The position numbers and the translations under genes are program-made. 64,000 nt of DNA from Amylostereum areolatum (taxonomy: Eukaryota > Basidiomycota > Agaricomycetes > Russulales > Stereaceae), in the NCBI GenBank assembly GCA_012932865.1, contig SAXG01000041.1, positions 124,001-188,000 of the forward strand. Reading direction: 5' to 3'. The notes below the pieces were generated by a model. The model did not search any database and was not told where the DNA came from. It was given only the letters and a program-made list of their open reading frames with translations. Shown here piece by piece: positions 1-64,000 of the stretch (position 1 is its first letter; every line of letters starts with the position of its first letter).

Positions 1-37
1 TAAGAGTATCAACGAAAGTACAGTGTAGACCTACCAC

Positions 38-604
38 TCAGTAGAATGTTCCCTCAGCCATGGCCCTCGCCCTGGGCTCCGTGCCAGCGGGGTACGGCCA
101 ATACTTCCCCAACGCCGCCCTCGCCGTATCCGCGTCATCCACCGAAATGATTCCCGCTTCGACCAGGTCGTACGCGAAGGTATACAGCCAATATCTGCAC
201 CCCTCCCCCATGCGCGCGAAGACATAGCGATCGCGCTTGTTGTCGACGACGACGCCCATAATGCGTGCGACGGTCGTCCCCGCGGCGACGTCCGCCGAGA
301 CGAGGTGGGTGTGCGGAATCGCGACGCGGATGTCGTCCGTGGCGCAGTTTTCGAGGATGACCATGCCGCTCTGCAGGTCGGCACCGGGGGCCACGTCGAG
401 ATGCACGGGAGACGAATCGCGGGTCTTGAGGAAGAGTGTCCAGTGGTTGGTGGGGGACTGCCCATCGCCGCCCACATTGTCCGTATTTTCGTGAGCCACA
501 AAGTGAATACTGGTGACAACCGCAGTAAGAGACGCCATGCGGAACGACATGGTTCCCCAGTTGCCGTCGACATTCGATATGTGTGAGGATAAGGAATCGG
601 ACAT
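38..604 (-). CDS. DUF7770-family protein
   Basis: This 188-aa single-exon reading frame resembles the fungal DUF7770 family as I remember it. Supporting segments are an N-terminal VTSIHFVAHE stretch, SPTNHWTLFL, a DMAPG-like SPVHLDVAPGAD, GCRYWLYTFAYDL near the middle of the C-terminal half, and a terminal AMAEGTF. The ATG at 604 is preferred over an in-frame ATG at 766, because the residues upstream of it are low-complexity and unlike the family. The protein has no signal peptide or membrane segment. Members of the family are widespread in fungi with no established biochemical role, so no function is proposed. The gene is the only host gene left of the transposon nest and is complete at both ends. 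Confidence 0.72.
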   Translation of the reverse strand: MSDSLSSHISNVDGNWGTMSFRMASLTAVVTSIHFVAHENTDNVGGDGQSPTNHWTLFLKTRDSSPVHLDVAPGADLQSGMVILENCATDDIRVAIPHTHLVSADVAAGTTVARIMGVVVDNKRDRYVFARMGEGCRYWLYTFAYDLVEAGIISVDDADTARAALGKYWPYPAGTEPRARAMAEGTFY

Positions 605-1402
605 CTTGATTTTGGAGGGCTTCGAGGTAGATGAGACGGTGGTAGAGTGCATGCGGAGTGACCAGAAGGTCGAGCTCATGACTCGGTGCTCGGTACCGCC
701 TTGAAGCACGGCGGTCCAAAGGACCAAATGGAATCGTGGGTTGGATTCGTTCGACCCAAAGAACACATAACGTATCGTTTACAAGCAATTCACTGCATAG
801 AACTCCTGCCGCCTTGTCAACCCGTCCTCCCGGACCCTCCGCTCCGCCTTATCTACAACCTGTTGCGACAGTGCCTAACTCGTATTGCTCACGACCAGGA
901 GGCCGAGTGTGACCACGGATGTAGGTACACTTTGGGTCTGTCTGTGTCGTTGTTGACAATGCAATCTGTCGCGGCAAGTAAGTAATAGGTACGTGGACGA
1001 AAGCCGAGGAGAAGGATGTGAAGTGGTTGGTATGGAGGCGGGTATGGAGACGGGTATGAAAAGGGAGACGGGACGCACCACCGATAATTGAACCAGAGGC
1101 CGCCAAGGTTGCGGGGGAGCTGTAGTTGCACGGAGCTCTTGCGAGAAAGGGCTTAAGGAAGGGTGGACGGCTTTAGCGGAATGCGCGTTGGGTCGACGGA
1201 GATTAAGTACCTCCCCAGACCGTCCCACCTGCTTGCTAACATGAGCACATACCATAGTTATTACTAGGCGAAATGAAACATTGATGACCCTAACTCGCCT
1301 ATGAAGGGGGAAAACCACAACAAAGAGGGAGTGAGGAAGAAGGAAGGGTGCGAGGGCGTCGAGCGTGCTGGGGCGGTCGGGAAGTGAGGGAGAAGCCGGA
1401 AA
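605..1402. other. No gene seen
   Basis: Short open frames occur on both strands, but none has recognisable protein character or a partner exon. The stretch probably holds the promoter of the DUF7770 gene and ordinary intergenic DNA up to the inverted-repeat element starting at 1406. Confidence 0.5.
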
Positions 1403-1405
1403 TGA

Positions 1406-2422
1406 CACAGCAAACAACGGCGAGTTGGTCCCTTCGGGAATAGCCGGGGAATAGTGCCTAGGGAATACAAAAGTTCTTTAGGGTCTATTCCCACCAGGAA
1501 TAGGTAAATAGGTCCCAGACTATGCCGAGACTGGACCGGACGGGTCACTGTATCTTGCTCCGACCGGGTAGAGGTCAAAGAGCCCTTACAAAGGCCTGCC
1601 GGGAAAAGGATACATGTTTCCGAGAATGGTGAAAAAAACTATTTCTTCCATTTTCCCATCCGAAAGCGGCATTCTTTTACCATGACGATCGCCCATACCG
1701 GTCCTGATCTGACTAAAAAAAGCTTTTCCCATCTTTTTCTCGGTCTGGAAGAGTTTAGCTAAGCGGGGTTGACAAAGCAGGGGGATTTAGCTAACAAGCC
1801 AATAACAAGCTTACGGCTTACATAACCTGGGAGTCGGGCGGGCGCAACAACAAACAAACCTTAGCTAAATACTAGCTATCCACATATCTACAGACTTTCC
1901 GTGATTAGCTAGCATATTCTTAGGCAGCTAAATCAGAGCTAGTGAGTTGATTTGTAAGAGATGTGCAAAATGCGGTGGTGAGCAGTTAGCTTTGAGTTAG
2001 CTAATACTAAATTGCAACACATCTACTTATTAGCTAAACAGGGCGAGTGAGCTGATTGGATGGTGATAGGATCTCTCAGGAGTCTGATTGGGCAGACGGG
2101 AAAGGTTTTTTTTGGTCGGATCAGTACTGGTATGGGCAATCGTCATGGTAAAAGAATGCCGCTTTCGGATGGGAAAATGGAAAAAATAGTTTTTTTTACC
2201 ATTCTCGGAAACATGTATCCTTTTCCCGGAAGGCCTTTGTAGGGGCTCTTTGACCTCTACCCGGTCGGAGCAAGATACAGTGACCCGTCCGGTCCAGTCT
2301 CGGCATAGTCTGGGACCTATTTACCTATTCCTGGTGGGAATAGACCCTAAAAAACTTTTGTATTCCCTAGGCACTATTCCCCGGCTATTCCCGAAGGGAC
2401 CAACTCGCCGTTGTTTGCTGTG
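1406..2422. mobile_element. Non-autonomous foldback DNA element (long TIRs, TSD TGA)
   Basis: The two ends are near-identical inverted arms of about 325 bp (1406 to about 1732, and about 2094 to 2422) around a 360-bp centre. Both ends read CACAGCAAACAACGGCGAG inward and are flanked by TGA (1403-1405 and 2423-2425), a 3-bp target-site duplication. The element has no transposase frame. Its centre carries several copies of the palindromic word TTAGCTAA or TAGCTAA. A 3-bp TSD with a CAC terminus would suit CACTA/CMC-type mobilisation, but this is inference. The RNA would form a very long hairpin. Confidence 0.75.
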
Positions 2423-2524
2423 TGACATCTCACGGCGCGCCACTGCGCGCGCGCTTGCAATCAAAATTCTGATAAGTCTGACCTCGAGACCTAGAGACAA
2501 CTTATCGTGCAATTTAGGCTCGTA

Positions 2525-2577
2525 CCCAGCCGGTCTCACGATTATGTAAGAAGGGCGGACTCGTGAGACCGGCTGGG
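2525..2577. repeat. 17-bp perfect inverted repeat
   Basis: CCCAGCCGGTCTCACGA at 2525-2541 is repeated in inverted orientation at 2561-2577 across a 19-bp spacer. It lies between the two foldback elements. It may be the tip of a small MITE or a hairpin, and no target duplication was found. Confidence 0.6.
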
Positions 2578-2600
2578 ACGAGATGTCGTCCTTTTGGCGC

Positions 2601-3045
2601 GGCGTGCATTTCCCCGCCAAATTAGACGGCCACCCTTTTCTTCAAAAACGGCCTCCCTCTCGAAAAAAAAGTTCTCCGAGTGTTATGTTGAGAGTGTGTT
2701 TCTCAACCAGCTCTTTCAGATGGGTGTAATGACATTTGAACGTTTTGTTTCGGAAAAATGAACCTCATTACAATCACGGTTGAGATGGATGGGCAGGATG
2801 ATGAATTGGATGGCCCTATAGACATTGAAGAGTAGTAACAAATGATTTCATCCCGTTTTGTAATACATTTTGTAAGGAGGTTCATTTTTCCGAAAAAAAA
2901 AATGTTCAAATGTCATTACACCCATCTGAAAGAGCTTCTTGAGAAACACACTCTCAACATAACACTCGGAGAACTTTTTTTTTCGAGAGGGAGGCCGTTT
3001 TCAAAGAAAAGGGTGGCCGTCTAATTTGGTGGGGAAACGCACGCC
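2601..3045. mobile_element. MITE-like inverted-repeat element, about 445 bp
   Basis: The arms are about 170 bp long. The left arm begins GGCGTGCATTTCCCCGCC at 2601 and the right arm ends with its slightly diverged complement at 3045. Homopolymer runs and the words CGGAGAACTT and TGTTATGTTGAG are mirrored. The centre (about 2775-2870) is unique and has no reading frame. The exact termini and target duplication are unclear because the outermost bases have diverged, so the superfamily cannot be assigned. Confidence 0.7.
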
Positions 3046-3061
3046 GGAGCCAGTTCAGTTG

Positions 3062-3113
3062 ACTGGACGCGTCCAACGCGATTATCTATCGTGCGTTGGA
3101 CGCGTCCAACACG
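3062..3113. repeat. Palindromic GGACGCGTCC repeats
   Basis: Two copies of the self-complementary word TTGGACGCGTCCAA (first copy lightly diverged) face each other across a short AT-rich loop. Related words (TTGGACACGTCC, CAACGCGTCAACGCGTC) recur at 3360-3400. The set looks like decayed minisatellite or element ends, and its function is unknown. Confidence 0.5.
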
Positions 3114-3203
3114 ATAGTCTCACGGGACGCGCGGCCGGGGTGTCCCCGCCCTTGGTTGGACTCGTCCCATCCCGGACCCCCGCACCGGCCACAAAATGAA
3201 ACC

Positions 3204-3276
3204 TCCGGACTGGGGATCGAACCTAGAATAAACATGAGTATCATAATCTCGCAATCTACCACTTCACTAAATACAC
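3204..3276 (-). repeat. Degenerate tRNA-like sequence (tRNA pseudogene or SINE head)
   Basis: On the minus strand there is a good box A (TAGTGAAGTGG, 3259-3269) and a perfect box B (GGTTCGATCC, 3214-3223) at about tRNA spacing. Between them is an anticodon-arm-like segment around GCGAGATTATGATACTC, similar to a tRNA-His arm. The acceptor stem does not pair and the anticodon stem has mismatches. A functional tRNA is therefore unlikely, and a tRNA-derived SINE or a relic fits better. Confidence 0.4.
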
Positions 3277-3399
3277 TTTCTTACATAGGGTTTGGACTTG
3301 CTTTCGAATCGCCTGCAAGGCCGTGCCCTTCACCCAAACCCGCGTCCGACCCTCTTGGATGTGTCCAACCCTTGGACACGTCCAACGCGTCAACGCGTC

Positions 3400-5230
3400 A
3401 GCATCAACCCCGCTTGCCATGCAACCAATGTCGTACATGCATGCTCCGCACGTCGTGTCACCGTCGGTCGCATTCAGCCGGCACGGTGTATGGAACGCGA
3501 ACACGAAGGCGCGAATGCGCGAACACATACGAGTACCTTGGGGGGGGGGGGTTGTAGGTGGCGACATTCGCAAGCACGGGATGCTGGTGGGAGCGTGCCC
3601 ATGCGGCGGAGCAGAATGGGGACGATGGGGCGATGAGTGCGCCTGTGTGCCTCGCATTGTCGACCGCACATGCTGCCCCCGTTCCACTCGCCTCCGCCGC
3701 TCCCACTGCCACCCACGCACCAGCATGCTCATCCACTCTTGCACCCGCACACACTCGCTTGTACGCATGCACACCTGCTACCCTACATGCTCTCCTGCCA
3801 CGCACACGCGTGCACGTAGCTCCATCTGCACAGCACGTACACGCCTAGTGCATGCGCCCGCGCGACGCGCGAGCAGCGGCGGCCAGGCGTGTGGCGGGGG
3901 GCGAGGGGAGAAGAGCGGACGGGGACCGAGGGGGAGCCATGGTCGAGGGGGAGCCAGGGGAAAGCGGGGAGAGAGGGAAGGGGGGGGGACAGAGGGGAGA
4001 TGGCGAGGGGGGCCACCGCGCCCGCCCACTCGCATTTGCACCCGTGCTCGCCCAGCCCTTGTGCCCGCGCGATGCGCAAGCAGCGTCGGTGTGGCGTGAG
4101 GCCTGGGGGTGGCGAGAGGACGAGGGGAGGACCGTGTTGAGGGAGGGCACGGGATCAATGAGCGTGAGGTCGCGTCATTGGATGCGGTGGTCAAGGGAGG
4201 GGGCGACGCACTGGCACCCAGTGAGTGCTGTTAGATGCAGAAAGGCGGGGCGCTGACAGAGGCGAGAAGCGGCGCAGCGCTGCTGGACATCATGCATTGC
4301 GCCGAGCACTGCCTGCGCCCGCCCCTTCATCCACACCCCTCACCTACACACGCTCACTCAGCCGTACACGGATGCCTTCATTTGCTCGCTGCCCTGCGCG
4401 TGTGTCGCACACATACGGACAGCCGTCCGGACGCGAACGGTACACGCCTAGCGCACGTACCCGCGCGACGCGCAAGCAACGGCGGCCAGGCGTGTGGCTG
4501 GAGGACGCTGGGAGGGGCGCACAGGGGGCGAGCATGGGGAGCGGGGGAAGAGGACGTCGAGGGAGAGGCGGAGGGAGAGGGCGAGGGAAGAGGCTGGGGG
4601 GAGAGGACCAGGGCGAGGGGCGATGGGGGCGACACGCTGGCGAGCGTCTTTGGACGCGAAAGGTGGCCATACAAGGGAGAAAGGCGGTGGCGCAGACGCT
4701 TTGGCGTCGCCGTTGAGCATCGTGGGGGATGGGGGGGGGGATGGGAAGGAGGAAGGGAGGTGGTGGTAGAGCAGGAAGGGTGTGGTCCACGGCGTGTCGA
4801 CTTTGGGACACAGAGTCCCAAACTAGGCGCCCAAACCGAGTGTCGGTGCAAGGCGGTGTAAGCGCTCCTTTTTCCGGTTCACCCTATCCTCGTCTCAGAT
4901 CTGCTCTCTACCTAGGCGCACACGTACCCGTGCTCACGTCCCTAGGACATCGGCCGGTCCAGCTGATCTTCGGATCTGGAAGTGTTCCCCAGGAGGAAAG
5001 CAAGTGTCCACTTGTGTTTCAAATCCCCAGGCCTTCCCCTCTCCCCGCGCCCTCTCTCCTTTCCCTCTCCCCCTGTCTCCCCCTCGACATCTTCTTCCCC
5101 CGCTCCCTGTGCTTGGCGTGCCCCTCCCGCGTCCCCCAGCCACACGCCTGGCCGCCATTGGTCATGCGTCGTGCGGGCACATGCGCTAGGCGTGAACGTG
5201 CTGTGTGGTTGGAGCTGCGTGCACAGTGTG
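3400..5230. repeat. GC-rich diverged repeat field with direct and inverted copies
   Basis: A 60-bp core (ACACGCCTAG, then CCCGCGCGACGCGC, then GGCGGCCAGGCGTGTGG) followed by a purine-rich tail occurs at about 3838-3960 and 4440-4620. A shortened copy lies at 4060-4130 and an inverted copy at about 5035-5200. An 11-G run lies at about 3540-3550. Many long open frames run through this field on both strands, but they are compositional and encode Arg/Gly/Pro-rich strings. I see no gene. Confidence 0.6.
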
Positions 5231-6276
5231 TTGAAGATAGTAATGCGGACGATCTCTAGCTTCAACTACATTATGTAATATGTGACGGAAAGGAACGGAA
5301 GGTTCTGGGAAGAACCGGAACAATATGGAATCGGCTGTGCGAGGCTGTGCGGAGCATGTGATTCTTACTGTACGCTTTCACATGAAAGCTGTGGTGGATG
5401 ACTGAGCGCACTCTTGGCGCTGATTAATTATGCTACACTATGACACCACTTTCTTACGGCTTTTATGATTGGCTCTTATGGCACAGCAGTTTGGGTATAT
5501 AAGGCTCTCGTATTTCGTCCTGCCTCCTCACTCGAAGTATCCCTTCGACTGAGCGTCTCACTGACTTGGATAAGTCTGTTCAACAGGTTATGGGCCCTGG
5601 CCTATCTATCTAGCCCTCAAGTCATACAAAGTTCTTCAAAGGCGAGTAACATTCATTTACTCGCTCCCCAATTTGCTTGGCCCTGGGCCTTGCATTGTGT
5701 TCTCACCCTGAAGGGGTAACACGAGCGCGGCGAGGGAGCCCTGAAGCGGGCAGAAGCCGTTGCAAGTCCTCTTGTCCTCCGTCCCTCTGCGCGCTACGAT
5801 ACAGTTTGGCCCATTAGGGGCATGGACTTTTACTTACCCAGGTTGCGTGCGGGCGATTCGTTCCCAGCCGCCCTGAAGACGTCTTAGGACGTGTAGTGTC
5901 GTAGCACCCTGAAACCAAGTGACCTCACTTGAGGAAGCTGGCAGGAAGGGCCTCTGGCGACGCTCGTGTCGTCGCTAAGCCAGTACATAATTACTATACT
6001 TAGGTAATTAGGCAAGCGCTAGGGGAGCCTAGCGTGATGCTATAGGTGCTTGCGAACGGTTGGCTGGTGCCCTTAAGTGCGGACCGGTTTAGGTGTCCCA
6101 ATCCAGAGGGAGGTAGTCAATCCACCCTGGAGCACCTGTTACAACTGCGCATCACATACTATAACTGTTCATACAAGTACTATAGGTGCGCATGGACGTC
6201 GAGGAAGAGCAGGAACCTTTGGGTTTCTGGTTTAGAGTACAGACACAGGGGAGGGTTGCTGCCTCTTTGCGACTTT
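5231..6276 (+). repeat. Probable LTR fragment of an unassigned retroelement
   Basis: A TATA box (TATATAAGG, 5496-5504) is followed by a pyrimidine-rich leader and a TTTGGC word near 5795, as in LTR and leader regions. No second copy, no pol frame and no clear ends are visible. 5800-6276 holds no convincing gene. The right boundary is cut by the family A LTR at 6277. The flank is ACTTT, and it does not match the other end of A1. Confidence 0.35.
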
Positions 6277-6694
6277 TGTTACGGATCGCTCCATTTCTTT
6301 CTTCGTTTGCAGAACTTGTACACGCGACACGTCACGGCACATGACTTTCCTTCGCATCACATGCTCCAACGACGTCATTGCCCGGACTTCCGAACGGTGT
6401 TCCGCATCCTTATCTATGACATCATTGCTCCGGACTTCCGTCCTCCTCCCTGACTCCTTTCTTATTGTTCCCCCCGCTCGCACCACTATCGCATCGCATC
6501 GCACCATCGTTCCCACTTGTATATAAGGACAGTATCCCTTTTCCCTTTTCCTCAGACTGTCCATCTCGTCATACGGTACTGTAGCGCACGTTGCACTACC
6601 CTAGACCCCGGCACTCTCGAATCTATTTTCTTCTCGCTCCTCCCATCGTCGCGACTTAGGCGGTTCATCGGTCTCATAAACTGCGTTTCTGACA
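6277..6694 (+). repeat. 5' LTR of A1 (418 bp)
   Basis: The LTR starts TGTTACGG and ends TCTGACA. The TATA box TATATAAGG lies at 6520-6528. The predicted transcript start is AGACTGTCCA at 6554-6563, because this word is complementary to the primer site just after the LTR. Related copies lie at 31215-31634, 35110-35530 and 41785-42204. Confidence 0.9.
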
Positions 6695-7195
6695 CCTGGA
6701 CAGTCTACCCCTACGCCTACCTCGCACCCCTCTCTCCATCTACCTCTGCCGTCTCTACGACGTTAAAAACTCCCACCACGGACCTCCCGAACGCACCGGT
6801 TTTCCTCCCGTTCAACGGAAAGCCGATCACTCCCCGCGACGACGCACCACTCCCCTACCCTTGGTCCGACGCCGTCACCGTCAACTGCCTCGTCCCCGTA
6901 CAGAACCTCTGCAAGAAAGATCCCTGGACCACGCACGGCCTCAACTTCCGCATCTTCGAGTGGAGGTGGCACAAGGATCACGGTACTGTCGTCCTCGCCC
7001 TATACGTACGGATCACTACGTGCATCAACGTAGATCTCGAACGCCTTGAATTCACCCTCCACGCCCCCACCTACCACACATACCTCATCCAGGACGCCCC
7101 CAACCCGATCCTCCAAACCAGTTTCACCTCCGTCTCCCAGTTTAACCGCCGGACCCCCGAATCCACCCCGCCACCAGTCCTCCGTCCCACCATCA
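6695..7195 (+). pseudogene. ORF0 (gag leader protein) of A1, 5' part
   Basis: An open frame runs from the transcript start through the LTR into this segment. It encodes about 167 residues up to the B1 insertion and continues at 25462. It contains PVFLPFNGKPIT, KDPWTTHGLNFRIFEWRW and LYVRITTCINVDLERLEF. No ATG occurs in any frame between 6554 and the insertion point. The same protein is coded in A2 (41168-41784) with few changes, so it is probably translated, either by non-AUG initiation or as an N-terminal extension of Gag. A shorter relative with KDPWAWHNW is present in family C. I do not recognise a domain. Confidence 0.6.
6697..6706 (+). promoter_or_regulatory. Self-complementary primer binding site of A1
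   Basis: TGGACAGTCT, 2 nt after the LTR, is the exact reverse complement of 6554-6563 in the LTR, 34 bp downstream of the TATA box. This is the geometry of Tf1/sushi self-priming, in which the mRNA 5' end folds back as primer. Confidence 0.75.
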
Positions 7196-7744
7196 TGTTA
7201 CAACTCGTTCAAGGTACTTCATTTCTGTTGCTTTATTAGGAAGGACGTCGCTAAACAACGAGTTACAACTGTGCCCCAGCTCGTAACCGTTCCGACGACA
7301 TAGCCACGACTGTGCCACAGTTCATCGGCATCTCGACAACACAGCTACGACAGTGCCACTGTTCGTCGACATCTCGACAACGCAGCCACGACTGTGCCCC
7401 AGTCGCGTTCCCGTAGATACTCGATGCGACCATTGCTCAATGTACATATATTTACTCGACCTCCTCTCTTATAAAAGGAGGCTCAACGAACGAGCCATTC
7501 TTCAGCTCGTTCTCTTTGTAAATACAGGACTGTTCTAATAAGAACCTCCTCTTCTAAACGCTAAGGAGAATCCCAAGCAACTAAGTTGATAAGCTCGCCT
7601 AAGTCTTCCGTGAAGACTTACTGCTTCGCTTTTCGACCTTCACCTTCGTATAACCGAGACGTCTGGATCACCTGATCCCACCTCTCACGCGTAAGAGTAC
7701 TGTAGCCTGAGCCGCTTGTCACGTGATAAGGACCGTCCTTAACA
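7196..7744 (+). repeat. 5' LTR of B1 (549 bp)
   Basis: The LTR starts TGTTACAACTCG and ends CCTTAACA. The TATA box TATAAAAGG lies at 7470-7478, and the predicted transcript start AGCTCGTTCT at 7504-7513. It has internal degenerate repeats of CGACTGTGCCMCAG in U3 (7260-7400). Confidence 0.92.
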
Positions 7745-7746
7745 CT

Positions 7747-7756
7747 AGAACGAGCT
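7747..7756 (+). promoter_or_regulatory. Self-complementary primer binding site of B1
   Basis: AGAACGAGCT, 2 nt after the LTR, is the exact reverse complement of 7504-7513, which lies 34 bp after the TATA box. The spacing is identical to families A and C. Confidence 0.75.
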
Positions 7757-7770
7757 CTCCTCTACACTAG

Positions 7771-8628
7771 CTCACCCTACAGTTTGGCGCAGAGCGTCAA
7801 ACGAGAACACCCACCACGGAGCCAGCGGAACAAACCGCTGAAAAAAGACCATCAGACTTTGAAGTCCCTTATCTCCAATCAAACTGTAGTCGAAGCTTCC
7901 CCAACGGAAAAGAAGATCATCGCTGGACATTTGATCCATACAATCTCCTTTTTTACTACGACGGAGCCTTCAGCGCAAAGGAAAGTAAAGGGACATACAA
8001 ATATCAGTGGGTCCCACCCATATACAGATACAACCTTCCCCCAGCAGCAGAATACTACAGAGATAGATCTAAAAGAGAAAAAGAAGACGGAACCTACGAT
8101 AACTCACATTGGAAGCGCACAGATTATTCAAGACCTCATATCGGGCCCCTCTCATCAGAAGAACTCTGGAAACACCCGGACGCACAAAAGGTCGAAGAGA
8201 AACCTTACACCGGGAGTATTAAGGACTACTGGGAATTTGATCCCGATACCGACACAGCCGATACGACAACCGAACCACAGAACCCTCAAACCGAACTCCA
8301 GCATCCTCAAGAAGCCGCAACAACCGCACCGCATCCAGAAGAAACCGCGCCAGAACCTGAGAAAGCAGTATCAGATACCCGAACAGAGTCTGATTCCAGA
8401 GGAAGTCGAGAAAGCAGCCCATCAAGCACAGCAGAAGTGAAAGGACGTACAGAGAAACCGACAAGATCTCCATCAGTTAAATCAGACGAAGATATCTTCG
8501 GAACCAGAAGAGGAAGACAAGGAAATCTATTCGGAAGACCCGAGAACTTCACAACAATGGGAGACGCTGCCCGCCTCGGTACCCGACCCCGCCACCGCAC
8601 TTGGCAATGTCCCCCCTGGAGAGACTAA
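7771..8628 (+). CDS. ORF0 (gag leader protein) of B1, no AUG
   Basis: A 285-codon frame is open from 7771 to the TAA at 8626-8628. It contains WTFDPYNLLFYYDG, KGTYKYQWVPPIYRYNL, SSEELWKHPDAQKVEEKPY and KDYWEFDPDTD, followed by an acidic, Thr/Glu-rich tail. The mix of aromatic and charged residues looks like real protein. A similar WYAY/QDHWSW-type segment precedes Gag in family A. No ATG occurs in any frame from the predicted transcript start (7504) to 8555. Translation must therefore start at a non-AUG codon, or the product is joined to Gag by +1 frameshifting or splicing. The parallel TTG-started frame from 7784 to 8440 is a shadow. Confidence 0.5.
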   Translation, partial: LTLQFGAERQTRTPTTEPAEQTAEKRPSDFEVPYLQSNCSRSFPNGKEDHRWTFDPYNLLFYYDGAFSAKESKGTYKYQWVPPIYRYNLPPAAEYYRDRSKREKEDGTYDNSHWKRTDYSRPHIGPLSSEELWKHPDAQKVEEKPYTGSIKDYWEFDPDTDTADTTTEPQNPQTELQHPQEAATTAPHPEETAPEPEKAVSDTRTESDSRGSRESSPSSTAEVKGRTEKPTRSPSVKSDEDIFGTRRGRQGNLFGRPENFTTMGDAARLGTRPRHRTWQCPPWRD

Positions 8629-8737
8629 TGTACCGCACCAGACGCCTGCAACTCCAACACCAGCCGATCCCGCAAAACCGAGACATGAGACTCAATTCTC
8701 CATAGGATTCGGTTTAGACGAACCAATAGAATGTAAA

Positions 8738-9877
8738 ATGCCATCACCGCGGTCACCATCGCTTTCCGACCGATCGGCCGATAATAAGAAAGGAAAAGAA
8801 GTTCAGGACTACGTGTTCGGAAGAGGAGCGACCGCGGATCTTCCGAAAAGATCGAGATACCCACCAGGGAATTCCCCACCGAGAGGAACAGGGACAACCG
8901 GATCAAAGCCCGACGACAAGGATAAAGGATTCAAGCTAAACGCATTAGGAGTATACGACGGAAGGGATTGGGCAAAAGCAGCAAAGTTCGTAGAACAATG
9001 CGTACTTCGCTTCATAGCATTCCCCAACGCATATGCTGCCAACATGCGTAAGATAACCTTCGTGCTCTCACATCTCACCGATGGACCTGCCCTTCACTGG
9101 GCGTCCCTTTTAATAAGCAAAATCGATAAGATACGAGATCGCGGCCTAGATCCAGAAGTGTACCTTCCATGGACGGCGTTCCGCGACTACTTCTTAGAGA
9201 CCTTTGGAGAAATAGACCCCGGAAGGGACGCTAGATTCAACATACAGCGCCTGGAACAAGGCACTATGGAAACCAAAGATTATATCACGATCTTCAGAGA
9301 CTATGCCATGGAAGCTGGTTACGATCATAAAGCATTGATCGACCAATTCAAGAGAGGACTGCGCAACGATATCGTAGTCGAGATTCTTAAGAGAGATCAC
9401 ATCTCGAACGATATTGACGAATGGTATGAACTCGCATTGCGCATCGATAATAACTGGCGAGAAGCTCAAGCATTCCAACGACATTATACGAGACCAATGA
9501 ACCCGACGAGTGATCTCACCCTCCTATACAAGAAACCACAGACGTACGTTCCATTCCGAAGAGGAAACGGAAATAAAGGAAACGTCACCACCACCAGGGC
9601 CGCTCAGACCGGAAACAACGGCCGAAACTTCAGGCGCCTTACCCCGCAAGAACGTACCGAACTCCAGAAATCAGGATCATGCTTCTATTGCCGGAAGCCA
9701 GGACACATCTCCAGGAACTGCCCAGAGAAACGTACCCAAACAACGATCAATGCACAAACGGCGAATCTAACAGAAGAAGAATCCCCGATTGATCAGATCA
9801 CCAAGCTTGTGAACAAGATGGACAGTGAAATGTTCGCACGCACTGCCAACATGTTCAAAGACAATCAGGGTTTTTGA
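8738..9877 (+). CDS. gag: Gag of B1
   Basis: The protein has 379 aa from the first in-frame ATG, and the frame is open upstream to 8441. It contains a retrotransposon Gag capsid domain at about residues 60-230, with an FRDYFLETFGEIDPGRDARF segment, and a CCHC zinc knuckle (CFYCRKPGHISRNC, about 9680-9721) that would bind the element RNA. It ends NQGF in the string GGT TTT TGA, and pol is open in the -1 frame from the overlapping TTG at 9874. The product packages RNA into virus-like particles in the cytoplasm. It is intact in B1. Confidence 0.9.
   Translation: MPSPRSPSLSDRSADNKKGKEVQDYVFGRGATADLPKRSRYPPGNSPPRGTGTTGSKPDDKDKGFKLNALGVYDGRDWAKAAKFVEQCVLRFIAFPNAYAANMRKITFVLSHLTDGPALHWASLLISKIDKIRDRGLDPEVYLPWTAFRDYFLETFGEIDPGRDARFNIQRLEQGTMETKDYITIFRDYAMEAGYDHKALIDQFKRGLRNDIVVEILKRDHISNDIDEWYELALRIDNNWREAQAFQRHYTRPMNPTSDLTLLYKKPQTYVPFRRGNGNKGNVTTTRAAQTGNNGRNFRRLTPQERTELQKSGSCFYCRKPGHISRNCPEKRTQTTINAQTANLTEEESPIDQITKLVNKMDSEMFARTANMFKDNQGF
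9872..9877 (+). promoter_or_regulatory. Gag-pol recoding site (T TTT TGA)
   Basis: Gag ends TTT TGA preceded by T, so a Phe-tRNA at TTT can re-pair after a -1 shift and read TTG in the pol frame. The same arrangement is found at the ends of A gag (27188-27193), C gag (14847-14852), B2 gag and A2 gag. It is not a canonical X XXY YYZ heptamer. Confidence 0.55.
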
Positions 9878-10743
9878 ATCGTCCTTCAAACGCGGCTGTT
9901 GAAAGGACACAGACAATGAACTTTTCAAATCAATCTCCTGTGCAGGAAACAGGGGATGACGTAAATAGAACAGTGTATATAAGGTCATACCAAGATGGAG
10001 CAACGCACGCTCCATCAATTCATATACCTGTTATGTTTCATGGAAAGTTCCGTAAAGCCGCAGCAAAAGCGCTATTGGATAGCGGAGCAAGCAGCACTCT
10101 GATCCATCCAGATTTCATACGAAAACACAAGATGAATCTGATCCAGCTTAAGAAACCGATACCGATATACAACGTCGACGGATCTCGAAACACTCTGGGA
10201 GAGATCAAACAGAAGGTATACCTTCCGATGACAATGGAAGGAATCAACGGAGAGATTCACCGCGAAAGCCTAGGACTATTCGTCACAGCCCTAGGAGGAG
10301 ACGAAGTAATATTAGGAACCCCTTGGCTTAAAAAACACAACCCTAGCATTGATTGGAGAAAGAGACAGATTACACTACAGACATGTCCAGGTACGTGCTC
10401 CACTACGAGTAAAACAATGACCGTCCAAGGAAAGGACGAACCCTTTCTACCATCATTCGAAGAACAGAAGGCGAACCATCACGCAACGATAGAAGAACAG
10501 GAAGATTCCGAAATCGATTCCGATCTCATAGAGATCAAGACGATCAGAACATTCTATGGGAAAACTAACATAGACGCGATACCAGTTGCAGAAGAAACGA
10601 ACGAAACCAATACCTGGATAACCGCGAGAGCAACTAAGGCACAAGAACTCGCAGAAAGAGCAGCCATGGGAGAGAAAAAGAAGACGCTCGATGAGATGAT
10701 TCCACCCAGCTACAAACAGTATCAAAAGGTATTCGAAAAGAAA
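9874..10743 (+). CDS. pol: Pol of B1, protease part (interrupted)
   Basis: This first part of Pol contains the aspartic protease with LLDSGASSTLI (about 10070-10100) and the partner segment GDEVILGTPWLKKHNPSIDW. A linker precedes RT, and reading stops being Pol at YQKVFEKK, where a MITE begins at 10744. The uninterrupted sequence in B2 continues directly to the RT region. The apparent frame running to 10920 is Pol fused to MITE sequence. B1 Pol is therefore non-functional as it stands. Confidence 0.88.
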
Positions 10744-11234
10744 CACCGCGGGCGGAAGTCCATTTTTTCGGAGTCGAAACGTATTCGAAACGGGCGACGG
10801 AAGTACAAATACCAATCGTGTTTTTACCTGGACAAAACACATTCCAAACATGTCCTTTCAGGCACATGTTCCTGCCTCATGTACCCTTCCAAAACTAGAA
10901 ATTTCCGCCACGAGCAGTGATTGATCTGAAATTAGAAGCTTCAGGGCAATTTTTTGGCGGATCTTTTCCTAATCGAAACTGATTCTCCTTGGGGAACCGG
11001 TTTCTAACTGCTTAATTTAGGGAGAATATGGTCCTAAAATGCTTTATTTCGAACTCATAGCTGCCCATGGCGGAAACCTCAAGTTTTAGGAGGGTACACG
11101 AGGCAGGAACATGTGCCTGAAAGGACATGTTTGGAATGTGTTTTGTCCAGGTAAAAACACGATTGGTATTTGTACTTTCGTCGCCCGTTTCGAATACGTT
11201 TCGACTCCGAAAAAATGGACTTCTGCCTGCGGTG
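10744..11234. mobile_element. 491-bp MITE inside B1 pol (TSD AAA)
   Basis: The terminal inverted repeats of about 155 bp begin CACCGCGGGCGGAAGTCC and end with the complement. AAA is duplicated at 10741-10743 and 11235-11237. B2 supplies the empty site (AAAAGAAAGC). The 3-bp duplication and CAC terminus match the style of the 1406-2422 element, but the arms are not the same sequence. It has no transposase. Confidence 0.9.
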
Positions 11235-11981
11235 AAAGCATCGGAACGCTTCCCAATCAGTAGACCTTGGGATCATGCGATAGACCTGACCGAAGGATGG
11301 AAATCTCGAAATTGCAAATTGTATCCGATGACGGTGCCAGAACGGAAAGAATTAGACATGTTCGTAGATGAACATCTACGAAAAGGATACATTCGAGAAT
11401 CAAAATCAGAGATATCGTCACCCTTCTTCTTCATCAAGAAGAAAGATGGATCTCTTCGACCAGTGCAGGACTATCGCTATCTCAACTCCATCACGGTAAA
11501 AAATGAATACCCGATCCCGCTCATCTCAGATCTCATCGACAAACTCAAAGATGCTAAGATCTTCTCAAAGCTCGATCTCCGATGGGGATACAACAATGTT
11601 CGAATTAAAGAAGGAGATCAATGGAAAGCCGCGTTCAAAACGAACAGAGGCCTGTTTGAACCAATGGTAATGTTCTTCGGACTAACCAACTCGCCTGCAA
11701 CGTTCCAAGCAATGATGAACGCACTATTCAAAGGATTAATAGACACGGGAAAGGTAGTGGTATACATGGACGACATATTGATATTCACAGAAACACTCGA
11801 TGAACATAGAAAACTGATGAGAGAAGCCCTTCAAATTCTGGAACGGAACGATCTGTTCCTGAAACCAGAAAAGTGCTTCTTCGAACAATCATCAATCGAG
11901 TACCTAGGCGTGATAATCACGCATAACAAGGTACAGATGGACCCGATCAAGGTTCAAGGACTATCGGAATGGCCTACACCG
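11235..11981 (+). CDS. pol: Pol of B1, reverse transcriptase part
   Basis: This segment contains the RT fingers and palm: [64 protein letters not shown] and the catalytic [10 protein letters not shown] (about 11757-11785). The thumb begins EYLGVIIT. The reading is cut after WPTP by insertion of element C at 11982, within the duplicated CACCG. The rest of Pol resumes at 19480. The reading frame is otherwise undamaged here. Confidence 0.92.
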
Positions 11982-12439
11982 TGTCATGAACGGTCTATAA
12001 TTTTCTTTTTACTTTACATCGGTTACACACTTTAGGACTTATTGACTTATCACCGGTCCGGCTCCACCTTGGCCCGGACCCGGCTCATCTATATCCCGCC
12101 CGGACCCACGTGACTCATCTCGGTCCGGGTCTGACTCCTTTCCCTTGACTCATGCTGTACGATACTGACTCATGCTGTGCTCTTTTACATACGACTGCTT
12201 ACTTATACTTGGTCTGCTTACTAATCGCCGTGTATTGGTTGCTTACCTAAGTCTCTCTCCTCTTGTGTATATAAGGCTCGCTCTCGCTGTACATATTCCT
12301 TATCTCGAGCTAGTCAATTCTACCGACTTTGCTTGCTTTCCCTCGTCTGTCGCCGTGTCTGATTGGCTCCCCTCTGTCGTCCTCATCTTCTAATCAGCTG
12401 TGTCGTAACTTGGTGCTGTCGCACTAGTCGTTGCTGACA
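11982..12439 (+). repeat. 5' LTR of C (458 bp)
   Basis: The LTR starts TGTCATGAACGG and ends TTGCTGACA. The TATA box TATATAAGG lies at 12268-12276, and the predicted transcript start ATCTCGAGCT at 12302-12311. Confidence 0.93.
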
Positions 12440-12441
12440 TA

Positions 12442-12451
12442 AGCTCGAGAT
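12442..12451 (+). promoter_or_regulatory. Self-complementary primer binding site of C
   Basis: AGCTCGAGAT, 2 nt after the LTR, is the exact reverse complement of 12302-12311, again 34 bp downstream of the TATA box. Confidence 0.72.
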
Positions 12452-12910
12452 CTGTTTACTCTTGCACCACCCTACGACCGTCCCTACGTACTGTAGCGTA
12501 GTAGTAGTAGTACCCGTCTGGTACTGACCTTGTTCTTCCCCCGTGCCGCCCTAGGCCGTTGCCCCCAGAGTACGCGACTCGTTACCCTGACATTGTGGTC
12601 GTGCGCACGTATACCGGTGCCGGCTTGATGTTTCCTCGAAACGTTACACCTACTCGAGACTCTCCAATACCAGGAGTTGAAAGCTCAGAGGTGACAGTAG
12701 AAGGTGCACCTTTGGTGTAGGAAACGAGTAAAAGCGGCGAAAGGAAAGCGGTTTAGGAAGTCTTTGGGCTCGTGTCCCCTAGACGAAGAGACAGCCAACA
12801 GGTCGAGAAGACTGAGGCAGACCATCTTGCGATCTCATAACAGAACCACCTTCCCTCGACAAAATCTTCCCTTGCCGCACAGAGTAACCATTTCGACTGG
12901 GGGCTCGTGC

Positions 12911-13288
12911 ATGGAAGATTGGCGCTCGCAAGTACAAGAATTCATCCCCATCAGCCACGACGCTATCATCTCCCTCATCAACGAATCTAAAGACCCTTGG
13001 GCCTGGCACAATTGGAAGGTCGCCCTCGGCGTAGAAGAACTTGAAGACTCCGTCATAGACATCCACTTCTATCGCCTCAAAATAAGCGAACAAGGAAACA
13101 GAAACCTCTACGTCTACTCCTGCCCATACGTCACCTACCGCTACAAACTCGAGCAACCCCCAAAGTCCTTCTACGCGCCCAACGAGAAAATACCAGTGGA
13201 CACTCGACACACCCACCGCCTCCTTACACCAGGCAACACCCCAAGCCCCACACCAGAGCCAGAGGTCATTGACCTCACCCACTTATAA
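12911..13288 (+). CDS. ORF0 of C
   Basis: A 125-aa frame starts at ATG 12911 (the frame is open further upstream). It contains MEDWRSQVQEFIPISHDAIISLI, KDPWAWHNWKVALGVEELEDSVIDIHFYRL and YSCPYVTYRYKLE. The KDPW...H segment and the beta-rich character resemble ORF0 of family A, so I treat them as homologous leader proteins. A short uORF begins at the only earlier leader ATG (12627). There is no recognised domain. The protein sits between the primer site and gag, on the same transcript. Confidence 0.5.
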   Translation: MEDWRSQVQEFIPISHDAIISLINESKDPWAWHNWKVALGVEELEDSVIDIHFYRLKISEQGNRNLYVYSCPYVTYRYKLEQPPKSFYAPNEKIPVDTRHTHRLLTPGNTPSPTPEPEVIDLTHL

Positions 13289-13595
13289 ACAATTCCCTCG
13301 TTCGGACTCAACGGCTCCGACTCCAGTTCTGACTCCGACACCGACGTTGAGGACGAAAACTGCTACATATATCCCCTCCCTCTAGGCTTCACTGAACGAG
13401 GGAAACGACTTCTTTGTCCAACTCGGAGACACCACTGTCGAAGTCGCCTTTGTAGCAACCCAAACAAGTGGCATCAGTTGGTACTTCGCCAACGAAAGCC
13501 AAGACGACCTCACTGAAGCCGACTTCAACCTCATCGCCGCCTCCGCCCTACCGCCTGTCACCGACGAAGACTTCTCCGACCTCGACGAACCAATC

Positions 13596-14852
13596 ATGGC
13601 TGCCCAGTGGATCCGCACCGACCCCCAACCCCCTCTCCCCGCCGAACTTGCCAACTGCACCGAAATCGGTGGAACATGGAACATTGTCATCGGCCAAACT
13701 GGCTCTCCCATCCAACACATGAATAACGGCACCGACGATGCCTGGCTCATGGAAGTAAATGGCCAATGGGTCGCCATCCCTGCCGTGCTTGTTGCTGCCC
13801 TCAACCTGCCACCCCCCACCGTCAACGTCACGGCCCCCCCCATCACCGTCAACCCCCCTGCGGTCACTGTTAGTGCCCCAGCCGCCGCCGCCGCCAGACC
13901 CCCCCGAAAGAAAGTCCACGCGAAAACTCCTGAAGGCTTCTCTGGGAAACGAGAGGACTTCAATGACTGGATGCGGTCGTGCGAGGAATACATGCGAGCT
14001 GCTGAGGATGACCTCGTGACGGACAAGGACAAAGTCCTCTTCATTCTCACCTACATGACGGGGGAGGCAGCACGCACCTGGAAGGCCGAGTATGAGGATG
14101 CACACTTGGCCAATGGAGCCATGGTCGCCTGGGTGGACTTCCACAAGGCACTCAAAGGGGCCTTCACCGACGTCAATGAGCAGCACCGTGCCGCAGTCGA
14201 ACTGGACGGGTTCAAACAGACGAAGGGTACCACTGCCCATGAATACTTCGCCAAGTTCGAGCAACTCGCAAGAAAGGCAGGATACTCCACGGCGCAGGAC
14301 CCTATCCACCTCATGCAGCTGCTCAAACACAACGTCTACTATCGGACCATCGACTCCATCTACGACAGCGGTCACGTTCCTCAGAAATATGAGGACCTCA
14401 AAGAGCGCATCATCCTGATCGACGGTCTGCGACAGGAGCGGGAGGACCTTAAGACCCAGCGCAGTGGACCCGTGCAGAACCAAAAACCCAAAGGACAAGG
14501 ATCGTCCAATGGGCAACAAGGGGGGCAGGTCCCATGGCGCCGCGATGGAACCGGCACGGTGCACGGTGGCAAAGGTCAGCCGATGGACGTCAACCGTGTC
14601 GACATCAAGGGGCGATGCTTCCGCTGCGGACAGAATGGCCACCAGGTGCGGGACTGCAGGGTGGACGTGAAGAACATCCGAGACATGTGGGGGAGGGACC
14701 GGTACACGGAACCACCAAAGCGGGAGGCTCGAGCACAGACGTTCGAGACGCCCACCGCCTGGGCTAGGAGCCTGTCGGCCGAAGATCGGAAAAGCGTGAT
14801 GGACGCGCTTCAAGCTCAGCCGAAGGTGGAGGAGAAAAGGGAGGGTTTTTGA
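13596..14852 (+). CDS. gag: Gag of C
   Basis: The protein has 418 aa from the ATG at 13596. The frame is open upstream to 13386 with protein-like sequence (DTTVEVAFVATQTSGISWYFANE), so a non-AUG extension is possible. A Pro/Val-rich linker precedes the capsid domain (FSGKREDFNDWMRSCEEYM to about residue 280). A CCHC knuckle CFRCGQNGHQVRDC lies at about 14617-14658. It ends REGF at GGT TTT TGA, with pol in the -1 frame. Confidence 0.9.
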   Translation: MAAQWIRTDPQPPLPAELANCTEIGGTWNIVIGQTGSPIQHMNNGTDDAWLMEVNGQWVAIPAVLVAALNLPPPTVNVTAPPITVNPPAVTVSAPAAAAARPPRKKVHAKTPEGFSGKREDFNDWMRSCEEYMRAAEDDLVTDKDKVLFILTYMTGEAARTWKAEYEDAHLANGAMVAWVDFHKALKGAFTDVNEQHRAAVELDGFKQTKGTTAHEYFAKFEQLARKAGYSTAQDPIHLMQLLKHNVYYRTIDSIYDSGHVPQKYEDLKERIILIDGLRQEREDLKTQRSGPVQNQKPKGQGSSNGQQGGQVPWRRDGTGTVHGGKGQPMDVNRVDIKGRCFRCGQNGHQVRDCRVDVKNIRDMWGRDRYTEPPKREARAQTFETPTAWARSLSAEDRKSVMDALQAQPKVEEKREGF

Positions 14853-17800
14853 GGGGGCTGACGATGTACACGGCATCTGAAGCCCAAGTTTCTGTTTCTC
14901 GCCCGTCTGGTTTTGTGGCGCCTCGGTGGCCTGGTTCTCGTTTACATATGCGCATTGTTGATTCGGACTGTACTACTACGGGGGGTATCCCCATTATGAC
15001 TTCTCTTACGGACTCTATTGGTACGGGCACGCGTCCCATTGTTATTTTAGATACTCAGGCTTCGATTTGTGAGCCTTCGGCTTTGGATATGGCTTCGGTT
15101 TCGGCTTCAGTTTTGGATACGGCTTTGGATACGGACTCGGTTTTGGATATGGACCCTGTGAAGTCAGGGACAACGCCGTGCGATGGAAGGGGCACGGCGC
15201 CCAAATCATGTTATATGGCACCTGGAACGGCTCAATGGACGCTTCGTCGCTTAAGGGAAGACAAACCCGAAAGTGCGATTGCAATCCTTCGCATCTGGAC
15301 ACACCACCGACGCCGTGACGAGGCTACTTATGAAGCCATCAAGGAAATAACTGGCATGGGAGACGAGTTAGCATGTCAAGCTCTACTAGAGCTCGCCACT
15401 CCTATGCAGTTCATACGCTCCGCCAGCGCCAAGGAACAAACGGTCATTCCCACACAACTGGTGGTAGATTCCAAACGCATTGTCAAAGCTCTCGCACTCC
15501 TGGACAGTGGTTGCACTGGCTCGTGTATCAACACGAAGTTTGTGCAGGAAAATCACATCCCCACGCGACGGACTGCTCGCCCAATCCCAGTACGAAATGC
15601 AGACGGCACTCTCAACACAGGAGGTCCCATTACGGAATATGTCACACTTCGCCTAAATATTCAAGACCATGAAGAAAACATTGACCTGGCGGTCTCCAAT
15701 CTAGGAGATACGGACCTTTTCATTGGACATGAGTGGCTAAAGAAGCACAACCCTCACATCGACTGGAAATCCGGGTCAATTGAATTTGACCGATGCCCTA
15801 TCAGCTGCTCTCGTCCCCCTCCCCTCCTCAATATCGATGAGGATGAAGAGGAGGAGGAAGAGCCAGTCCACATGGAAAAGGACGAGCAGCTGTTTGCTTT
15901 CGACTGGGATGGCTACAAAGCGACATACCACATCCGGACCCATGCATCGGACATTGCAATTGAAGAGCACGCTAAGAAAAAGGAACAGACCTTCTCTGAG
16001 CGAGTCCCAACGGCGTACCACGAATTCAAGGACATCTTTGACAAAGACGACTTCGACAAGCTCCCTGAGCGACGCCCATGGGACCACGCCATTGAGCTCA
16101 CTCCTAACTTCAAACCGGTTGATTGCAAAGTTTACCCCCTCACATTGGACGAGCAGAAGCAACTGGACGCCTTTCTGGAAGAGAACCTGAGATCTGGCCG
16201 GATCCAACCGTCCAAATCACCCATGGCCTCCCCATTCTTCTTCATCAAGAAAAAAGACGGCTCACTACGTCCTGTGCAGGACTATCGAAAGCTCAATGAG
16301 ATGACAATAAAGAACCGTTACCCGCTCCCGCTCATCCAAGAGTTGGTTGACAAACTTAAAGGAGCACGGCACTTTACCAAGCTCGATGTCCGATGGGGGT
16401 ACAACAATGTTCGGATTAAAGAAGGGGACGAGTGGAAAGCTGCATTCCGCACGAACAAAGGTCTCTACGAGCCTACGGTCATGTTCTTTGGACTCACCAA
16501 CTCCCCGTCTACGTTCCAAGCCATGATGAATGACCTGTTCAAAGACTTGATCCACCAAGGAGTCGTGGTCGTCTATTTGGACGACATCCTCATCTTCACA
16601 CATACGCTAGAAGAACATCGTCGAATAGTCAAGGAGGTCCTTCGGATCCTGCGAGAAAACAAACTCTATCTGAAGCCAGAAAAGTGCGAGTTTGAGAAGG
16701 CAGAAATCGAATACCTGGGCATGATTGTCGGCGGAGGAAGGGTTCGCATGGATCCAGCAAAGGTCGCGGCAATCACCAATTGGCCAGCCCCCAAAACGAA
16801 GAAACAACTTCAATCATTTTTGGGCTTTTGCAACTTCTACCGTCGCTTTATCAAGGACTTCAGTGGCATTGCTCACCCAATGACTAAACTCACTGGGAAG
16901 ACGGAATGGGTCTGGGACACCCCACAGCAGGAGGCTTTTGAGTAACTCAAGCGACGTATAACATCGCAGCCAGTTCTAGCAATCCCTACAGACGATGGAC
17001 AGTTCCGTGTCGAGGCGGACTCCTCTGACTATGCCACGGGCGCGGTACTTTCGCAACAACAGGACAATGGCAAATGGCACCCGGTCGCCTTCCTCTCAAA
17101 GTCCCTCAGCGAAGCTGAGAGGAACTATGAGATTTATGACAAGGAATTACTGGCTATCATGACGGCGCTAGAGGAATGGAGACAATACCTCATGGGGGCA
17201 CGACAGGAGTTTGAAATCTGGTCGGATCATCGCAATCTCACGTACTTCCGCAAGGCGCAGAAGCTAAATCGGAGACAAGCACGATGGTTAACGGAGCTAC
17301 AAGAGTATCATTGTACGCTACTCCACAAACCTGGCAAAACAATGGGCAAACCCGATGCTATTTCCCGACTAGCGGGCCTTGAGAAGGGGGAGAAAGACAA
17401 TGAAAACATTGTCCTCCTGAAACCAGAACTCTTTCGCGCCCTCAACCATGCAGGAATCGTAACCAACGGACCTGACAATACCTTCATTGAGCGGATTCAG
17501 GAGGCTACCCTACTCCGAGACCATGCAGTAGAACGCGCCTTAGCACTCAAAGTAAAGGGATGGCTGGAACATGCAGATGGAACGGTCACCTGGCAACACA
17601 GACTCTATGTCCCAAGAGACAAAGGACTCCGTGCAGACATCATCCAGGCTCACCATGACGGCCCGCTTGTCGGTCATCCAGGACGATACAAGACCCACGA
17701 GCTCATCACGCGCAACTACTGGTGGCCTGCCATTAGAGATGACGTCCGGAAATATGTCGAAGGATGTGAGACCTGCCAACGTACCAAGATTAGACACGAT

Positions 17801-19024
17801 CGTATTGCCGCTCCACTCCACCCACATGACCCGCCACAAGCACCTTGGGAGCACGTATCCATTGACTTCGTCATGCCACTCCCGGTCTCGGATGGAAAAG
17901 ACGCCATCTGCAATGTGAACTGCATGGGTACCAAGCAGGTTGTATTCTGGGCCACGACCAAAGACCTAACAGAGGACGAACTCGCCTTCGAGTACCTACG
18001 CGAGGTGGTCCCCCATCATGGAATTCCTAGAAAGATCGTCAGTGACCGCGGCAGCGTCTTTGTCTCCAAGTTCACCACGGCATTATTCCAACTGCTAGGC
18101 ATTGAAGGGAACCCGTCCACGGCGTATCACCCTCAGACGGATGGACAGACCGAACGCTCCAACATGACCATGGAAAACTACCTTCGCATCTTCGTCAATC
18201 AGCGACAAGACAATTGGACACATTACCTCCCACTTGCCATGACTGCGCTCAACAACATGGTCCATAGTTCAATTGGGATGTCTCCCAACTTTGCCAACTA
18301 TGGTCGGGAACTCTACCTGGGGACAAACCCTCGACGTGAGACAGACAACCCATCGGTGAACGAGTTTGCACAACGCATGCGAGACATCTATGAGGAAGCC
18401 CGCTCTGCGCTAAAGGCAGCACAGGATGATCAAAAGCGCTTTTACGATCGCAAGAAGGACGAACCAATAGATTACAAAATTGGCGACTTCGTCTGGCTGG
18501 AAGCCAAGACCAGAGATGGCCAAACCGTAATCAAAACGGCACGTCCTATGCAAAAACTAGATGACAAGCGCTTTGGTCCTTTCGAAATCCTGGAGAAAGT
18601 CAGAGCATCGGCTTACAAGCTTCGCCTCCCTACATCCTGGTCACGAAAACATCCGGTCTTCAACGAGTCCCTCCTATCTCCACACAACGGTCCCGCCTTT
18701 GACAATCAGAAAGCACCTACACCTCCACCGCCAGAGTTAGTCCAAGGAGAGGAAGTCTATGAGGTCGAAAAGATTATAGACTCCAAGAAGGTTGGTCGCA
18801 GCTTCAAGTACCTCGTCAAATGGAAAGGCTACCCAGACAATGACAATACTTGGGAGCCTCTCACCAATCTCCAGAATGCCAAGAAACACATTGACGACTT
18901 CCACCGTGAACATCCGGGTGCCCCGAAACCTGCACGCCTTAATCGTTGGGAACTCCTGTCGGAGGAAGAAACTGGATCTGATTACGACGAGGACGTCGAA
19001 TCTAAGGAAGGGGTGATGTCATGA
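14849..19024 (+). pseudogene. pol: Pol of C with one nonsense codon (TAA at 16943-16945)
   Basis: The frame is continuous except for the TAA just before RNase H. Domains in order are: protease LLDSGCTGSCI; RT with [23 protein letters not shown] and YLDDILIF (Leu for the usual Met); RNase H VEADSSDYATGAVLSQ; an H2C2 integrase finger (HHDGPLVGHPGRYKTHEL, CETCQRTK); the integrase core with SIDFVMPLP, SDRGSVF and HPQTDGQTERSN; and a C-terminal chromodomain (YEVEKIIDSKK, YLVKWKGYPDNDNTWEPLTNL). The segment NVNCMGTKQ departs from the usual VVDRLTK. The TAA would follow from CAA by one C-to-T change. The stop TGA lies inside the 3' LTR. Confidence 0.9.
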
Positions 19025-19474
19025 ACGGTCTATAATTTTCTTTTTACTTTACATCGGTTACATGCTTTAGGACTTATCGACTTATCACCGGTCCGGCTCC
19101 ACCTTGGCCCGGACCCGGCTCATCTATATCCCGCCCGGACCCACGTGACTCATCTCGGTCCGGGTCTGACTCCTTTCCCTTGACTCATGCTGTACGATAC
19201 TGACTCATGCTGTGCTCTTTTACATACGACTGCTTACTTATACTTGGTCTGCTTACTGATCGCCGTGTATTGGTTGCTTACCTAAGTCTCTCTCCTCTTG
19301 TGTATATAAGGCTCGCTCTCGCTGTACATATTCCTTATCTCGAGCTAGTCAATTCTACCGACTTTGCTTGCTTTCCCTCGTCTGTCGCCGTGTCTGATCG
19401 GCTCCCCTCTGTCGTCCTCATCTTCTAGTCAGCTGTGTCGTAACTTGGTGCTGTCGCACTAGTCGTTGCTGACA
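19017..19474 (+). repeat. 3' LTR of C (458 bp)
   Basis: It is nearly identical to 11982-12439. At the six differences the 5' copy carries T or A where this copy has C or G, two of them at CpG. Confidence 0.93.
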
Positions 19475-21756
19475 CACCGAAGAAAGTAAAAGAAGTTCAA
19501 TTGTTCCTCAGATTTGGAAACTTCTATCGACATTTCATCAGAGATTATTCTAAGATAGCGAGACCACTATTCCAACTCACGAAGAAGGACCATGACTGGA
19601 ACTGGACAACCGAGTGTGAAAACACCTTCAACAGGCTGAAACACGAATCCACGTCATCCCCAGTCTTAATCATGCCTGACGAGAAGAAACCGTTCCGTAT
19701 AGAAAGCGATGCCTCAGACTTCGCGTACGGAGCTATCCTATCACAACCGGACGAAACCGAAAGATGGCATCCGGTCACGTACCTGTCCAAATCATTGTCA
19801 CCAGCGGAACAGAATTACGAAATATACGACAAAGAACTCTTGGGAGTGGTAAAAGCCTTAGAGCACTGGCGACACTATCTAGAAGGAGCAAACCACAAGA
19901 TTGAAATCTGGACAGACCATAAGAATCTAGAATATTTTACAACAGCACAGAAACTTAATCGACGACAAGCGCGATGGAGCTTGTACCTATCCCGCTTCGA
20001 CTACACCCTGGTGCACAAACCAGGAAGTACAAACAAAGCGGACGGACTTTCTAGAAGATCAGATCATAAAGAAGACATTCCAAATAACGATGAACGAATC
20101 CTGCTCCACCCTTCGATATTCAAGGCTAGAGCCACCGGAAGGGGAACTGTCGAAGCGATCGGAGATAAAGAACTTCTCAAAGAACTAAGGAACTTCTCAC
20201 ACCTGGACGATGAAGTTTGGACAGCGTTAGATACGATCAAAAGATCAGGACCACGTACCCTTGCAAAAGGAATTGAAGATTGGAACTTTGAGAACGATCT
20301 GATCATCAGAAAAGGAAAGATCTACGTACCACAGAATCTCGAACTGCGACGCCTGATCCTAAAATCGCATCATGATCTCCAGACGATTGGACATCCAGGA
20401 GAAATGAAGACTCTAGAACTGATACAAAGAAACTTCTGGTGGCCGAAGATGATTTCCTTCGTAAAAGGTTATGTCCAAGGATGTCCCGTATGCCAGTCAA
20501 CAAAGAATGTCACGCATCCAGCAAAACATCCACTACAACCTACGGAAATACCAGAACGACCATGGGAAACAATCACATCAGATTTCATTACAGATCTTCC
20601 GATCTCCAACGGATTCGATTCGATCAACGTAGTCGTCGACAGGTTCACCAAAACCGCAGTATTCACGCCGTGCCTAAAGACGATCAACGCAGAAGAAACA
20701 GCTGATCTTCTGATCGACAATGTTTACAGACGATTTGGACTATGGAAAAGAATGATATCGGACAGAGGCCCTCAATTCGCATCCAAAGTATTCCAATCCA
20801 TCTGCGAAAGTCTCGGAGTTATCTCGTCGCTCAGTACAGCGTATCATCCCCAAACAGATGGCGAAACAGAAAGAGTGAATCAAGAATTAGAACAATATCT
20901 TCGAGCATTCTGCAACGGAGATCAAACGAATTGGGCAAAACTTCTACCAAAAGCAGAATTCGCACACAATATAAGACAACATTCAGCTACGAAAGCTTCC
21001 CTATTTGAACTCCTACACGGGTATCAACCGGTTTTCAACCCGGCAATACCAACCGATCCGCGAATACCGACAGCCGAAGAAAGAATAAAGAACCTTAAGG
21101 ACGCATGGGACAACGCAGAAGCAAGTCTGGAAATAGCTGCCAAATTAATGAAAATGCAGCATGATCAAACGTTCACACTGCGAGATCAACTCAAACAGGG
21201 TGACCAAGTATGGTTAGACGGAAAAAATCTTAACACGGTATACCCGAAAACTAAACTAGCACCAAAGCGATTTGGCCCATTCAAAGTTGAAAAAGTTATA
21301 GGACCAGTAACCTATCGCTTAGAACTACCGGCGAAATGGAAAATACATCCGGTATTTCACGCAGCACTGTTAATTCCGTTCAAAGAAACAGAACAATACG
21401 GCGAAGCTTACGAAAAACCACCTCCGGAACTAGTAAACGATGAAGAACTCTATGAACTAGAAACAATAATAGCCTCGAAACTAGACAAACGATATTCCGA
21501 ACCATTACATTATTTCGTAAAATGGAAAGGCTACCCAGACTCCGGTAACACATGGGAACCAGCATCTAATCTCGAAGGATCAAAAGATGCGATCGCAGAG
21601 TTCCACCGGAATAACCCGAAGGCACCGAGGTTGCTACCACAGCCAATCAAAGAGACCAACGAAGAATCTACTGATCTCGACGAGATCACTGTAACGCAAC
21701 AAGAGCGAAGGCCAACACGACGAAAGAAACACAAGACAAAAGTAAAACACTGGTGA
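19475..21756 (+). CDS. pol: Pol of B1, RNase H-integrase-chromodomain part
   Basis: Pol resumes after the C insertion with RT-thumb/connection KEVQ...FGNFYRHFIRDYSK. RNase H follows ([36 protein letters not shown]), then an integrase finger ([26 protein letters not shown]) and a core with [19 protein letters not shown] and [12 protein letters not shown]. The C-terminal chromodomain (YELETIIASKLD, YFVKWKGYPDSGNTWEPASNLEG) would steer integration to modified histones. It ends in a basic tail at 21756. The frame is intact over 751 codons. The region 20130-20399 is missing from B2. Confidence 0.93.
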
Positions 21757-21790
21757 GACTCATTCAGGCGAATGCACTGCCAACAGGGAG

Positions 21791-21800
21791 GGGATAAAAA
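21791..21800 (+). promoter_or_regulatory. TATA-like box before the B accessory cassette
   Basis: GGGATAAAAA, followed by CCCTACGGG, lies 36 bp before the first accessory ATG (21830). It is conserved at the same place in B2 (43128-43135). It suggests an internal promoter giving a separate mRNA. The leading G-run could also serve as a second polypurine tract. Confidence 0.4.
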
Positions 21801-21829
21801 CCCTACGGGTTCAACGAGACAGAACACCA

Positions 21830-22084
21830 ATGTCCACCACCCCAAACGCAGCCAACACCTCTCCCACCAATCCAATCGTCACTCCCAGCAATGTCGACCG
21901 CCTCCGTCTCATTTGCAACAAAGTACACTACACCCAACAGGAATGAACCCTCTGCGGAGACTGCTTCATCGCTCGATCCGCAACTATCCTCGCAATTAAG
22001 TCGGCATCTCCTCCGTCTAGGTCAGGACCAGACGGAAGAACAAGGGGTAAGCCGCTTAGAAGCACACAGAAGAAACCCAACTGA
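21830..22084 (+). pseudogene. ORF-x of B1 (broken), small Cys protein
   Basis: This is the counterpart of the 88-aa frame at 43164-43430. In B1 it is stopped by TGA at 21944-21946, where B2 has CGC. It shares MSTTPNAANTS, RLRLIC and the CGDCFIARSA motif (a possible zinc site with the earlier Cys). Its far end overlaps ORF-a in another frame. Confidence 0.45.
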
Positions 22085-23594
22085 AGCGCCTGGATTCCTC
22101 ACAGGTGCTAATGCAATCCCCGTTGCCCAAAGCAACGGAAGTCCCAACGCCCGATTCCCCGATGCTAGAAAGTCAGATAGCCCACATGATAGCCGGAGTA
22201 GCTCTCGAGCAGGCCAGGGAGCGGATCAGCGAACTCAGGCAGGAGTCGGCCGACGTCCAGAGCATCTTAGGGAATCACATCAAGATGCTCGACGAGGAGT
22301 TTCTTCAGCTAGACTCGAGGTACCTAACGCTCTCGACCGAGATGGAGGAGAGGGAGGTCAAACTCCTTCGATGACTCCGGAAGCTAGCGCAGCAGCTATA
22401 CTCAACGTCGCAGAGCTCCGAAAATTCCTTACTGAAGTCGGACTCAGAGTTAACTGGCTTAACTGGGAAAGACACACCTTCCGTGCCGCCTACGAAGGAG
22501 AAATCCTCCGAAGACGAATGGAAACTACTGGAGTTCCCCATATGTCTCCACGAGATGGCCCTGACATCGACCTTATCTTCCATGGACATCACATCTCCCC
22601 GGGCTATACTATTCGACCCGATCCCATCACGACCACCCTCACCAGATCCCCGTACCCTCCTAACGCCCCTCCGCGGCCCGTCACCACTCATACTCCGCCA
22701 AGATCCATACCCATCCCCGGCTTCAACCACATTAACCCCATCCAGCCTCCCGTCGTTGGAAACGACATACCCGGAAAGTACACCGGACAGCCCCGTACTC
22801 CCCCAGACCCCAGACAGCCAACCAGAAGATTCCCAACGGAAAATCCGCGACGAGTACCTTGGGCACCTTCTTCACTGCCAGCGGTGCCTAGACCGCCAAC
22901 TCCTTTCCCAACTTCTATTGACGACGCTCCCATGCCTTGGAACGGAAATCCCCCTGCTTATCCCTCCTTCCTACGCCCACACCCCGACCACACTAGTGAT
23001 CTCATCGCCCAAGATCCCCGAGTCACCCCACAGCGACGTAAACATGAATCTGTCGACTCCGACGGAAGATCACTCAAGCGGATCAGAGACGTCGACTTCC
23101 CCGATAAGTCGGGCGATGAGGAACTGCGACAAGATCCAGGAGATAATCCAACAGATGAGGGAAATCCAAGCTCGCGGGAGACAGGAGCGCAAGTCAACGG
23201 ACGAATCGGACAGTTCGGCGGAGGAAGTGGACAATCCGACGGACGACCAAGCGAAGGAAGTAGCCGAGAATCCCTCGGACGAATGGAACAACAAGCCGAC
23301 CCCATGGACGCAGGAACAGTGGGACACGATTCCTGTGAAGCCGCGGAAATGCTGCTGGAAATGCGGCGAGCGAGGCCATCTCCGCCGAGACTGTCCCCGT
23401 CGCAAGAACGCTCCCCCTCACTTCCCCCGATCGCAATCATGCTACCCTCTCCAACCACGGACTCCTCTTCCTCACCCGAACCATCCGGATACCAGCTACG
23501 GTCCAGGAACACTGATGTCCCACCCCCACCTCCGACGTACCGACGCTACCGCCCACGCCCACAGACAGCTTCTGGGCTTCCTCACGCGACGTGA
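21891..23594 (+). CDS. ORF-a of B1, accessory protein
   Basis: A 567-aa frame from ATG 21891, conserved along its length with the 580-aa frame in B2. Conserved segments are RLGQDQTEEQGVSRLEAHRR, the core VAELRKFLTEVGLRVNWLNWERHTFRAAYEGEIL, GPDIDLIFHGHHISPGYT, a long Pro-rich disordered middle, and the end PSGYQLRSRN plus a TYRRYRPRP tail. No known domain was recognised, and there is no signal peptide or membrane segment. Between 22105 and 23594 the other strand-mate frame, ORF-b, is also coding-like. A conserved 58-nt intron (22047-22104) lies inside it; leaving it in gives this protein. Confidence 0.6.
   Translation: MSTASVSFATKYTTPNRNEPSAETASSLDPQLSSQLSRHLLRLGQDQTEEQGVSRLEAHRRNPTEAPGFLTGANAIPVAQSNGSPNARFPDARKSDSPHDSRSSSRAGQGADQRTQAGVGRRPEHLRESHQDARRGVSSARLEVPNALDRDGGEGGQTPSMTPEASAAAILNVAELRKFLTEVGLRVNWLNWERHTFRAAYEGEILRRRMETTGVPHMSPRDGPDIDLIFHGHHISPGYTIRPDPITTTLTRSPYPPNAPPRPVTTHTPPRSIPIPGFNHINPIQPPVVGNDIPGKYTGQPRTPPDPRQPTRRFPTENPRRVPWAPSSLPAVPRPPTPFPTSIDDAPMPWNGNPPAYPSFLRPHPDHTSDLIAQDPRVTPQRRKHESVDSDGRSLKRIRDVDFPDKSGDEELRQDPGDNPTDEGNPSSRETGAQVNGRIGQFGGGSGQSDGRPSEGSSRESLGRMEQQADPMDAGTVGHDSCEAAEMLLEMRRARPSPPRLSPSQERSPSLPPIAIMLPSPTTDSSSSPEPSGYQLRSRNTDVPPPPPTYRRYRPRPQTASGLPHAT
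22047..22104 (+). promoter_or_regulatory. Predicted frame-switching intron (58 nt)
   Basis: GTAAGC donor and CCTCACAG acceptor; length 58, equal to host introns in this window. B2 has the same intron at 43393-43450 with a perfect CTAAC branch word. 58 is not a multiple of 3: splicing moves a ribosome from the ORF-a frame into the ORF-b frame exactly at 22105. Confidence 0.55.
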
Positions 23595-23790
23595 GAGCCT
23601 GACTCACGAAGCCGCCCAACACGCCACCAAACAGTGGCTGTACTGGGAGGACGCGGCACTCCGCACTCAACGGAAACCTCCCTCGCGATTCAACCACTCT
23701 TGGCGCGTCGACGATCTCTTCTGGAAAGAAGAGGACTGGGACTTGCAAGAAGTGGAAGAGTCGAAGGTTCACTGGCCGGAGCCTTGGTAA
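22105..23790 (+). pseudogene. ORF-b of B1, second CCHC protein (one nonsense codon)
   Basis: The frame follows the acceptor at 22105 and ends TAA at 23790. It is interrupted by TGA at 22372-22374, where B2 has CGA. The N-terminal 90 residues are a heptad-like helical region (ALEQARERISELRQESADVQ). Ser/Pro/Asp-rich linkers follow, then a CCHC knuckle CWKCGERGHLRRDC (23351-23392). The conserved C-terminal region contains LLGFLTRRESLTHEAAQHAT, QWLYWED and NHSWRVDDLFWKEEDWDLQE. The layout is Gag-like, but it is not the element's Gag. It may bind nucleic acid. Confidence 0.6.
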
Positions 23791-24003
23791 GCGCACGGAC
23801 GATCTTTCACCCATCACACGCACTCGGACTATCTTTCTCATCATCACCATCATCATCATCATTTACGTCTCCGTCTCGTTCCCATCATCCCGCCTTTACG
23901 ATTTCTCCTTACGATACTCCTCGGACTGATCACGGACTGCGCCCTCACTCGCACGCATATTTTCCTCGGACTTCTCTACTGTACGGGTTCCTATCGCTAT
24001 GAG
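23787..24003 (+). promoter_or_regulatory. Possible second intron at the end of ORF-b
   Basis: GTAAGC overlaps the TAA of ORF-b. The next 210 nt contain no AG dinucleotide until CTATGAG at 24001-24003, an AG-exclusion zone in pyrimidine-rich DNA. B2 shows GTAAGT (45160) and the same AG-free stretch to 45361. The same DNA also codes an open hydrophobic frame (23791-24186), so the two readings compete. Confidence 0.4.
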
Positions 24004-24186
24004 GAAGGCGAAATGTTTGGCATCTTTCCCTGCGACGCGCTGGACGCATCGCTTACTTACGACTCATGTCTGATTATGTACGAGTTTTCACTTACGATTA
24101 ACGGCAATGATTACATCATTGCCCCTCCGCATCGCAAGCATAAAAGGAAAGCCACAAAGACGATAACATCCTCAGACATCGTCTAA
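23791..24186 (+). other. Hydrophobic open frame after ORF-b
   Basis: The frame continues directly after the ORF-b stop for 131 codons with no ATG near its start. It contains a His repeat from a CAT microsatellite, then PLRFLLTILLGLITD, HIFLGLLYCTGSYRYEEGE and DSCLIMYEFSLTINGNDYIIAPPHRKHKRK. The B2 copy (45164-45460) is frameshifted near its end. It could be a membrane tail reached by readthrough, or simply intron sequence. Confidence 0.3.
24139..24147 (+). promoter_or_regulatory. TATA-like box before ORF-c
   Basis: CATAAAAGG, 79 bp upstream of the ORF-c ATG, is conserved in B2 at 45498-45506 within a conserved block AAAGCCACAAAGACGATAAC. The spacing suits a short 5' leader. Confidence 0.45.
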
Positions 24187-24218
24187 CAAACCAATCTGCA
24201 CCACCCAAACCAACCACT

Positions 24219-24602
24219 ATGTCTTCTACCCTCGCCTCCTCCTCGCGCAACCTCTCCACCACCGACTGCACTCCCCCTGACACTCCTCCTCCCTCGCCCG
24301 TCCCTTCGCGGACTCCCACACCCGACCCACGCAACGAAGAACTCCTCCGTCATCTCAAACGAGTCACGGAACTCCTAAACCGTCCGGACGTCGCTCGCGC
24401 CATGAAGAGGCCGAGAAGCTTAGACGAAGAAGCTATGCAGGAGTCGAAGGGAAGATGCGGTATCAAGGGACTCTTCCGAAAGCGCGGACCTCGGTTCAAG
24501 AGCCCGGATCACGCGACGACGGCGAGGATAGGGCATCAGTTAGGGGCTACTACGATAGACGGAGAGGACTTGAAAGTAGTAGAGGCATTGCTAAAGCGAT
24601 AG
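24219..24602 (+). CDS. ORF-c of B1, basic 127-aa protein
   Basis: A 127-aa protein from ATG 24219, nearly identical to the B2 copy at 45577. It has a Ser/Thr/Pro-rich N-terminus ending in TPTPDP, a helix NEELLRHLKRVTELLNRPDVARAM, and a basic region KRPRSLDEEAMQESKG followed by KGLFRKRGPRFKSPDHATTARIGH, ending VVEALLKR. It may be nuclear (basic cluster KRPR). No known family was recognised. It lies in the env position, downstream of its own TATA-like box. Its TAG is inside a hairpin. Confidence 0.6.
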   Translation: MSSTLASSSRNLSTTDCTPPDTPPPSPVPSRTPTPDPRNEELLRHLKRVTELLNRPDVARAMKRPRSLDEEAMQESKGRCGIKGLFRKRGPRFKSPDHATTARIGHQLGATTIDGEDLKVVEALLKR

Positions 24603-24617
24603 AATAGAATTCTATCG
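24597..24617 (+). terminator. Conserved hairpin at the ORF-c stop
   Basis: CGATAGAAT, a 3-nt loop AGA, and ATTCTATCG form 9-bp complementary arms spanning the ORF-c stop codon. The hairpin is conserved in B2 (45955-45975). It may mark an RNA processing point between ORF-c and ORF-d. The role is inferred only from position. Confidence 0.35.
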
Positions 24618-24635
24618 TTGAGGTCCGGGCAAGGA

Positions 24636-24642
24636 TATAAAG
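24636..24642 (+). promoter_or_regulatory. TATA-like box before ORF-d
   Basis: TATAAAG, 39 bp before the ORF-d ATG, is conserved in B2 (45994-46000) with the same spacing. Confidence 0.4.
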
Positions 24643-24674
24643 AGTGAACATCAGAAAACGACAAACCCAGAAGC

Positions 24675-24998
24675 ATGGTGCAATCAACACAATCACCCGA
24701 TCTAACGATTCTCAATACGCCCACTCCTCGCTGGCTCATCGCCGTCGTCAGCATCATCGTAGGACTTACGATCCTCACCTTCCTCGCATCAACCATATTC
24801 CTTCTCCAATGGCGAAGAGCGAACAATCGACAACACGTTCAAGACATCCCTCTAGAACCACTCCGATTCAGGAATCTACGGGACGTAGATTCTAGAGAGG
24901 GGGATAGTGTTACAACTCGTTCAAGGTACTTCATTTCTGTTGCTTTATTAGGAAGGACGTCGCTAAACAACGAGTTACAACTGTGCCCCAGCTCGTAA
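24675..24998 (+). CDS. ORF-d of B1, single-pass membrane protein
   Basis: A 107-aa protein from ATG 24675. A short polar N-terminus ends TPTPRW. One strong membrane segment, WLIAVVSIIVGLTILTFLAS plus TIFLL, is followed by QWRRA, an arginine-rich cytosolic start. The tail is IPLEPLRFRNLRDVDSREGDS. The last codons before the LTR are the polypurine tract (AGAGAGGGGGA), and the frame continues about 90 nt into U3. The 74 residues before the LTR are almost identical in B2, so the protein is conserved. The position and LTR overlap recall the end of retroviral env genes, but there is no signal peptide, glycosylation-rich ectodomain or cleavage site. Confidence 0.65.
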   Translation: MVQSTQSPDLTILNTPTPRWLIAVVSIIVGLTILTFLASTIFLLQWRRANNRQHVQDIPLEPLRFRNLRDVDSREGDSVTTRSRYFISVALLGRTSLNNELQLCPSS

Positions 24999-25456
24999 CC
25001 GTTCCGACGACATAGCCACGACTGTGCCACAGTTCATCGGCATCTCGACAACACAGCTACGACAGTGCCACTGTTCGTCGACATCTCGACAACGCAGCCA
25101 CGACTGTGCCCCAGTCGCGTTCCCGTAGATACTCGATGCGACCGTTGCTCAATGTACATATATTTACTCGACCTCCTCTCTTATAAAAGGAGGCTCAACG
25201 AACGAGCCATTCTTCAGCTCGTTCTCTTTGTAAATACAGGACTGTTCTAATAAGAACCTCCTCTTCTAAACGCTAAAGAGAATCCCAAGCAACTAAGTTG
25301 ATAAGCTCGCCTAAGTCTTCCGTAAAGACTTACTGCTTCGCTTATCGACCTTCACCTTTGTATAACCGAGACGTCTGGATCACCTGATCCCACCTCTCAC
25401 GCGTAAGAGTACTGTAGCCTGAGCCGCTTGTCACGTGATAAGGACCGTCCTTAACA
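24908..25456 (+). repeat. 3' LTR of B1 (549 bp)
   Basis: It is about 99 percent identical to 7196-7744 and is preceded by the polypurine tract. It is followed by the duplicated CATCA at 25457-25461, where A1 resumes. Confidence 0.95.
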
Positions 25457-25461
25457 CATCA

Positions 25462-27119
25462 AGGGTAAGACCTTTCGTCGCCGCCACCACGAACATAAGA
25501 TCCGCCAGGCAGTAAAAGCCGGCTACCTCACCAAGAAACTCCTCGGCCGTTGCCCCATTGCGGCGGACTTCTTCTAGACCATCATCACGTCTTCCACAGC
25601 CCCTCGTCCCCCCACCCCGAACCTCCCCCCAGGCGTTTTTCGAGACTACTGTCCCGAAGAATACTATATCCTCACCTCGCAGCAGACTAAGGAATCCGTA
25701 CGTTGGCTGCACGACGAACCAAACCGGCAACGTCGAGACTGGTACTTCGACGACCGCGACGAACAACCCTACGTCGAAGAATCGGATTTTGCCACCGCTG
25801 CGGACGTTCTACAGCGCTTCCTGAACCCCCCTCCGACCAACTCGCCCCCACCCCGTCGACGCACTGTAATTGAAGTCCCAGAAGGGATCAACCACAATGA
25901 CACAACTGGGAAGTGGTACGCCTATAGACGGAACAAGAACGGAACCCCAGGACGATCAGTAGTTGAGTGGCAGCCCACTTCGTTCAGTCCCGTCCAAGAT
26001 CACTGGTCGTGGCATCATAGCCAGCAATTCCTCACCCCCGCCGACTTCCTTGTCGCAAAACAAGTTGAGGACGAAGTTGAAGAAGCAGAAGAACACCAAC
26101 GAGAAACTCTACGCCGCCTTGATCAAGAACTCGCCCAATCCCTCACCATCCCCCTCCCCTTCGACAAGATGTCCGACGCCAAATCCAAACCTGCCGTCTC
26201 CAAGCGGGAGATCGGCCCCAAGCCAAAGCCATTCAAAGGCGATAGACGCGACACCCTCCGGTTCTCCCTCGAGCTCCGCATGTTCCTGCGCGTTAACAAG
26301 GATGTTTATGCCACAGATGACGCCAAGATGATGCTCCTCCTCAGCCTGATGGAGGACGACACGGCGAAAGCCTGGGCCACGCATCGCCGCATGGAACTCT
26401 TCGCCAACGAAGACGAGAAGGAAGACGCCGAAACCCTCGACCCCACGCCCCCAACACTCCACTATAGCTCCTACAAAGAGCTCTTCGAGAGGTTTGGCAA
26501 AGACTTCGTGCCCGTCGATCCGAAGATAGAGGCTCAGCGTAAGATCAACGAGCTCGCAATGACCACCCGGGACGTCACTGACTTTATCACCGAGTTTGAG
26601 ATGCTGGCAACCATGTCAGCGTACGACGACGAGGCGCTAATCCACTTTTTCAAGAAGGGACTTCAGCGTGACCTCGGCAAGCAGGTGGCCCGGTCGTACC
26701 CATTCCCCACCAAGCTCGTGGAGTGGAAGGAGCGTGCCCGCCGCATCAACCACCAGTGGCTCGAAGAGAACCCGGAGAGGAAGAGCAGTCAGTCCAAGGG
26801 GGCTGTCGCGCTCACCTCGAATGGTTCGACCAACGACTCCTTGTCGCGCCGAGTCGGCGCCTTCACCAACACCTCGACCCGCCCTGCAAAGCTGACGGAC
26901 GACGAGCGCACAAAGATGATGCGCGAAGGCAAGTGCTTCATGTGTCGACAAGCCGGTCACGTCTCTCGCGACTGCCCCAACCGCGACTCGAGCGCGCGAT
27001 GGGTGGGCGCAGTAGAGACTGGGTCCAAGGCCCCCCCCTGCCGACGAACACGGCTCCGTCCACTGCGAAAGCAGCTCCCGACCCATCCAAAACCATCGCG
27101 GCGATCACTCGCCAGCTGA
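25462..27119 (+). pseudogene. gag: ORF0 end and Gag of A1 (frameshifted)
   Basis: ORF0 continues from 7195 and ends at an in-frame TAG (25575-25577). The same frame goes on without another stop to the first Gag ATG at 26169, adding about 197 residues (EEYYILTSQQTKESVRWLHDE, GKWYAYRRNKNG) with no Met. Gag has an unusual KSKPAVSKREIGPKPKPFKGDRRDTLRF start, a capsid domain and a CCHC knuckle CFMCRQAGHVSRDC (about 26935-26976). A run of eight C at 27031-27038, where A2 has nine bases (CCCCTCCCC), shifts the frame and loses the normal C-terminus, which is still visible up to GATTTTTGA at 27185-27193. Confidence 0.85.
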
Positions 27120-27189
27120 AGGATCTGGACGCGGAAGGCAAGGAGCAGGCAGTAGCGCTGTTGAAGGACATCCTGGAATCGCAGGATTT

Positions 27190-30100
27190 TTGAAACGCCC
27201 CCCAGTCGCGTCGTCTGGTGGAGGCAAAGGACTTTTGGTATCATCATCGAATCGTTTCGCTGTATTATCATCCATGCATACCTGTGAGCAATCGTATCCC
27301 CCGTGTTTGTATCTGTCTACTGTCACCAAGAACAGGCAAACACCATCGATCACGCTCAAAGTCAAGCTGATCGGACGAGTTACCAAAAGAGAAATCGACG
27401 CAGACGCGCTGCTTGATAGCGGCGCAGAAGGAATTATCCTGAACCGAAGCTTCGTTGAACGCAGGAAGCTTACCACAAGAAAACTAGAAAACCCGTTCCC
27501 CGTGCGTAATGTGGACGGCACCGAGAACATCATGGGCTGGGTACGCGACACAACGACCCAGCGGATCCGGATATACTCGCAAGATTCAAAGGCGTACCAT
27601 GAGGAAGAAGCTGAGTTCTTCATCACCGACATCGGCGATCATGACATGATCCTTGGAACAGACTGGCTCGATGAGCACAATCCCACCATAGACTGGCAAC
27701 AAGACCGTGTTGACATGCTCCGCTGCCCCCCCTCATGCACTCTGTCCAAACCTCCTGTGACAAACCTCGCAACCAAGCCACGGAGACCATCATCGGTCCA
27801 ATCACAGCGTAAGGTTGAAGCAGGTAAAACCCCGAGGACACCTCTCGTTCTAGACGATCCCTTTCCAGAGCCGACATATGTGTCCTGGACCCCAGTCCCC
27901 ACTTATGTTATTCCCGCACGCAGAGTCAAAGGTGTTCGCGTCCGCACGGTCCATCGCTCCCCTCTACCCGCACGACTCTTCACTGAAGACGACGACGAGC
28001 GGCCCATGGTATTCCGAGACTGGGAGATCAATGGACTACGCCGCGCCGGAATCCTCCCTGAAACCGATGGTCCTAATCCAGATACAATACCCATCCGCGC
28101 GGGCTTTACAAAAGCGCAGGAGCTTGCAGAGCATTCAAAAGAGAACGCACGCCCGCAAACCTTTGAAGACTTAGTCCCCCCGCCGTACCGCGACTTCGCG
28201 CCTGTATTCGACAAAAAAACCTCCGAGCGACTTCCTGACCGACGGCCATGGGACCATGCTATCGACATGAAAGACGGCTTTGAACCCAAACCGTGCAAGA
28301 TCTACCCCCTCTCACCTTCCGAGCAGGTCGAACTCGACACCTTCCTCGACGACCACCTGAAGAAGGGCTATATCCGCCCATCGAAGTCACCTCAGGCGAG
28401 TCCGTTCTTCTTTGTGAAGAAAAAGGATGGAAAGCTGCGTCCTGTACAGGACTATCGAGAATTAAACAAGGGCACTGTCAAGAATGAATATCCCTTGCCA
28501 CTGATCTCTGAAATTGTCGACCGTCTCAAAGGTGCAAAGATCTTCTCCAAGATGGATGTTCGCTGGGGCTACAACAATGTCCGCATCAAGGAAGGCGACG
28601 AGTGGAAGGCTGCGTTCAAGACGAATTGCGGTCTCTTCGAACCTACGGTGATGTTTTTCGGGCTTATGAACTCCCCTGCGACGTTTCAGGCAATGATGAA
28701 TGAACTGTTCAAGGATCTCATCGACTCGGGCAAGGTCATCATCTACATGGACGACATCTTGGTGTTCACTCGCACCATGGACGAACACCGTGCCATAGTG
28801 TGGCAGGTTCTGCAGCGTTTGCAAGACAACAACCTCTTCCTCAAACCGGAGAAATGCGTCTTTGAACAAGACTCTGTCGAATACCTCGGACTCATCATCT
28901 CGCACGACAAGATCGCTATGGACCCCGTCAAGGTAGCAGGTATTCAGGACTGGCCGACACCACGAACGGTCAAAGATGTGCAATCCTTCCTCGGCTTTGG
29001 CAACTTCTACCGACGTTTCATCAAGGACTTCTCCAAGGTTGCACGACCCCTATTTGACCTGACAAAGAAGGACTGCACATGGGACTGGTCGACGGACTGC
29101 CAAACTGTGTTTGACGCACTGAAAGCTGTGTTTACTTCCTCCCCCGTCTTGGTCATGCCTGACCCAAAGAAGCCTTACCTCGTTGAAGTCGACGCCTCGG
29201 ACTTTGCTACTGGAGGTATACTCTCGCAGAAAGGCGACGACGGTCACTGGCATCCAGTGGCGTATCTGTCCAAGGCCCTATCGGAACCAGAACGCAACTA
29301 CGACATCTACGACAAGGAGCTACTTGCGATCATCCACGCGCTTGAAGCCTGGCACCACTACCTCGAAGGCGCCCCCGACACCGTCGAAATCTGGACAGAT
29401 CACAAGAACCTGGAGCACTTCAAGACGGCACAGAAGCTGAGCCGCCGACAGGCACGTTGGGCTCTATTCCTCACTCGATTTGACTTCTCGCTCGTTCATA
29501 AACCAGGAATTTCCCACCGCCCGGACCCAATGTCTCGACGACCCGATCACAAGGATGGTGTTGAAAACGACAACAAGGAGCGCGTCTTGCTTGACCCCAA
29601 GTACTTCCAAGTACGCGCAACAAGGCCAGGAGCAGTAACCTCCCTCGGCGATGTCGAACTCCGACGACGTATCCGCGACTGCAAGACCAAGGACATCGAG
29701 GTCGTTCAAGCCCTGGACGCCATCTTACGAAACGGACCACGTACACTCGTCATGAACCTTCAAGAGTGGAACTACGAAGAAGGCCTGGTCCTGTTTAGAG
29801 GAAAGGTATATGTCCCTGCAGATGACGAGTTGCGACGCGACATTGTCAAAATGTACCATGAATCGCCCCTGGCTGGACACCCCGGTCGCTTCAAGACTTA
29901 CGAGCTTGTGAGTCGTGAATATTGGTGGCCTGGCATGTCTGTCTTCGTCCGCGAATTCGTAGCAGGATGTGCAACCTGCCAGTCGACAAAGACACAGAGC
30001 AGCCGACCCCACGTCGACATGATCCCAAACGAAGTACCCGATCGACCATTTGGCGTCATCTCCACCGACTTCATTGTCGAACTCCCTGACTGCGAAGGCT

Positions 30101-31173
30101 ATAACGCCGTCAATGTCGTGGTCAATCGCCTCACCAAGATGGTGGTTACCACCCCATGTACAACGAAGATCACCAGTGATGGCACGGCCGACATTCTCTT
30201 CGACAAGGTATACCGACACTACAGCTTAGCAGACAAGATCATCTTGGATCGTGGACCCCAATTTGCTGGATAGGTGATGCGTACACTCAACGAGAAGCTC
30301 GGGATCAAGTCCGCCCTCAGCACAGCGTATCACCCACAGACAGACGGCCAAACCGAACGCGAGAACCAGAACCTCGAGCAGTTCCTGCGAGTATTCTGCA
30401 ACTACCGTCAAGACGACTGGGTGAAGTGGTTGCCCTTCTTCGAGTTTTCTCACAACTCTCGCACCCATGCAGCTACTGGAAAGGCTTCCTTTGAAGTCCT
30501 CTACGGCTTCCTCCCGAAAATGTACCCATCCGTAAACCCGTCCTCAAAGGTCCCCGCAGTTGAAGAACGCCTCCGTCAACTTGAAGAAGTCTGACAGGAG
30601 ATCAAGGCCAGCCTTGCCCTCGCATCAGACTTGATGAAGCACTACAATGGCGACACGGTCAGCGAATCAACGCAGTTTGCCGTCGGAGACAAAGTATGGC
30701 TAGAAGGCAAAAATCTGAAGACGACGAGACCGAAAGCTAAGCTTGCTGCCAAACGATTTGGACCCTTTGAAATCATTGACGTCATCAGCCCAGTCAACTA
30801 CCGCTTGAAGCTGCCGAAGACGTGGCGAATCCATCCAGTCTTCCATGCCTCGCTGCTCACCGCGTACAAGGAGACAGCCGCTCACGGGCCAAATTATGAA
30901 CAGCCGCCACCAGACCTCATTGACGATGAAGAAGAATACGGCGTTGAAGACATTGTCGACTCTAAACCAACTCGTAACAAGAAGGGCATTCAGTACCTCG
31001 TCAAGTGGGCCGGCTATCCCGACTCCGAAAACACCTGGCTCCCGCGTTCGTCGCTCTCAAAGGTTACCGACATGATTGACGCTTTCCACAAGTGCCATCC
31101 AAATGCGCCCCGCCCTGTGCGTTCCCTCGGCATCTCCTTTGACGATTTCCTCGCATCCTACCCTTGCAGATGA
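27190..31173 (+). pseudogene. pol: Pol of A1 (three lesions)
   Basis: The domains are complete in order: protease LLDSGAEGIILN; RT with [23 protein letters not shown] and IYMDDILVF; RNase H VEVDASDFATGGILSQ; integrase finger and core (STDFIVELPD, DRGPQFAG, HPQTDGQTEREN); and a chromodomain (YGVEDIVDSKPT, YLVKWAGYPDSENTW). Compared with A2 there is TAG at 30271-30273 (A2 CAG), TGA at 30592-30594 (A2 CGA) and a 1-nt insertion near 31149 that changes the C-terminus. Many missense differences are CpG-to-TpG or CpA (R to H, R to C, R to W, D to N). It is not functional. Confidence 0.92.
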
Positions 31174-31214
31174 CATCGCGCTCCAGGCGAAAGCGCGTCT
31201 TAAAGGGGGGGTAA

Positions 31215-31634
31215 TGTTACAGATCGCTCCATTTCTTTCTTCGTTTGCAGAACTTGTACACACGACGCGTCACGGCACATGACTTTCCTTCGCATCACAT
31301 GCTCCAACGACGTCATTGCCCGGACTTCCGAACGGTGTTCCGCATCCTTATCTATGACATCATTGCTCCAGACTTCCGTCCTCCTCCCATGACTCCTTTC
31401 TTATTGTTCCCCCCGCTCGCACCACTATTGCATCGCATCGCACCATCGTTCCCACTTGTATATAAGGACAGTATCCCTTTCCCTTTTCCTCAGACTGTCC
31501 ATCTCGTCATACGGTACTGTAGCGCACGTTGCACTACCCTAGACCCCGGCACTCTCGAATCTATTTTCCTTCTCGCTCCTCCCATCGTCGCTGACTTAGG
31601 CGGTTCATCGGTCTCATAAACTGCGTTTCTGACA
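31215..31634 (+). repeat. 3' LTR of A1 (420 bp)
   Basis: It starts TGTTACAG after a polypurine tract AAAGGGGGGGTAA and ends TCTGACA. The next bases GATTC belong to B2, not to the sequence left of A1. Confidence 0.9.
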
Positions 31635-34381
31635 GATTCACTCTTTCTGTTTCGCCATCCGTTTGGGGATGATACGCTGTACTGAGCGACGAGATAACTC
31701 CGAGGCTTTCGCAGATGGATTGGAATACTTTGGATGCGAATTGAGGGCCTCTGTCCGATATCATTCTTTTCCATAGTCCAAATCGTCTGTAAACATTGTC
31801 GATCAGAAGATCAGCTGTTTCTTCTGCGTTGATCGTCTTTAGGCACGGCGTGAATACTGCGGTTTTGGTGAACCTGTCGACGACTACGTTGATCGAATCG
31901 AATCCGTTGGAGATCGGAAGATCTGTAATAAAATCTGATGTGATTGTTTCCCATGGTCGTTCTGGTATTTCCGTAGGTTGTAATGGATGTTTTGCCGGAT
32001 GCGTGACATTCTTTGTTGACTGGCATACGGGACATCCTTGAACATAACCTTTTACGAAGGAAATCATCTTTGGCCACCAAAAGTTTCTTTGTACCAGCTC
32101 CAGAGTTTTCATTTCGCCTAGCCCTGAAAACCGAAGGGTGAAGCAGGATGCGGTCATCGTTGTCTGGAATGTCTTCCTTATGATCTGGTCTTCTAGAAAG
32201 TCCATCTGCCTTGTTTGTACTTCCTGGTTTGTGTACCAAGGTGTAGTCGAAACGGGACAGATCCAAGCTCCATCGTGCTTGTCGTCGATTGAGTTTCTGA
32301 GCTGTTGTGAAATATTCTAGATTTTTATGATCTGTCCAGATTTCGACTTTGTGGTTCGCTCCTTCTAGATAGTGTCGCCAGTGTTCTAAGGCTTTCACTA
32401 CTCCTAAGAGTTCTTTGTCGTATATCTCGTAATTCTGTTCCGCGGGAGACAGTGATTTGGATAGGTACGCGACCGGATGCCATCTTTCGATCTCATCTGG
32501 CTGTGATAGGATAGCTCCGTATGCGAAATCGGAGGCGTCACTCTCTATGCGGAATGGTTTGTTTTCGTCGGGCATGATTAAGATTGGGGACGATGTGAAT
32601 TCTCGTTTCAGTCTTTCGAAGGTACGTTCGCATTCGGTCGTCCAGTTCCATTCGTGGTCTTTCTTTGTGAGCTGGAATAGGGGTCTGGCGATCTTAGAAT
32701 AGTCTTTGATGAAGCGTCGATAGAAATTTCCAAATCCGAGGAATGATTGGACTTCTTTTACTTTCCTCGGTGTGGGCCATTCGGCTAGCCCTTGGACTTT
32801 GACCGGGTCCATCTGTACCTTATTGTGCGTGATTATCACGCCTAGGTATTCGATCGATGGTTGTTCAAAGAAGCACTTCTCTGGTTTTAGGAATAGATCG
32901 TTCCGTTCTAGAAGTTGGAGGGCTTCTTTCATCAGTTTCCTATGTTCGTCGAGTGTTTCTGTAAATATCAATATGTCATCCATATAGACCACCACTTTTC
33001 CTGTGTCTATTAATTCTTTGAACAGTGCGTTCATCATTGCTTGGAATGTTGCGGGTGAGTTGGTTAGTCCGAAGAACATTACCATTGGTTCGAAAAGGCC
33101 TCTGTTTGTTTTGAACGCAGCTTTCCATTGATCTCCTTCTTTGATTCGAACATTGTTGTATCCCCATCGGAGATCGAGATTTGAGAAGATCTTAGCATCT
33201 TTGAGTTTGTCGATGAGATCTGAGATGAGCGGTATCGGGTATTCATTTTTGACCGTGATCGAGTTAAGATAGCGATAGTCCTGTACTGGTCGAAGAGATC
33301 CATCTTTCTTTTTGATAAAGAAGAAGGGCGATGATATCTCTGATTTTGATTCTCGGATGTACCCTTTTCGTAGATGTTCATCTATGAATGTGTCCAGTTC
33401 CTTCCGTTCTGGTACCGTCATTGGGTACACTTTGCAATTTCGAGGTTTCCATCCTTCAGTCAGGTCTATCGCGTGATCCCAAGGTCTGCTGATTGGAAAG
33501 CGTTCCGACGCTTTCTTTTCGAACACCTTCTGATACTGTTTGTAACTAGACGGAATCATCTCATCGAGTGTCTTCTTCTTCTCTCCTATGGCCGCTCTTT
33601 CTGCGAGTTCTTGTGCCTTGGTTGCTCTTGCTGTTATCCAAATACTGGGTTCGTTTGTTTCTTCTGCAATCGGCATTGTTTCTACGTCAGTCTTTCCATG
33701 GAACGTTCTGATCGTCTTGATCTCGATGAGATCGGAATCGATTTCAGAATCTTCTTGTTCCTCTATCATTGTGTGATAGTTTGCCTTCTGTTCTTCGAAT
33801 GATGGTAGAAAGGGTTCGTCCTTTCCTTGGACGGTCATTGTTTTACTCGTAGTGGAGCACGTACCTGGACATGTCTGCAGTGTAATCTGTCTCTTTCTCC
33901 AATCGATGCTAGGGTTGTGTTTTTTAAGCCAAGGGGTTCCTAAGATTACTTCGTCTCCTCCTAGGGCTGTGACAAATAGTCCTAGGCTTTCGCGGTGAAT
34001 TTCTCCGTTGATTCCTTCCATCGTCATCGGAAGGTATACCTTTTGTTTGATCTCTCCCAGAGTGTTTCGAGATCCGTCGACGTTGTATATCGGTATCGGT
34101 TTCTTAAGTTGGATCAGATTCATCTTGTGTCTTCGTACGAAATCTGGATGGATCAGAGTGCTGCTTGCTCCGCTATCCAATAGCGCTTTTGCTGCGGCTT
34201 TACGGAACTTTCCATGAAACATAACAGGTATATGAATTGATGGAGCGTGCGTTGCTCCGTCTTGGTACGACCTTATATACACTGTTCTATTTACGTCATC
34301 TCCTGTTTCCTGCACAGGAGATTGATTTGAAAAGTTCATTGTCTGTGTCCTTTCAACAGCCGCGGTTGAAGGACAATTCAA
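31635..34381 (-). pseudogene. pol: Pol of B2, protease to integrase (deleted, split)
   Basis: Reading from 34381 down: protease LLDSGASSTLIHPDF, RT with [10 protein letters not shown], and RNase H IESDASDFAYGAILSQ. At about 32117 a deletion of about 270 bp relative to B1 (20130-20399) removes the tether and the start of the integrase finger, and shifts frame. The core then continues with [27 protein letters not shown] and [12 protein letters not shown] up to the break. Apart from that deletion the frame is open. It supplies the uninterrupted reference for both insertions in B1 pol. Confidence 0.9.
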
Positions 34382-35109
34382 AAACCCTGATTGTCTTTGA
34401 ACATGTTGGCAGTGCGCGCGAACGTTTCACTGTCCATCTTGTTCACAAGCTTGGTGATCTGATCAATCGGGGATTCTTCTTCTGTTAGATTCGTCGTTCG
34501 TGCATTGATCGTCGTTTGTGTACGTTTCTCTGGGCAGTTCCTGGAGATGTGTCCTGGCTTCCGGCAGTAGAAGCATGATCCTGACTTCTGGAGTTCGGTA
34601 CGTTCTTGCGGGGTAAGGCGTCTGAAGTTTCGGCCGTTGTTCCCTGTTTGTGCCGCTCTGGCGGTGGTCGCGTTTCCTTTATTCCCATTTCCCCTTCTGA
34701 ATGGAATATATGTCTGTGGTTTCTTGTATAGGAGTGTGAGATCACTCGTCGGGTTCATTGGTCTCGTGTAATGTCGTTGGAACGCTTGCGCTTCTCTCCA
34801 GTTATTGTCAATGCGTAATGCGAGTTCGTACCATTCATCAATATCGTTCGAGATGTGGTCTCTCTTGAGGATCTCAACCACGATATCATTGCGCAGTCCT
34901 CTCTTGAATTGGTCGATCAGTGCCTTATGATCGTAGCCTGCTTCCATGGCGTAGTCCCTGAAGATTGTAATATAATCTTTGGTTTCCATAGTCCCTTGTT
35001 CTAGGCGCTGTATATTGAATCTAGCGTCTCTTCCTGGGTCTATTTCTCCGAAGGTCTCTAAGAAGGAGTCGCGGAATGCCGTCCATGGGAGGTATACTTC
35101 TGGATCTAG
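34378..35109 (-). pseudogene. gag: Gag of B2, C-terminal part
   Basis: The frame is open from the junction with A2 to the TGA at 34378. It begins LDPEVYLPWTAFRDSFLETFG within the capsid domain and includes the knuckle CFYCRKPGHISRNC. It ends in GGT TTT TGA with pol in -1. The N-terminal half is lost. Confidence 0.9.
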
Positions 35110-35530
35110 TGTCAGAAACGCAGTTTATGAGACCGATGAACCGCCTAAGTCGCGACGATGGGAGGAGCGAGAAGAGAATAGATTCGAGAGTGCCGGGGTC
35201 TAGGGTAGTGCAACGTACGCTACAGTGCCGTATGACGAGATGGACAGTCTGAGGAAAAGGGAAAAGGGATACTGTCCTTATATACAAGTGGGAACGATGG
35301 TGCGATGCGATGCGATAGTGGTGCGAGCGGGGGGAAACAATAAGAAAGGAGTCATGGGGAGGAGGACAGAGGTCCGGAGCAATGATGTCATAGATAAGGA
35401 TACGGAACACCGTTCGGAAGTCCGGGCAATGACGTCGTTGGAGCACGTGATGCGAAGGAAAGTCATGTGCCGTGATGCGTCGCGTGTACAAGGTCTGCAA
35501 ACGAAGAAAGAAATGGAGCGATCCGTGACA
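35110..35530 (-). repeat. 3' LTR of A2 (421 bp)
   Basis: It is identical in the R-U5 half to the 5' LTR of A2 (41785-42204) but differs at about a dozen sites in U3, where several sites instead match the LTRs of A1. It is preceded on the minus strand by the tract AAAGGGGGGGTAA. Confidence 0.9.
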
Positions 35531-38500
35531 TTACCCCCCCTTTAAGACGCGCTTTCGCCTGGAGCGCGATGTCATCTGCAAGGGTGGATGCGAGAAAATC
35601 GTCAAAGGAGATGCCGAGGGAACGCACAGGGCGGGGCGCATTTGGATGGCGCTTGTGGAAAGCGTCAATCATGTCGGTAACCTTTGAGAGCGACGAACGC
35701 GGGAGCCAGGTGTTTTCGGAGTCGGGATAGCCGGCCCACTTGACGAGGTACTGAATACCTTTCTTGTTACGAGTTGGTTTAGAGTCGACAATGTCTTCAA
35801 CGTCGTATTCTTCTTCATCGTCGATGAGGTCTGGTGGCGGCTGTTCATAATTTGGCCCGTGAGCGGCTGTCTCCTTGTACACGGTGAGCAGCGAGGCATG
35901 GAAGACTGGATGGATTCGCCACGTCTTCGGCAGCTTCAAGCGGTAGTTGACTGGGCTGATGACGTCAATGATTTCGAAGGGTCCAAATCGTTTGGCAGCA
36001 AGCTTAGCTTTCGGTCTCGTCGTCTTCAGGTTTTTGCCTTCTAGCCATACTTTGTCTCCGACGGCAAACTGCGTTGATTCGCTGACCGTGTCGCCATTGT
36101 AGTGCTTCATCAAGTCTGATGCGAGGGCAAGGCTGGCCTTGATCTCCTGTCGGACTTCTTCAAGTTGACGGAGGCGTTCTTCAACTGCGGGGACCTTTGA
36201 GGACGGGTTTACGGATGGGTACATTTTCGGGAGGAAGCCGTAGAGGACTTCAAAGGGAGCCTTTCCAGTAGCTGCATGGGTGCGAGAGTTGTGAGAAAAC
36301 TCGAAGAAGGGCAACCACTTCACCCAGTCGTCTTGACGGTAGTTGCAGAATACTCGCAGGAACTGCTCGAGGTTCTGGTTCTCGCGTTCGGTTTGGCCGT
36401 CTGTCTGTGGGTGATACGCTGTGCTGAGGGCGGACTTGATCCCGAGCTTCTCGTTGAGTGTACGCATCACCTGTCCAGCAAATTGGGGTCCACGATCCGA
36501 GATGATCTTGTCTGCTAAGCCGTAGTGTCGGTATACCTTGTCAAAGAGAATGTCGGCCGTGCCATCACTGGTGATCTTCGTTGTACATGGGGTGGTAACC
36601 ACCATCTTGGTGAGGCGATCGACCACGACATTGACGGTGTTATAGCCTTCGCAGTCAGGGAGTTCAACGATGAAGTCGGTGGAGATGACGCCAAATGGTC
36701 GATCGGGTACTTCGTTTGGGATCATGTCGACGTGGGGTCGGCTGCTCTGTGTCTTCGTCGACTGGCAGGTTGCGCATCCTGCTACAAAGTCGCGGACAAA
36801 GACAGACATGCCAGGCCACCAATATTCACGACTCACAAGCTCGTAAGTCTTGAAGCGACCGGGGTGTCCAGCCAGGGGCGATTCATGGTACATTTTGACA
36901 ATGTCGTGTCGCAACTCGTCATCCGCAGGGACATATACCTTTCCTCTAAACAGGACCAGGCCTTCTTCGTAGTTCCACTCTTGAAGGTTCTTGACGAGTG
37001 TACGTGGTCCGTTTCGTAAGATGGCGTCCAGGGCTTGAACGACCTCGATGTCCTTGGTTTTGCAGTCGCGGATACGTCGTCGGAGTTCGACATCACCGAG
37101 GGAGGTTACTGCTCCTGGCCTTGTTGCGCGTACTTGGAAGTACTTGGGGTCAAGCAAGACGCGCTCCTTGTTGTCGTTTTCAACACCATCCTTGTGATCG
37201 GGTCGTCGAGACATTGGATCCGGGCGGTGGGAAATTCCTGGTTTATGAACGAGCGAGAAGTCAAATCGAGTGAGGAATAGAGCCCAACGTGCCTGTCGGC
37301 GGCTCAGCTTCTGTGCCGTCTTGAAGTGCTCCAGGTTCTTGTGATCTGTCCAGATTTCGACGGTGTCGGGGGCGCCTTCGAGGTAGTGGCGCCAGGCTTC
37401 AAGCGCACGGATGATCGCAAGCAGCTCCTTGTCGTAGATGTCATAGTTCCGTTCCGGTTCCGACAGGGCCTTGGACAGATACGCCACTGGATGCCAGTGA
37501 CCGTCGTCGCCTTTCTGCGAGAGTATACCTCCAGTAGCAAAGTCCGAGGCATCGACTTCAACGAGGTAAGGCTTCTTTGGGTCAGGCATGACCAAGACGG
37601 GGGAGGAAGTAAACGCAGCTTTCAGTGCGTCAAACGCAGTTTGGCAGTCCGCCGACCAGTCCCATGTGCAGTCCTTCTTTGTCAGGTCAAATAGGGGTCG
37701 TGCAACCTTGGAGAAGTCTTTGATGAAATGTCGGTAGAAGTTGCCGAAGCCGAGGAAGGATTGCACATCTTTGACCGTTCGTGGTGTCGGCCAGTCCTGA
37801 ATACCTGCTACCTTGACGGGGTCCATAGCGATCTTGTCGTGCGAGATGATGAGTCCGAGGTATTCGACAGAGTCTTGCTCAAAGACGCATTTCTCCGGTT
37901 TGAGGAAGAGGTCGTTGTCTTGCAAACGTTGCAGAACCTGCCGCACTATGGCACGGTGTTCGTTCATGGTGCGAGTGAACACCAAGATGTCGTCCATGTA
38001 GATGATGACCTTGCCCGAGTCGATGAGATCCTTGAACAGTTCATTCATCATTGCCTGAAATGTCGCAGGGGAGTTCATAAGCCCGAAAAACATCACCGTA
38101 GGTTCGAAGAGACCGCGATTCGTCTTGAACGCAGCCTTCCACTCGTCGCCTTCCTTAATGCGGACATTGTTGTAGCCCCAGCGAACATCCATCTTGGAGA
38201 AGATCTTTGCACCTTTGAGGCGGTCGACAATTTCAGAGATCAGTGGCAAGGGGTATTCATTCTTGACAGCGCCCTTGTTTAATTCTCGATAGTCCTGTAC
38301 GGGACGCAGCTTTCCATCCTTTTTCTTCACAAAGAAGAACGGACTCGCCTGAGGTGACTTCGATGGGCGGATATAGCCCTTCTTCAGGTGGTCGTCGAGG
38401 AAGGTGTCGAGTTCGATCTGCTTGGAAGGTGAGAGGGGGTAGATTTTGCACGGTTTGGGTTCAAAGCCGTCTTTCATGTCGATAGCATGGTCCCATGGCC

Positions 38501-39554
38501 GTCGGTCAGGAAGTCGCTCAGAGGTTTTCTTGTCGAATACAGGTGCAAAGTCGTGGTACGGCGGGGGGACTAAGTCTTCAAAGGTTTGTGGGCGTGCGTT
38601 CTCTTTTGAATGCTCTGCAAGCTCCTGCGCTTTTGTAAAGCCCGCGCGGATGGGTATTGCATCTGGATTAGGACCATCGGTTTCAGGGAGGATTCCGGTG
38701 CGGCGTAGTCCATTGATCTCCCAGTCTCGGAATACCATGGGCCGCTCGTCGTCGTCTTCAGTGAAGAGTCGTGCGGGTAGAGGGGAGCGATGGACCGTGC
38801 GGACGCGAACACCTTTGACTCTGCGTGCAGGAATAACATAAGTGGGGACTGGGGTCCAGGACACATATGTCGGCTCTGGGAAGGGATCGTCCACGACGAG
38901 AGGTGTCCTTGGGGTTTTACCTGCTTCAACCTTACGCTGTGATTGGACCGATGATGGTTTCCGTGGCTTGGTTGCGAGGTTCGTCACAGGAGGTTTGGAC
39001 AGAGTGCACGAGGGAGGGCAGCGGAGCATGTCAACACGGTCTCGTTGCCAGTCTATGGTGGGATTGTGCTCGTCGAGCCAGTCTGTTCCAAGGATCATGT
39101 CATGATCGCCGATGTCGGTGATGAAGAACTCAGCTTCTTCCTCATGGTACGCCTTTGAATCTTGCGAGTATATCCGGATCCGCTGGGTCGTTGTGTCGCG
39201 TACCCAGCCCATGATGTTCTCGGTGCCGTCCACATTACGCACGGGGAACGGGTTTTCTAGTTTTCTTGTGGTAAGCTTCTTGCGTTCAACGAAGCTTCGG
39301 TTCAGGATAATTCCTTCTGCGCCGCTATCAAGCAGCGCGTCTGCGTCGATTTCTCTTTTGGTAACTCGTCCGATCAGCTTGACTTTGAGCGTGATCGATG
39401 GTGTTTGCCTGTTCTTGGTGACAGTAGACAGATACAAACACGGGGGATACGATTGCTCACAGGTATGCATGGATGATAATACAGCGAAACGATTCGACGA
39501 TGATACCAAAAGTCCTTTGCCTCCACCAGACGACGCGACTGGGGGGCGTTTCAA
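35463..39554 (-). CDS. pol: Pol of A2
   Basis: Complete Pol in the -1 frame from gag, entered at the TTG overlapping the Gag TGA (39551-39553). Domains: protease LLDSGAEGIILN; RT with [17 protein letters not shown] and IYMDDILVF; RNase H VEVDASDFATGGILSQ, DHKNLEHFKTAQKLSRRQARW; integrase finger (HESPLAGHPGRFKTYEL, CATCQSTK), and core with [19 protein letters not shown] and HPQTDGQTEREN; chromodomain YDVEDIVDSKPT and YLVKWAGYPDSENTWLPRSSL. The frame passes the polypurine tract and ends 68 nt inside the LTR. All catalytic motifs seen are intact. Confidence 0.93.
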   Translation of the reverse strand: MKRPPVASSGGGKGLLVSSSNRFAVLSSMHTCEQSYPPCLYLSTVTKNRQTPSITLKVKLIGRVTKREIDADALLDSGAEGIILNRSFVERKKLTTRKLENPFPVRNVDGTENIMGWVRDTTTQRIRIYSQDSKAYHEEEAEFFITDIGDHDMILGTDWLDEHNPTIDWQRDRVDMLRCPPSCTLSKPPVTNLATKPRKPSSVQSQRKVEAGKTPRTPLVVDDPFPEPTYVSWTPVPTYVIPARRVKGVRVRTVHRSPLPARLFTEDDDERPMVFRDWEINGLRRTGILPETDGPNPDAIPIRAGFTKAQELAEHSKENARPQTFEDLVPPPYHDFAPVFDKKTSERLPDRRPWDHAIDMKDGFEPKPCKIYPLSPSKQIELDTFLDDHLKKGYIRPSKSPQASPFFFVKKKDGKLRPVQDYRELNKGAVKNEYPLPLISEIVDRLKGAKIFSKMDVRWGYNNVRIKEGDEWKAAFKTNRGLFEPTVMFFGLMNSPATFQAMMNELFKDLIDSGKVIIYMDDILVFTRTMNEHRAIVRQVLQRLQDNDLFLKPEKCVFEQDSVEYLGLIISHDKIAMDPVKVAGIQDWPTPRTVKDVQSFLGFGNFYRHFIKDFSKVARPLFDLTKKDCTWDWSADCQTAFDALKAAFTSSPVLVMPDPKKPYLVEVDASDFATGGILSQKGDDGHWHPVAYLSKALSEPERNYDIYDKELLAIIRALEAWRHYLEGAPDTVEIWTDHKNLEHFKTAQKLSRRQARWALFLTRFDFSLVHKPGISHRPDPMSRRPDHKDGVENDNKERVLLDPKYFQVRATRPGAVTSLGDVELRRRIRDCKTKDIEVVQALDAILRNGPRTLVKNLQEWNYEEGLVLFRGKVYVPADDELRHDIVKMYHESPLAGHPGRFKTYELVSREYWWPGMSVFVRDFVAGCATCQSTKTQSSRPHVDMIPNEVPDRPFGVISTDFIVELPDCEGYNTVNVVVDRLTKMVVTTPCTTKITSDGTADILFDKVYRHYGLADKIISDRGPQFAGQVMRTLNEKLGIKSALSTAYHPQTDGQTERENQNLEQFLRVFCNYRQDDWVKWLPFFEFSHNSRTHAATGKAPFEVLYGFLPKMYPSVNPSSKVPAVEERLRQLEEVRQEIKASLALASDLMKHYNGDTVSESTQFAVGDKVWLEGKNLKTTRPKAKLAAKRFGPFEIIDVISPVNYRLKLPKTWRIHPVFHASLLTVYKETAAHGPNYEQPPPDLIDDEEEYDVEDIVDSKPTRNKKGIQYLVKWAGYPDSENTWLPRSSLSKVTDMIDAFHKRHPNAPRPVRSLGISFDDFLASTLADDIALQAKARLKGGVMSRIAPFLSSFADLVHATHHGT

Positions 39555-40576
39555 AAATCCTGCGATTCCAGGATGTCCTTCAACAGCGCTACTGCCTGCT
39601 CCTTGCCTTCCGCGTCCAGATCCTTCAGCTGGCGAGTGATCGCCGCGATGGTTTTGGATGGGTCGGGAGCTGCTTTTGCAGTGGACGGAGCCGTGTTTGT
39701 CGGCAGGGGAGGGGCCTTGGACCCAGTCTCTACTGCGCCCACCCGTCGCGCGCTCGAATCGCGGTTGGGGCAGTCGCGAGAGACGTGACCGGCTTGTCGA
39801 CACATGAAGCACTTGCCTTCGCGCATCATCTTTGCGCGCTCGTCGTCCGTCAGCTTTGCAGGGCGGGTCGAGGTGTTGGTGAAGGCGCCGACTCGGCGCG
39901 ACGAGGAGTCGTTGATCGAACCGTTCGAGGTGAGCGCGACAGCCCCCTTGGACTGACTGCTCTTCCTCTCCGGGTTCTCTTCGAGCCACTGGTGGTTGAT
40001 GCGGCGGGCACGCTCCTTCCACTCCGCGAGCTTGGTGGGGAACGGGTACGACCGGGCCACCTGCTTGCCGAGGTCACGCTGAAGTCCCTTCTTGAAAAAG
40101 TGGATTAGCGCCTCGTCGTCGTACGCTGACATGGTTGCCAGCATCTCAAACTCGGTGATAAAGTCAGTGACGTCCCGGGTGGTCATTGCGAGCTCGTTGA
40201 TCTTACGCTGAGCCTCTATCTTCGGATCGACGGGCACGAAGTCTTTGCCAAACCTCTCGAAGAGCTCTTTGTAGGAGCTATAGTGGAGTGTTGGGGGCGT
40301 GGGGTCGAGGGTGTCGGCGTCTTCCTTCTCGTCTTCGTCGGCGAAGAGTTCCATGCGGCGATGCGTGGCCCAGGCTTTCGCCGTGTCGTCCTCCATCAGG
40401 CTAAGGAGGAGCATCATCTTGGCGTCATCTGTGGCATAAACATCTTTGTTAACGCGCAGGAACATGCGGAGCTCGAGGGAGAACCGGAGGGTGTCGCGTC
40501 TATCGCCTTTGAATGGCTTTGGCTTGGGGCCGATCTCCCGCTTGGAGACGGCAGGTTTGGATTCGGCATCGGACAT
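39551..40576 (-). CDS. gag: Gag of A2
   Basis: The protein has 341 aa from the first ATG. The same frame is open upstream to the TAG at 41168. The capsid domain is at about residues 20-200, and the CCHC knuckle is CFMCRQAGHVSRDC. The C-terminal helix KTIAAITRQLKDLDAEGKEQAVALLKDIL is preserved here and lost from A1. It ends QDF at GAT TTT TGA, with pol in -1. Confidence 0.92.
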   Translation of the reverse strand: MSDAESKPAVSKREIGPKPKPFKGDRRDTLRFSLELRMFLRVNKDVYATDDAKMMLLLSLMEDDTAKAWATHRRMELFADEDEKEDADTLDPTPPTLHYSSYKELFERFGKDFVPVDPKIEAQRKINELAMTTRDVTDFITEFEMLATMSAYDDEALIHFFKKGLQRDLGKQVARSYPFPTKLAEWKERARRINHQWLEENPERKSSQSKGAVALTSNGSINDSSSRRVGAFTNTSTRPAKLTDDERAKMMREGKCFMCRQAGHVSRDCPNRDSSARRVGAVETGSKAPPLPTNTAPSTAKAAPDPSKTIAAITRQLKDLDAEGKEQAVALLKDILESQDF

Positions 40577-41167
40577 CTTGTCGAAGGGGAGGGGGACGGT
40601 GAGGGATTGGGCGAGTTCTTGATCAAGGCGGCGTAGGGTTTCTCGTCGGCATTCTTCTGCTTCTTCAACTTCGTCCTCAACTTGTTTTGCGACAAGGAAG
40701 TCGGCGGGGGTGAGGAATTGCTGGTTATGATGCCACGACCAGTGATCTTGGACGGGACTGAACGAAGTGGGCTGCCACTCAACTACTGATCGTCCTGGGG
40801 TTCCGTTCTTGTTCCGTCTATAGGCGTACCACTTCCCAGTTGTGTCGTTGTGGTTGATCCCTTCTGGGACTTCGATTACAGTACGTCGACGGGGTGGGGG
40901 CGAGTTGGTCGGAGGGGGGTTCAGGAAGCGCTGTAGAACGTCCGCAGCGGTGGCAAAATCCGATTCTTCAACGTAGGGTTGTTCGTCACGGTCGTCGAAG
41001 TACCAGTCTCGACGTTGCCGGTTTGGTTCGTCGTGCAGCCAACGTACGGATTCCTTAGTCTGCTGCGAGGTGAGGATATAGTATTCTTCGGGACAGTAGT
41101 CTCGAAAAACGCCTGGGGGGAGGTTCGGAGTGGGGGGACGAGGGGCTGTGGAGGACGTGATGATGGT

Positions 41168-41784
41168 CTAGAAGAAGTCCGCCACGATGGGGCGACGGCC
41201 GAGGAGTTTCTTGGTGAGGTAGCCGGCTTTTACTGCCTGGCGGATCTTATGTTCGTGGTGGCGGAGACGAAGGGTCTTACCCTTGATGGTGGGACGGAGG
41301 ACTGGTGGCGGGGTGGATTCGGGGGTCCGGCGGTTAAACTGGGAGACGGAGGTGAAACTGGTTTGGAGGATCGGGTTGGGGGCGTCCTGGATGAGGTACG
41401 TGTGGTAGGTGGGGGCGTGGAGGGTGAATTCAAGGCGTTCGAGGTCTACGTTGATGCACGTGGTGATCCGGACGTATAGGGCAAGGACGACAGTACCGTG
41501 ATCCTTGTGCCACCTCCACTCGAAGATGCGGAAGTTGAGGCCGTGCGCGGTCCAGGGATCTTTCTTGCAGAGGTTCTGTACGGGGACGAGGCAGTTGACG
41601 GTGACGGCGTCGGACCAAGGGTAGGGGAGTGGTGCGTCGTCGCGGGGGGTGATCGGCTTTCCGTTGAACGGGAGGAAAACCGGTGCGTTCGGGAGGTCCG
41701 TGGTGGGAGTTTTTAACGTCGTAGAGACGGCAGAGGTAGATGGAGAGAGGGGTGCGAGGTAGGCGTAGGGGTAGACTGTCCAGG
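41168..41784 (-). CDS. ORF0 (gag leader protein) of A2, no AUG, ends in TAG in frame with gag
   Basis: Open from the predicted transcript start in the LTR through this segment, with no internal Met. Contains NAPVFLPFNGKPITPRDDAPLP-type sequence, KDPWTAHGLNFRIFEWRW, LEFTLHAPTYHTYLI and a basic end LRLRHHEHKIRQAVKAGYLTKK. It stops at TTC TTC TAG ACC and the same frame then runs open to the Gag ATG. Conserved with A1. Either stop readthrough gives a long Gag, or ORF0 is a separate leader protein. Confidence 0.55.
41773..41782 (-). promoter_or_regulatory. Self-complementary primer binding site of A2
   Basis: On the minus strand TGGACAGTCT lies 2 nt after the 5' LTR and complements the AGACTGTCCA site in the LTR, as in A1. 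Confidence 0.75.
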
Positions 41785-42204
41785 TGTCAGAAACGCAGTT
41801 TATGAGACCGATGAACCGCCTAAGTCGCGACGATGGGAGGAGCGAGAAGAGAATAGATTCGAGAGTGCCGGGGTCTAGGGTAGTGCAACGTACGCTACAG
41901 TGCCGTATGACGAGATGGACAGTCTGAGGAAAAGGGAAAAGGGATACTGTCCTTATATACAAGTGGGAACGATGGTGCGATGCGATGCGATAGTGGTGCG
42001 AGCGGGGGAAACAATAAGAAAGGAGTCATGGGGAGGAGGACAGAGGTCCGGAGCAGTGATGTCATAGATAAGGATGCGGAACCCCGCTCGGAAGTCCGGG
42101 CAATGACGTCGTTGAGGCATGTGATGCAAGGGAAGGTCATGTGCCGTGACACGTCGCGTGTACGAGGTCTGCAAACGAAGAGAGAAATGGAGCGATCCGT
42201 GACA
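41785..42204 (-). repeat. 5' LTR of A2 (420 bp)
   Basis: It begins TGTCACGG at 42204 and ends TCTGACA at 41785. On its outer side GAATC (42205-42209) belongs to B2 and duplicates GATTC (the same word inverted) at 31635-31639. Confidence 0.93.
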
Positions 42205-43081
42205 GAATCAAGAGTTAGAACAATATCTTCGAGCATTCTGCAACGGAGATCAAACGAATTGGGCAAAACTTCTACCAAAAGCAGAATTCGCACACAATAT
42301 AAGACAACATTCAGCTACGAAAGCTTCCCCATTTGAACTCCTACACGGGTATCAACCGGTTTTTAACCCGGCAATACCAACCGATCCGCGAATACCGACA
42401 GCCGAAGAAAGAATAAAGAACTTTAAGGACGCATGGGACAACGCAGAAGCAAGTCTGGAAATAGCTGCCAAATTAATGAAAATGCAGCATGATCAAACGT
42501 TCACACTGCGAGATCAACTCAAACAGGGTGACCAAGTATGGTTAGACGGGAAAAATCTTAACACGGTATACCCGAAAACTAAACTAGCACCAAAGCGATT
42601 CGGCCCATTCAAAATCAAAAAAGTAATAGGACCAGTAACCTATCGCTTAGAACTACCGGCGAAGTGGAAAATACATCCGGTATTTCACGCGGCACTATTA
42701 ATTCCGTTCAAAGAAACAGAACAATATGGAGAAGCTTACGAAAAACCGCCCCCGGAACTAGTAAACAATGAAGAACTCTATGAACTAGAAACAATAATAG
42801 CCTCGAAACTAGACAAACGATATTCCGAACCATTACATTATTTCGTAAAATGGAAAGGCTACCCAGATTCCGGTAACACATGGGAACCAGCATCTAATCT
42901 CGAAGGATCAAAAGATGTGATCGCAGAGTTCCATCGGAATAACCCCAAGGCACCGAAGTTGCCACCACAGCCAATCAGAGATACCAACACAGAAGCCACT
43001 GATCGTGACGAAACCGACGCAACACAGCAAAAACAAAGACCAACGAGACGAAAGAAATGCAAGACGAAAGTAAGACATTAG
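42205..43081 (+). pseudogene. pol: Integrase C-terminus and chromodomain of B2
   Basis: Open from the break to the TAG at 43079-43081. Starts NQELEQYLRAF-like after the [12 protein letters not shown] motif left at 31635. Includes the GPF...PVTYRLELPAKWKIHPVFH module and the chromodomain YELETIIASKLD, YFVKWKGYPDSGNTWEPASNLEG. Cut off from the rest of pol by the A2 insertion. Confidence 0.92.
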
Positions 43082-43127
43082 TGAGACTCAACGGCATTCA
43101 GGCGAATGCACTGCCAACAAGGGGGGG

Positions 43128-43135
43128 ATAAAAAC
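43128..43135 (+). promoter_or_regulatory. TATA-like box before the B2 accessory cassette
   Basis: GATAAAAA after a run of G, 35 bp before the ORF-x ATG; same block as 21791-21800 in B1. Confidence 0.4.
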
Positions 43136-43163
43136 CCTACGGGTTCAACAAGACAGATCACCA

Positions 43164-43430
43164 ATGTCCACCACCCCAAACGCAGCCAACACTTCCTCCA
43201 CCAATCCGATCGTCTCATCTAGCAATGTCGACCACCTCCGCCTCGTCTGCAACCGAGTTCACCACTCTCAACAGGAACGCGCCCTCTGTGGAGACTGCTT
43301 CATCGCTCGATCAGCAGCAATCCTTGCAATTAAGTCAGTACCTTCTCCGCCTAGGTCAGGACCAGACGGAAGAACAGACGGAAGAGCAAGGGGTAAGCCG
43401 CTTAGAAGCACACAGAAGAACCCTAACTGA
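43164..43430 (+). CDS. ORF-x of B2, small Cys protein
   Basis: An 88-aa frame from ATG 43164: MSTTPNAANTSSTNPIVSSS, then RLVCNRVHHSQQERALCGDC, FIARSAAILAIK and a basic Arg/Gly end. The C, CGDC arrangement could bind zinc, but no family was recognised. It overlaps ORF-a in another frame from 43225. If the 58-nt intron at 43393 is removed, this frame continues into ORF-a. Confidence 0.45.
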   Translation: MSTTPNAANTSSTNPIVSSSNVDHLRLVCNRVHHSQQERALCGDCFIARSAAILAIKSVPSPPRSGPDGRTDGRARGKPLRSTQKNPN

Positions 43431-44967
43431 AGCACCCGGATTCCTCACAGGTGCTAATGCAATCCCCGTGGCCCGGAGCAGCGGAAGTCCCAATGCCCGA
43501 TTCCCCGATACTCGAGAGTCAGATAGCCCGCATGATAGCCGGAGTAGCACTCGAGCAGGCCAGACAGCGGATCGACAACCTCAGGAGGGAGTCGGCCGAC
43601 GTCCAGGACATCCTGAAGAACCACGTCAAGATGCTCGACGGAGAACTCCGCCAGCTAGACTCGAGGTACCTGACGCTCTCGACCGAAATGGAGGAGCGAG
43701 AGGTCAAGCTTCTTCGACGATTCCGGAAGCTAGCGCAGCGGCTGTACTCAACGTCGCAGAGCTCCGGAGATTCCTTACTGAAGTCGGACACAGAGTCAAC
43801 TGGCTCAACTGGGAAAGACACACCTTCCGCGCCGCCTACGAAGGAGAAATCCTCCGCAGACGAATGGAAACTACCGGAGTTCCCCATATGTCGTCACGCG
43901 ACGGCCCCGACATCGATCTCATCTTCCATGGATATCACATCTCCCCGGGCTATACTGTTCGACCCGATCCCATCACGTCCGCCCTCGCCAGACCCCCGTT
44001 CCTTCCTAACGCCCCTCCACGACCCGTCACCGCTCCCACCCCGCCGGGATCCATACCCGTCCCCGACCTCACCCACATTAACCCCATCCAACCTCCCGTC
44101 GCTCGAAACGGAGTACCCGGAGAGCTGTTCAGACAGCCCCTGCCAGGAGAGCTATCGGGACAGCCCCTGGTCCTTCCAGAGCCCGGACAACCGACCGGAC
44201 AACCGACCAGCAGTCCGCGACCGGTATCTAGGACATCTTCTCGGCTGCCCGCCGTGCCTAGACCGCCAACTCCATTCCCACTATCTGCTGGCGATGCTCC
44301 CATGCCGTGGCACGGAGGCCCCGCCCCCTATCCCTCATTCCTATGTCCGCACCCCGACCATGCTCGAGATCCCGTCACCCAAGATCCCCGAGTCACCGCA
44401 CAGCGACGTAAACATGATTCTGTCAACCCCGACGGAAGACCGTTCAAACGAATCAGAGAGCTCAGACTCCCCGATGCATCGAGTGAGGAAGAACTTCAAG
44501 GAGCTCCAGAAGATAGTCGATCGGATGATGGAAGACCGCGCTCGCCGGAGACAGGAACTCAACCTAACGGACGAGTCGGACAGTTCAGCGGACGAATCGG
44601 ACAGTTCGGCGGACAAGGCGGAAGAAACGGCCGAGAATCCCTCGGACCCATGGAGCAACGAGCCGACCACGTGGACGCAAGAGGAGTGGGACGCAATTCC
44701 CTCGAAGCCGCAGAAACACTGCTGGAAATGCGGCAAGCGAGGCCATCTCCGCCGAGATTGTCCCCGTCGCAAGGACGATCCCCCTCACTTCCCCCGATCT
44801 CGGTCCTGCTATCCCCTCCGACCACAGACTCCTCTTCCTCACCCCCGCCCGAACCGTCCGGATATCAGTTACGGTCCAGGAACACTGATGTCCCACCCCC
44901 ACCTCCGACGTACCGACGCTACCGCCCGCGCCCACAGGCAGCTTCTGGGGTTCCTCACGCGACGTGA
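43225..44967 (+). CDS. ORF-a of B2, accessory protein
   Basis: A 580-aa frame, homologous to 21891-23594 along its length. The strongest conservation is in VAELRRFLTEVGHRVNWLNW, ERHTFRAAYEGEILRRRMET, GPDIDLIFHGYHISPGYT and the end PSGYQLRSRNTDVPPPPPTY. The middle is Pro-rich and disordered, with in-frame length changes between copies. It overlaps ORF-b by about 1.5 kb in the next frame. No known domain. Expressed, if at all, from unspliced RNA. Confidence 0.6.
   Translation: MSTTSASSATEFTTLNRNAPSVETASSLDQQQSLQLSQYLLRLGQDQTEEQTEEQGVSRLEAHRRTLTEAPGFLTGANAIPVARSSGSPNARFPDTRESDSPHDSRSSTRAGQTADRQPQEGVGRRPGHPEEPRQDARRRTPPARLEVPDALDRNGGARGQASSTIPEASAAAVLNVAELRRFLTEVGHRVNWLNWERHTFRAAYEGEILRRRMETTGVPHMSSRDGPDIDLIFHGYHISPGYTVRPDPITSALARPPFLPNAPPRPVTAPTPPGSIPVPDLTHINPIQPPVARNGVPGELFRQPLPGELSGQPLVLPEPGQPTGQPTSSPRPVSRTSSRLPAVPRPPTPFPLSAGDAPMPWHGGPAPYPSFLCPHPDHARDPVTQDPRVTAQRRKHDSVNPDGRPFKRIRELRLPDASSEEELQGAPEDSRSDDGRPRSPETGTQPNGRVGQFSGRIGQFGGQGGRNGRESLGPMEQRADHVDARGVGRNSLEAAETLLEMRQARPSPPRLSPSQGRSPSLPPISVLLSPPTTDSSSSPPPEPSGYQLRSRNTDVPPPPPTYRRYRPRPQAASGVPHAT
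43393..43450 (+). promoter_or_regulatory. Predicted frame-switching intron in B2 (58 nt)
   Basis: GTAAGC donor, CTAAC branch word about 27 nt before the 3' end, CACAG acceptor. Removal joins codon 56 of ORF-a directly to the ORF-b frame at 43451. Confidence 0.58.
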
Positions 44968-45163
44968 GAGCCTGACGCACGAAGCCGCCCAACACGCCAC
45001 TGAGCAGTGGCTGTACTGGGAGGACGCAATGCTCCGCACTCAGCGAGAACCCCCCTCGCGCTTCAATCACTCCTGGCGCGTCGACGATCTCTTCTGGAAG
45101 GAAGAAGATTGGGACTTGCAGGAAGCGGAGGAGTCGAAGGATCACTGGCCGGAACCCTGGTAA
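43451..45163 (+). CDS. ORF-b of B2, second CCHC protein
   Basis: A 570-codon frame following the acceptor (first ATG 43457). N-terminal helical region ESQIARMIAGVALEQARQRI, DNLRRESADVQDILKN and EMEEREVKLLRRFRKLAQRLY; Ser/Pro-rich linkers; acidic repeat DESDSSADESDSSADK; CCHC knuckle CWKCGKRGHLRRDC (44719-44760); conserved C-terminal LLGFLTRRESLTHEAAQHAT, EQWLYWED and HSWRVDDLFWKEEDWDLQE. Intact here, broken once in B1. Probably a nucleic-acid-binding protein distinct from the element's own Gag. Confidence 0.62.
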   Translation: MLMQSPWPGAAEVPMPDSPILESQIARMIAGVALEQARQRIDNLRRESADVQDILKNHVKMLDGELRQLDSRYLTLSTEMEEREVKLLRRFRKLAQRLYSTSQSSGDSLLKSDTESTGSTGKDTPSAPPTKEKSSADEWKLPEFPICRHATAPTSISSSMDITSPRAILFDPIPSRPPSPDPRSFLTPLHDPSPLPPRRDPYPSPTSPTLTPSNLPSLETEYPESCSDSPCQESYRDSPWSFQSPDNRPDNRPAVRDRYLGHLLGCPPCLDRQLHSHYLLAMLPCRGTEAPPPIPHSYVRTPTMLEIPSPKIPESPHSDVNMILSTPTEDRSNESESSDSPMHRVRKNFKELQKIVDRMMEDRARRRQELNLTDESDSSADESDSSADKAEETAENPSDPWSNEPTTWTQEEWDAIPSKPQKHCWKCGKRGHLRRDCPRRKDDPPHFPRSRSCYPLRPQTPLPHPRPNRPDISYGPGTLMSHPHLRRTDATARAHRQLLGFLTRRESLTHEAAQHATEQWLYWEDAMLRTQREPPSRFNHSWRVDDLFWKEEDWDLQEAEESKDHWPEPW

Positions 45164-45361
45164 GTGCACGGACGAACTCTCACCCATCATACGCACTCGG
45201 ACTATTTCTCCCATCATCATTTACGTCTCCATCTCGCTCCCATCATCCTGCCTCTACGATTTCTCCTTACGATACTCCTCGGACTGATCACGGACTGCGC
45301 CCTCACTCGCACGCATATTTTCCTCGGACTTCTCTACTGTATGGGTTCCTATCGCTATGAG
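45160..45361 (+). promoter_or_regulatory. Possible second intron at the end of ORF-b in B2
   Basis: GTAAGT overlaps the ORF-b stop, and no AG occurs before CTATGAG at 45359-45361. Length 202 against 217 in B1, the difference being mainly a CAT microsatellite. An overlapping hydrophobic frame (45164-45460) ends early by frameshift relative to B1. Confidence 0.4.
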
Positions 45362-45497
45362 GAAGGCGAAACATTTGGCATCTTTCCCTGCGACACGCTG
45401 GACGTGTCACTTACTTACGACTCGTGTTTGATTATGTATGATATTCCCGCTTACGATTGACGGCAATGATTACATCATTGCCCCTCCACATCGCAAG

Positions 45498-45506
45498 CAT
45501 AAAAGG
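45498..45506 (+). promoter_or_regulatory. TATA-like box before ORF-c of B2
   Basis: CATAAAAGG, 79 bp before the ATG at 45577, as in B1. Confidence 0.45.
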
Positions 45507-45576
45507 AAAGCCACAAAGACGATAACATCCTCAGACATCGTCTAACCAACTCACTCGCACCAACCAAACCAACAAA

Positions 45577-45960
45577 ATGTCTTCTACTCTTACTTCCTCA
45601 TCGCGTAACCTCTCCACCATCGACCACACCCCTCCTACCACTCCTCCTCCTTCGCCCGTCCTCTCGCGCACTCCCACGCCCGACCCACAGGACGAAGAAC
45701 TCCTTCGTCATCTCAAACGAGTTACGGAACTCCTAAACCGCCCGGACGTCGCTCGCGCCATGAAGAGGCCGAGAAGCTTAGACGAAGAAGCTATGCAGGA
45801 GTCGAAGGGAAGATCCGGCATCAAGGGACTCTTCCGAAAGCGCGGGCCTCGGTTCAAGAGCCCGGATCACGCGACAACGGCGAGGATAGGGCATCGGTTA
45901 GGGGCTACTACGATAGATGGGGAAGACCTGAAGGTAGTAGAAGCGTTGTTAAAGCGATAG
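45577..45960 (+). CDS. ORF-c of B2, basic 127-aa protein
   Basis: Same length as the B1 copy (24219-24602) and identical over almost all of the C-terminal 85 residues: EELLRHLKRVTELLNRPDVA, RAMKRPRSLDEEAMQESKG and KGLFRKRGPRFKSPDHATTA. Differences cluster in the Pro-rich N-terminus. This pattern suggests selection on the C-terminal part. No family recognised. The stop lies in the 9-bp hairpin at 45955-45975. Confidence 0.62.
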   Translation: MSSTLTSSSRNLSTIDHTPPTTPPPSPVLSRTPTPDPQDEELLRHLKRVTELLNRPDVARAMKRPRSLDEEAMQESKGRSGIKGLFRKRGPRFKSPDHATTARIGHRLGATTIDGEDLKVVEALLKR

Positions 45961-46032
45961 AATAGAATTCTATCGTTGAGGGCCGGGCAAGGATATAAAG
46001 AGTGAACATCAGAAAACGACAAACCCAGAAGC

Positions 46033-46446
46033 ATGATGCAATCAACACAATCACCCGATCTATCGATGTTCAATACGCCCACTCCTCGCTGGCTCATCGC
46101 CGTCGTCAGCATCATCGTAGGACTTACGATCCTCACCTTCCTCGCATCAACAATATTCCTCCTCCAATGGCGAAGAGCGAGCGATCGACAGCATGTTCAA
46201 GAGATCCCTCTAGAACCGCTTCGATTCAGGAATCTACGAGACGTAGATTCTAGAGAGGGGGATAGTGTTACAACTTGTCCAAGGTACTTCATTTCCCATT
46301 GCCTTATTAGGAAGGACGTCGCTAAACGACGGATTACGACTGTGCCCCAGTTCGTAACCGTCTCAACGACGCGACGACGACAGTGCCACAGATCGTCACC
46401 GTCTCAACGGCACAGCCGCGACGGTGCCACAGTCTCATCCCCGTAG
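46033..46446 (+). CDS. ORF-d of B2, single-pass membrane protein
   Basis: ATG 46033, 39 bp after TATAAAG. Membrane segment WLIAVVSIIVGLTILTFLAS is identical to B1, as are QWRRA and IPLEPLRFRNLRDVDSREGDS. The frame enters the LTR at 46266 and runs further there than in B1 (137 aa in total), because U3 has diverged. The coding part upstream of the LTR is the conserved part. Confidence 0.62.
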   Translation: MMQSTQSPDLSMFNTPTPRWLIAVVSIIVGLTILTFLASTIFLLQWRRASDRQHVQEIPLEPLRFRNLRDVDSREGDSVTTCPRYFISHCLIRKDVAKRRITTVPQFVTVSTTRRRQCHRSSPSQRHSRDGATVSSP

Positions 46447-46771
46447 ATACTTGATGCGACCGTCGCTCAATGTACATATATTTACTCGACCTCCTTTCTT
46501 ATAAAAGGAGGCTCATCGAACGAGCCATTCCTCAGCTCGTTCTCTTTGTAAATACAGGACTGTTCTGAATAAGAACCTCCTCTTAAGCATACTAAAGAGA
46601 ATCCAAACTAAAGTCGAAAGCTCGCCTAAGTATTCCGTGAATACTTACTGCTTCGCTCATCGACTCTAACCTTCGCGCAACCGAGACGTCTGGATCACCT
46701 GATCCCACCTCTCACACGTAAGAGTACTGTAGCCTGAGCCGCTTGTCACGTGATAAGGATCGTCCTTAACA
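46266..46771 (+). repeat. 3' LTR of B2 (506 bp)
   Basis: Starts TGTTACAACTTG and ends GTCCTTAACA. It is about 43 bp shorter than the B1 LTRs, mainly through fewer U3 repeats near 46370-46440. TATA box TATAAAAGG lies at about 46500. Clearly more diverged than the B1 pair, so B2 is an older or different lineage. Confidence 0.92.
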
Positions 46772-48075
46772 CGTACCCATTCTCATGGGTCCAGGTTTGC
46801 TGCGGGTCCGGGTACTCCTGCGGGAAACCCGCACCCGTCTACCACCAACACTCATGGCCCACACCCCCCGCACGCCATCCGCTGCCGTCTACCTGCCACC
46901 GTCGCCCACCCGCCATGGTCCACCCGCCGCTGTCACCCACCCGCCGTCGTCCGCCCACCGCCGTCGCCCACCCACCATCATCCGCCATCGTCGTCCACCC
47001 GCCGCCGTCATCCACCCGCCGCCGTCATCCACAGTCCACCCGCCGCCGTCGTCCACCCATCCACCCTCATCACCCACCACCGCTCGCAACACCCCGCCGC
47101 TTGCAACGGCCTCGCCGCCCGCCCCGCCGCCGCCGCCGCCGCGTGCACTCCCCCTACCGCGCATGCTCCCCCTTCCTTTGCAACCCCACCACCGCCGCCG
47201 CTCGCGAGTCGCCGCTTGGCGCTCGTGATGCGGTGCCCCCTTTTTTTTTCTTGTACCCCTTTTGCTACCTACATTGCTGTGCTTTTGCTTTTCTACCAGC
47301 TAACCCTAACCCTACCAAATAACTTTTACTTACATTTGGGGGTTTCTTTTGTACAAAATACAATTGAACTGAGTTGAATTAGCTATATAAGAGTCGGAAT
47401 AAGCAAAATAAGCGAAAAGAAGCTCCAAAAATGGGCCAGAAAACCGGACGGGTCAGCGCGGGTACCCAGGACCCCTGAAATTCCCTATAAATGATTCATC
47501 TCGGACCACCGAAAATTTGGGCCTTATGGGAACCTATGTATGGTACTCTCCACCGAAAATGGGCCCCGTAGGGCCGACATGTTGGAGCTAAGAACCACTG
47601 AAAAGGAACCCGCCCGTCCGAAGTCCCATCTTCACCACCGAAAATGGTAAGCATCTGAACACGCCGAGGATCTGTCAGTTCCAATCACAAGTATTTTGCA
47701 TATTTTGCTTCCCATGTCTATGGAAGCAAACTAGGCATGTTATAGCAAGCTTGTGCATAAAATGAGAGTTCTGCTCTGGAAACCTCGACGCCGAAGGCGT
47801 GGGAAATTAGACTATTTTTAGATATGTATAGTCTAAGAACCACTGAAAACGGCTGACTTGAAAAAATCTATCATGTAAATCACCGAAAATGGCCCAAATT
47901 CTGTCCCAGCGCACCACCGAAAACAGGTCACCCTGGGATGAATGCTCTATAGGGAATTTCAGGGGTCCTGGGTACCCGCGGGAGGCCCCGGGTTTCGACA
48001 GGCCGACCCGCACCCGTACCCGCGTGACCCGTACCCGTGACCCGCCACGGGTCGGCAGACCCGTGTCCCTGCCTA
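46772..48075. repeat. Repeat-rich segment with inverted GGTACCCGCGGG ends and CCACCGAAAATGG units
   Basis: 46850-47160 is a Pro-coding minisatellite built on CACCCGCCGTCGTC. GCGGGTACCCAGGACCCCTG at about 47458 is inverted at about 47955-47985, bounding a 500-bp unit. Within it seven irregularly spaced copies of (C)CACCGAAAATGG or a close variant lie at about 47505, 47550, 47593, 47634, 47838, 47881 and 47911. The GGGTACC-rich borders resemble fungal hAT termini, which is only a guess. No gene seen. Confidence 0.55.
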
Positions 48076-48078
48076 GGT

Positions 48079-48417
48079 GTAGCTGACTTTATTCAGGTTG
48101 AAAACCTCATTGGAGGTCTCTCAAAGCGTGCAAACGACCTCGAGCGCGGCGCGGACATTTTGCGCGAGCAGCTGAAGCAGCCACACGCCAGCAAGCTCTG
48201 GCTCAAGAGCTTCGCATCTCGGGACGTCGGCAAGGACGTCAGCCTGCTTGTGGACGACATCAATCAAGCCGAGAAGACTGGCCGTGTTCGTAAGACAACG
48301 TGGGCTCGTGCGCATGACAAGAACGATGCACGTCGCGTACAAAACACCATGGGGTATCAAAACCACGGCCGACCACTCACTAGGCTTCCGTTCCGTGACA
48401 TCCAGTCGTTGCCGTAA
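48079..48417 (+). pseudogene. 3' fragment of a transposon-type protein gene
   Basis: Open frame of about 113 codons: DFIQVENLIGGLSKRANDLE, RGADILREQLKQPHASKLWL, VGKDVSLLVDDINQAEKTGR and ARAHDKNDARRVQNTMGYQNH. This reads as the C-terminal end of a larger helical protein and has an acceptor-like CTAG just before it. It resembles the ends of basidiomycete repetitive proteins such as the DUF6589 group, from memory. The 5' part is missing, replaced by repeats. Confidence 0.35.
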
Positions 48418-48736
48418 CCCCCTGCGCTGTACTTTTCCGTAGGCCTCTTCCACCTCCGAACGTGAGTAACCATGTCATCATATCCTCTCATATACTCACC
48501 CGTCTCTGAGGGCGCCGTATCCCATTCTCGCGCGCTCGCCAACTTGACCCGGGTTTCTAGATTGTACCCTTTCCTTTTCGCGTGTCCCCCCCGCCGGGTC
48601 GTCGTATCCTCTCCTCCCGCGAATTTTCATGTTCTAGTGATTTCACCAATCTCTCGGGTCGTCGTGTCGAACCGGTCTCGCGCACTCCTTCCCCACTCCA
48701 AATCGCCACTTTCTTGAACCATTTCTTGTCCTCCGC

Positions 48737-48918
48737 GAGATTGTCTTCGTCGGCAGCTCCACTTGCATCCCCGCACGTTCAAGCTCGCATCCGACTTCTT
48801 CAATGGCAAGGAGTCCAACAAGAGCATCAACCCTGACGAGACCATTGCGTACGGCGCTGCCGTCCAGGCTGCCATCCTGTCTGGTGACGCGTCCGAGAAG
48901 ACTCAAGATCTTCTACAA
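48737..48918 (+). pseudogene. Hsp70 gene fragment
   Basis: Translated pieces [12 protein letters not shown] and, after a frame change, [46 protein letters not shown] match the ATPase-domain end of cytosolic SSA-type Hsp70 (IVLVGGSTRIP ... [23 protein letters not shown]). Only about 60 codons remain, with a frameshift and substitutions of conserved residues. It is a captured or decayed fragment. Confidence 0.75.
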
Positions 48919-49258
48919 CCCTTTTTTCTTTATAATCTTGACATACAGACTTTTGATGTAATATCTAAACATAGCTCTTACGCTAATACAAGTTCATTCA
49001 TTTGTATAGTAACTACAGTGAGCTTTATTACTTTGTATATTTGGTTTGAAGGTCCACGAGCGGTCCCAAGCATGGTCCGTTCCGTGCTAGCTGCTGGGGG
49101 AATAGCGTTCAGTTGTGGAAACCGTCATACGAATGAGTCGCGCCGGGAGGATCCGACAGGAATAAGAAAGGTACAGCACCAGTAGTACTTTGCTAGGAAT
49201 ATCGTACACATGCGCAAACGTTAGAGTAGCCAGATGGCCAGGACGGCCGCAAAATACC
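48919..49258. other. AT-rich stretch, no gene seen
   Basis: AT-rich DNA follows the Hsp70 fragment to about 49050, then mixed sequence up to the end of the deaminase-like gene. Its 3' untranslated region and terminator probably lie here. Confidence 0.4.
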
Positions 49259-51267
49259 CTACTCAACACCCGTGAGGAGCGGACCACCGTATTCAACCGC
49301 GTCCTCGTCAGCCTCTCCGGCAGCCTGCGCCGGATCTCCCTTCGCCTTAGGGTCTGCCTTGAACTTGGCCTTCTGCTCGTCTTTCTCCCGCGTCTGAGCT
49401 TTCCCCGCAGCTTTGGTTTCCGCCTCCGCCGCCAATTGTTCTTCTTCCCTTTCCCAGAGTGCCATCGAATCGATTAGGAGCTGACCTATACAAGCAAGCT
49501 CACTCAGCGAACCGGAGACGCCGCGACAGAAGTAATAAGCATACCACGGTCGTCTGCCAACACCTCCGAGTCTTCTCCGCTCTCTTCGTCATCAGACTCA
49601 TCCGTGCTTTGCGACGCTTTACGAGCCCGCAACCTGGCCTCCTGCAGCTCCTTGTCGATCTCGGACAAATAACGAGCCAACTTCTCCAGGATCACTTTTG
49701 TCAATCTCTCCTTCACGTCGGCAGAGGCGGTAGGGGGGCAGATCCAAGGCGCGGCAACCTGGCTGTGACAGCCCAGCGTCGTGACCGGGAAGCTGGTCGA
49801 TTGCGAATGGGCGGAGATGTACGCGTTGCAGAGGTAGCAGGACAGCTTTGAGACTCCGATGTACGGGATGTGGGCGATGGAGTGCTGGTGAAGATATAGG
49901 AGAAGGGAGCATTCGCAGTGAACGTTAACATCCTTGTAGGTGTGTACGACAACTTGAACGTCCTGAGAGCCTGAAGAGATGGTATACGTCAGAAACGAGA
50001 GTCTCAATTGAAGCAGTCCATCGACGTACGCGACATCGGGACGGAAGCCGTGGGCTGCTTGGCGTTCGGAGGACGAGGAAGACGATGGTCCAGCTCTCCG
50101 AGGAAGACACGGAGGGGGTCGTTCGGTAATAAGCTGACTGCAGGGTCCTCCTCTTCAGTAGATGATTTGGGCGGGTCTGGGCGTCGATTCCATCCTGCCG
50201 CACGCGCGACATCCCGCAGCCTCTCGTAGTCAACCTTGATCTCGAGAGTAGACGTGCTTGGAGGAACGGTACTGATCTTGACGTTGTCGAGTAAAGGGGC
50301 CAAGTGAACGGAACCGACCAAGTTCACCACACGAAGAAAATGAACGTGCACGGCGACGAGCTTGGTTAACCATCGTTCCATCGGCAGCTGTTGCTCTGAG
50401 AGTCTGTGAGAACCACAGCTGTCGCGGGCAGTAATATGATCGCTCACCCATGCCTCTGAGCGCCAGGTAGCTTTCGCATGCAAAAAAAAAGGGGTGGGGC
50501 AAGGGGTGTTTCTTTCCGTGGTCAAGGAGGCTTTTCAATTCGGAATGCAACTGCCGAGTGTAGGCCAATATCACCCCTCCTAGCCCGTCGGTCGGAGGCC
50601 CCTCCGTAAACACTTCTTGCATCGCGACCACAACAGAGTAGATGGAATCGAGGCGTTTCCGATGGGGACCGGACTGTAAGGCTGCAAAATTGACGCGGTC
50701 GTCTTGGTCCCAAGCAAGGTCGTCCCGTGGGGTGCCCTGGACCTCCTTCATGAACGTGATGAACGGATCGTAGCGCTTTTGAAGGCGCCGTTTGATCTTG
50801 TACCAGGAGTGTTTGACCAGCCTAATCTCCAATTCGGTAAGATACTGCGCGGGTCCAGATGGTCCAACTGCGTAGATACGATAATAGACCTTGGAGCGAG
50901 AAGAACGGCTCAAGTCGATGTTGGGATTGGCTTGAGCGAGGTCCCTGACGGATTTTAGGGTCGAGATGATATCGTGAAGGATCGGGACCACTCGCTTGTC
51001 CACCGCGCCGTTCTCGGCCACGTACAGGTGCGCGCCTGCGCCGTGGATATCGACAGCGATTGCAACGACCTGCTTTTGCTGATTGCAGATGGACAGATGT
51101 GCCAGACTGTCAAGAATGATGGCCTGGCGGGAGAGAGCCTCTTCACTCTTGTCGGGAGGCTGACCTTCCCTGCGTGCGTTTTTGGTGTTATTCTCGATTA
51201 GACCGCCGATGAGGGCGGCGAGAACGTTGACGTCGAGAGGATTGGGGGAGGGGGAAGAGGGAATCAT
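49259..51267 (-). CDS. OTT_1508-like deaminase-fold protein 1
   Basis: A multi-exon gene. The first exon from ATG 51267 (MIPSSPSPNPLDVNVLAALI) is open to about 50480. One intron follows near the ALRG/SEQQ region, with boundaries unsure. A 59-nt intron at 49971-50029 (GTACGT...CAG) and a last 59-nt intron at 49486-49544 are clear. The C-terminal domain has VHCECSLL (about 49905-49925) and PYIGVSKLSCYLCNAYI (49828-49842 for CYLC). This H-x-E plus C-x2-C pair is the zinc-binding signature of the nucleic-acid/nucleotide deaminase fold, in the form found in the fungal OTT_1508-like family. The tail ends in an acidic, Lys-rich segment to 49259. Substrate is unknown. A paralogue lies at 53711-55758. 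Confidence 0.72.
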
Positions 51268-51761
51268 AGGTTATATGTTAGAAATACGGAGAGCATCGAG
51301 AGATTTTGAGGATACGGGCGTTGAACGTTGAACGTCGGTTGAACTTGAGATCTGAGAGGGTATGGTTAGGGTTCAAAACCACGTTCCCACAATCCACGCT
51401 GCGCGGCCTTGCGCGGCCCTCTGCGTTACTTCTTTGCACATACCCGCAGACTGACCGTCAACCGTCGTCCGTCGTCCGCCGCCAGCCGCCGCCACCCCAG
51501 TGCGTCCCCGATCGCATTTTCCACTCTCAATTGACGACCGCCGGCGATAGCGTCACACTTGTTGGCGAGCCCCAGCGGAAAACGCCCTCGTTCGACGCAG
51601 ACGATGGCGACGAGCTCTGCCCCGCCGTCGAAATAGCGGCCGCTATTGTACGCAGGCGTTTTCTGTGGTACTTGCACGCTCTCATGTTATTTCGTTTTTT
51701 TTAGTTTGACCGCTCGCCGAGTCGACCGCGCACGATCCACCGCCATCGCTCTCGCCAATCC
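51268..51761. promoter_or_regulatory. Divergent intergenic region
   Basis: Separates the minus-strand deaminase-like gene from the plus-strand WD40 gene, so it should carry both promoters. No distinct TATA box is visible. It contains a pyrimidine-rich stretch just before the WD40 start. Confidence 0.4.
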
Positions 51762-53109
51762 ATGAGCAGAGCCTCCTCCATCAGCCTCATGTCCGCGCCC
51801 CCGACCCCCTCCCGCGGTATCACACCCTTCCTCCACCCGGCCGACGTCTCCGTCCGCTCCGCCTCCCCCGCTCTCTCCATCTCCTTCACCCAGCTCCCGC
51901 CCTCCGAAACCTCCGCCAAATTCCACCTACACGAAACCAAAGCGAACGTCCCCTTCCAAGGCCACACCGACGACGTCCTCGGCCCGACCGCGCCCCTCGC
52001 CTGGACATCGTACAACACCCTCGTTTTCGGCCGCGGCGACCGCGTGCACGTCAAGAGCCTCGCCACCACCGGCGGCACCGACGACGTCGCGGTCCTCGTC
52101 AAGCTCAAGGTCCACCACGGCCACCTGCGCATGATCGAGTGCGGCGACACGGAGATGCCGAACGTGGTCGCGGTCGCGACGTCCGGGGGCCTCATCCAGC
52201 TCTGGGACATCCCGTCCAAGAAGATGATCATGAACTGGTACACCAAGCCCGCCACCGCCCTGCGGTTCGCGGGGCCCGTGCTCACGGTCGGCGGCGAGAA
52301 GGGTACGATCCGCCACTTCGACACGCGAATCCGCGACGCGCGCGCGATGAAGGAGCAGAACAAGCGGGTGACCCGCCACCAGGCCCGGATCACCGCCCTC
52401 GCCTGGAACCACGACCACCGCGTGCTCGCGAGCGCGGCCGAGTCTGGCGTCGTCCTTGCCTGGGACTCGCGCCAGAACCCGACCGTTCCCCTCGACGTCG
52501 GCGACCTCGTCCAGCGGCGCCGCAAGATGCAGCACGTCGGCGCTGTCAAGGTGCCTTTACTCCCCCTGCCAGCCCGCCCCCCTTCTAATTGTTCTCATTT
52601 TCTCCGCGCAGGCTCTTGCATGGTGTCCGTGGTCCCTCAAAACGCTGTCTTCCGGCGACGCCGCGGCGGACGGGTCGGGCACGATCCGGCTCTTGAACAT
52701 TAACGCGACGTCCCCCATCCCGCTCGCGGCGGACCGGCTGGAGCTCAACACGCAGGTCACGTCGCTGCAGTGGTCGCAGCAGTGCAAGGAGGTGCTCGCG
52801 ACGCACGGCGCCGTGCGCGCGCCCGCCGCCGACGTCGCGTCGGGCCTGGGGGGATTCAACCCCGCGGCGTCGCACCCGTCGCTGGCCGCGAACGCGGTGT
52901 CCGTACTCGCGTTCCCCAGCCTCGGGCACGTCGGGACCGCGTACCCCGCGACGGACGCTGTGCTCGGGAGCGCGATCAGTCCCAGCGGGCTGAAGGTCGC
53001 GTTTGCGGTACCCGGGGAGAAGATGGTGAAGATCTGGGACGTGTGGGGGAAGAAGAAGGAGCTGCGACGGCAGCGGAGCATGACCGAGGGCCCGTGTGGG
53101 ATTCGGTAG
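51762..53109 (+). CDS. CDC20/CDH1-like WD40 protein (APC/C activator family, divergent)
   Basis: Two exons, 51762-52550 and 52612-53109, with a 61-nt intron (GTGCCT...GCAG). About 428 aa. The seven-blade region begins SYNTLVFGRGDRVHVKSL and contains VATSGGLIQLWDI, ITALAWNHDHRVLASAAESG, HVGAVKALAWCPW (the typical CDC20 blade), GTIRLLNI, QVTSLQWSQQCKEVLATHG and KMVKIWDVW. The chain ends GIR: the Ile-Arg tail used by CDC20/CDH1 proteins to dock on the APC/C. The N-terminus is short and lacks an obvious C-box (DR-Y/F-IP) or KEN. It may be a meiosis-type activator, or a relative no longer competent for APC/C activation. Confidence 0.75.
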
Positions 53110-53710
53110 CGCGGTGCGGCGTGCGCGGGCTTGGATTGGGTGGGACGGGCGGACGTTCGTACTATGTGGACGGTTTTGAACGAGGGATGGGGGACTTGTG
53201 TTGTGACACCTCGGGCTTTGTTGTGTGTACTTGGTCTTGTGGGCGAGAACACCTTGTTGTACGAGTACTTGACGATGCAATGTGTATTCCCTCATTTACG
53301 AACGGATCGCCAAGTGTCAACGCCCCAGGATCTGTGAGTGCTGAGCGCTGAGCGTCCATTGGATGCCAAGTCCCTATGTACCCTACATAGGTTTGTCTAC
53401 GAAAGGGCTGTTCTCGATCTCGCGTCCCCTCTTGATTTAATTCGTTCTTATGCCCCCTCCCTTTCACGTCCTGGTTCACTTTGCGGGTGGCATGCGAATG
53501 CTCTCTCTCTTGCCGAGCGACGCCCGCACAAGTGCACGTATAGGGCTGGTTCCGCGATCGAGGAAGCGGACAATAGTATCCCCTGCGTACGACCGGGAAT
53601 CGACGACGATGCATCATGTATACGCGTTTCCGCGACGTGGGTGTACGGATATATACATATGTTGTGAAGGACGAAAAGCCTCGCACGAACGAGAAGATGA
53701 CGACAACATG
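53110..53710. other. Convergent intergenic region, no gene seen
   Basis: Lies between the 3' ends of the WD40 gene (plus) and the second deaminase-like gene (minus). Holds their terminators. Small frames here have no protein character. Confidence 0.45.
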
Positions 53711-55758
53711 CTACTCTTTCGGTGTGCCGGCCATGTGGTCTTCAAGTGTTTCAGCCTTGATCGCCGCCTTAGCTTCTGCCACCGCTGCATCTAAGCGAGT
53801 ATGAGTACTAGGTAGCATCCCCAACGCGCGAGAGGGACAACGCACCTTCGTCAGCTGATGTCGTCTTCATGTCACTGACCAAGCCTTCACAGGACCCAGT
53901 GGTGCTTTGAGACGCTAAACGAGCATGAGTCCTATTCCGCCATTCCTTGTCCCTTCGCTCGTTCTCCTCCTTCTCCAGACGCCGCAGGTGGTCCAGAATC
54001 TCCTGCAAAATCTTCGTCTTCAATTTGTCGTGAACGTCCCTGTTTTCCTCGAGCACGCGCTCGGCGAGGTCAGGAGAGCGCACACGGAGGTCGGGAGAAA
54101 GCCAAGGTACAACAAGCTGGCTGTGATAGCCTTGAGTCGCGATCGACGCGCCCATCACCTCCGAATATGCAGAGAAGTACATATGGCAGAGTTTGCAGGA
54201 TAGTTTTGAGACACCTATGTAGGGAATGAAGCGACGGCCATGAAGACTGGCGAGAAGTGCACATTCGCAGTGGACGTGGGCTTTGTAGCGGCGTGCGATG
54301 CGCTCTGGAGAATATTAGATATCAGAGCATGCATGATGGGGGGAAGACTGCGTGGCTCACTGAGAGAAGTCGTATACTCGAGCGAGGCCGCGGGCGTCCC
54401 AGACGCGGTTGATGTCCCCGGTAGCGAACCACCCAAAGGCTTTGGCGGACGTGGCGGGAGGAACAGGTCGAGCTCGTGGAAAAAATTGTCGATCACGATG
54501 TCTTCAATCGATGGACGCTTGACTACTAGACGGTCCTCGTCCTCTGAATGCGCGGAGCTCGCGTTCGCCCCAAGGCCGTTCGCATGGGATCCTCCCTCCG
54601 CCTCTGGTCCCGGGATTCCGAACTGCCCGTCGCCTTCTCCACCGGACACCTCCAGAGCTTCCCGTGCGCACCATCCTGCCGCGTGGGCAATCGTCCGTAG
54701 CGTATCCCGCGTGACATCTACTTGGAGATCACGGCTATCTCCTGGGACAGGGACGATGGGTACGGCGTGGTCGAGGAACGACGACCAGCGATCTGAGTTA
54801 GCCATGCTTGCCACCCGGAGGAAATGGACATGCGTGGATATGATCTTGGAGATCCACCGACCAAAGGACAGTCCTAACTCAGAAGATACGATGAGCACGA
54901 TTAACATCCCAGGTCGTACAGCATCACTTACGCCTGTTCGTGAATCGAAAGTACTCATCGCAGTTGGCGAAGAGGTTGGTGGGATCGTCCGGATTCTTCT
55001 CCCATGCATCGAGGAGAGACTTGACTTCGCCGTGCAACGTCGCCATGCAAACTTTGACAAACTCCGCCGTGAAATTGGATGCGGTAGGAGGTTCCCAGCG
55101 AAAGGCGCGATCCATCTTGACCACGACGGAGTGGATGCAATCAAGGCGTTCTCGGCGTTTCCCCGACTGGAGGTCGAATAGAAATACTGTGGCTGACGTC
55201 CGAGAAGAATCGAACTTGGGGACCTTGAACCTCCCCCATGAATGTGAAGAAGGCGTCGCGGTGCTTGTCGAAGCGGTGCTTCATCCTCGACCAAGCGTGT
55301 TGTATCAACCTGTGTTCCAAGAGGTCAAGCTTTTCCGTGGCCGTCGTGTCCGGGCCCTGCACGGCTTTCATGGAATCCAGGTTAGGTGGAGAGGTTGCGA
55401 CGCCAGAGCCCCGGGAAATGCGCCTGACCTCTGCGAGCGTGCTGAGGATGTCCTGAACGGCGCGCACGACCTGATCGTCCACCCTATCGTTGTTTTCCGC
55501 GACGTGAAGTTCGAAGTTCTTCGTTGCGTCCTGTGTTTTTAGAACGGCCGCGATAGCGACGACTTGTTTTTTCTCCTTCCAAATAGATAGGTGGGCCAGG
55601 GTATCGAGGATATTGGCTTGATGAGCGAGAGCAATGTCGTTCAGGGGTTGTCCGGTGCGGCGTCGATCTTTGGCGGTGTGAGGTTCGTTGAATCCGCAGG
55701 CAAGGGCGGCCACCAGGTTGACATCCAGTGTGTCGGCATCATCGGCGGGAGAGGGCAT
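53711..55758 (-). CDS. OTT_1508-like deaminase-fold protein 2
   Basis: Paralogue of 49259-51267. ATG 55758 (MPSPADDADTLDVNLVAALA). Clear introns: 54874-54931 (GTAAGT...GTTAG), 54305-54360 (GTGAGC...CCAG) and 53791-53845 (GTGCGT...TTAG). A further one or an indel lies near 55200. The C-terminal domain has HVHCECALLASLHG (HCE at about 54258-54275) and PYIGVSKLSCKLCHMYF, keeping the zinc ligands His, Cys and Cys plus the catalytic-type Glu. The Arg/Glu-rich helix RRLEKEENERRDKEWRN and a last exon AAVAEAKAAIKAETLEDHM follow. The matching intron positions in the two genes support an ancestral duplication. Confidence 0.72.
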
Positions 55759-56216
55759 GAGCAATGCCTCTGTGAGTAGTGATGGTATGAACAAGTGGTG
55801 GCGAGCGAAAACACGGAACGGTACACTGGCCATTGGGCAGGAGTCTGTTTCGGAGAGAATTTCACGTCCGCATCTTCCACGAAAAAGAGTTATGGTTCGA
55901 ATTGACATGTACGCAGTACACAACGCACTACACCTAGAAAACGAAAACACGGCAAGGCCGCACACAGCACGGCGACGCGTCGAGAAGCCCTTATTTAAAT
56001 CACAGCTCGTGCACGCTCTACGCAAACCGAGGACCGACACACACATACAGATCGAGGGTGGGGGGGACAAAGGAAGAGAGGAGGCGCGCGAGGTGCCGTA
56101 TGTGCGTACTCCCGACATGTAACGGCGCGGGTATAAAAAGAAGCAAAGACCATTAAACAACGGGATAGATGAAGCCCAGCGTCCGCGAACGACACAGAAA
56201 GAAAAGGGTCGGATCC
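55759..56216. other. Intergenic, promoter of deaminase-like gene 2
   Basis: Contains the 3' end of the secreted-protein gene and the upstream region of the gene starting at 55758. Open frames read through it on the minus strand without coding character. A TATAAAAAG-like word appears on the plus strand near 56132. Confidence 0.4.
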
Positions 56217-57171
56217 TCACAGCGCGATGAACGCGGCGCCGAGCATGCCGGCAAGCGCACCGGCCGCGGTGGCCATCGAGCGCGCGGCGCCGTCGGTGGA
56301 CCCGGTGAGGCCGCCCGCGAGGCCTCCGCCGGCGTTCTGGACGGTGCTCGAGCTGAAAAAGTCCGAGGGGCAGGTGTTGACCTGCGCCTGGTAGAGGTCG
56401 GGCTGGCCGCCGAGGATGGGGCTGCTCTTGATGCCGGGCGCGTACGGGACGAGGTTCATAAAGTCGATGTAGGACTCCATGACGTCGCGGGCGCAGTTGG
56501 AGCAGAGGGTGGCGGCGGCGGTGGTGGGCTGCAGGGTGAGGAACGCGATGTTCTCGGCGCGGTAGGTGGTCACGTTCGGCTTGAGCACGACCTGGGTGTC
56601 GTCCGCGCGCTTGTGGTGGGCGGCGGGCACGTAGAGGACGCCGGCGACGCTGCGGGTGTCGAGGGAGCGGCGGGCGTTGGTGGACTTGACGAGCGAGTTG
56701 ACGCAGTACGCGCCGGACTCCTGGGCGCAGAGGGCGCCCTTGAGGGGCACGAGGGTGTAGAGGGTGTCGTACTGGGCGAGGACGTCGGCGTTGGGGCTGG
56801 TGACGAGCTCGGCGGTGCAGGCGCTGTAGAAGCTCGCGAGCTGGCCGCGGATGGCGCTTTCGGAGCAGGTGCTCGAGGCGCAGAGGGAGCCGAGGGCGGT
56901 GGCGATGGTCGCGGCGGACTGGGTGCCGGTCGCGTTAGCGGCGGGGCCGAACTGCTTGGTGGCGCCGACCAGGGTGGACAGGCACGAGGCGAGGGTCGAG
57001 TCGTCGTCGAGCGTCGACATGAACGACGAGCAGCCCGAGCTGATGCCCGACGGGATGAGCGGGTTGCTCTGCGAAAAAAAAATAAGTGAGGGGCTTTGAA
57101 AGAGGGCGAAAGCGACGCACCTGGGCGACGACGACGGCGGCGAGAGCGGTGAGAGCGGCGAACGACTTCAT
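56217..57171 (-). CDS. Secreted, probably GPI-anchored Cys-rich protein
   Basis: Exons 57121-57171 and 56217-57068, with a 52-nt intron (GTGCGT...GCAG). 300 aa. The first exon is just the signal peptide MKSFAALTALAAVVVAQ. The mature part has at least nine Cys (SGCSSFM, LASCLSTL, LCASSTCSE, SACTAEL, LCAQESGAYC, TLCSNCARDV, NTCPSDF), and a Ser/Gly linker precedes a hydrophobic end MATAAGALAGMLGAAFIAL, typical of GPI attachment. The layout matches DUF7729-type fungal surface proteins. It would sit on the cell wall or plasma membrane. Function unknown. Confidence 0.8.
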
Positions 57172-57838
57172 TGTGGGACGAAGAGGATGGTAGACTGAAA
57201 GAACGTGAGGTTTAAGTACGTCGGACACGACGACGAGCGCGGGGGCGGCAACGTTGAAGGGGCGTGGTGGAAGGAGCGGAGGATGGCCCCCATTTTTGTC
57301 GCTTGGCGACTTGATCGCCCCCCTCTCAACTTTCCCACGCCCGTTTAACACCCGGCCGCGGCCTTTCCTCGCCGTCTTCCACGACGAGCTCCGAGAATAA
57401 CGTCCTGCTCAAGGAAAACGAGGCCGTCTTTTGCGTTGCTTAGAGGTCTCACATGCGGTGGTGATCGGTGAAGCTTGAAGCTTGAAGGATGGCCGCAGCT
57501 TAGGGGGTAAACAGCGGGCTCCCAGAGTCCCTAGTCTGATACTCATACTGGCGCGCTATTGGCAACTCCCCACGTTTGTACAAACTTCAAACTTCAAACT
57601 TCAAAAGCGCTGGCGTCGAGCGCGCGGTTGTATAGACAAGATGGGGGACGCTTTACGTACCTAGTACGGCAGGCACCGTAGAACATGGGTTTTAGAACAT
57701 GGTTTCAAACCCGCCGTGACGTATACTATGCATTCTCTTCTGGTCAGAAAATAGAAAGGCGCATCGTGCAATTATTGAACCTCGAATTGTGTCGGCAGTA
57801 CATAGTTAGTGTAGTGCAGCTAGTGTTCTCCCCGCCAA
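57172..57838. other. Intergenic with small AAACTTC tandem repeat
   Basis: Holds the promoter of the secreted-protein gene and the 3' end of the next gene. A run of AAACTTC repeats lies at about 57580-57604, and GAAGCTT is doubled near 57472. No gene seen. Confidence 0.45.
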
Positions 57839-58417
57839 TCACTGTCGCTGCACGGGCCATTCCACCGTACCCGCACCAGGATCCTGCTGCCAGATCGAGC
57901 CATACTTGGATCGTACAATCTTCTCTTCGTTCGTAGCGATCCACGAGTCGTCCGCGCCGGTGTTGTACATGGCGACCTGCTTCCCGTCACCGCTCATCAC
58001 GATCACCGACACCGTGCTCGCGCCGAATAGACTCGCGATCCCGTCGGCGCTGAGATAAATGCCCAACACACCCTCGTCCTTGACGTTCTTGTGATCGCCG
58101 TTGGCGATGGGAATCGACGTCTTCTTGAACGCGTCGAGGAGCGCCAAGGCGGCCTCGCCAGGACGGGTGCCGGCAGAGATGGATGCGCTGAGGAGCTTCG
58201 CGGCGATCTTGAGGAACTCGTACAAGTCGCGGAGGGTGACGAGGGTTTCGGGCAGCTCGGCGGCGGTAGCGACGGCTTTGATCTCTCCGACGGCCACGAA
58301 CAGCAGCCCGATGTCGGTGACGAAGTCGACTATGGCCCAGTCGGGGTTGAGAGAGGCCATAACGTAGATTTCTTGACCGGCCGCGTTGGCCATGTAGACG
58401 CTGTGGCTGACACCCAT
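57839..58417 (-). CDS. Unrecognised 192-aa protein
   Basis: Single coding exon from ATG 58417. Starts MGVSHSVYMANAAGQEIYVM, then ASLNPDWAIVDFVTDIGLLF, a helical middle, and a C-terminal beta-like part SADGIASLFGASTVSVIVMS, GDGKQVAMYNTGADDSWIAT. No signal peptide. The hydrophobic stretch VTDIGLLFVAVGEIKAVAT is short for a membrane span. A TATA box TATATAAAGG (58560-58569, minus strand) and a CTGCAG acceptor-like site just before the ATG suggest a 5' untranslated intron. I do not know its function. Confidence 0.7.
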   Translation of the reverse strand: MGVSHSVYMANAAGQEIYVMASLNPDWAIVDFVTDIGLLFVAVGEIKAVATAAELPETLVTLRDLYEFLKIAAKLLSASISAGTRPGEAALALLDAFKKTSIPIANGDHKNVKDEGVLGIYLSADGIASLFGASTVSVIVMSGDGKQVAMYNTGADDSWIATNEEKIVRSKYGSIWQQDPGAGTVEWPVQRQ

Positions 58418-58559
58418 GGTTTCGTAGCGGTTTCTGCAGACCGTGTCGGCGTAAGTAGGCGCAATTAATGGGTGGTGGAGGGGGGGAAAGGACGTCGGGA
58501 TGACCAACCTTGTGAGTGAATGCGCTGTGTGGAATGAGAGGCGCACGAATATGTTGAAC

Positions 58560-58569
58560 CCTTTATATA
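58560..58569 (-). promoter_or_regulatory. TATA box of the 192-aa protein gene
   Basis: TATATAAAGG on the minus strand, about 145 bp before the ATG. Confidence 0.55.
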
Positions 58570-58964
58570 CTGCTAGGACATGCGCGATCGTGTACTACGT
58601 CCAGATGTCATGCCTCATGACCTTCGGAGATTTTCTGCCTGCGAGACAGGGAAGCCTCACGGTATTCGTGCGGAACGATATTGGAGAAGAAGAAACAGAA
58701 TTCCCGCAGCTGCTCAAAATTTCAGCTTGTCTGATGTGCAGCGAAGCTGCCACCGTGTCGATGTGACAAAAACGAGATCTGACTTATGTGCGCCTTGCCA
58801 GTGATAAGGACCGCCCGTTTGGTGCGTATGATTCGTAACTTCCGTCTTTCCGTTCGAGCAACGGGTGTACGCATGAAGTGAGAAGTACAGTGAAATAGTT
58901 GTTGTCTGCGAGAGACCAAGTCAACAGCGCACGAATTGAAAGACAAGTGCTTGTATACCATGGG

Positions 58965-59814
58965 TCAGACCTCCAGTATAAGTGCGAGGAGGACGATCTC
59001 CGTCACCGCGACGATGCCCGCGACCGAGATTACCACCCACCCCGCGGTCACAAACGGCGGACCTACGGGCGCCTTGTGCTCGTGCCCCTTGGTCTGCACG
59101 ACGTGCCGGCCACGCCTCAGCGGAGACCCCTCGTCTTCTTCCTCCTCTCCCTCGTTCAAGGAGCACTGTGAGTGTCGTTCGCGGAGGTATGCGCATGCGA
59201 AGAGGAGCGCGGCAAGAACGGCGTACAAAAGGCCGACTAGCGAGTCCCTTTAGATTAAGTTCCAAGGAAATCGCGGTGGGAAGCGCTCACTGCGAAAGAA
59301 CTCCCGTTGAAAGAGCCGGAGGACGGTGAGAGAGTATCCGAGGTTGCCCAACGCTGACCGAGCGTAGGCCCCGTTGAACGTGCGCTGGCGGGCACGTATC
59401 TCAACGAGCGCATCTACGTCAAGTTTAGGGGATTCCGATGGCGGTTCCCTGTCGACTTGTGAGCATTTTTAGGCACATTTTCCAGGAGAGGATGCCGCAC
59501 ATTGACATGTCTGAATGATGGGCCATATTACATATCTATACGCAGAGTTCTGCTCCAATCTGCATATGTAGAGGTCAGAAAATGAAGTATAGACCACGTA
59601 AGTACATACCTTCGACCCTTCCCGTACTTTCTGAGACCTTTCGACTGGACTGGGAGTCGTAGAGCGTCGGCTGGTGGTGGTCGTGAGCCAAGCGCTTGTC
59701 GAAAGCCGCGCCGCGTCTCGCCGCGTCTTGCTTCTCGCGTCCACCAGACCACCGCCCTCTCGTTTCACCACCTTGAGCAGGCCATCCATCTTTTCGCCAC
59801 CAAAAGGACAGCAT
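58965..59814 (-). CDS. DUF202-family membrane protein
   Basis: Three exons: 59610-59814 (start could also be 59943), 59291-59455 and 58965-59236, with introns of 154 and 54 nt. About 213 aa. The DUF202 core is split over exons 2 and 3: EIRARQRTFNGAYARSALGN, LGYSLTVLRLF, then GLLYAVLAALLFACAYLRER and a last span AGWVVISVAGIVAVTEIVLL, giving about three membrane segments. Family members are small integral membrane proteins, related to the membrane part of VTC-type proteins. Here the loop between spans two and three is acidic (EGEEEEDEG). Divergently oriented from OXA1, with a short shared promoter. Confidence 0.72.
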
Positions 59815-59984
59815 TCCGCGGAAGAAATAAAGCTCCAGGATATCTGGCAAAATGGCGAGCGCAGGGCTGCTCTTTAGGGTGCCGTGTGCGAGGTGCGTCA
59901 CCACCCAGCTGCTTTTCCGGACACCAATGACACAGAAAAACACAGGGCTGCACCCCGCTCGTTGCTGTCTCTGAGTGCGCAGGT

Positions 59985-61279
59985 ATGTCCTCAGGCTTTT
60001 TCAACGAAATTCATCCAGTGAATTCTGCTCTGCAGCGACCGGCGCTGACGCACAGGCACGCGCTCCGTCTCACCCCTATAGCGTCACGGAACCTCTGGGG
60101 ATTCGGCTCAAAAACACCAGCGCAAAGTGCACCTGTATCCGCGTCGGCACCCCCACCCCCACCATCCACGTTCTCGGAGTTCGACACCACGACGGCCGGG
60201 GCGTCAGCACCCCCCGACCTCCCCGTGACCGCTGCCGCCCCCTCCGACGTCCTGCCCGACGACATCATCCCCGCCTCGCCCATATCCGATGCCGTAGAAA
60301 CCCTCATCGGCACCGCGCCCCTTCAATATGGAGACCTGGCCGCGCTCGGCCTCGCATCGTGGACGCCCGCCGGCCTGTCCGCCTGGCTGCTCGAACTCAT
60401 CAACGTCTCCACTGGCTTGCCCTGGTTCTGGACGATCATCGCGGGCACGGCGGCCTCGCGCCTGCTCATCCTCCCCTTCGCCATCCGCCAGCTGCAAAAC
60501 TCGGCGCGCCTCGCGCCGTTCCAGCCGCGCCTGCTCGCGCTCAAGGACGAGGTCGCGCGCGCGTACGCGAGCAAGGACACGATCGCCGTCCAGCGCGCCG
60601 CGCTCAAGCAGCGCAAGGTGTACGAGGACGCCGGCGTGAGCATGCTGCCCATGATCGCGATGCCGTTCATCCAGCTGCCCATCACGCTCGGCATGTTCTT
60701 CGGCGTGAAGAAGCTCTGCACGACCCCGCTCGCGCAGCTGCACGACAGTGGCGTGTGGTTCCTCCCGGACCTCACCCTCGCGGACCCGTACTACATTCTG
60801 CCCATCGTTTCCGCCGCGCTCATGAACGCGCAACTTTCGGTACGGTTTCTCGCTTTTTCTTGCGGAGGTATTCGTGACTGATGGTGCGTGTAGGTCGGTG
60901 CGAGCGATATGGCGGCGACAACTGACCGTCAGACGATGGCGCACATGATCAACGCCTTCCGCGTTCTCTCCCTCGTCGGCATCCCCTTCATGGGTTATTT
61001 CCCCTCTGTAAGCCCTCCTTTCCTTCCACCCTCCCCACACTGACGCCTGACTCGTTTTCACAGGGGCTCAACCTGTACGTCCTGACCGGTATCAGCGCAA
61101 TGTTGCTTCAAACCTCCATCCTCAAAATCCACGCGGTTCGCCGCACGCTTGGCATTCCTATCCTGCCCAAGGCGCTCAAGGCGAAGCCTGTGCGGATCAT
61201 GGAGTCGGTGGACTACCTCAAGAAGTACATCAAGGAGCAGCGCGATATCGCGGAGCATCGCGCGGCGAGGAAGTGGTAG
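59985..61279 (+). CDS. OXA1: Mitochondrial inner-membrane insertase OXA1
   Basis: Exons 59985-60839, 60894-61007 and 61064-61279 (introns 54 and 56 nt). 394 aa, normal for fungal OXA1. An N-terminal Arg-rich targeting region (HRHALRLTPIASRNLWGFG) precedes a Pro-rich linker. The insertase core starts STGLPWFWTIIAGTAASRLL, ILPFAIRQLQNSARLAPFQP, with the coiled amphipathic loop VARAYASKDTIAVQRAALKQ, and the membrane segments SMLPMIAMPFIQLPITLGMF, LPIVSAALMNAQLS and FRVLSLVGIPFMGYFPS. A lysine-rich tail (KKYIKEQRDIAEHRAARKW) would contact mitoribosomes. It inserts mitochondrially made and some imported proteins into the inner membrane. Confidence 0.9.
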
Positions 61280-62563
61280 GGGTTACAGTAGAGCGGGCGG
61301 ATAGATTCGTCCCAGTGGAGTGCTTGTTCTATGATATAGTCGATGTAATGCGAGTTGGTTGGTTTCTCCCCCCTCTTTCGTCTTGCGTGTGGCTAGATGT
61401 GTAAGAGACGCCGGACCGCAATCGTATACCGTTCGACCGCAATCGACTCCTTTCATTTATTTTGCTATGCAGGTACACTCGTAGGAAGGGGCGTCCGAAG
61501 ACTTGCGGCGAACTAATGTGGGAAGTTGCGAGCCTCGTGTTGGATTGTGACGTAAGTGTTCTGTGGGGCTTCGTCTTCTTTTGAAGTTCTACTTGACCTC
61601 AGATAGTGATCAAAGCTCCCCTAGACAGAAATGCGGGGGAATGGGGATGCTAATGGTTTTCACGGACTTGCGCAAGTGAGACAACCTGTGTTGCATAGAA
61701 GCGCTAGGACGCAATACTTAGGTCAGAAGATGGGTACCCGGCGGATTTCGAGCGCTACTAGTAGCGGAGCCAGCAAACTCTGTGAAAACTCATGTCGCTG
61801 CCATAGAAAATGGTGTTGATCGCAATGATGCAGCTGTAGTGAATTCGAGACTGGGCCCGTGAAACCCGTGGCAAGACGGGTCTATGATCCACTGGCAAAA
61901 CCAAACACAGGCGACGGAGCGCCGCACTGGTAACTGAACCGCTCAGAGGCCGCTGAAGGGGCTCGGGCATATGTACGAACCCAGATAAGTAATTCCAAAA
62001 CATACGAGGAGTGTACCACGTGCGATAAAGCTTTAGCCTTTAGGAGTCTTGGCTTCTGCTGTTTAGCTTCAGCGCCAGGCTTGCCCCAATTCGCCTGATC
62101 GTCGCACAGTAGTATTCAGAGCTCTTGGAGCCGGTACCAAAGCGGAATTCCATGCGACTGATGTATTTCCGATTCCCTGAAGTCGGGGACTCGATAACCA
62201 ACTGCCAACAGTTGTGCAATCTCGTACAACGGCCTGGATCATGGCCTGGCTTGCGCCGCGAGCGGCTTTGGGACACATCAGAAGCACCATGAATTCAATG
62301 ATTCATACTCATGACCTGAACTTGGTATGTATATGAAGTACGCGTAGTACCGTGGTGATATATGAAGTTGAAGGTCACGACTACTCTTACACGGGTACCA
62401 CGTTTCGAGATGCCTGTCGATTTGTGGATCAGGAGTGGCCTCAGAAGCAAGGAAGATGTACATACAGTAGACCGCCCGTCCACTCGCGCTCAGCGCTCAA
62501 TTTCGGAGACGGAGCTTGGAGTAAGGACAGTGATGGTACCGGTTGTGCCAATGTGACCCAATA
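61280..62563. other. Intergenic, no gene seen
   Basis: About 1.3 kb with no convincing frame on either strand. Contains the OXA1 3' region. The segment 62040-62300 has scattered open frames with no family character. Confidence 0.5.
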
Positions 62564-62828
62564 CTGTACCAATTGGAACGGTTCGTCTCGTCACGGTCAC
62601 AGAGACCACTGACGAGACGAAATCTGCACTCTGTAACGTGTCACAAAGTTGTTTGACAAATCGTAATTCCGAGTTGAAGGTCACAACACGGAAAAAAAAG
62701 GTCAAAAAAGGTCAAAATTTGCCAAAAATTGAACATTGTCACGTTCGCTAACCACCCCTGACAAAGCCAAATTTTCGTCGCACCTGTCACAGTCACAAGT
62801 GGGTGACGAACCGATTCAATTGGTACAG
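62564..62828. mobile_element. 265-bp MITE with TA target duplication
   Basis: Inverted ends CTGTACCAATTGGAACGG / CCGATTCAATTGGTACAG, flanked by TA (62562-62563 and 62829-62830). GGTTCGTC and GTCACGGTCAC extend the match inward to about 45 bp with gaps. TA duplication fits mobilisation by a Tc1/mariner transposase. No coding capacity; the interior is A-rich (GGTCAAAAAAGGTCAAAA). Confidence 0.72.
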
Positions 62829-62983
62829 TATTCTTCCACATAGCAGCGCCGGTGAGCGTCTTTTCGTTCCGGGTTGGCGCGTGGGCGCAGTATTCTTCCC
62901 TTATTTATATAACCCGGGCCTCGGATCTCGAGGTGTGCTCGAGAGTCTAGACGTGCTCTGCGTGGTTGTCGATTAGTCTCGTT

Positions 62984-63130
62984 CCCAGACGTCAGAGAGG
63001 AGGGTTGTGCAGGGGAGATATGAGGATGGGACCGAGGGATAGGCTATCGGAAGGAACCGAGCGGAGATTAAAGTCGGAGGCAAAAAGACGCGACAAAACC
63101 CCTGCACAACCCTCCTCTCTGACGTCTGGG
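62984..63130. repeat. Perfect 32-bp inverted repeat
   Basis: The arm beginning CCCAGACGTCAGAGAGGAGG at 62984-63015 is repeated exactly in inverted orientation at 63099-63130, with an 83-bp purine-rich spacer. It contains the palindrome AGACGTCT-like core. It could be a small foldback element or a regulatory hairpin; no target duplication was found. Confidence 0.75.
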
Positions 63131-63377
63131 GCAGTTCGTCGCGGATTCCGACGTGCTGTCACAGCGTGATAAAAGCGTTACAGGATCGTTACTATCAGGT
63201 GATTTTCTGTCATCATGATTACTCGTGTCGTCAGCCACTTTACGGGCCCTGCTGGTGTACCTGTTTATTTCAATTTCAACTCGTCTCTGTCTCGAGGGCT
63301 CTCCAGAGTCTCCAAATCTGAGACATGGCTCGCTTGCGTTGCACTGGCATCATCATAGTTTGAATAGAACTTTCACC

Positions 63378-64000
63378 ATGTCCCACCTTGTCGACAGTGA
63401 CGATTCCGATTTCTACTGGGAGTCCGTCGAGGCGTTCGAGAAGGCAGTGGAAACTAACATTGACAGCGACGACGACTCTGTGTTTTCATTCCATGATACA
63501 GATGCCTCGGACGGCGAAGGAAGTGATTCGGAGATGGACATAGACGACTATCCTATGAACTCGCACCAGCCCTTTCAAGACAACCATCCGAAATCCACCA
63601 ACTCCCGTGTTCCCCACTTCGAGCAAGCTTCGCAAGCCAACAAATCCACCGAATCGACAGCAGAAAAGGTCCGCAAGATCTGCATCGTCATTCAGGGCCT
63701 AGGGCTCAGCATTTCCACATTCTTGGCTGCACTCAGCTGGGGAGACGCAGAGTGTATTCAGGATCCAGTCATTCGAACCGAGAGAACGAAGCTGATGATG
63801 AGCGAGGACCTTCCAAATATCCTGGGCCACTGGTGGAAGCCCCCTGGAGGCAAAGCAGACGCAGGCCGATCTACGATGGAGAATTTTGTTACAGGTGCCG
63901 CTGGCAACATCATTCGACGGGAGATGAAGAAAATTGCCGACCTTTTTGCCTCTCCCGATGACCCTGTATCTCTCGAGGCTCTGACATCGCTTGACTTTGA
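63378..64000 (+). CDS. Basidiomycete repetitive protein, probable DUF6589 type (5' part only)
   Basis: Open from ATG 63378 to the window edge (207 codons). An acidic N-terminus (DSDDSDFYWESVEAFEKAVE, DSDDDSVFSFHDTDASDGEG) is followed by AEKVRKICIVIQGLGLSIST, FLAALSWGDAECIQDPVIRT, ILGHWWKPPGG and ENFVTGAAGNIIRREMKKIA. The LALSWGD...CIQDPVIR and HWWKPP signatures recall the region upstream of DUF6589 in large repetitive agaricomycete proteins. It is probably transposon-derived. The C-terminal part lies outside the window. Confidence 0.55.
   Translation, partial: MSHLVDSDDSDFYWESVEAFEKAVETNIDSDDDSVFSFHDTDASDGEGSDSEMDIDDYPMNSHQPFQDNHPKSTNSRVPHFEQASQANKSTESTAEKVRKICIVIQGLGLSISTFLAALSWGDAECIQDPVIRTERTKLMMSEDLPNILGHWWKPPGGKADAGRSTMENFVTGAAGNIIRREMKKIADLFASPDDPVSLEALTSLDF

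Follow-up and report, generated by a model that had tools for sequence, protein, structure and literature searches.

Gag and pol are commonly regarded as all that a retrotransposon requires. Among retroviruses, foamy viruses use an internal promoter for the accessory genes that lie before the 3' LTR, and in HTLV the AUGs of Tax and Rex are ~60 nt apart. In the portions of the papers on which we draw here, a single bicistronic mRNA that is spliced twice is reported to give both HTLV Tax and Rex (PMC6714889), from tax and rex frames that overlap (PMC8227390). According to part of one source, most copies of the plant elements Athila, Bagy2, Grande, RIRE2 and Retand have extra open reading frames (ORFs) after pol and before the 3' LTR, with splicing reported for Bagy2, while the "additional ORF" of the fungal Gypsy element Boty is antisense (PMC7264820). 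LTR elements of bdelloid rotifers carry varied ORF3s beside gag and pol, according to the excerpt cited (PMC5408684).

Here, we describe an accessory cassette in a retrotransposon family of Amylostereum areolatum, family B, which has two copies, B1 and B2, in the window (the whole 64,000-nt stretch of DNA that was analysed). The likeness to the deltaretrovirus pX region (HTLV tax/rex) lies in a post-pol accessory block, a predicted bicistronic spliced mRNA and overlapping frames. In contrast to pX, family B has no env, belongs to a chromodomain Ty3 element, and displays a ~1.5-kb overlap, a 58-nt intron and putative internal promoters; no sequence similarity was found, and the zinc knuckle (zf-CCHC) of ORF-b was the only Pfam match above cut-off in the cassette. 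Whereas the plant elements have env-like sense or antisense ORFs in the part of the source cited, family B would have four sense products, with two frames overlapping. In the same part, no multi-gene cassette, overlapping frames or splicing is mentioned for the fungal Gypsy elements that have an "additional ORF". Rotifer ORF3s are given in the cited excerpt as env-like, esterase or exonuclease, none of which was found by Pfam in the family B cassette. Finally, where foamy viruses have an internal promoter, family B has three putative units. According to the original prediction, this arrangement would be a new layout. What stands of that claim is a conserved multi-gene accessory cassette in a chromovirus; plant, rotifer and certain fungal elements are already known to carry additional ORFs in this position. 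Within the open-licence literature, we found no paper whose title or start of abstract describes the cassette layout.

Family B is a chromodomain Ty3/Gypsy (chromovirus-type) LTR retrotransposon. Across its pieces, B1 shows the Pfam domain order PF03732, PF00098, RVP_2, RVT_1, RNaseH, H2C2 and rve, i.e., a gag with CCHC (the first CCHC protein of the family) followed by a pol ordered PR-RT-RH-INT, as expected of Ty3/Gypsy chromoviruses. The same holds for its TG..CA LTRs with a short target site duplication (TSD) and for the C-terminal chromodomain of its integrase (PF00385, 1.2e-14 in B1 and 2.5e-15 in B2). The two B1 LTRs are 99.1% identical, differing at 5 of 549 positions. The putative primer-binding site (PBS) at 7747 has 10 nt of complementarity to 7504, ~34 nt past the TATA box, and may thereby serve self-priming of the Tf1/sushi kind, in which the PBS pairs with the start of the element's own transcript. 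A search of a protein collection with pol returned 4,303 matches, the best at 63% identity.

Table 1. Features of family B copies B1 and B2 and of their accessory cassettes (positions in the window)
Feature	Positions	Strand	Remarks
B1 5' LTR	7196..7744	+	TG...CA ends; TATA 7470; TSD CATCA 7191-7195
B1 self-priming PBS-like sequence AGAACGAGCT	7747	+	
B1 gag	8738..9877	+	PF03732 3.6e-09, PF00098 3.2e-05; Retrotrans_gag + CCHC
Nested element A	11982-19474		repeats; interrupts B1 pol upstream of its 3' part
B1 pol 3' part: RNase H, integrase, chromodomain	19501..21756	+	PF17917, PF17921, PF00665, PF24626, PF00385
B1 accessory cassette (x, a, b, c, d)	21757..24907	+	between pol stop and 3' LTR
B1 ORF-x exon 1	21830..22046	+	TGA at 21944
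B1 ORF-a, unspliced reading	21891..23594	+	open 567 codons
B1 58-nt intron	22047..22104	+	GTAAGC...CACAG
B1 ORF-b exon 2, CCHC protein	22105..23790	+	TGA at 22372
B1 ORF-c	24219..24602	+	127 aa
B1 ORF-d, single-TM protein	24675..24998	+	extends into 3' LTR
B1 3' LTR	24908..25456	+	followed by TSD CATCA
B2 accessory cassette	43082..46265	+	LTR from 46266
B2 unit 1 TATA-like box GATAAAAA	43127..43134	+	51/51 copies
B2 ORF-x exon 1	43164..43392	+	conserved Cys/His motif; ATG 51/51; a frame after splicing
B2 ORF-a exon 1	43225..43392	+	ATG 51/51; b frame after splicing
B2 58-nt intron	43393..43450	+	50/51 copies; precisely absent in L017
B2 ORF-b frame, exon 2	43451..45163	+	long N-terminal helix, CCHC, conserved C-terminus
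B2 ORF-a frame, exon 2	43453..44967	+	tightest constraint 43701-43975
B2 conserved non-coding block between b and c	45293..45334	+	
B2 9-3-9 inverted repeat	45462..45482	.	upstream of unit 2
B2 unit 2 TATA-like box	45499		ATAAAA
B2 ORF-c, basic 127-aa protein	45577..45960	+	ATG and TAG 51/51
B2 9-3-9 inverted repeat	45955..45975	.	spans ORF-c stop; upstream of unit 3 TATA-like box
B2 unit 3 TATA-like box	45992		
B2 ORF-d, 96-aa single-pass membrane protein	46036..46323	+	starts at second of two adjacent ATGs

Many family B copies have the ~3.2-kb cassette downstream of pol and ahead of the 3' LTR (Table 1). In B1, it had been predicted to follow directly on the pol stop, and it indeed fills the space between that stop (21754-21756) and the 3' LTR. 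The second copy that had been pointed out, in B2, keeps the five frames in identical order with length differences that are mostly in-frame, and its ORF-d overlaps the polypurine tract (PPT) and LTR. This is not a chance insertion shared by two related copies, since the genome contains 76 scored ORF-b matches among 308 candidates. Matches to pol and LTR flank the cassette in 51 of the 57 copies read (B1 and B2 counted), the other six being without one, and c or d lies at the cassette spacing in at least 102 of 128 pol tails. Leaving out six partial cassettes, we aligned 51 full copies; the copies read were chosen as best ORF-b matches, which biases them toward an intact b, and do not include 20 of the 76 scored copies. 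All five ORFs that had been proposed are present, but x, a and b do not stand as genes of their own: a and b overlap over ~1.5 kb, and an intron links the three.

Removal of this 58-nt intron would connect x with the a frame, and the beginning of a with the b frame. A spliced unit 1 mRNA would contain two ~600-codon frames. The x ATG has a C at -3 and the a ATG a purine at -3 in all 51 copies, which fits leaky scanning; the two ATGs are 61 nt apart in 50 of 51 copies, and in seven copies an additional ATG follows the TATA-like box before the x ATG is reached. The exon 2 stop of the a frame in B2 is missing in 33 of the 51 copies. Two copies (L027 and L057) led us to discard unspliced ORF-a as the main product: their unspliced a frame ends after 54 codons inside the intron, while both spliced frames are open. 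Antisense coding in the x/a/b region was likewise discarded, with 17-31 stops per frame in four copies. A bicistronic spliced mRNA with overlapping frames would fit the exact loss of the intron in L017 and the presence of two selected frames.

Selection was measured as observed over expected changes, by parsimony on one tree, scaled to the b-c intergenic stretch 45164-45460 (nonsynonymous, N, 0.98; synonymous, S, 1.01). We obtained N 0.20 and S 1.21 for the b C-terminus, 0.43 and 1.41 for ORF-c, 0.59 and 1.28 for ORF-d, and 0.50 and 0.90 for x alone. Since this reference includes a conserved block, we also used 45164-45284; most ratios then drop (synonymous 0.62-1.24 in x, the b C-terminus, c and d), but nonsynonymous changes stay well below synonymous ones in b, c, d and x. 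The near-neutral rates in all frames that would have spoken against the original prediction are clearly not what the copies show. These counts ignore recombination between copies, resolve ambiguous states arbitrarily and skip changes where the parent codon is a stop, and they missed at least one stop, the TGA of B1 in x (counted as 0 there). On internal branches, there was no stop in the b C-terminus, c or d. The open frame 45164-45460 was not accepted as a gene; it itself set the reference rate, at which both its N and S lie, so this rests on the lack of an N/S difference and of 3-periodicity. Although without coding constraint, this frame holds the conserved non-coding block, and its part 45341-45460 gives N 0.49 and S 0.53 on internal branches with the 45164-45284 reference.

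Damage is common among the copies: of the 51, 38 have a full-length x-a, 41 a full-length a-b and 32 both, while c is complete in 46 and d in 44. Point stops occur in one copy in x exon 1, nine in a exon 2, eight in b, two in c and four in d, and in none in a exon 1. Both single-base defects noted earlier in B1 are real (the TGAs of its x and b frames). With LTRs differing at 5/549 positions, B1 either moved with help or was damaged afterwards.

As had been proposed, the cassette encodes a second CCHC protein (b, with its zinc knuckle), a basic protein (c) and a membrane protein (d, with one helix). Pfam searches with x, a, c and d stayed empty up to E = 1, and NCBIfam gave no match above cut-off; NCBIfam and PHROGs together gave three weak matches (E 0.039-0.086). 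Among solved structures, matches of b centre on the zinc knuckle, a has none, c has two weak ones, and the sole match of the d profile is a weak one, with the TM helix of a receptor (E 0.15). A protein collection queried with a and b returned no relative by a method that finds only relatives sharing 5-residue words, viral_contigs gave no match for b, a or pol, and nothing reached the Rfam gathering score in 42900-46800. Since the AlphaFold models of a and b are poor (mean pLDDT 39 and 45, from two-row alignments), functions were assigned from motifs and composition.

Family B, a chromodomain Ty3/Gypsy element, probably expresses its selected accessory region, which follows pol and precedes the 3' LTR, in the form of three short units. 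The first of them, unit 1, would give one mRNA from which the intron is removed. Ribosomes starting at its weak first ATG would make, from the x-to-a frame, a basic protein with a zinc-finger-like N-terminus, and those passing it would start at the second ATG and make, from the a-to-b frame, a coiled-coil CCHC protein; units 2 and 3 would yield c and d. In this model, the internal promoters, leaky scanning and protein functions are inferred. The a-b protein is most likely a second nucleocapsid-like RNA-binding or assembly protein, x-a and c are most likely nuclear regulators or RNA-export/packaging helpers, and d most likely anchors particles at a membrane or routes them to it.

It is highly improbable that only b, c and d are genes, with a and x kept open by base composition and by the constraint on b. 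Such an explanation would fit the mild depression of b-silent missense changes in a, which number 674 against 1,035 expected (0.65) over the overlap and, in 43453-43700, reach 0.94 of expected, almost unconstrained. It is at odds with b-silent changes that make a stop in a, at 11 against 118 expected (0.09; stops versus missense, Poisson P ~8e-21) and one against 58 on internal branches, and with the third position of a being the fast one in 43701-43975. The near absence of point stops in the first exons of x and a counts against it too. In 13 hand-picked copies, the overlap has no stop in the a frame and none in the b frame of 12 (B1 has one), while the third frame has 21-29; synonymous permutation never reproduced this pattern (2,000 runs each), permuted b always leaving more stops in a. 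Gaps per copy relative to B2 are multiples of 3 in 77 of 80 cases in the overlap versus 35 of 317 between b and c. The coding status of the cassette frames is well supported: the genome evidence shows coding, selection in each frame and precise intron loss in one copy. The substitution counts show that b, c and d are under purifying selection, as are x and a despite the overlaps.

As regards expression, the TATA-like boxes and inverted repeats were recognised by sequence pattern and may mark promoters. It is unlikely that translation of the accessory ORFs depends entirely on spliced or full-length RNA driven by the LTR, with the boxes fortuitous: the L017 intron loss does suggest that spliced RNA can be copied into the element, and in most copies the b stop sits within a GTAAG-like 5' splice-site sequence, but the boxes precede both x and c in all 51 copies and d in at least 48 of them, with much of the sequence around those of c and d varying freely. 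We find it improbable that the element retained a transduced host locus encoding host-derived proteins. The intron and TATA-like boxes are gene-like, the GC3 of b and c (0.68 and 0.65) is unlike that of B1 pol (0.42), and codon usage in the b frame resembles that of c (0.70) more than that of pol (0.27); against this stand the database searches, in which Pfam and NCBIfam gave nothing above cut-off but the zinc knuckle and the protein collection nothing for a or b, and the pol and LTR flanks of 51 of the 57 copies read. A 1.5-kb double-coding region is moreover unusual in host genes. Quite improbable, finally, is a minimal envelope module, with d as its membrane or fusion part and the rest as helpers, serving hypha-to-hypha passage. 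Location between pol and LTR, an intron in the cassette and the conserved hydrophobic segment of d, followed by basic residues, would all suit it, but no ORF resembles an envelope protein. Judged on hydrophobic segments, none combines signal peptide, ectodomain and TM: d alone has a strong one, near the N-terminus of its 96 aa after ~19 residues, and neither the Pfam result for x, a, c and d nor the weak receptor helix match of d points to an envelope.

With expression of a selected accessory region as three units as the preferred reading, the cassette reads, on our analysis, more like the accessory region of a complex retrovirus than like an ordinary retrotransposon, and the spliced double-frame gene is its most unusual part. 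More tentatively, and with slightly less than even confidence, we suggest that family B may be a complex retroelement that arose independently of retroviruses: a chromovirus with at least four accessory proteins, internal promoters and a leaky-scanned double-frame gene on one spliced mRNA, a functional parallel to pX that might help particles to assemble or the element to pass between fused hyphae. Genes of this kind would be overlooked or broken up if annotation went by the longest ORF or by repeat masking. That a high-copy chromovirus retains four more proteins under selection, two of them in frames that overlap over ~1.5 kb, suggests that retrovirus-like complexity can arise outside retroviruses, and family B makes it testable what accessory proteins do in a retrotransposon without an obvious extracellular phase.

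The original prediction was that family B, a Ty3/Gypsy chromodomain LTR retrotransposon with two copies (B1 and B2) in the window, carries about 3.15 kb of DNA with five frames (x, a, b, c and d) between pol and the 3′ LTR, and that a second, diverged copy keeps all five. Both claims held. Searching the 57.1-Mb genome of Amylostereum areolatum with ORF-b gave 308 candidates and 76 scored matches, the corresponding figures being 299 and 75 for ORF-a, 231 and 150 for ORF-c, and 305 and 150 for ORF-d. We read 57 copies (55 loci plus B1 and B2). Matches to pol and LTR flank the cassette in 51/57, with one of these flanks missing in L014, L019, L046, L053, L056 and L058. The full alignment also comprises 51 copies, the partial cassettes (L014, L019, L032, L046, L053 and L058) having been left out. 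Among the matches listed, ORF-d lies 300-700 bp downstream of ORF-c in at least 128 of 150, and at least 102 of the 128 pol tails listed (150 reported) are followed by c or d at about the distance expected. These findings show that the cassette is real and common.

Coordinates of family B features in the window
Feature	Position	Details
B1 LTRs	7196-7744 and 24908-25456	5/549 positions differ
Inverted-repeat insertion in B1 pol	~10744-11234	~490 bp, ~82% match to own reverse complement
Element A (another repeat)	11982-19474	nested within B1 pol
B1 cassette	21757-24907	
B2 cassette	43082-46265	

B1 has a 5-bp target duplication (CATCA), and domain matches between its LTRs identify gag (Retrotrans_gag, zf-CCHC), aspartyl protease, RT, RNase H, integrase and a chromodomain. 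The inverted-repeat insertion in its pol looks MITE-like. A PBS-like AGAACGAGCT (7747-7756) after the 5′ LTR is complementary to 10 nt of the LTR (7504-7513), a segment ~34 nt past the TATA box (7470); this complementarity suggests possible self-priming of the Tf1/sushi type. The LTRs also contain a hairpin, TAAGTCTTC-CGT-GAAGACTTA, at 46627-46647, at 25312-25332 and in other copies. Among 35 matches to the hairpin pattern, 20 have this form and six read TAAGTATTC-CGT-GAATACTTA, with both arms changed. As for the surroundings, B1 appears to have inserted within one copy of element C, another repeat, whose parts 6274-7195 and 25457-31634 match 42207-41284 and 41288-35110. B2 is seemingly split into 31635-35109 (inverted, an upstream portion of pol) and 42205-46772; the pieces join at B1-equivalent 20877-20881 (5-bp overlap) and are flanked by two oppositely oriented element-C copies, which suggests an element-C insertion followed by inversion.

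To assess selection on the frames, changes were counted by parsimony on a tree built from the 51 copies, with expectations taken from the b-c intergenic stretch and transitions, transversions and CpG sites treated separately. On this reference itself, observed/expected ratios were 0.98 for non-synonymous changes (N), 1.01 for synonymous changes (S) and 0.84 for stops. N and S were 0.20 and 1.21 for the non-overlapping C-terminus of b, 0.43 and 1.41 for ORF-c, 0.59 and 1.28 for ORF-d, and 0.50 and 0.90 for x alone. In the a/b overlap, observed versus expected changes were 437 vs 1401 non-synonymous in both frames, 674 vs 1035 in a only, 563 vs 1170 in b only, and 34 vs 33 in neither. Changes that introduce a stop in a but leave b unaltered numbered 11 against 118 expected (Poisson P ~8e-21), far below the level predicted from b-silent missense in a. 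With 45164-45284 as reference, internal branches have no stops in the b C-terminus, c or d and one b-silent stop in a against 58 expected; terminal branches have some stops, as expected of post-insertion decay, and non-synonymous change is reduced there too. The parsimony count is imperfect, having overlooked a B1 stop in x; counted directly, point stops occur in x exon 1 in one of the 51 copies, a exon 1 in none, a exon 2 in nine, b in eight, c in two and d in four.

Constraint alternates between a and b, the fast position being the third of a in 43701-43975 and elsewhere mostly the third of b; a-frame missense in 43453-43700 is barely lowered (0.94). When either frame was permuted synonymously in 13 hand-chosen copies (2000 runs each), stops in the other frame were never as few as observed, and the third frame of the overlap holds 21-29 stops. 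Gaps relative to B2 are multiples of three in 77/80 cases in the overlap vs 35/317 between b and c, in a per-copy tally where one event recurs across related copies. These patterns indicate that both overlapping frames are under selection, and the coding status of the cassette frames is well supported by the genome evidence.

The frames x, a and b are connected by an intron (B2 43393-43450) that measures 58 nt in 50/51 copies. It opens with GTAAGC in 49 of these and with GTCAGC in the other, and closes with CACAG. The remaining copy, L017, lacks it, with the break exactly at the splice borders; since its three closest relatives (98.2-98.3% identical) keep the intron, this absence is a derived loss, of the kind that reverse-transcribing a spliced RNA would leave. 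Once the intron is removed, x reads on into the a frame and the opening portion of a into the b frame, with predicted products of 581 (x-a) and 626 aa (a-b) in B2. At the genome level, there is good support for x, a and b as a single spliced gene read in two frames. Full-length x-a (≥560 aa) is present in 38/51 copies, a-b (≥605 aa) in 41/51, a figure favoured because copies were picked via ORF-b, and both in 32/51; c (≥125 aa) is full length in 46/51 and d (≥90 aa) in 44/51.

At -3, all 51 copies have C before the x ATG and a purine (A or G) before the a ATG. The two ATGs lie 61 nt apart in 50/51, with no intervening ATG in 50/51. These contexts and spacing would fit leaky scanning, although 7/51 copies have a further ATG after the TATA-like box and ahead of that of x. 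TATA-like boxes lie upstream of x and of c in 51/51 copies each, and of d in 48/51 by a stricter pattern. Two inverted repeats (9-bp arms, 3-nt spacers) were identified, one upstream of c and one across the c stop before d; when the three segments between ORFs of B2 were shuffled by mononucleotide 500 times, repeats with 9-bp arms averaged 0.004, against these two. A mismatch breaks pairing of the pre-c repeat in a few copies, and more than half of the copies show a G-T pair in the pre-d repeat. Together with a conserved block between b and c (~45293-45334), they are candidates for promoter or RNA elements. A further 9-3-9 inverted repeat, imperfect in some copies, lies inside ORF-d (46230-46250), directly before the polypurine tract.

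Features of the predicted proteins may point to their roles. The a-b product (pI 5.5) starts with a long helix (residues 19-106 of b; pLDDT 71-81 at residues 21-100), followed by a middle region whose prediction has low confidence, then by a CCHC knuckle and a C-terminal part that is conserved; against solved structures, the b profile gave matches centred on the nucleocapsid-protein zinc knuckle (best E 0.0014). Both x-a, whose x part has a conserved Cys/His motif, and c have a pI of 10.4, and d has a single hydrophobic segment starting at residue 20 (mean 2.57 across 19 residues). In Pfam, at E up to 1, x, a, c and d matched no family. Codon usage leaves the relative age of the a and b frames unsettled because a is nearer B1 pol and gag, and b nearer c.

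Additional ORFs are already known: they are on record between pol and LTR in plants (PMC7264820), third ORFs occur in rotifers (PMC5408684), and some fungal elements have an additional ORF (PMC2864245). The compared portions of these descriptions contain no sense cassette of several genes whose frames overlap and are spliced. Family B is not itself a pX-type element: the searches gave no homology, and it has no env. In how it would work, the HTLV pX region is the closest case, with overlapping tax and rex (PMC8227390) and one bicistronic spliced mRNA that yields both Tax and Rex (PMC6714889).
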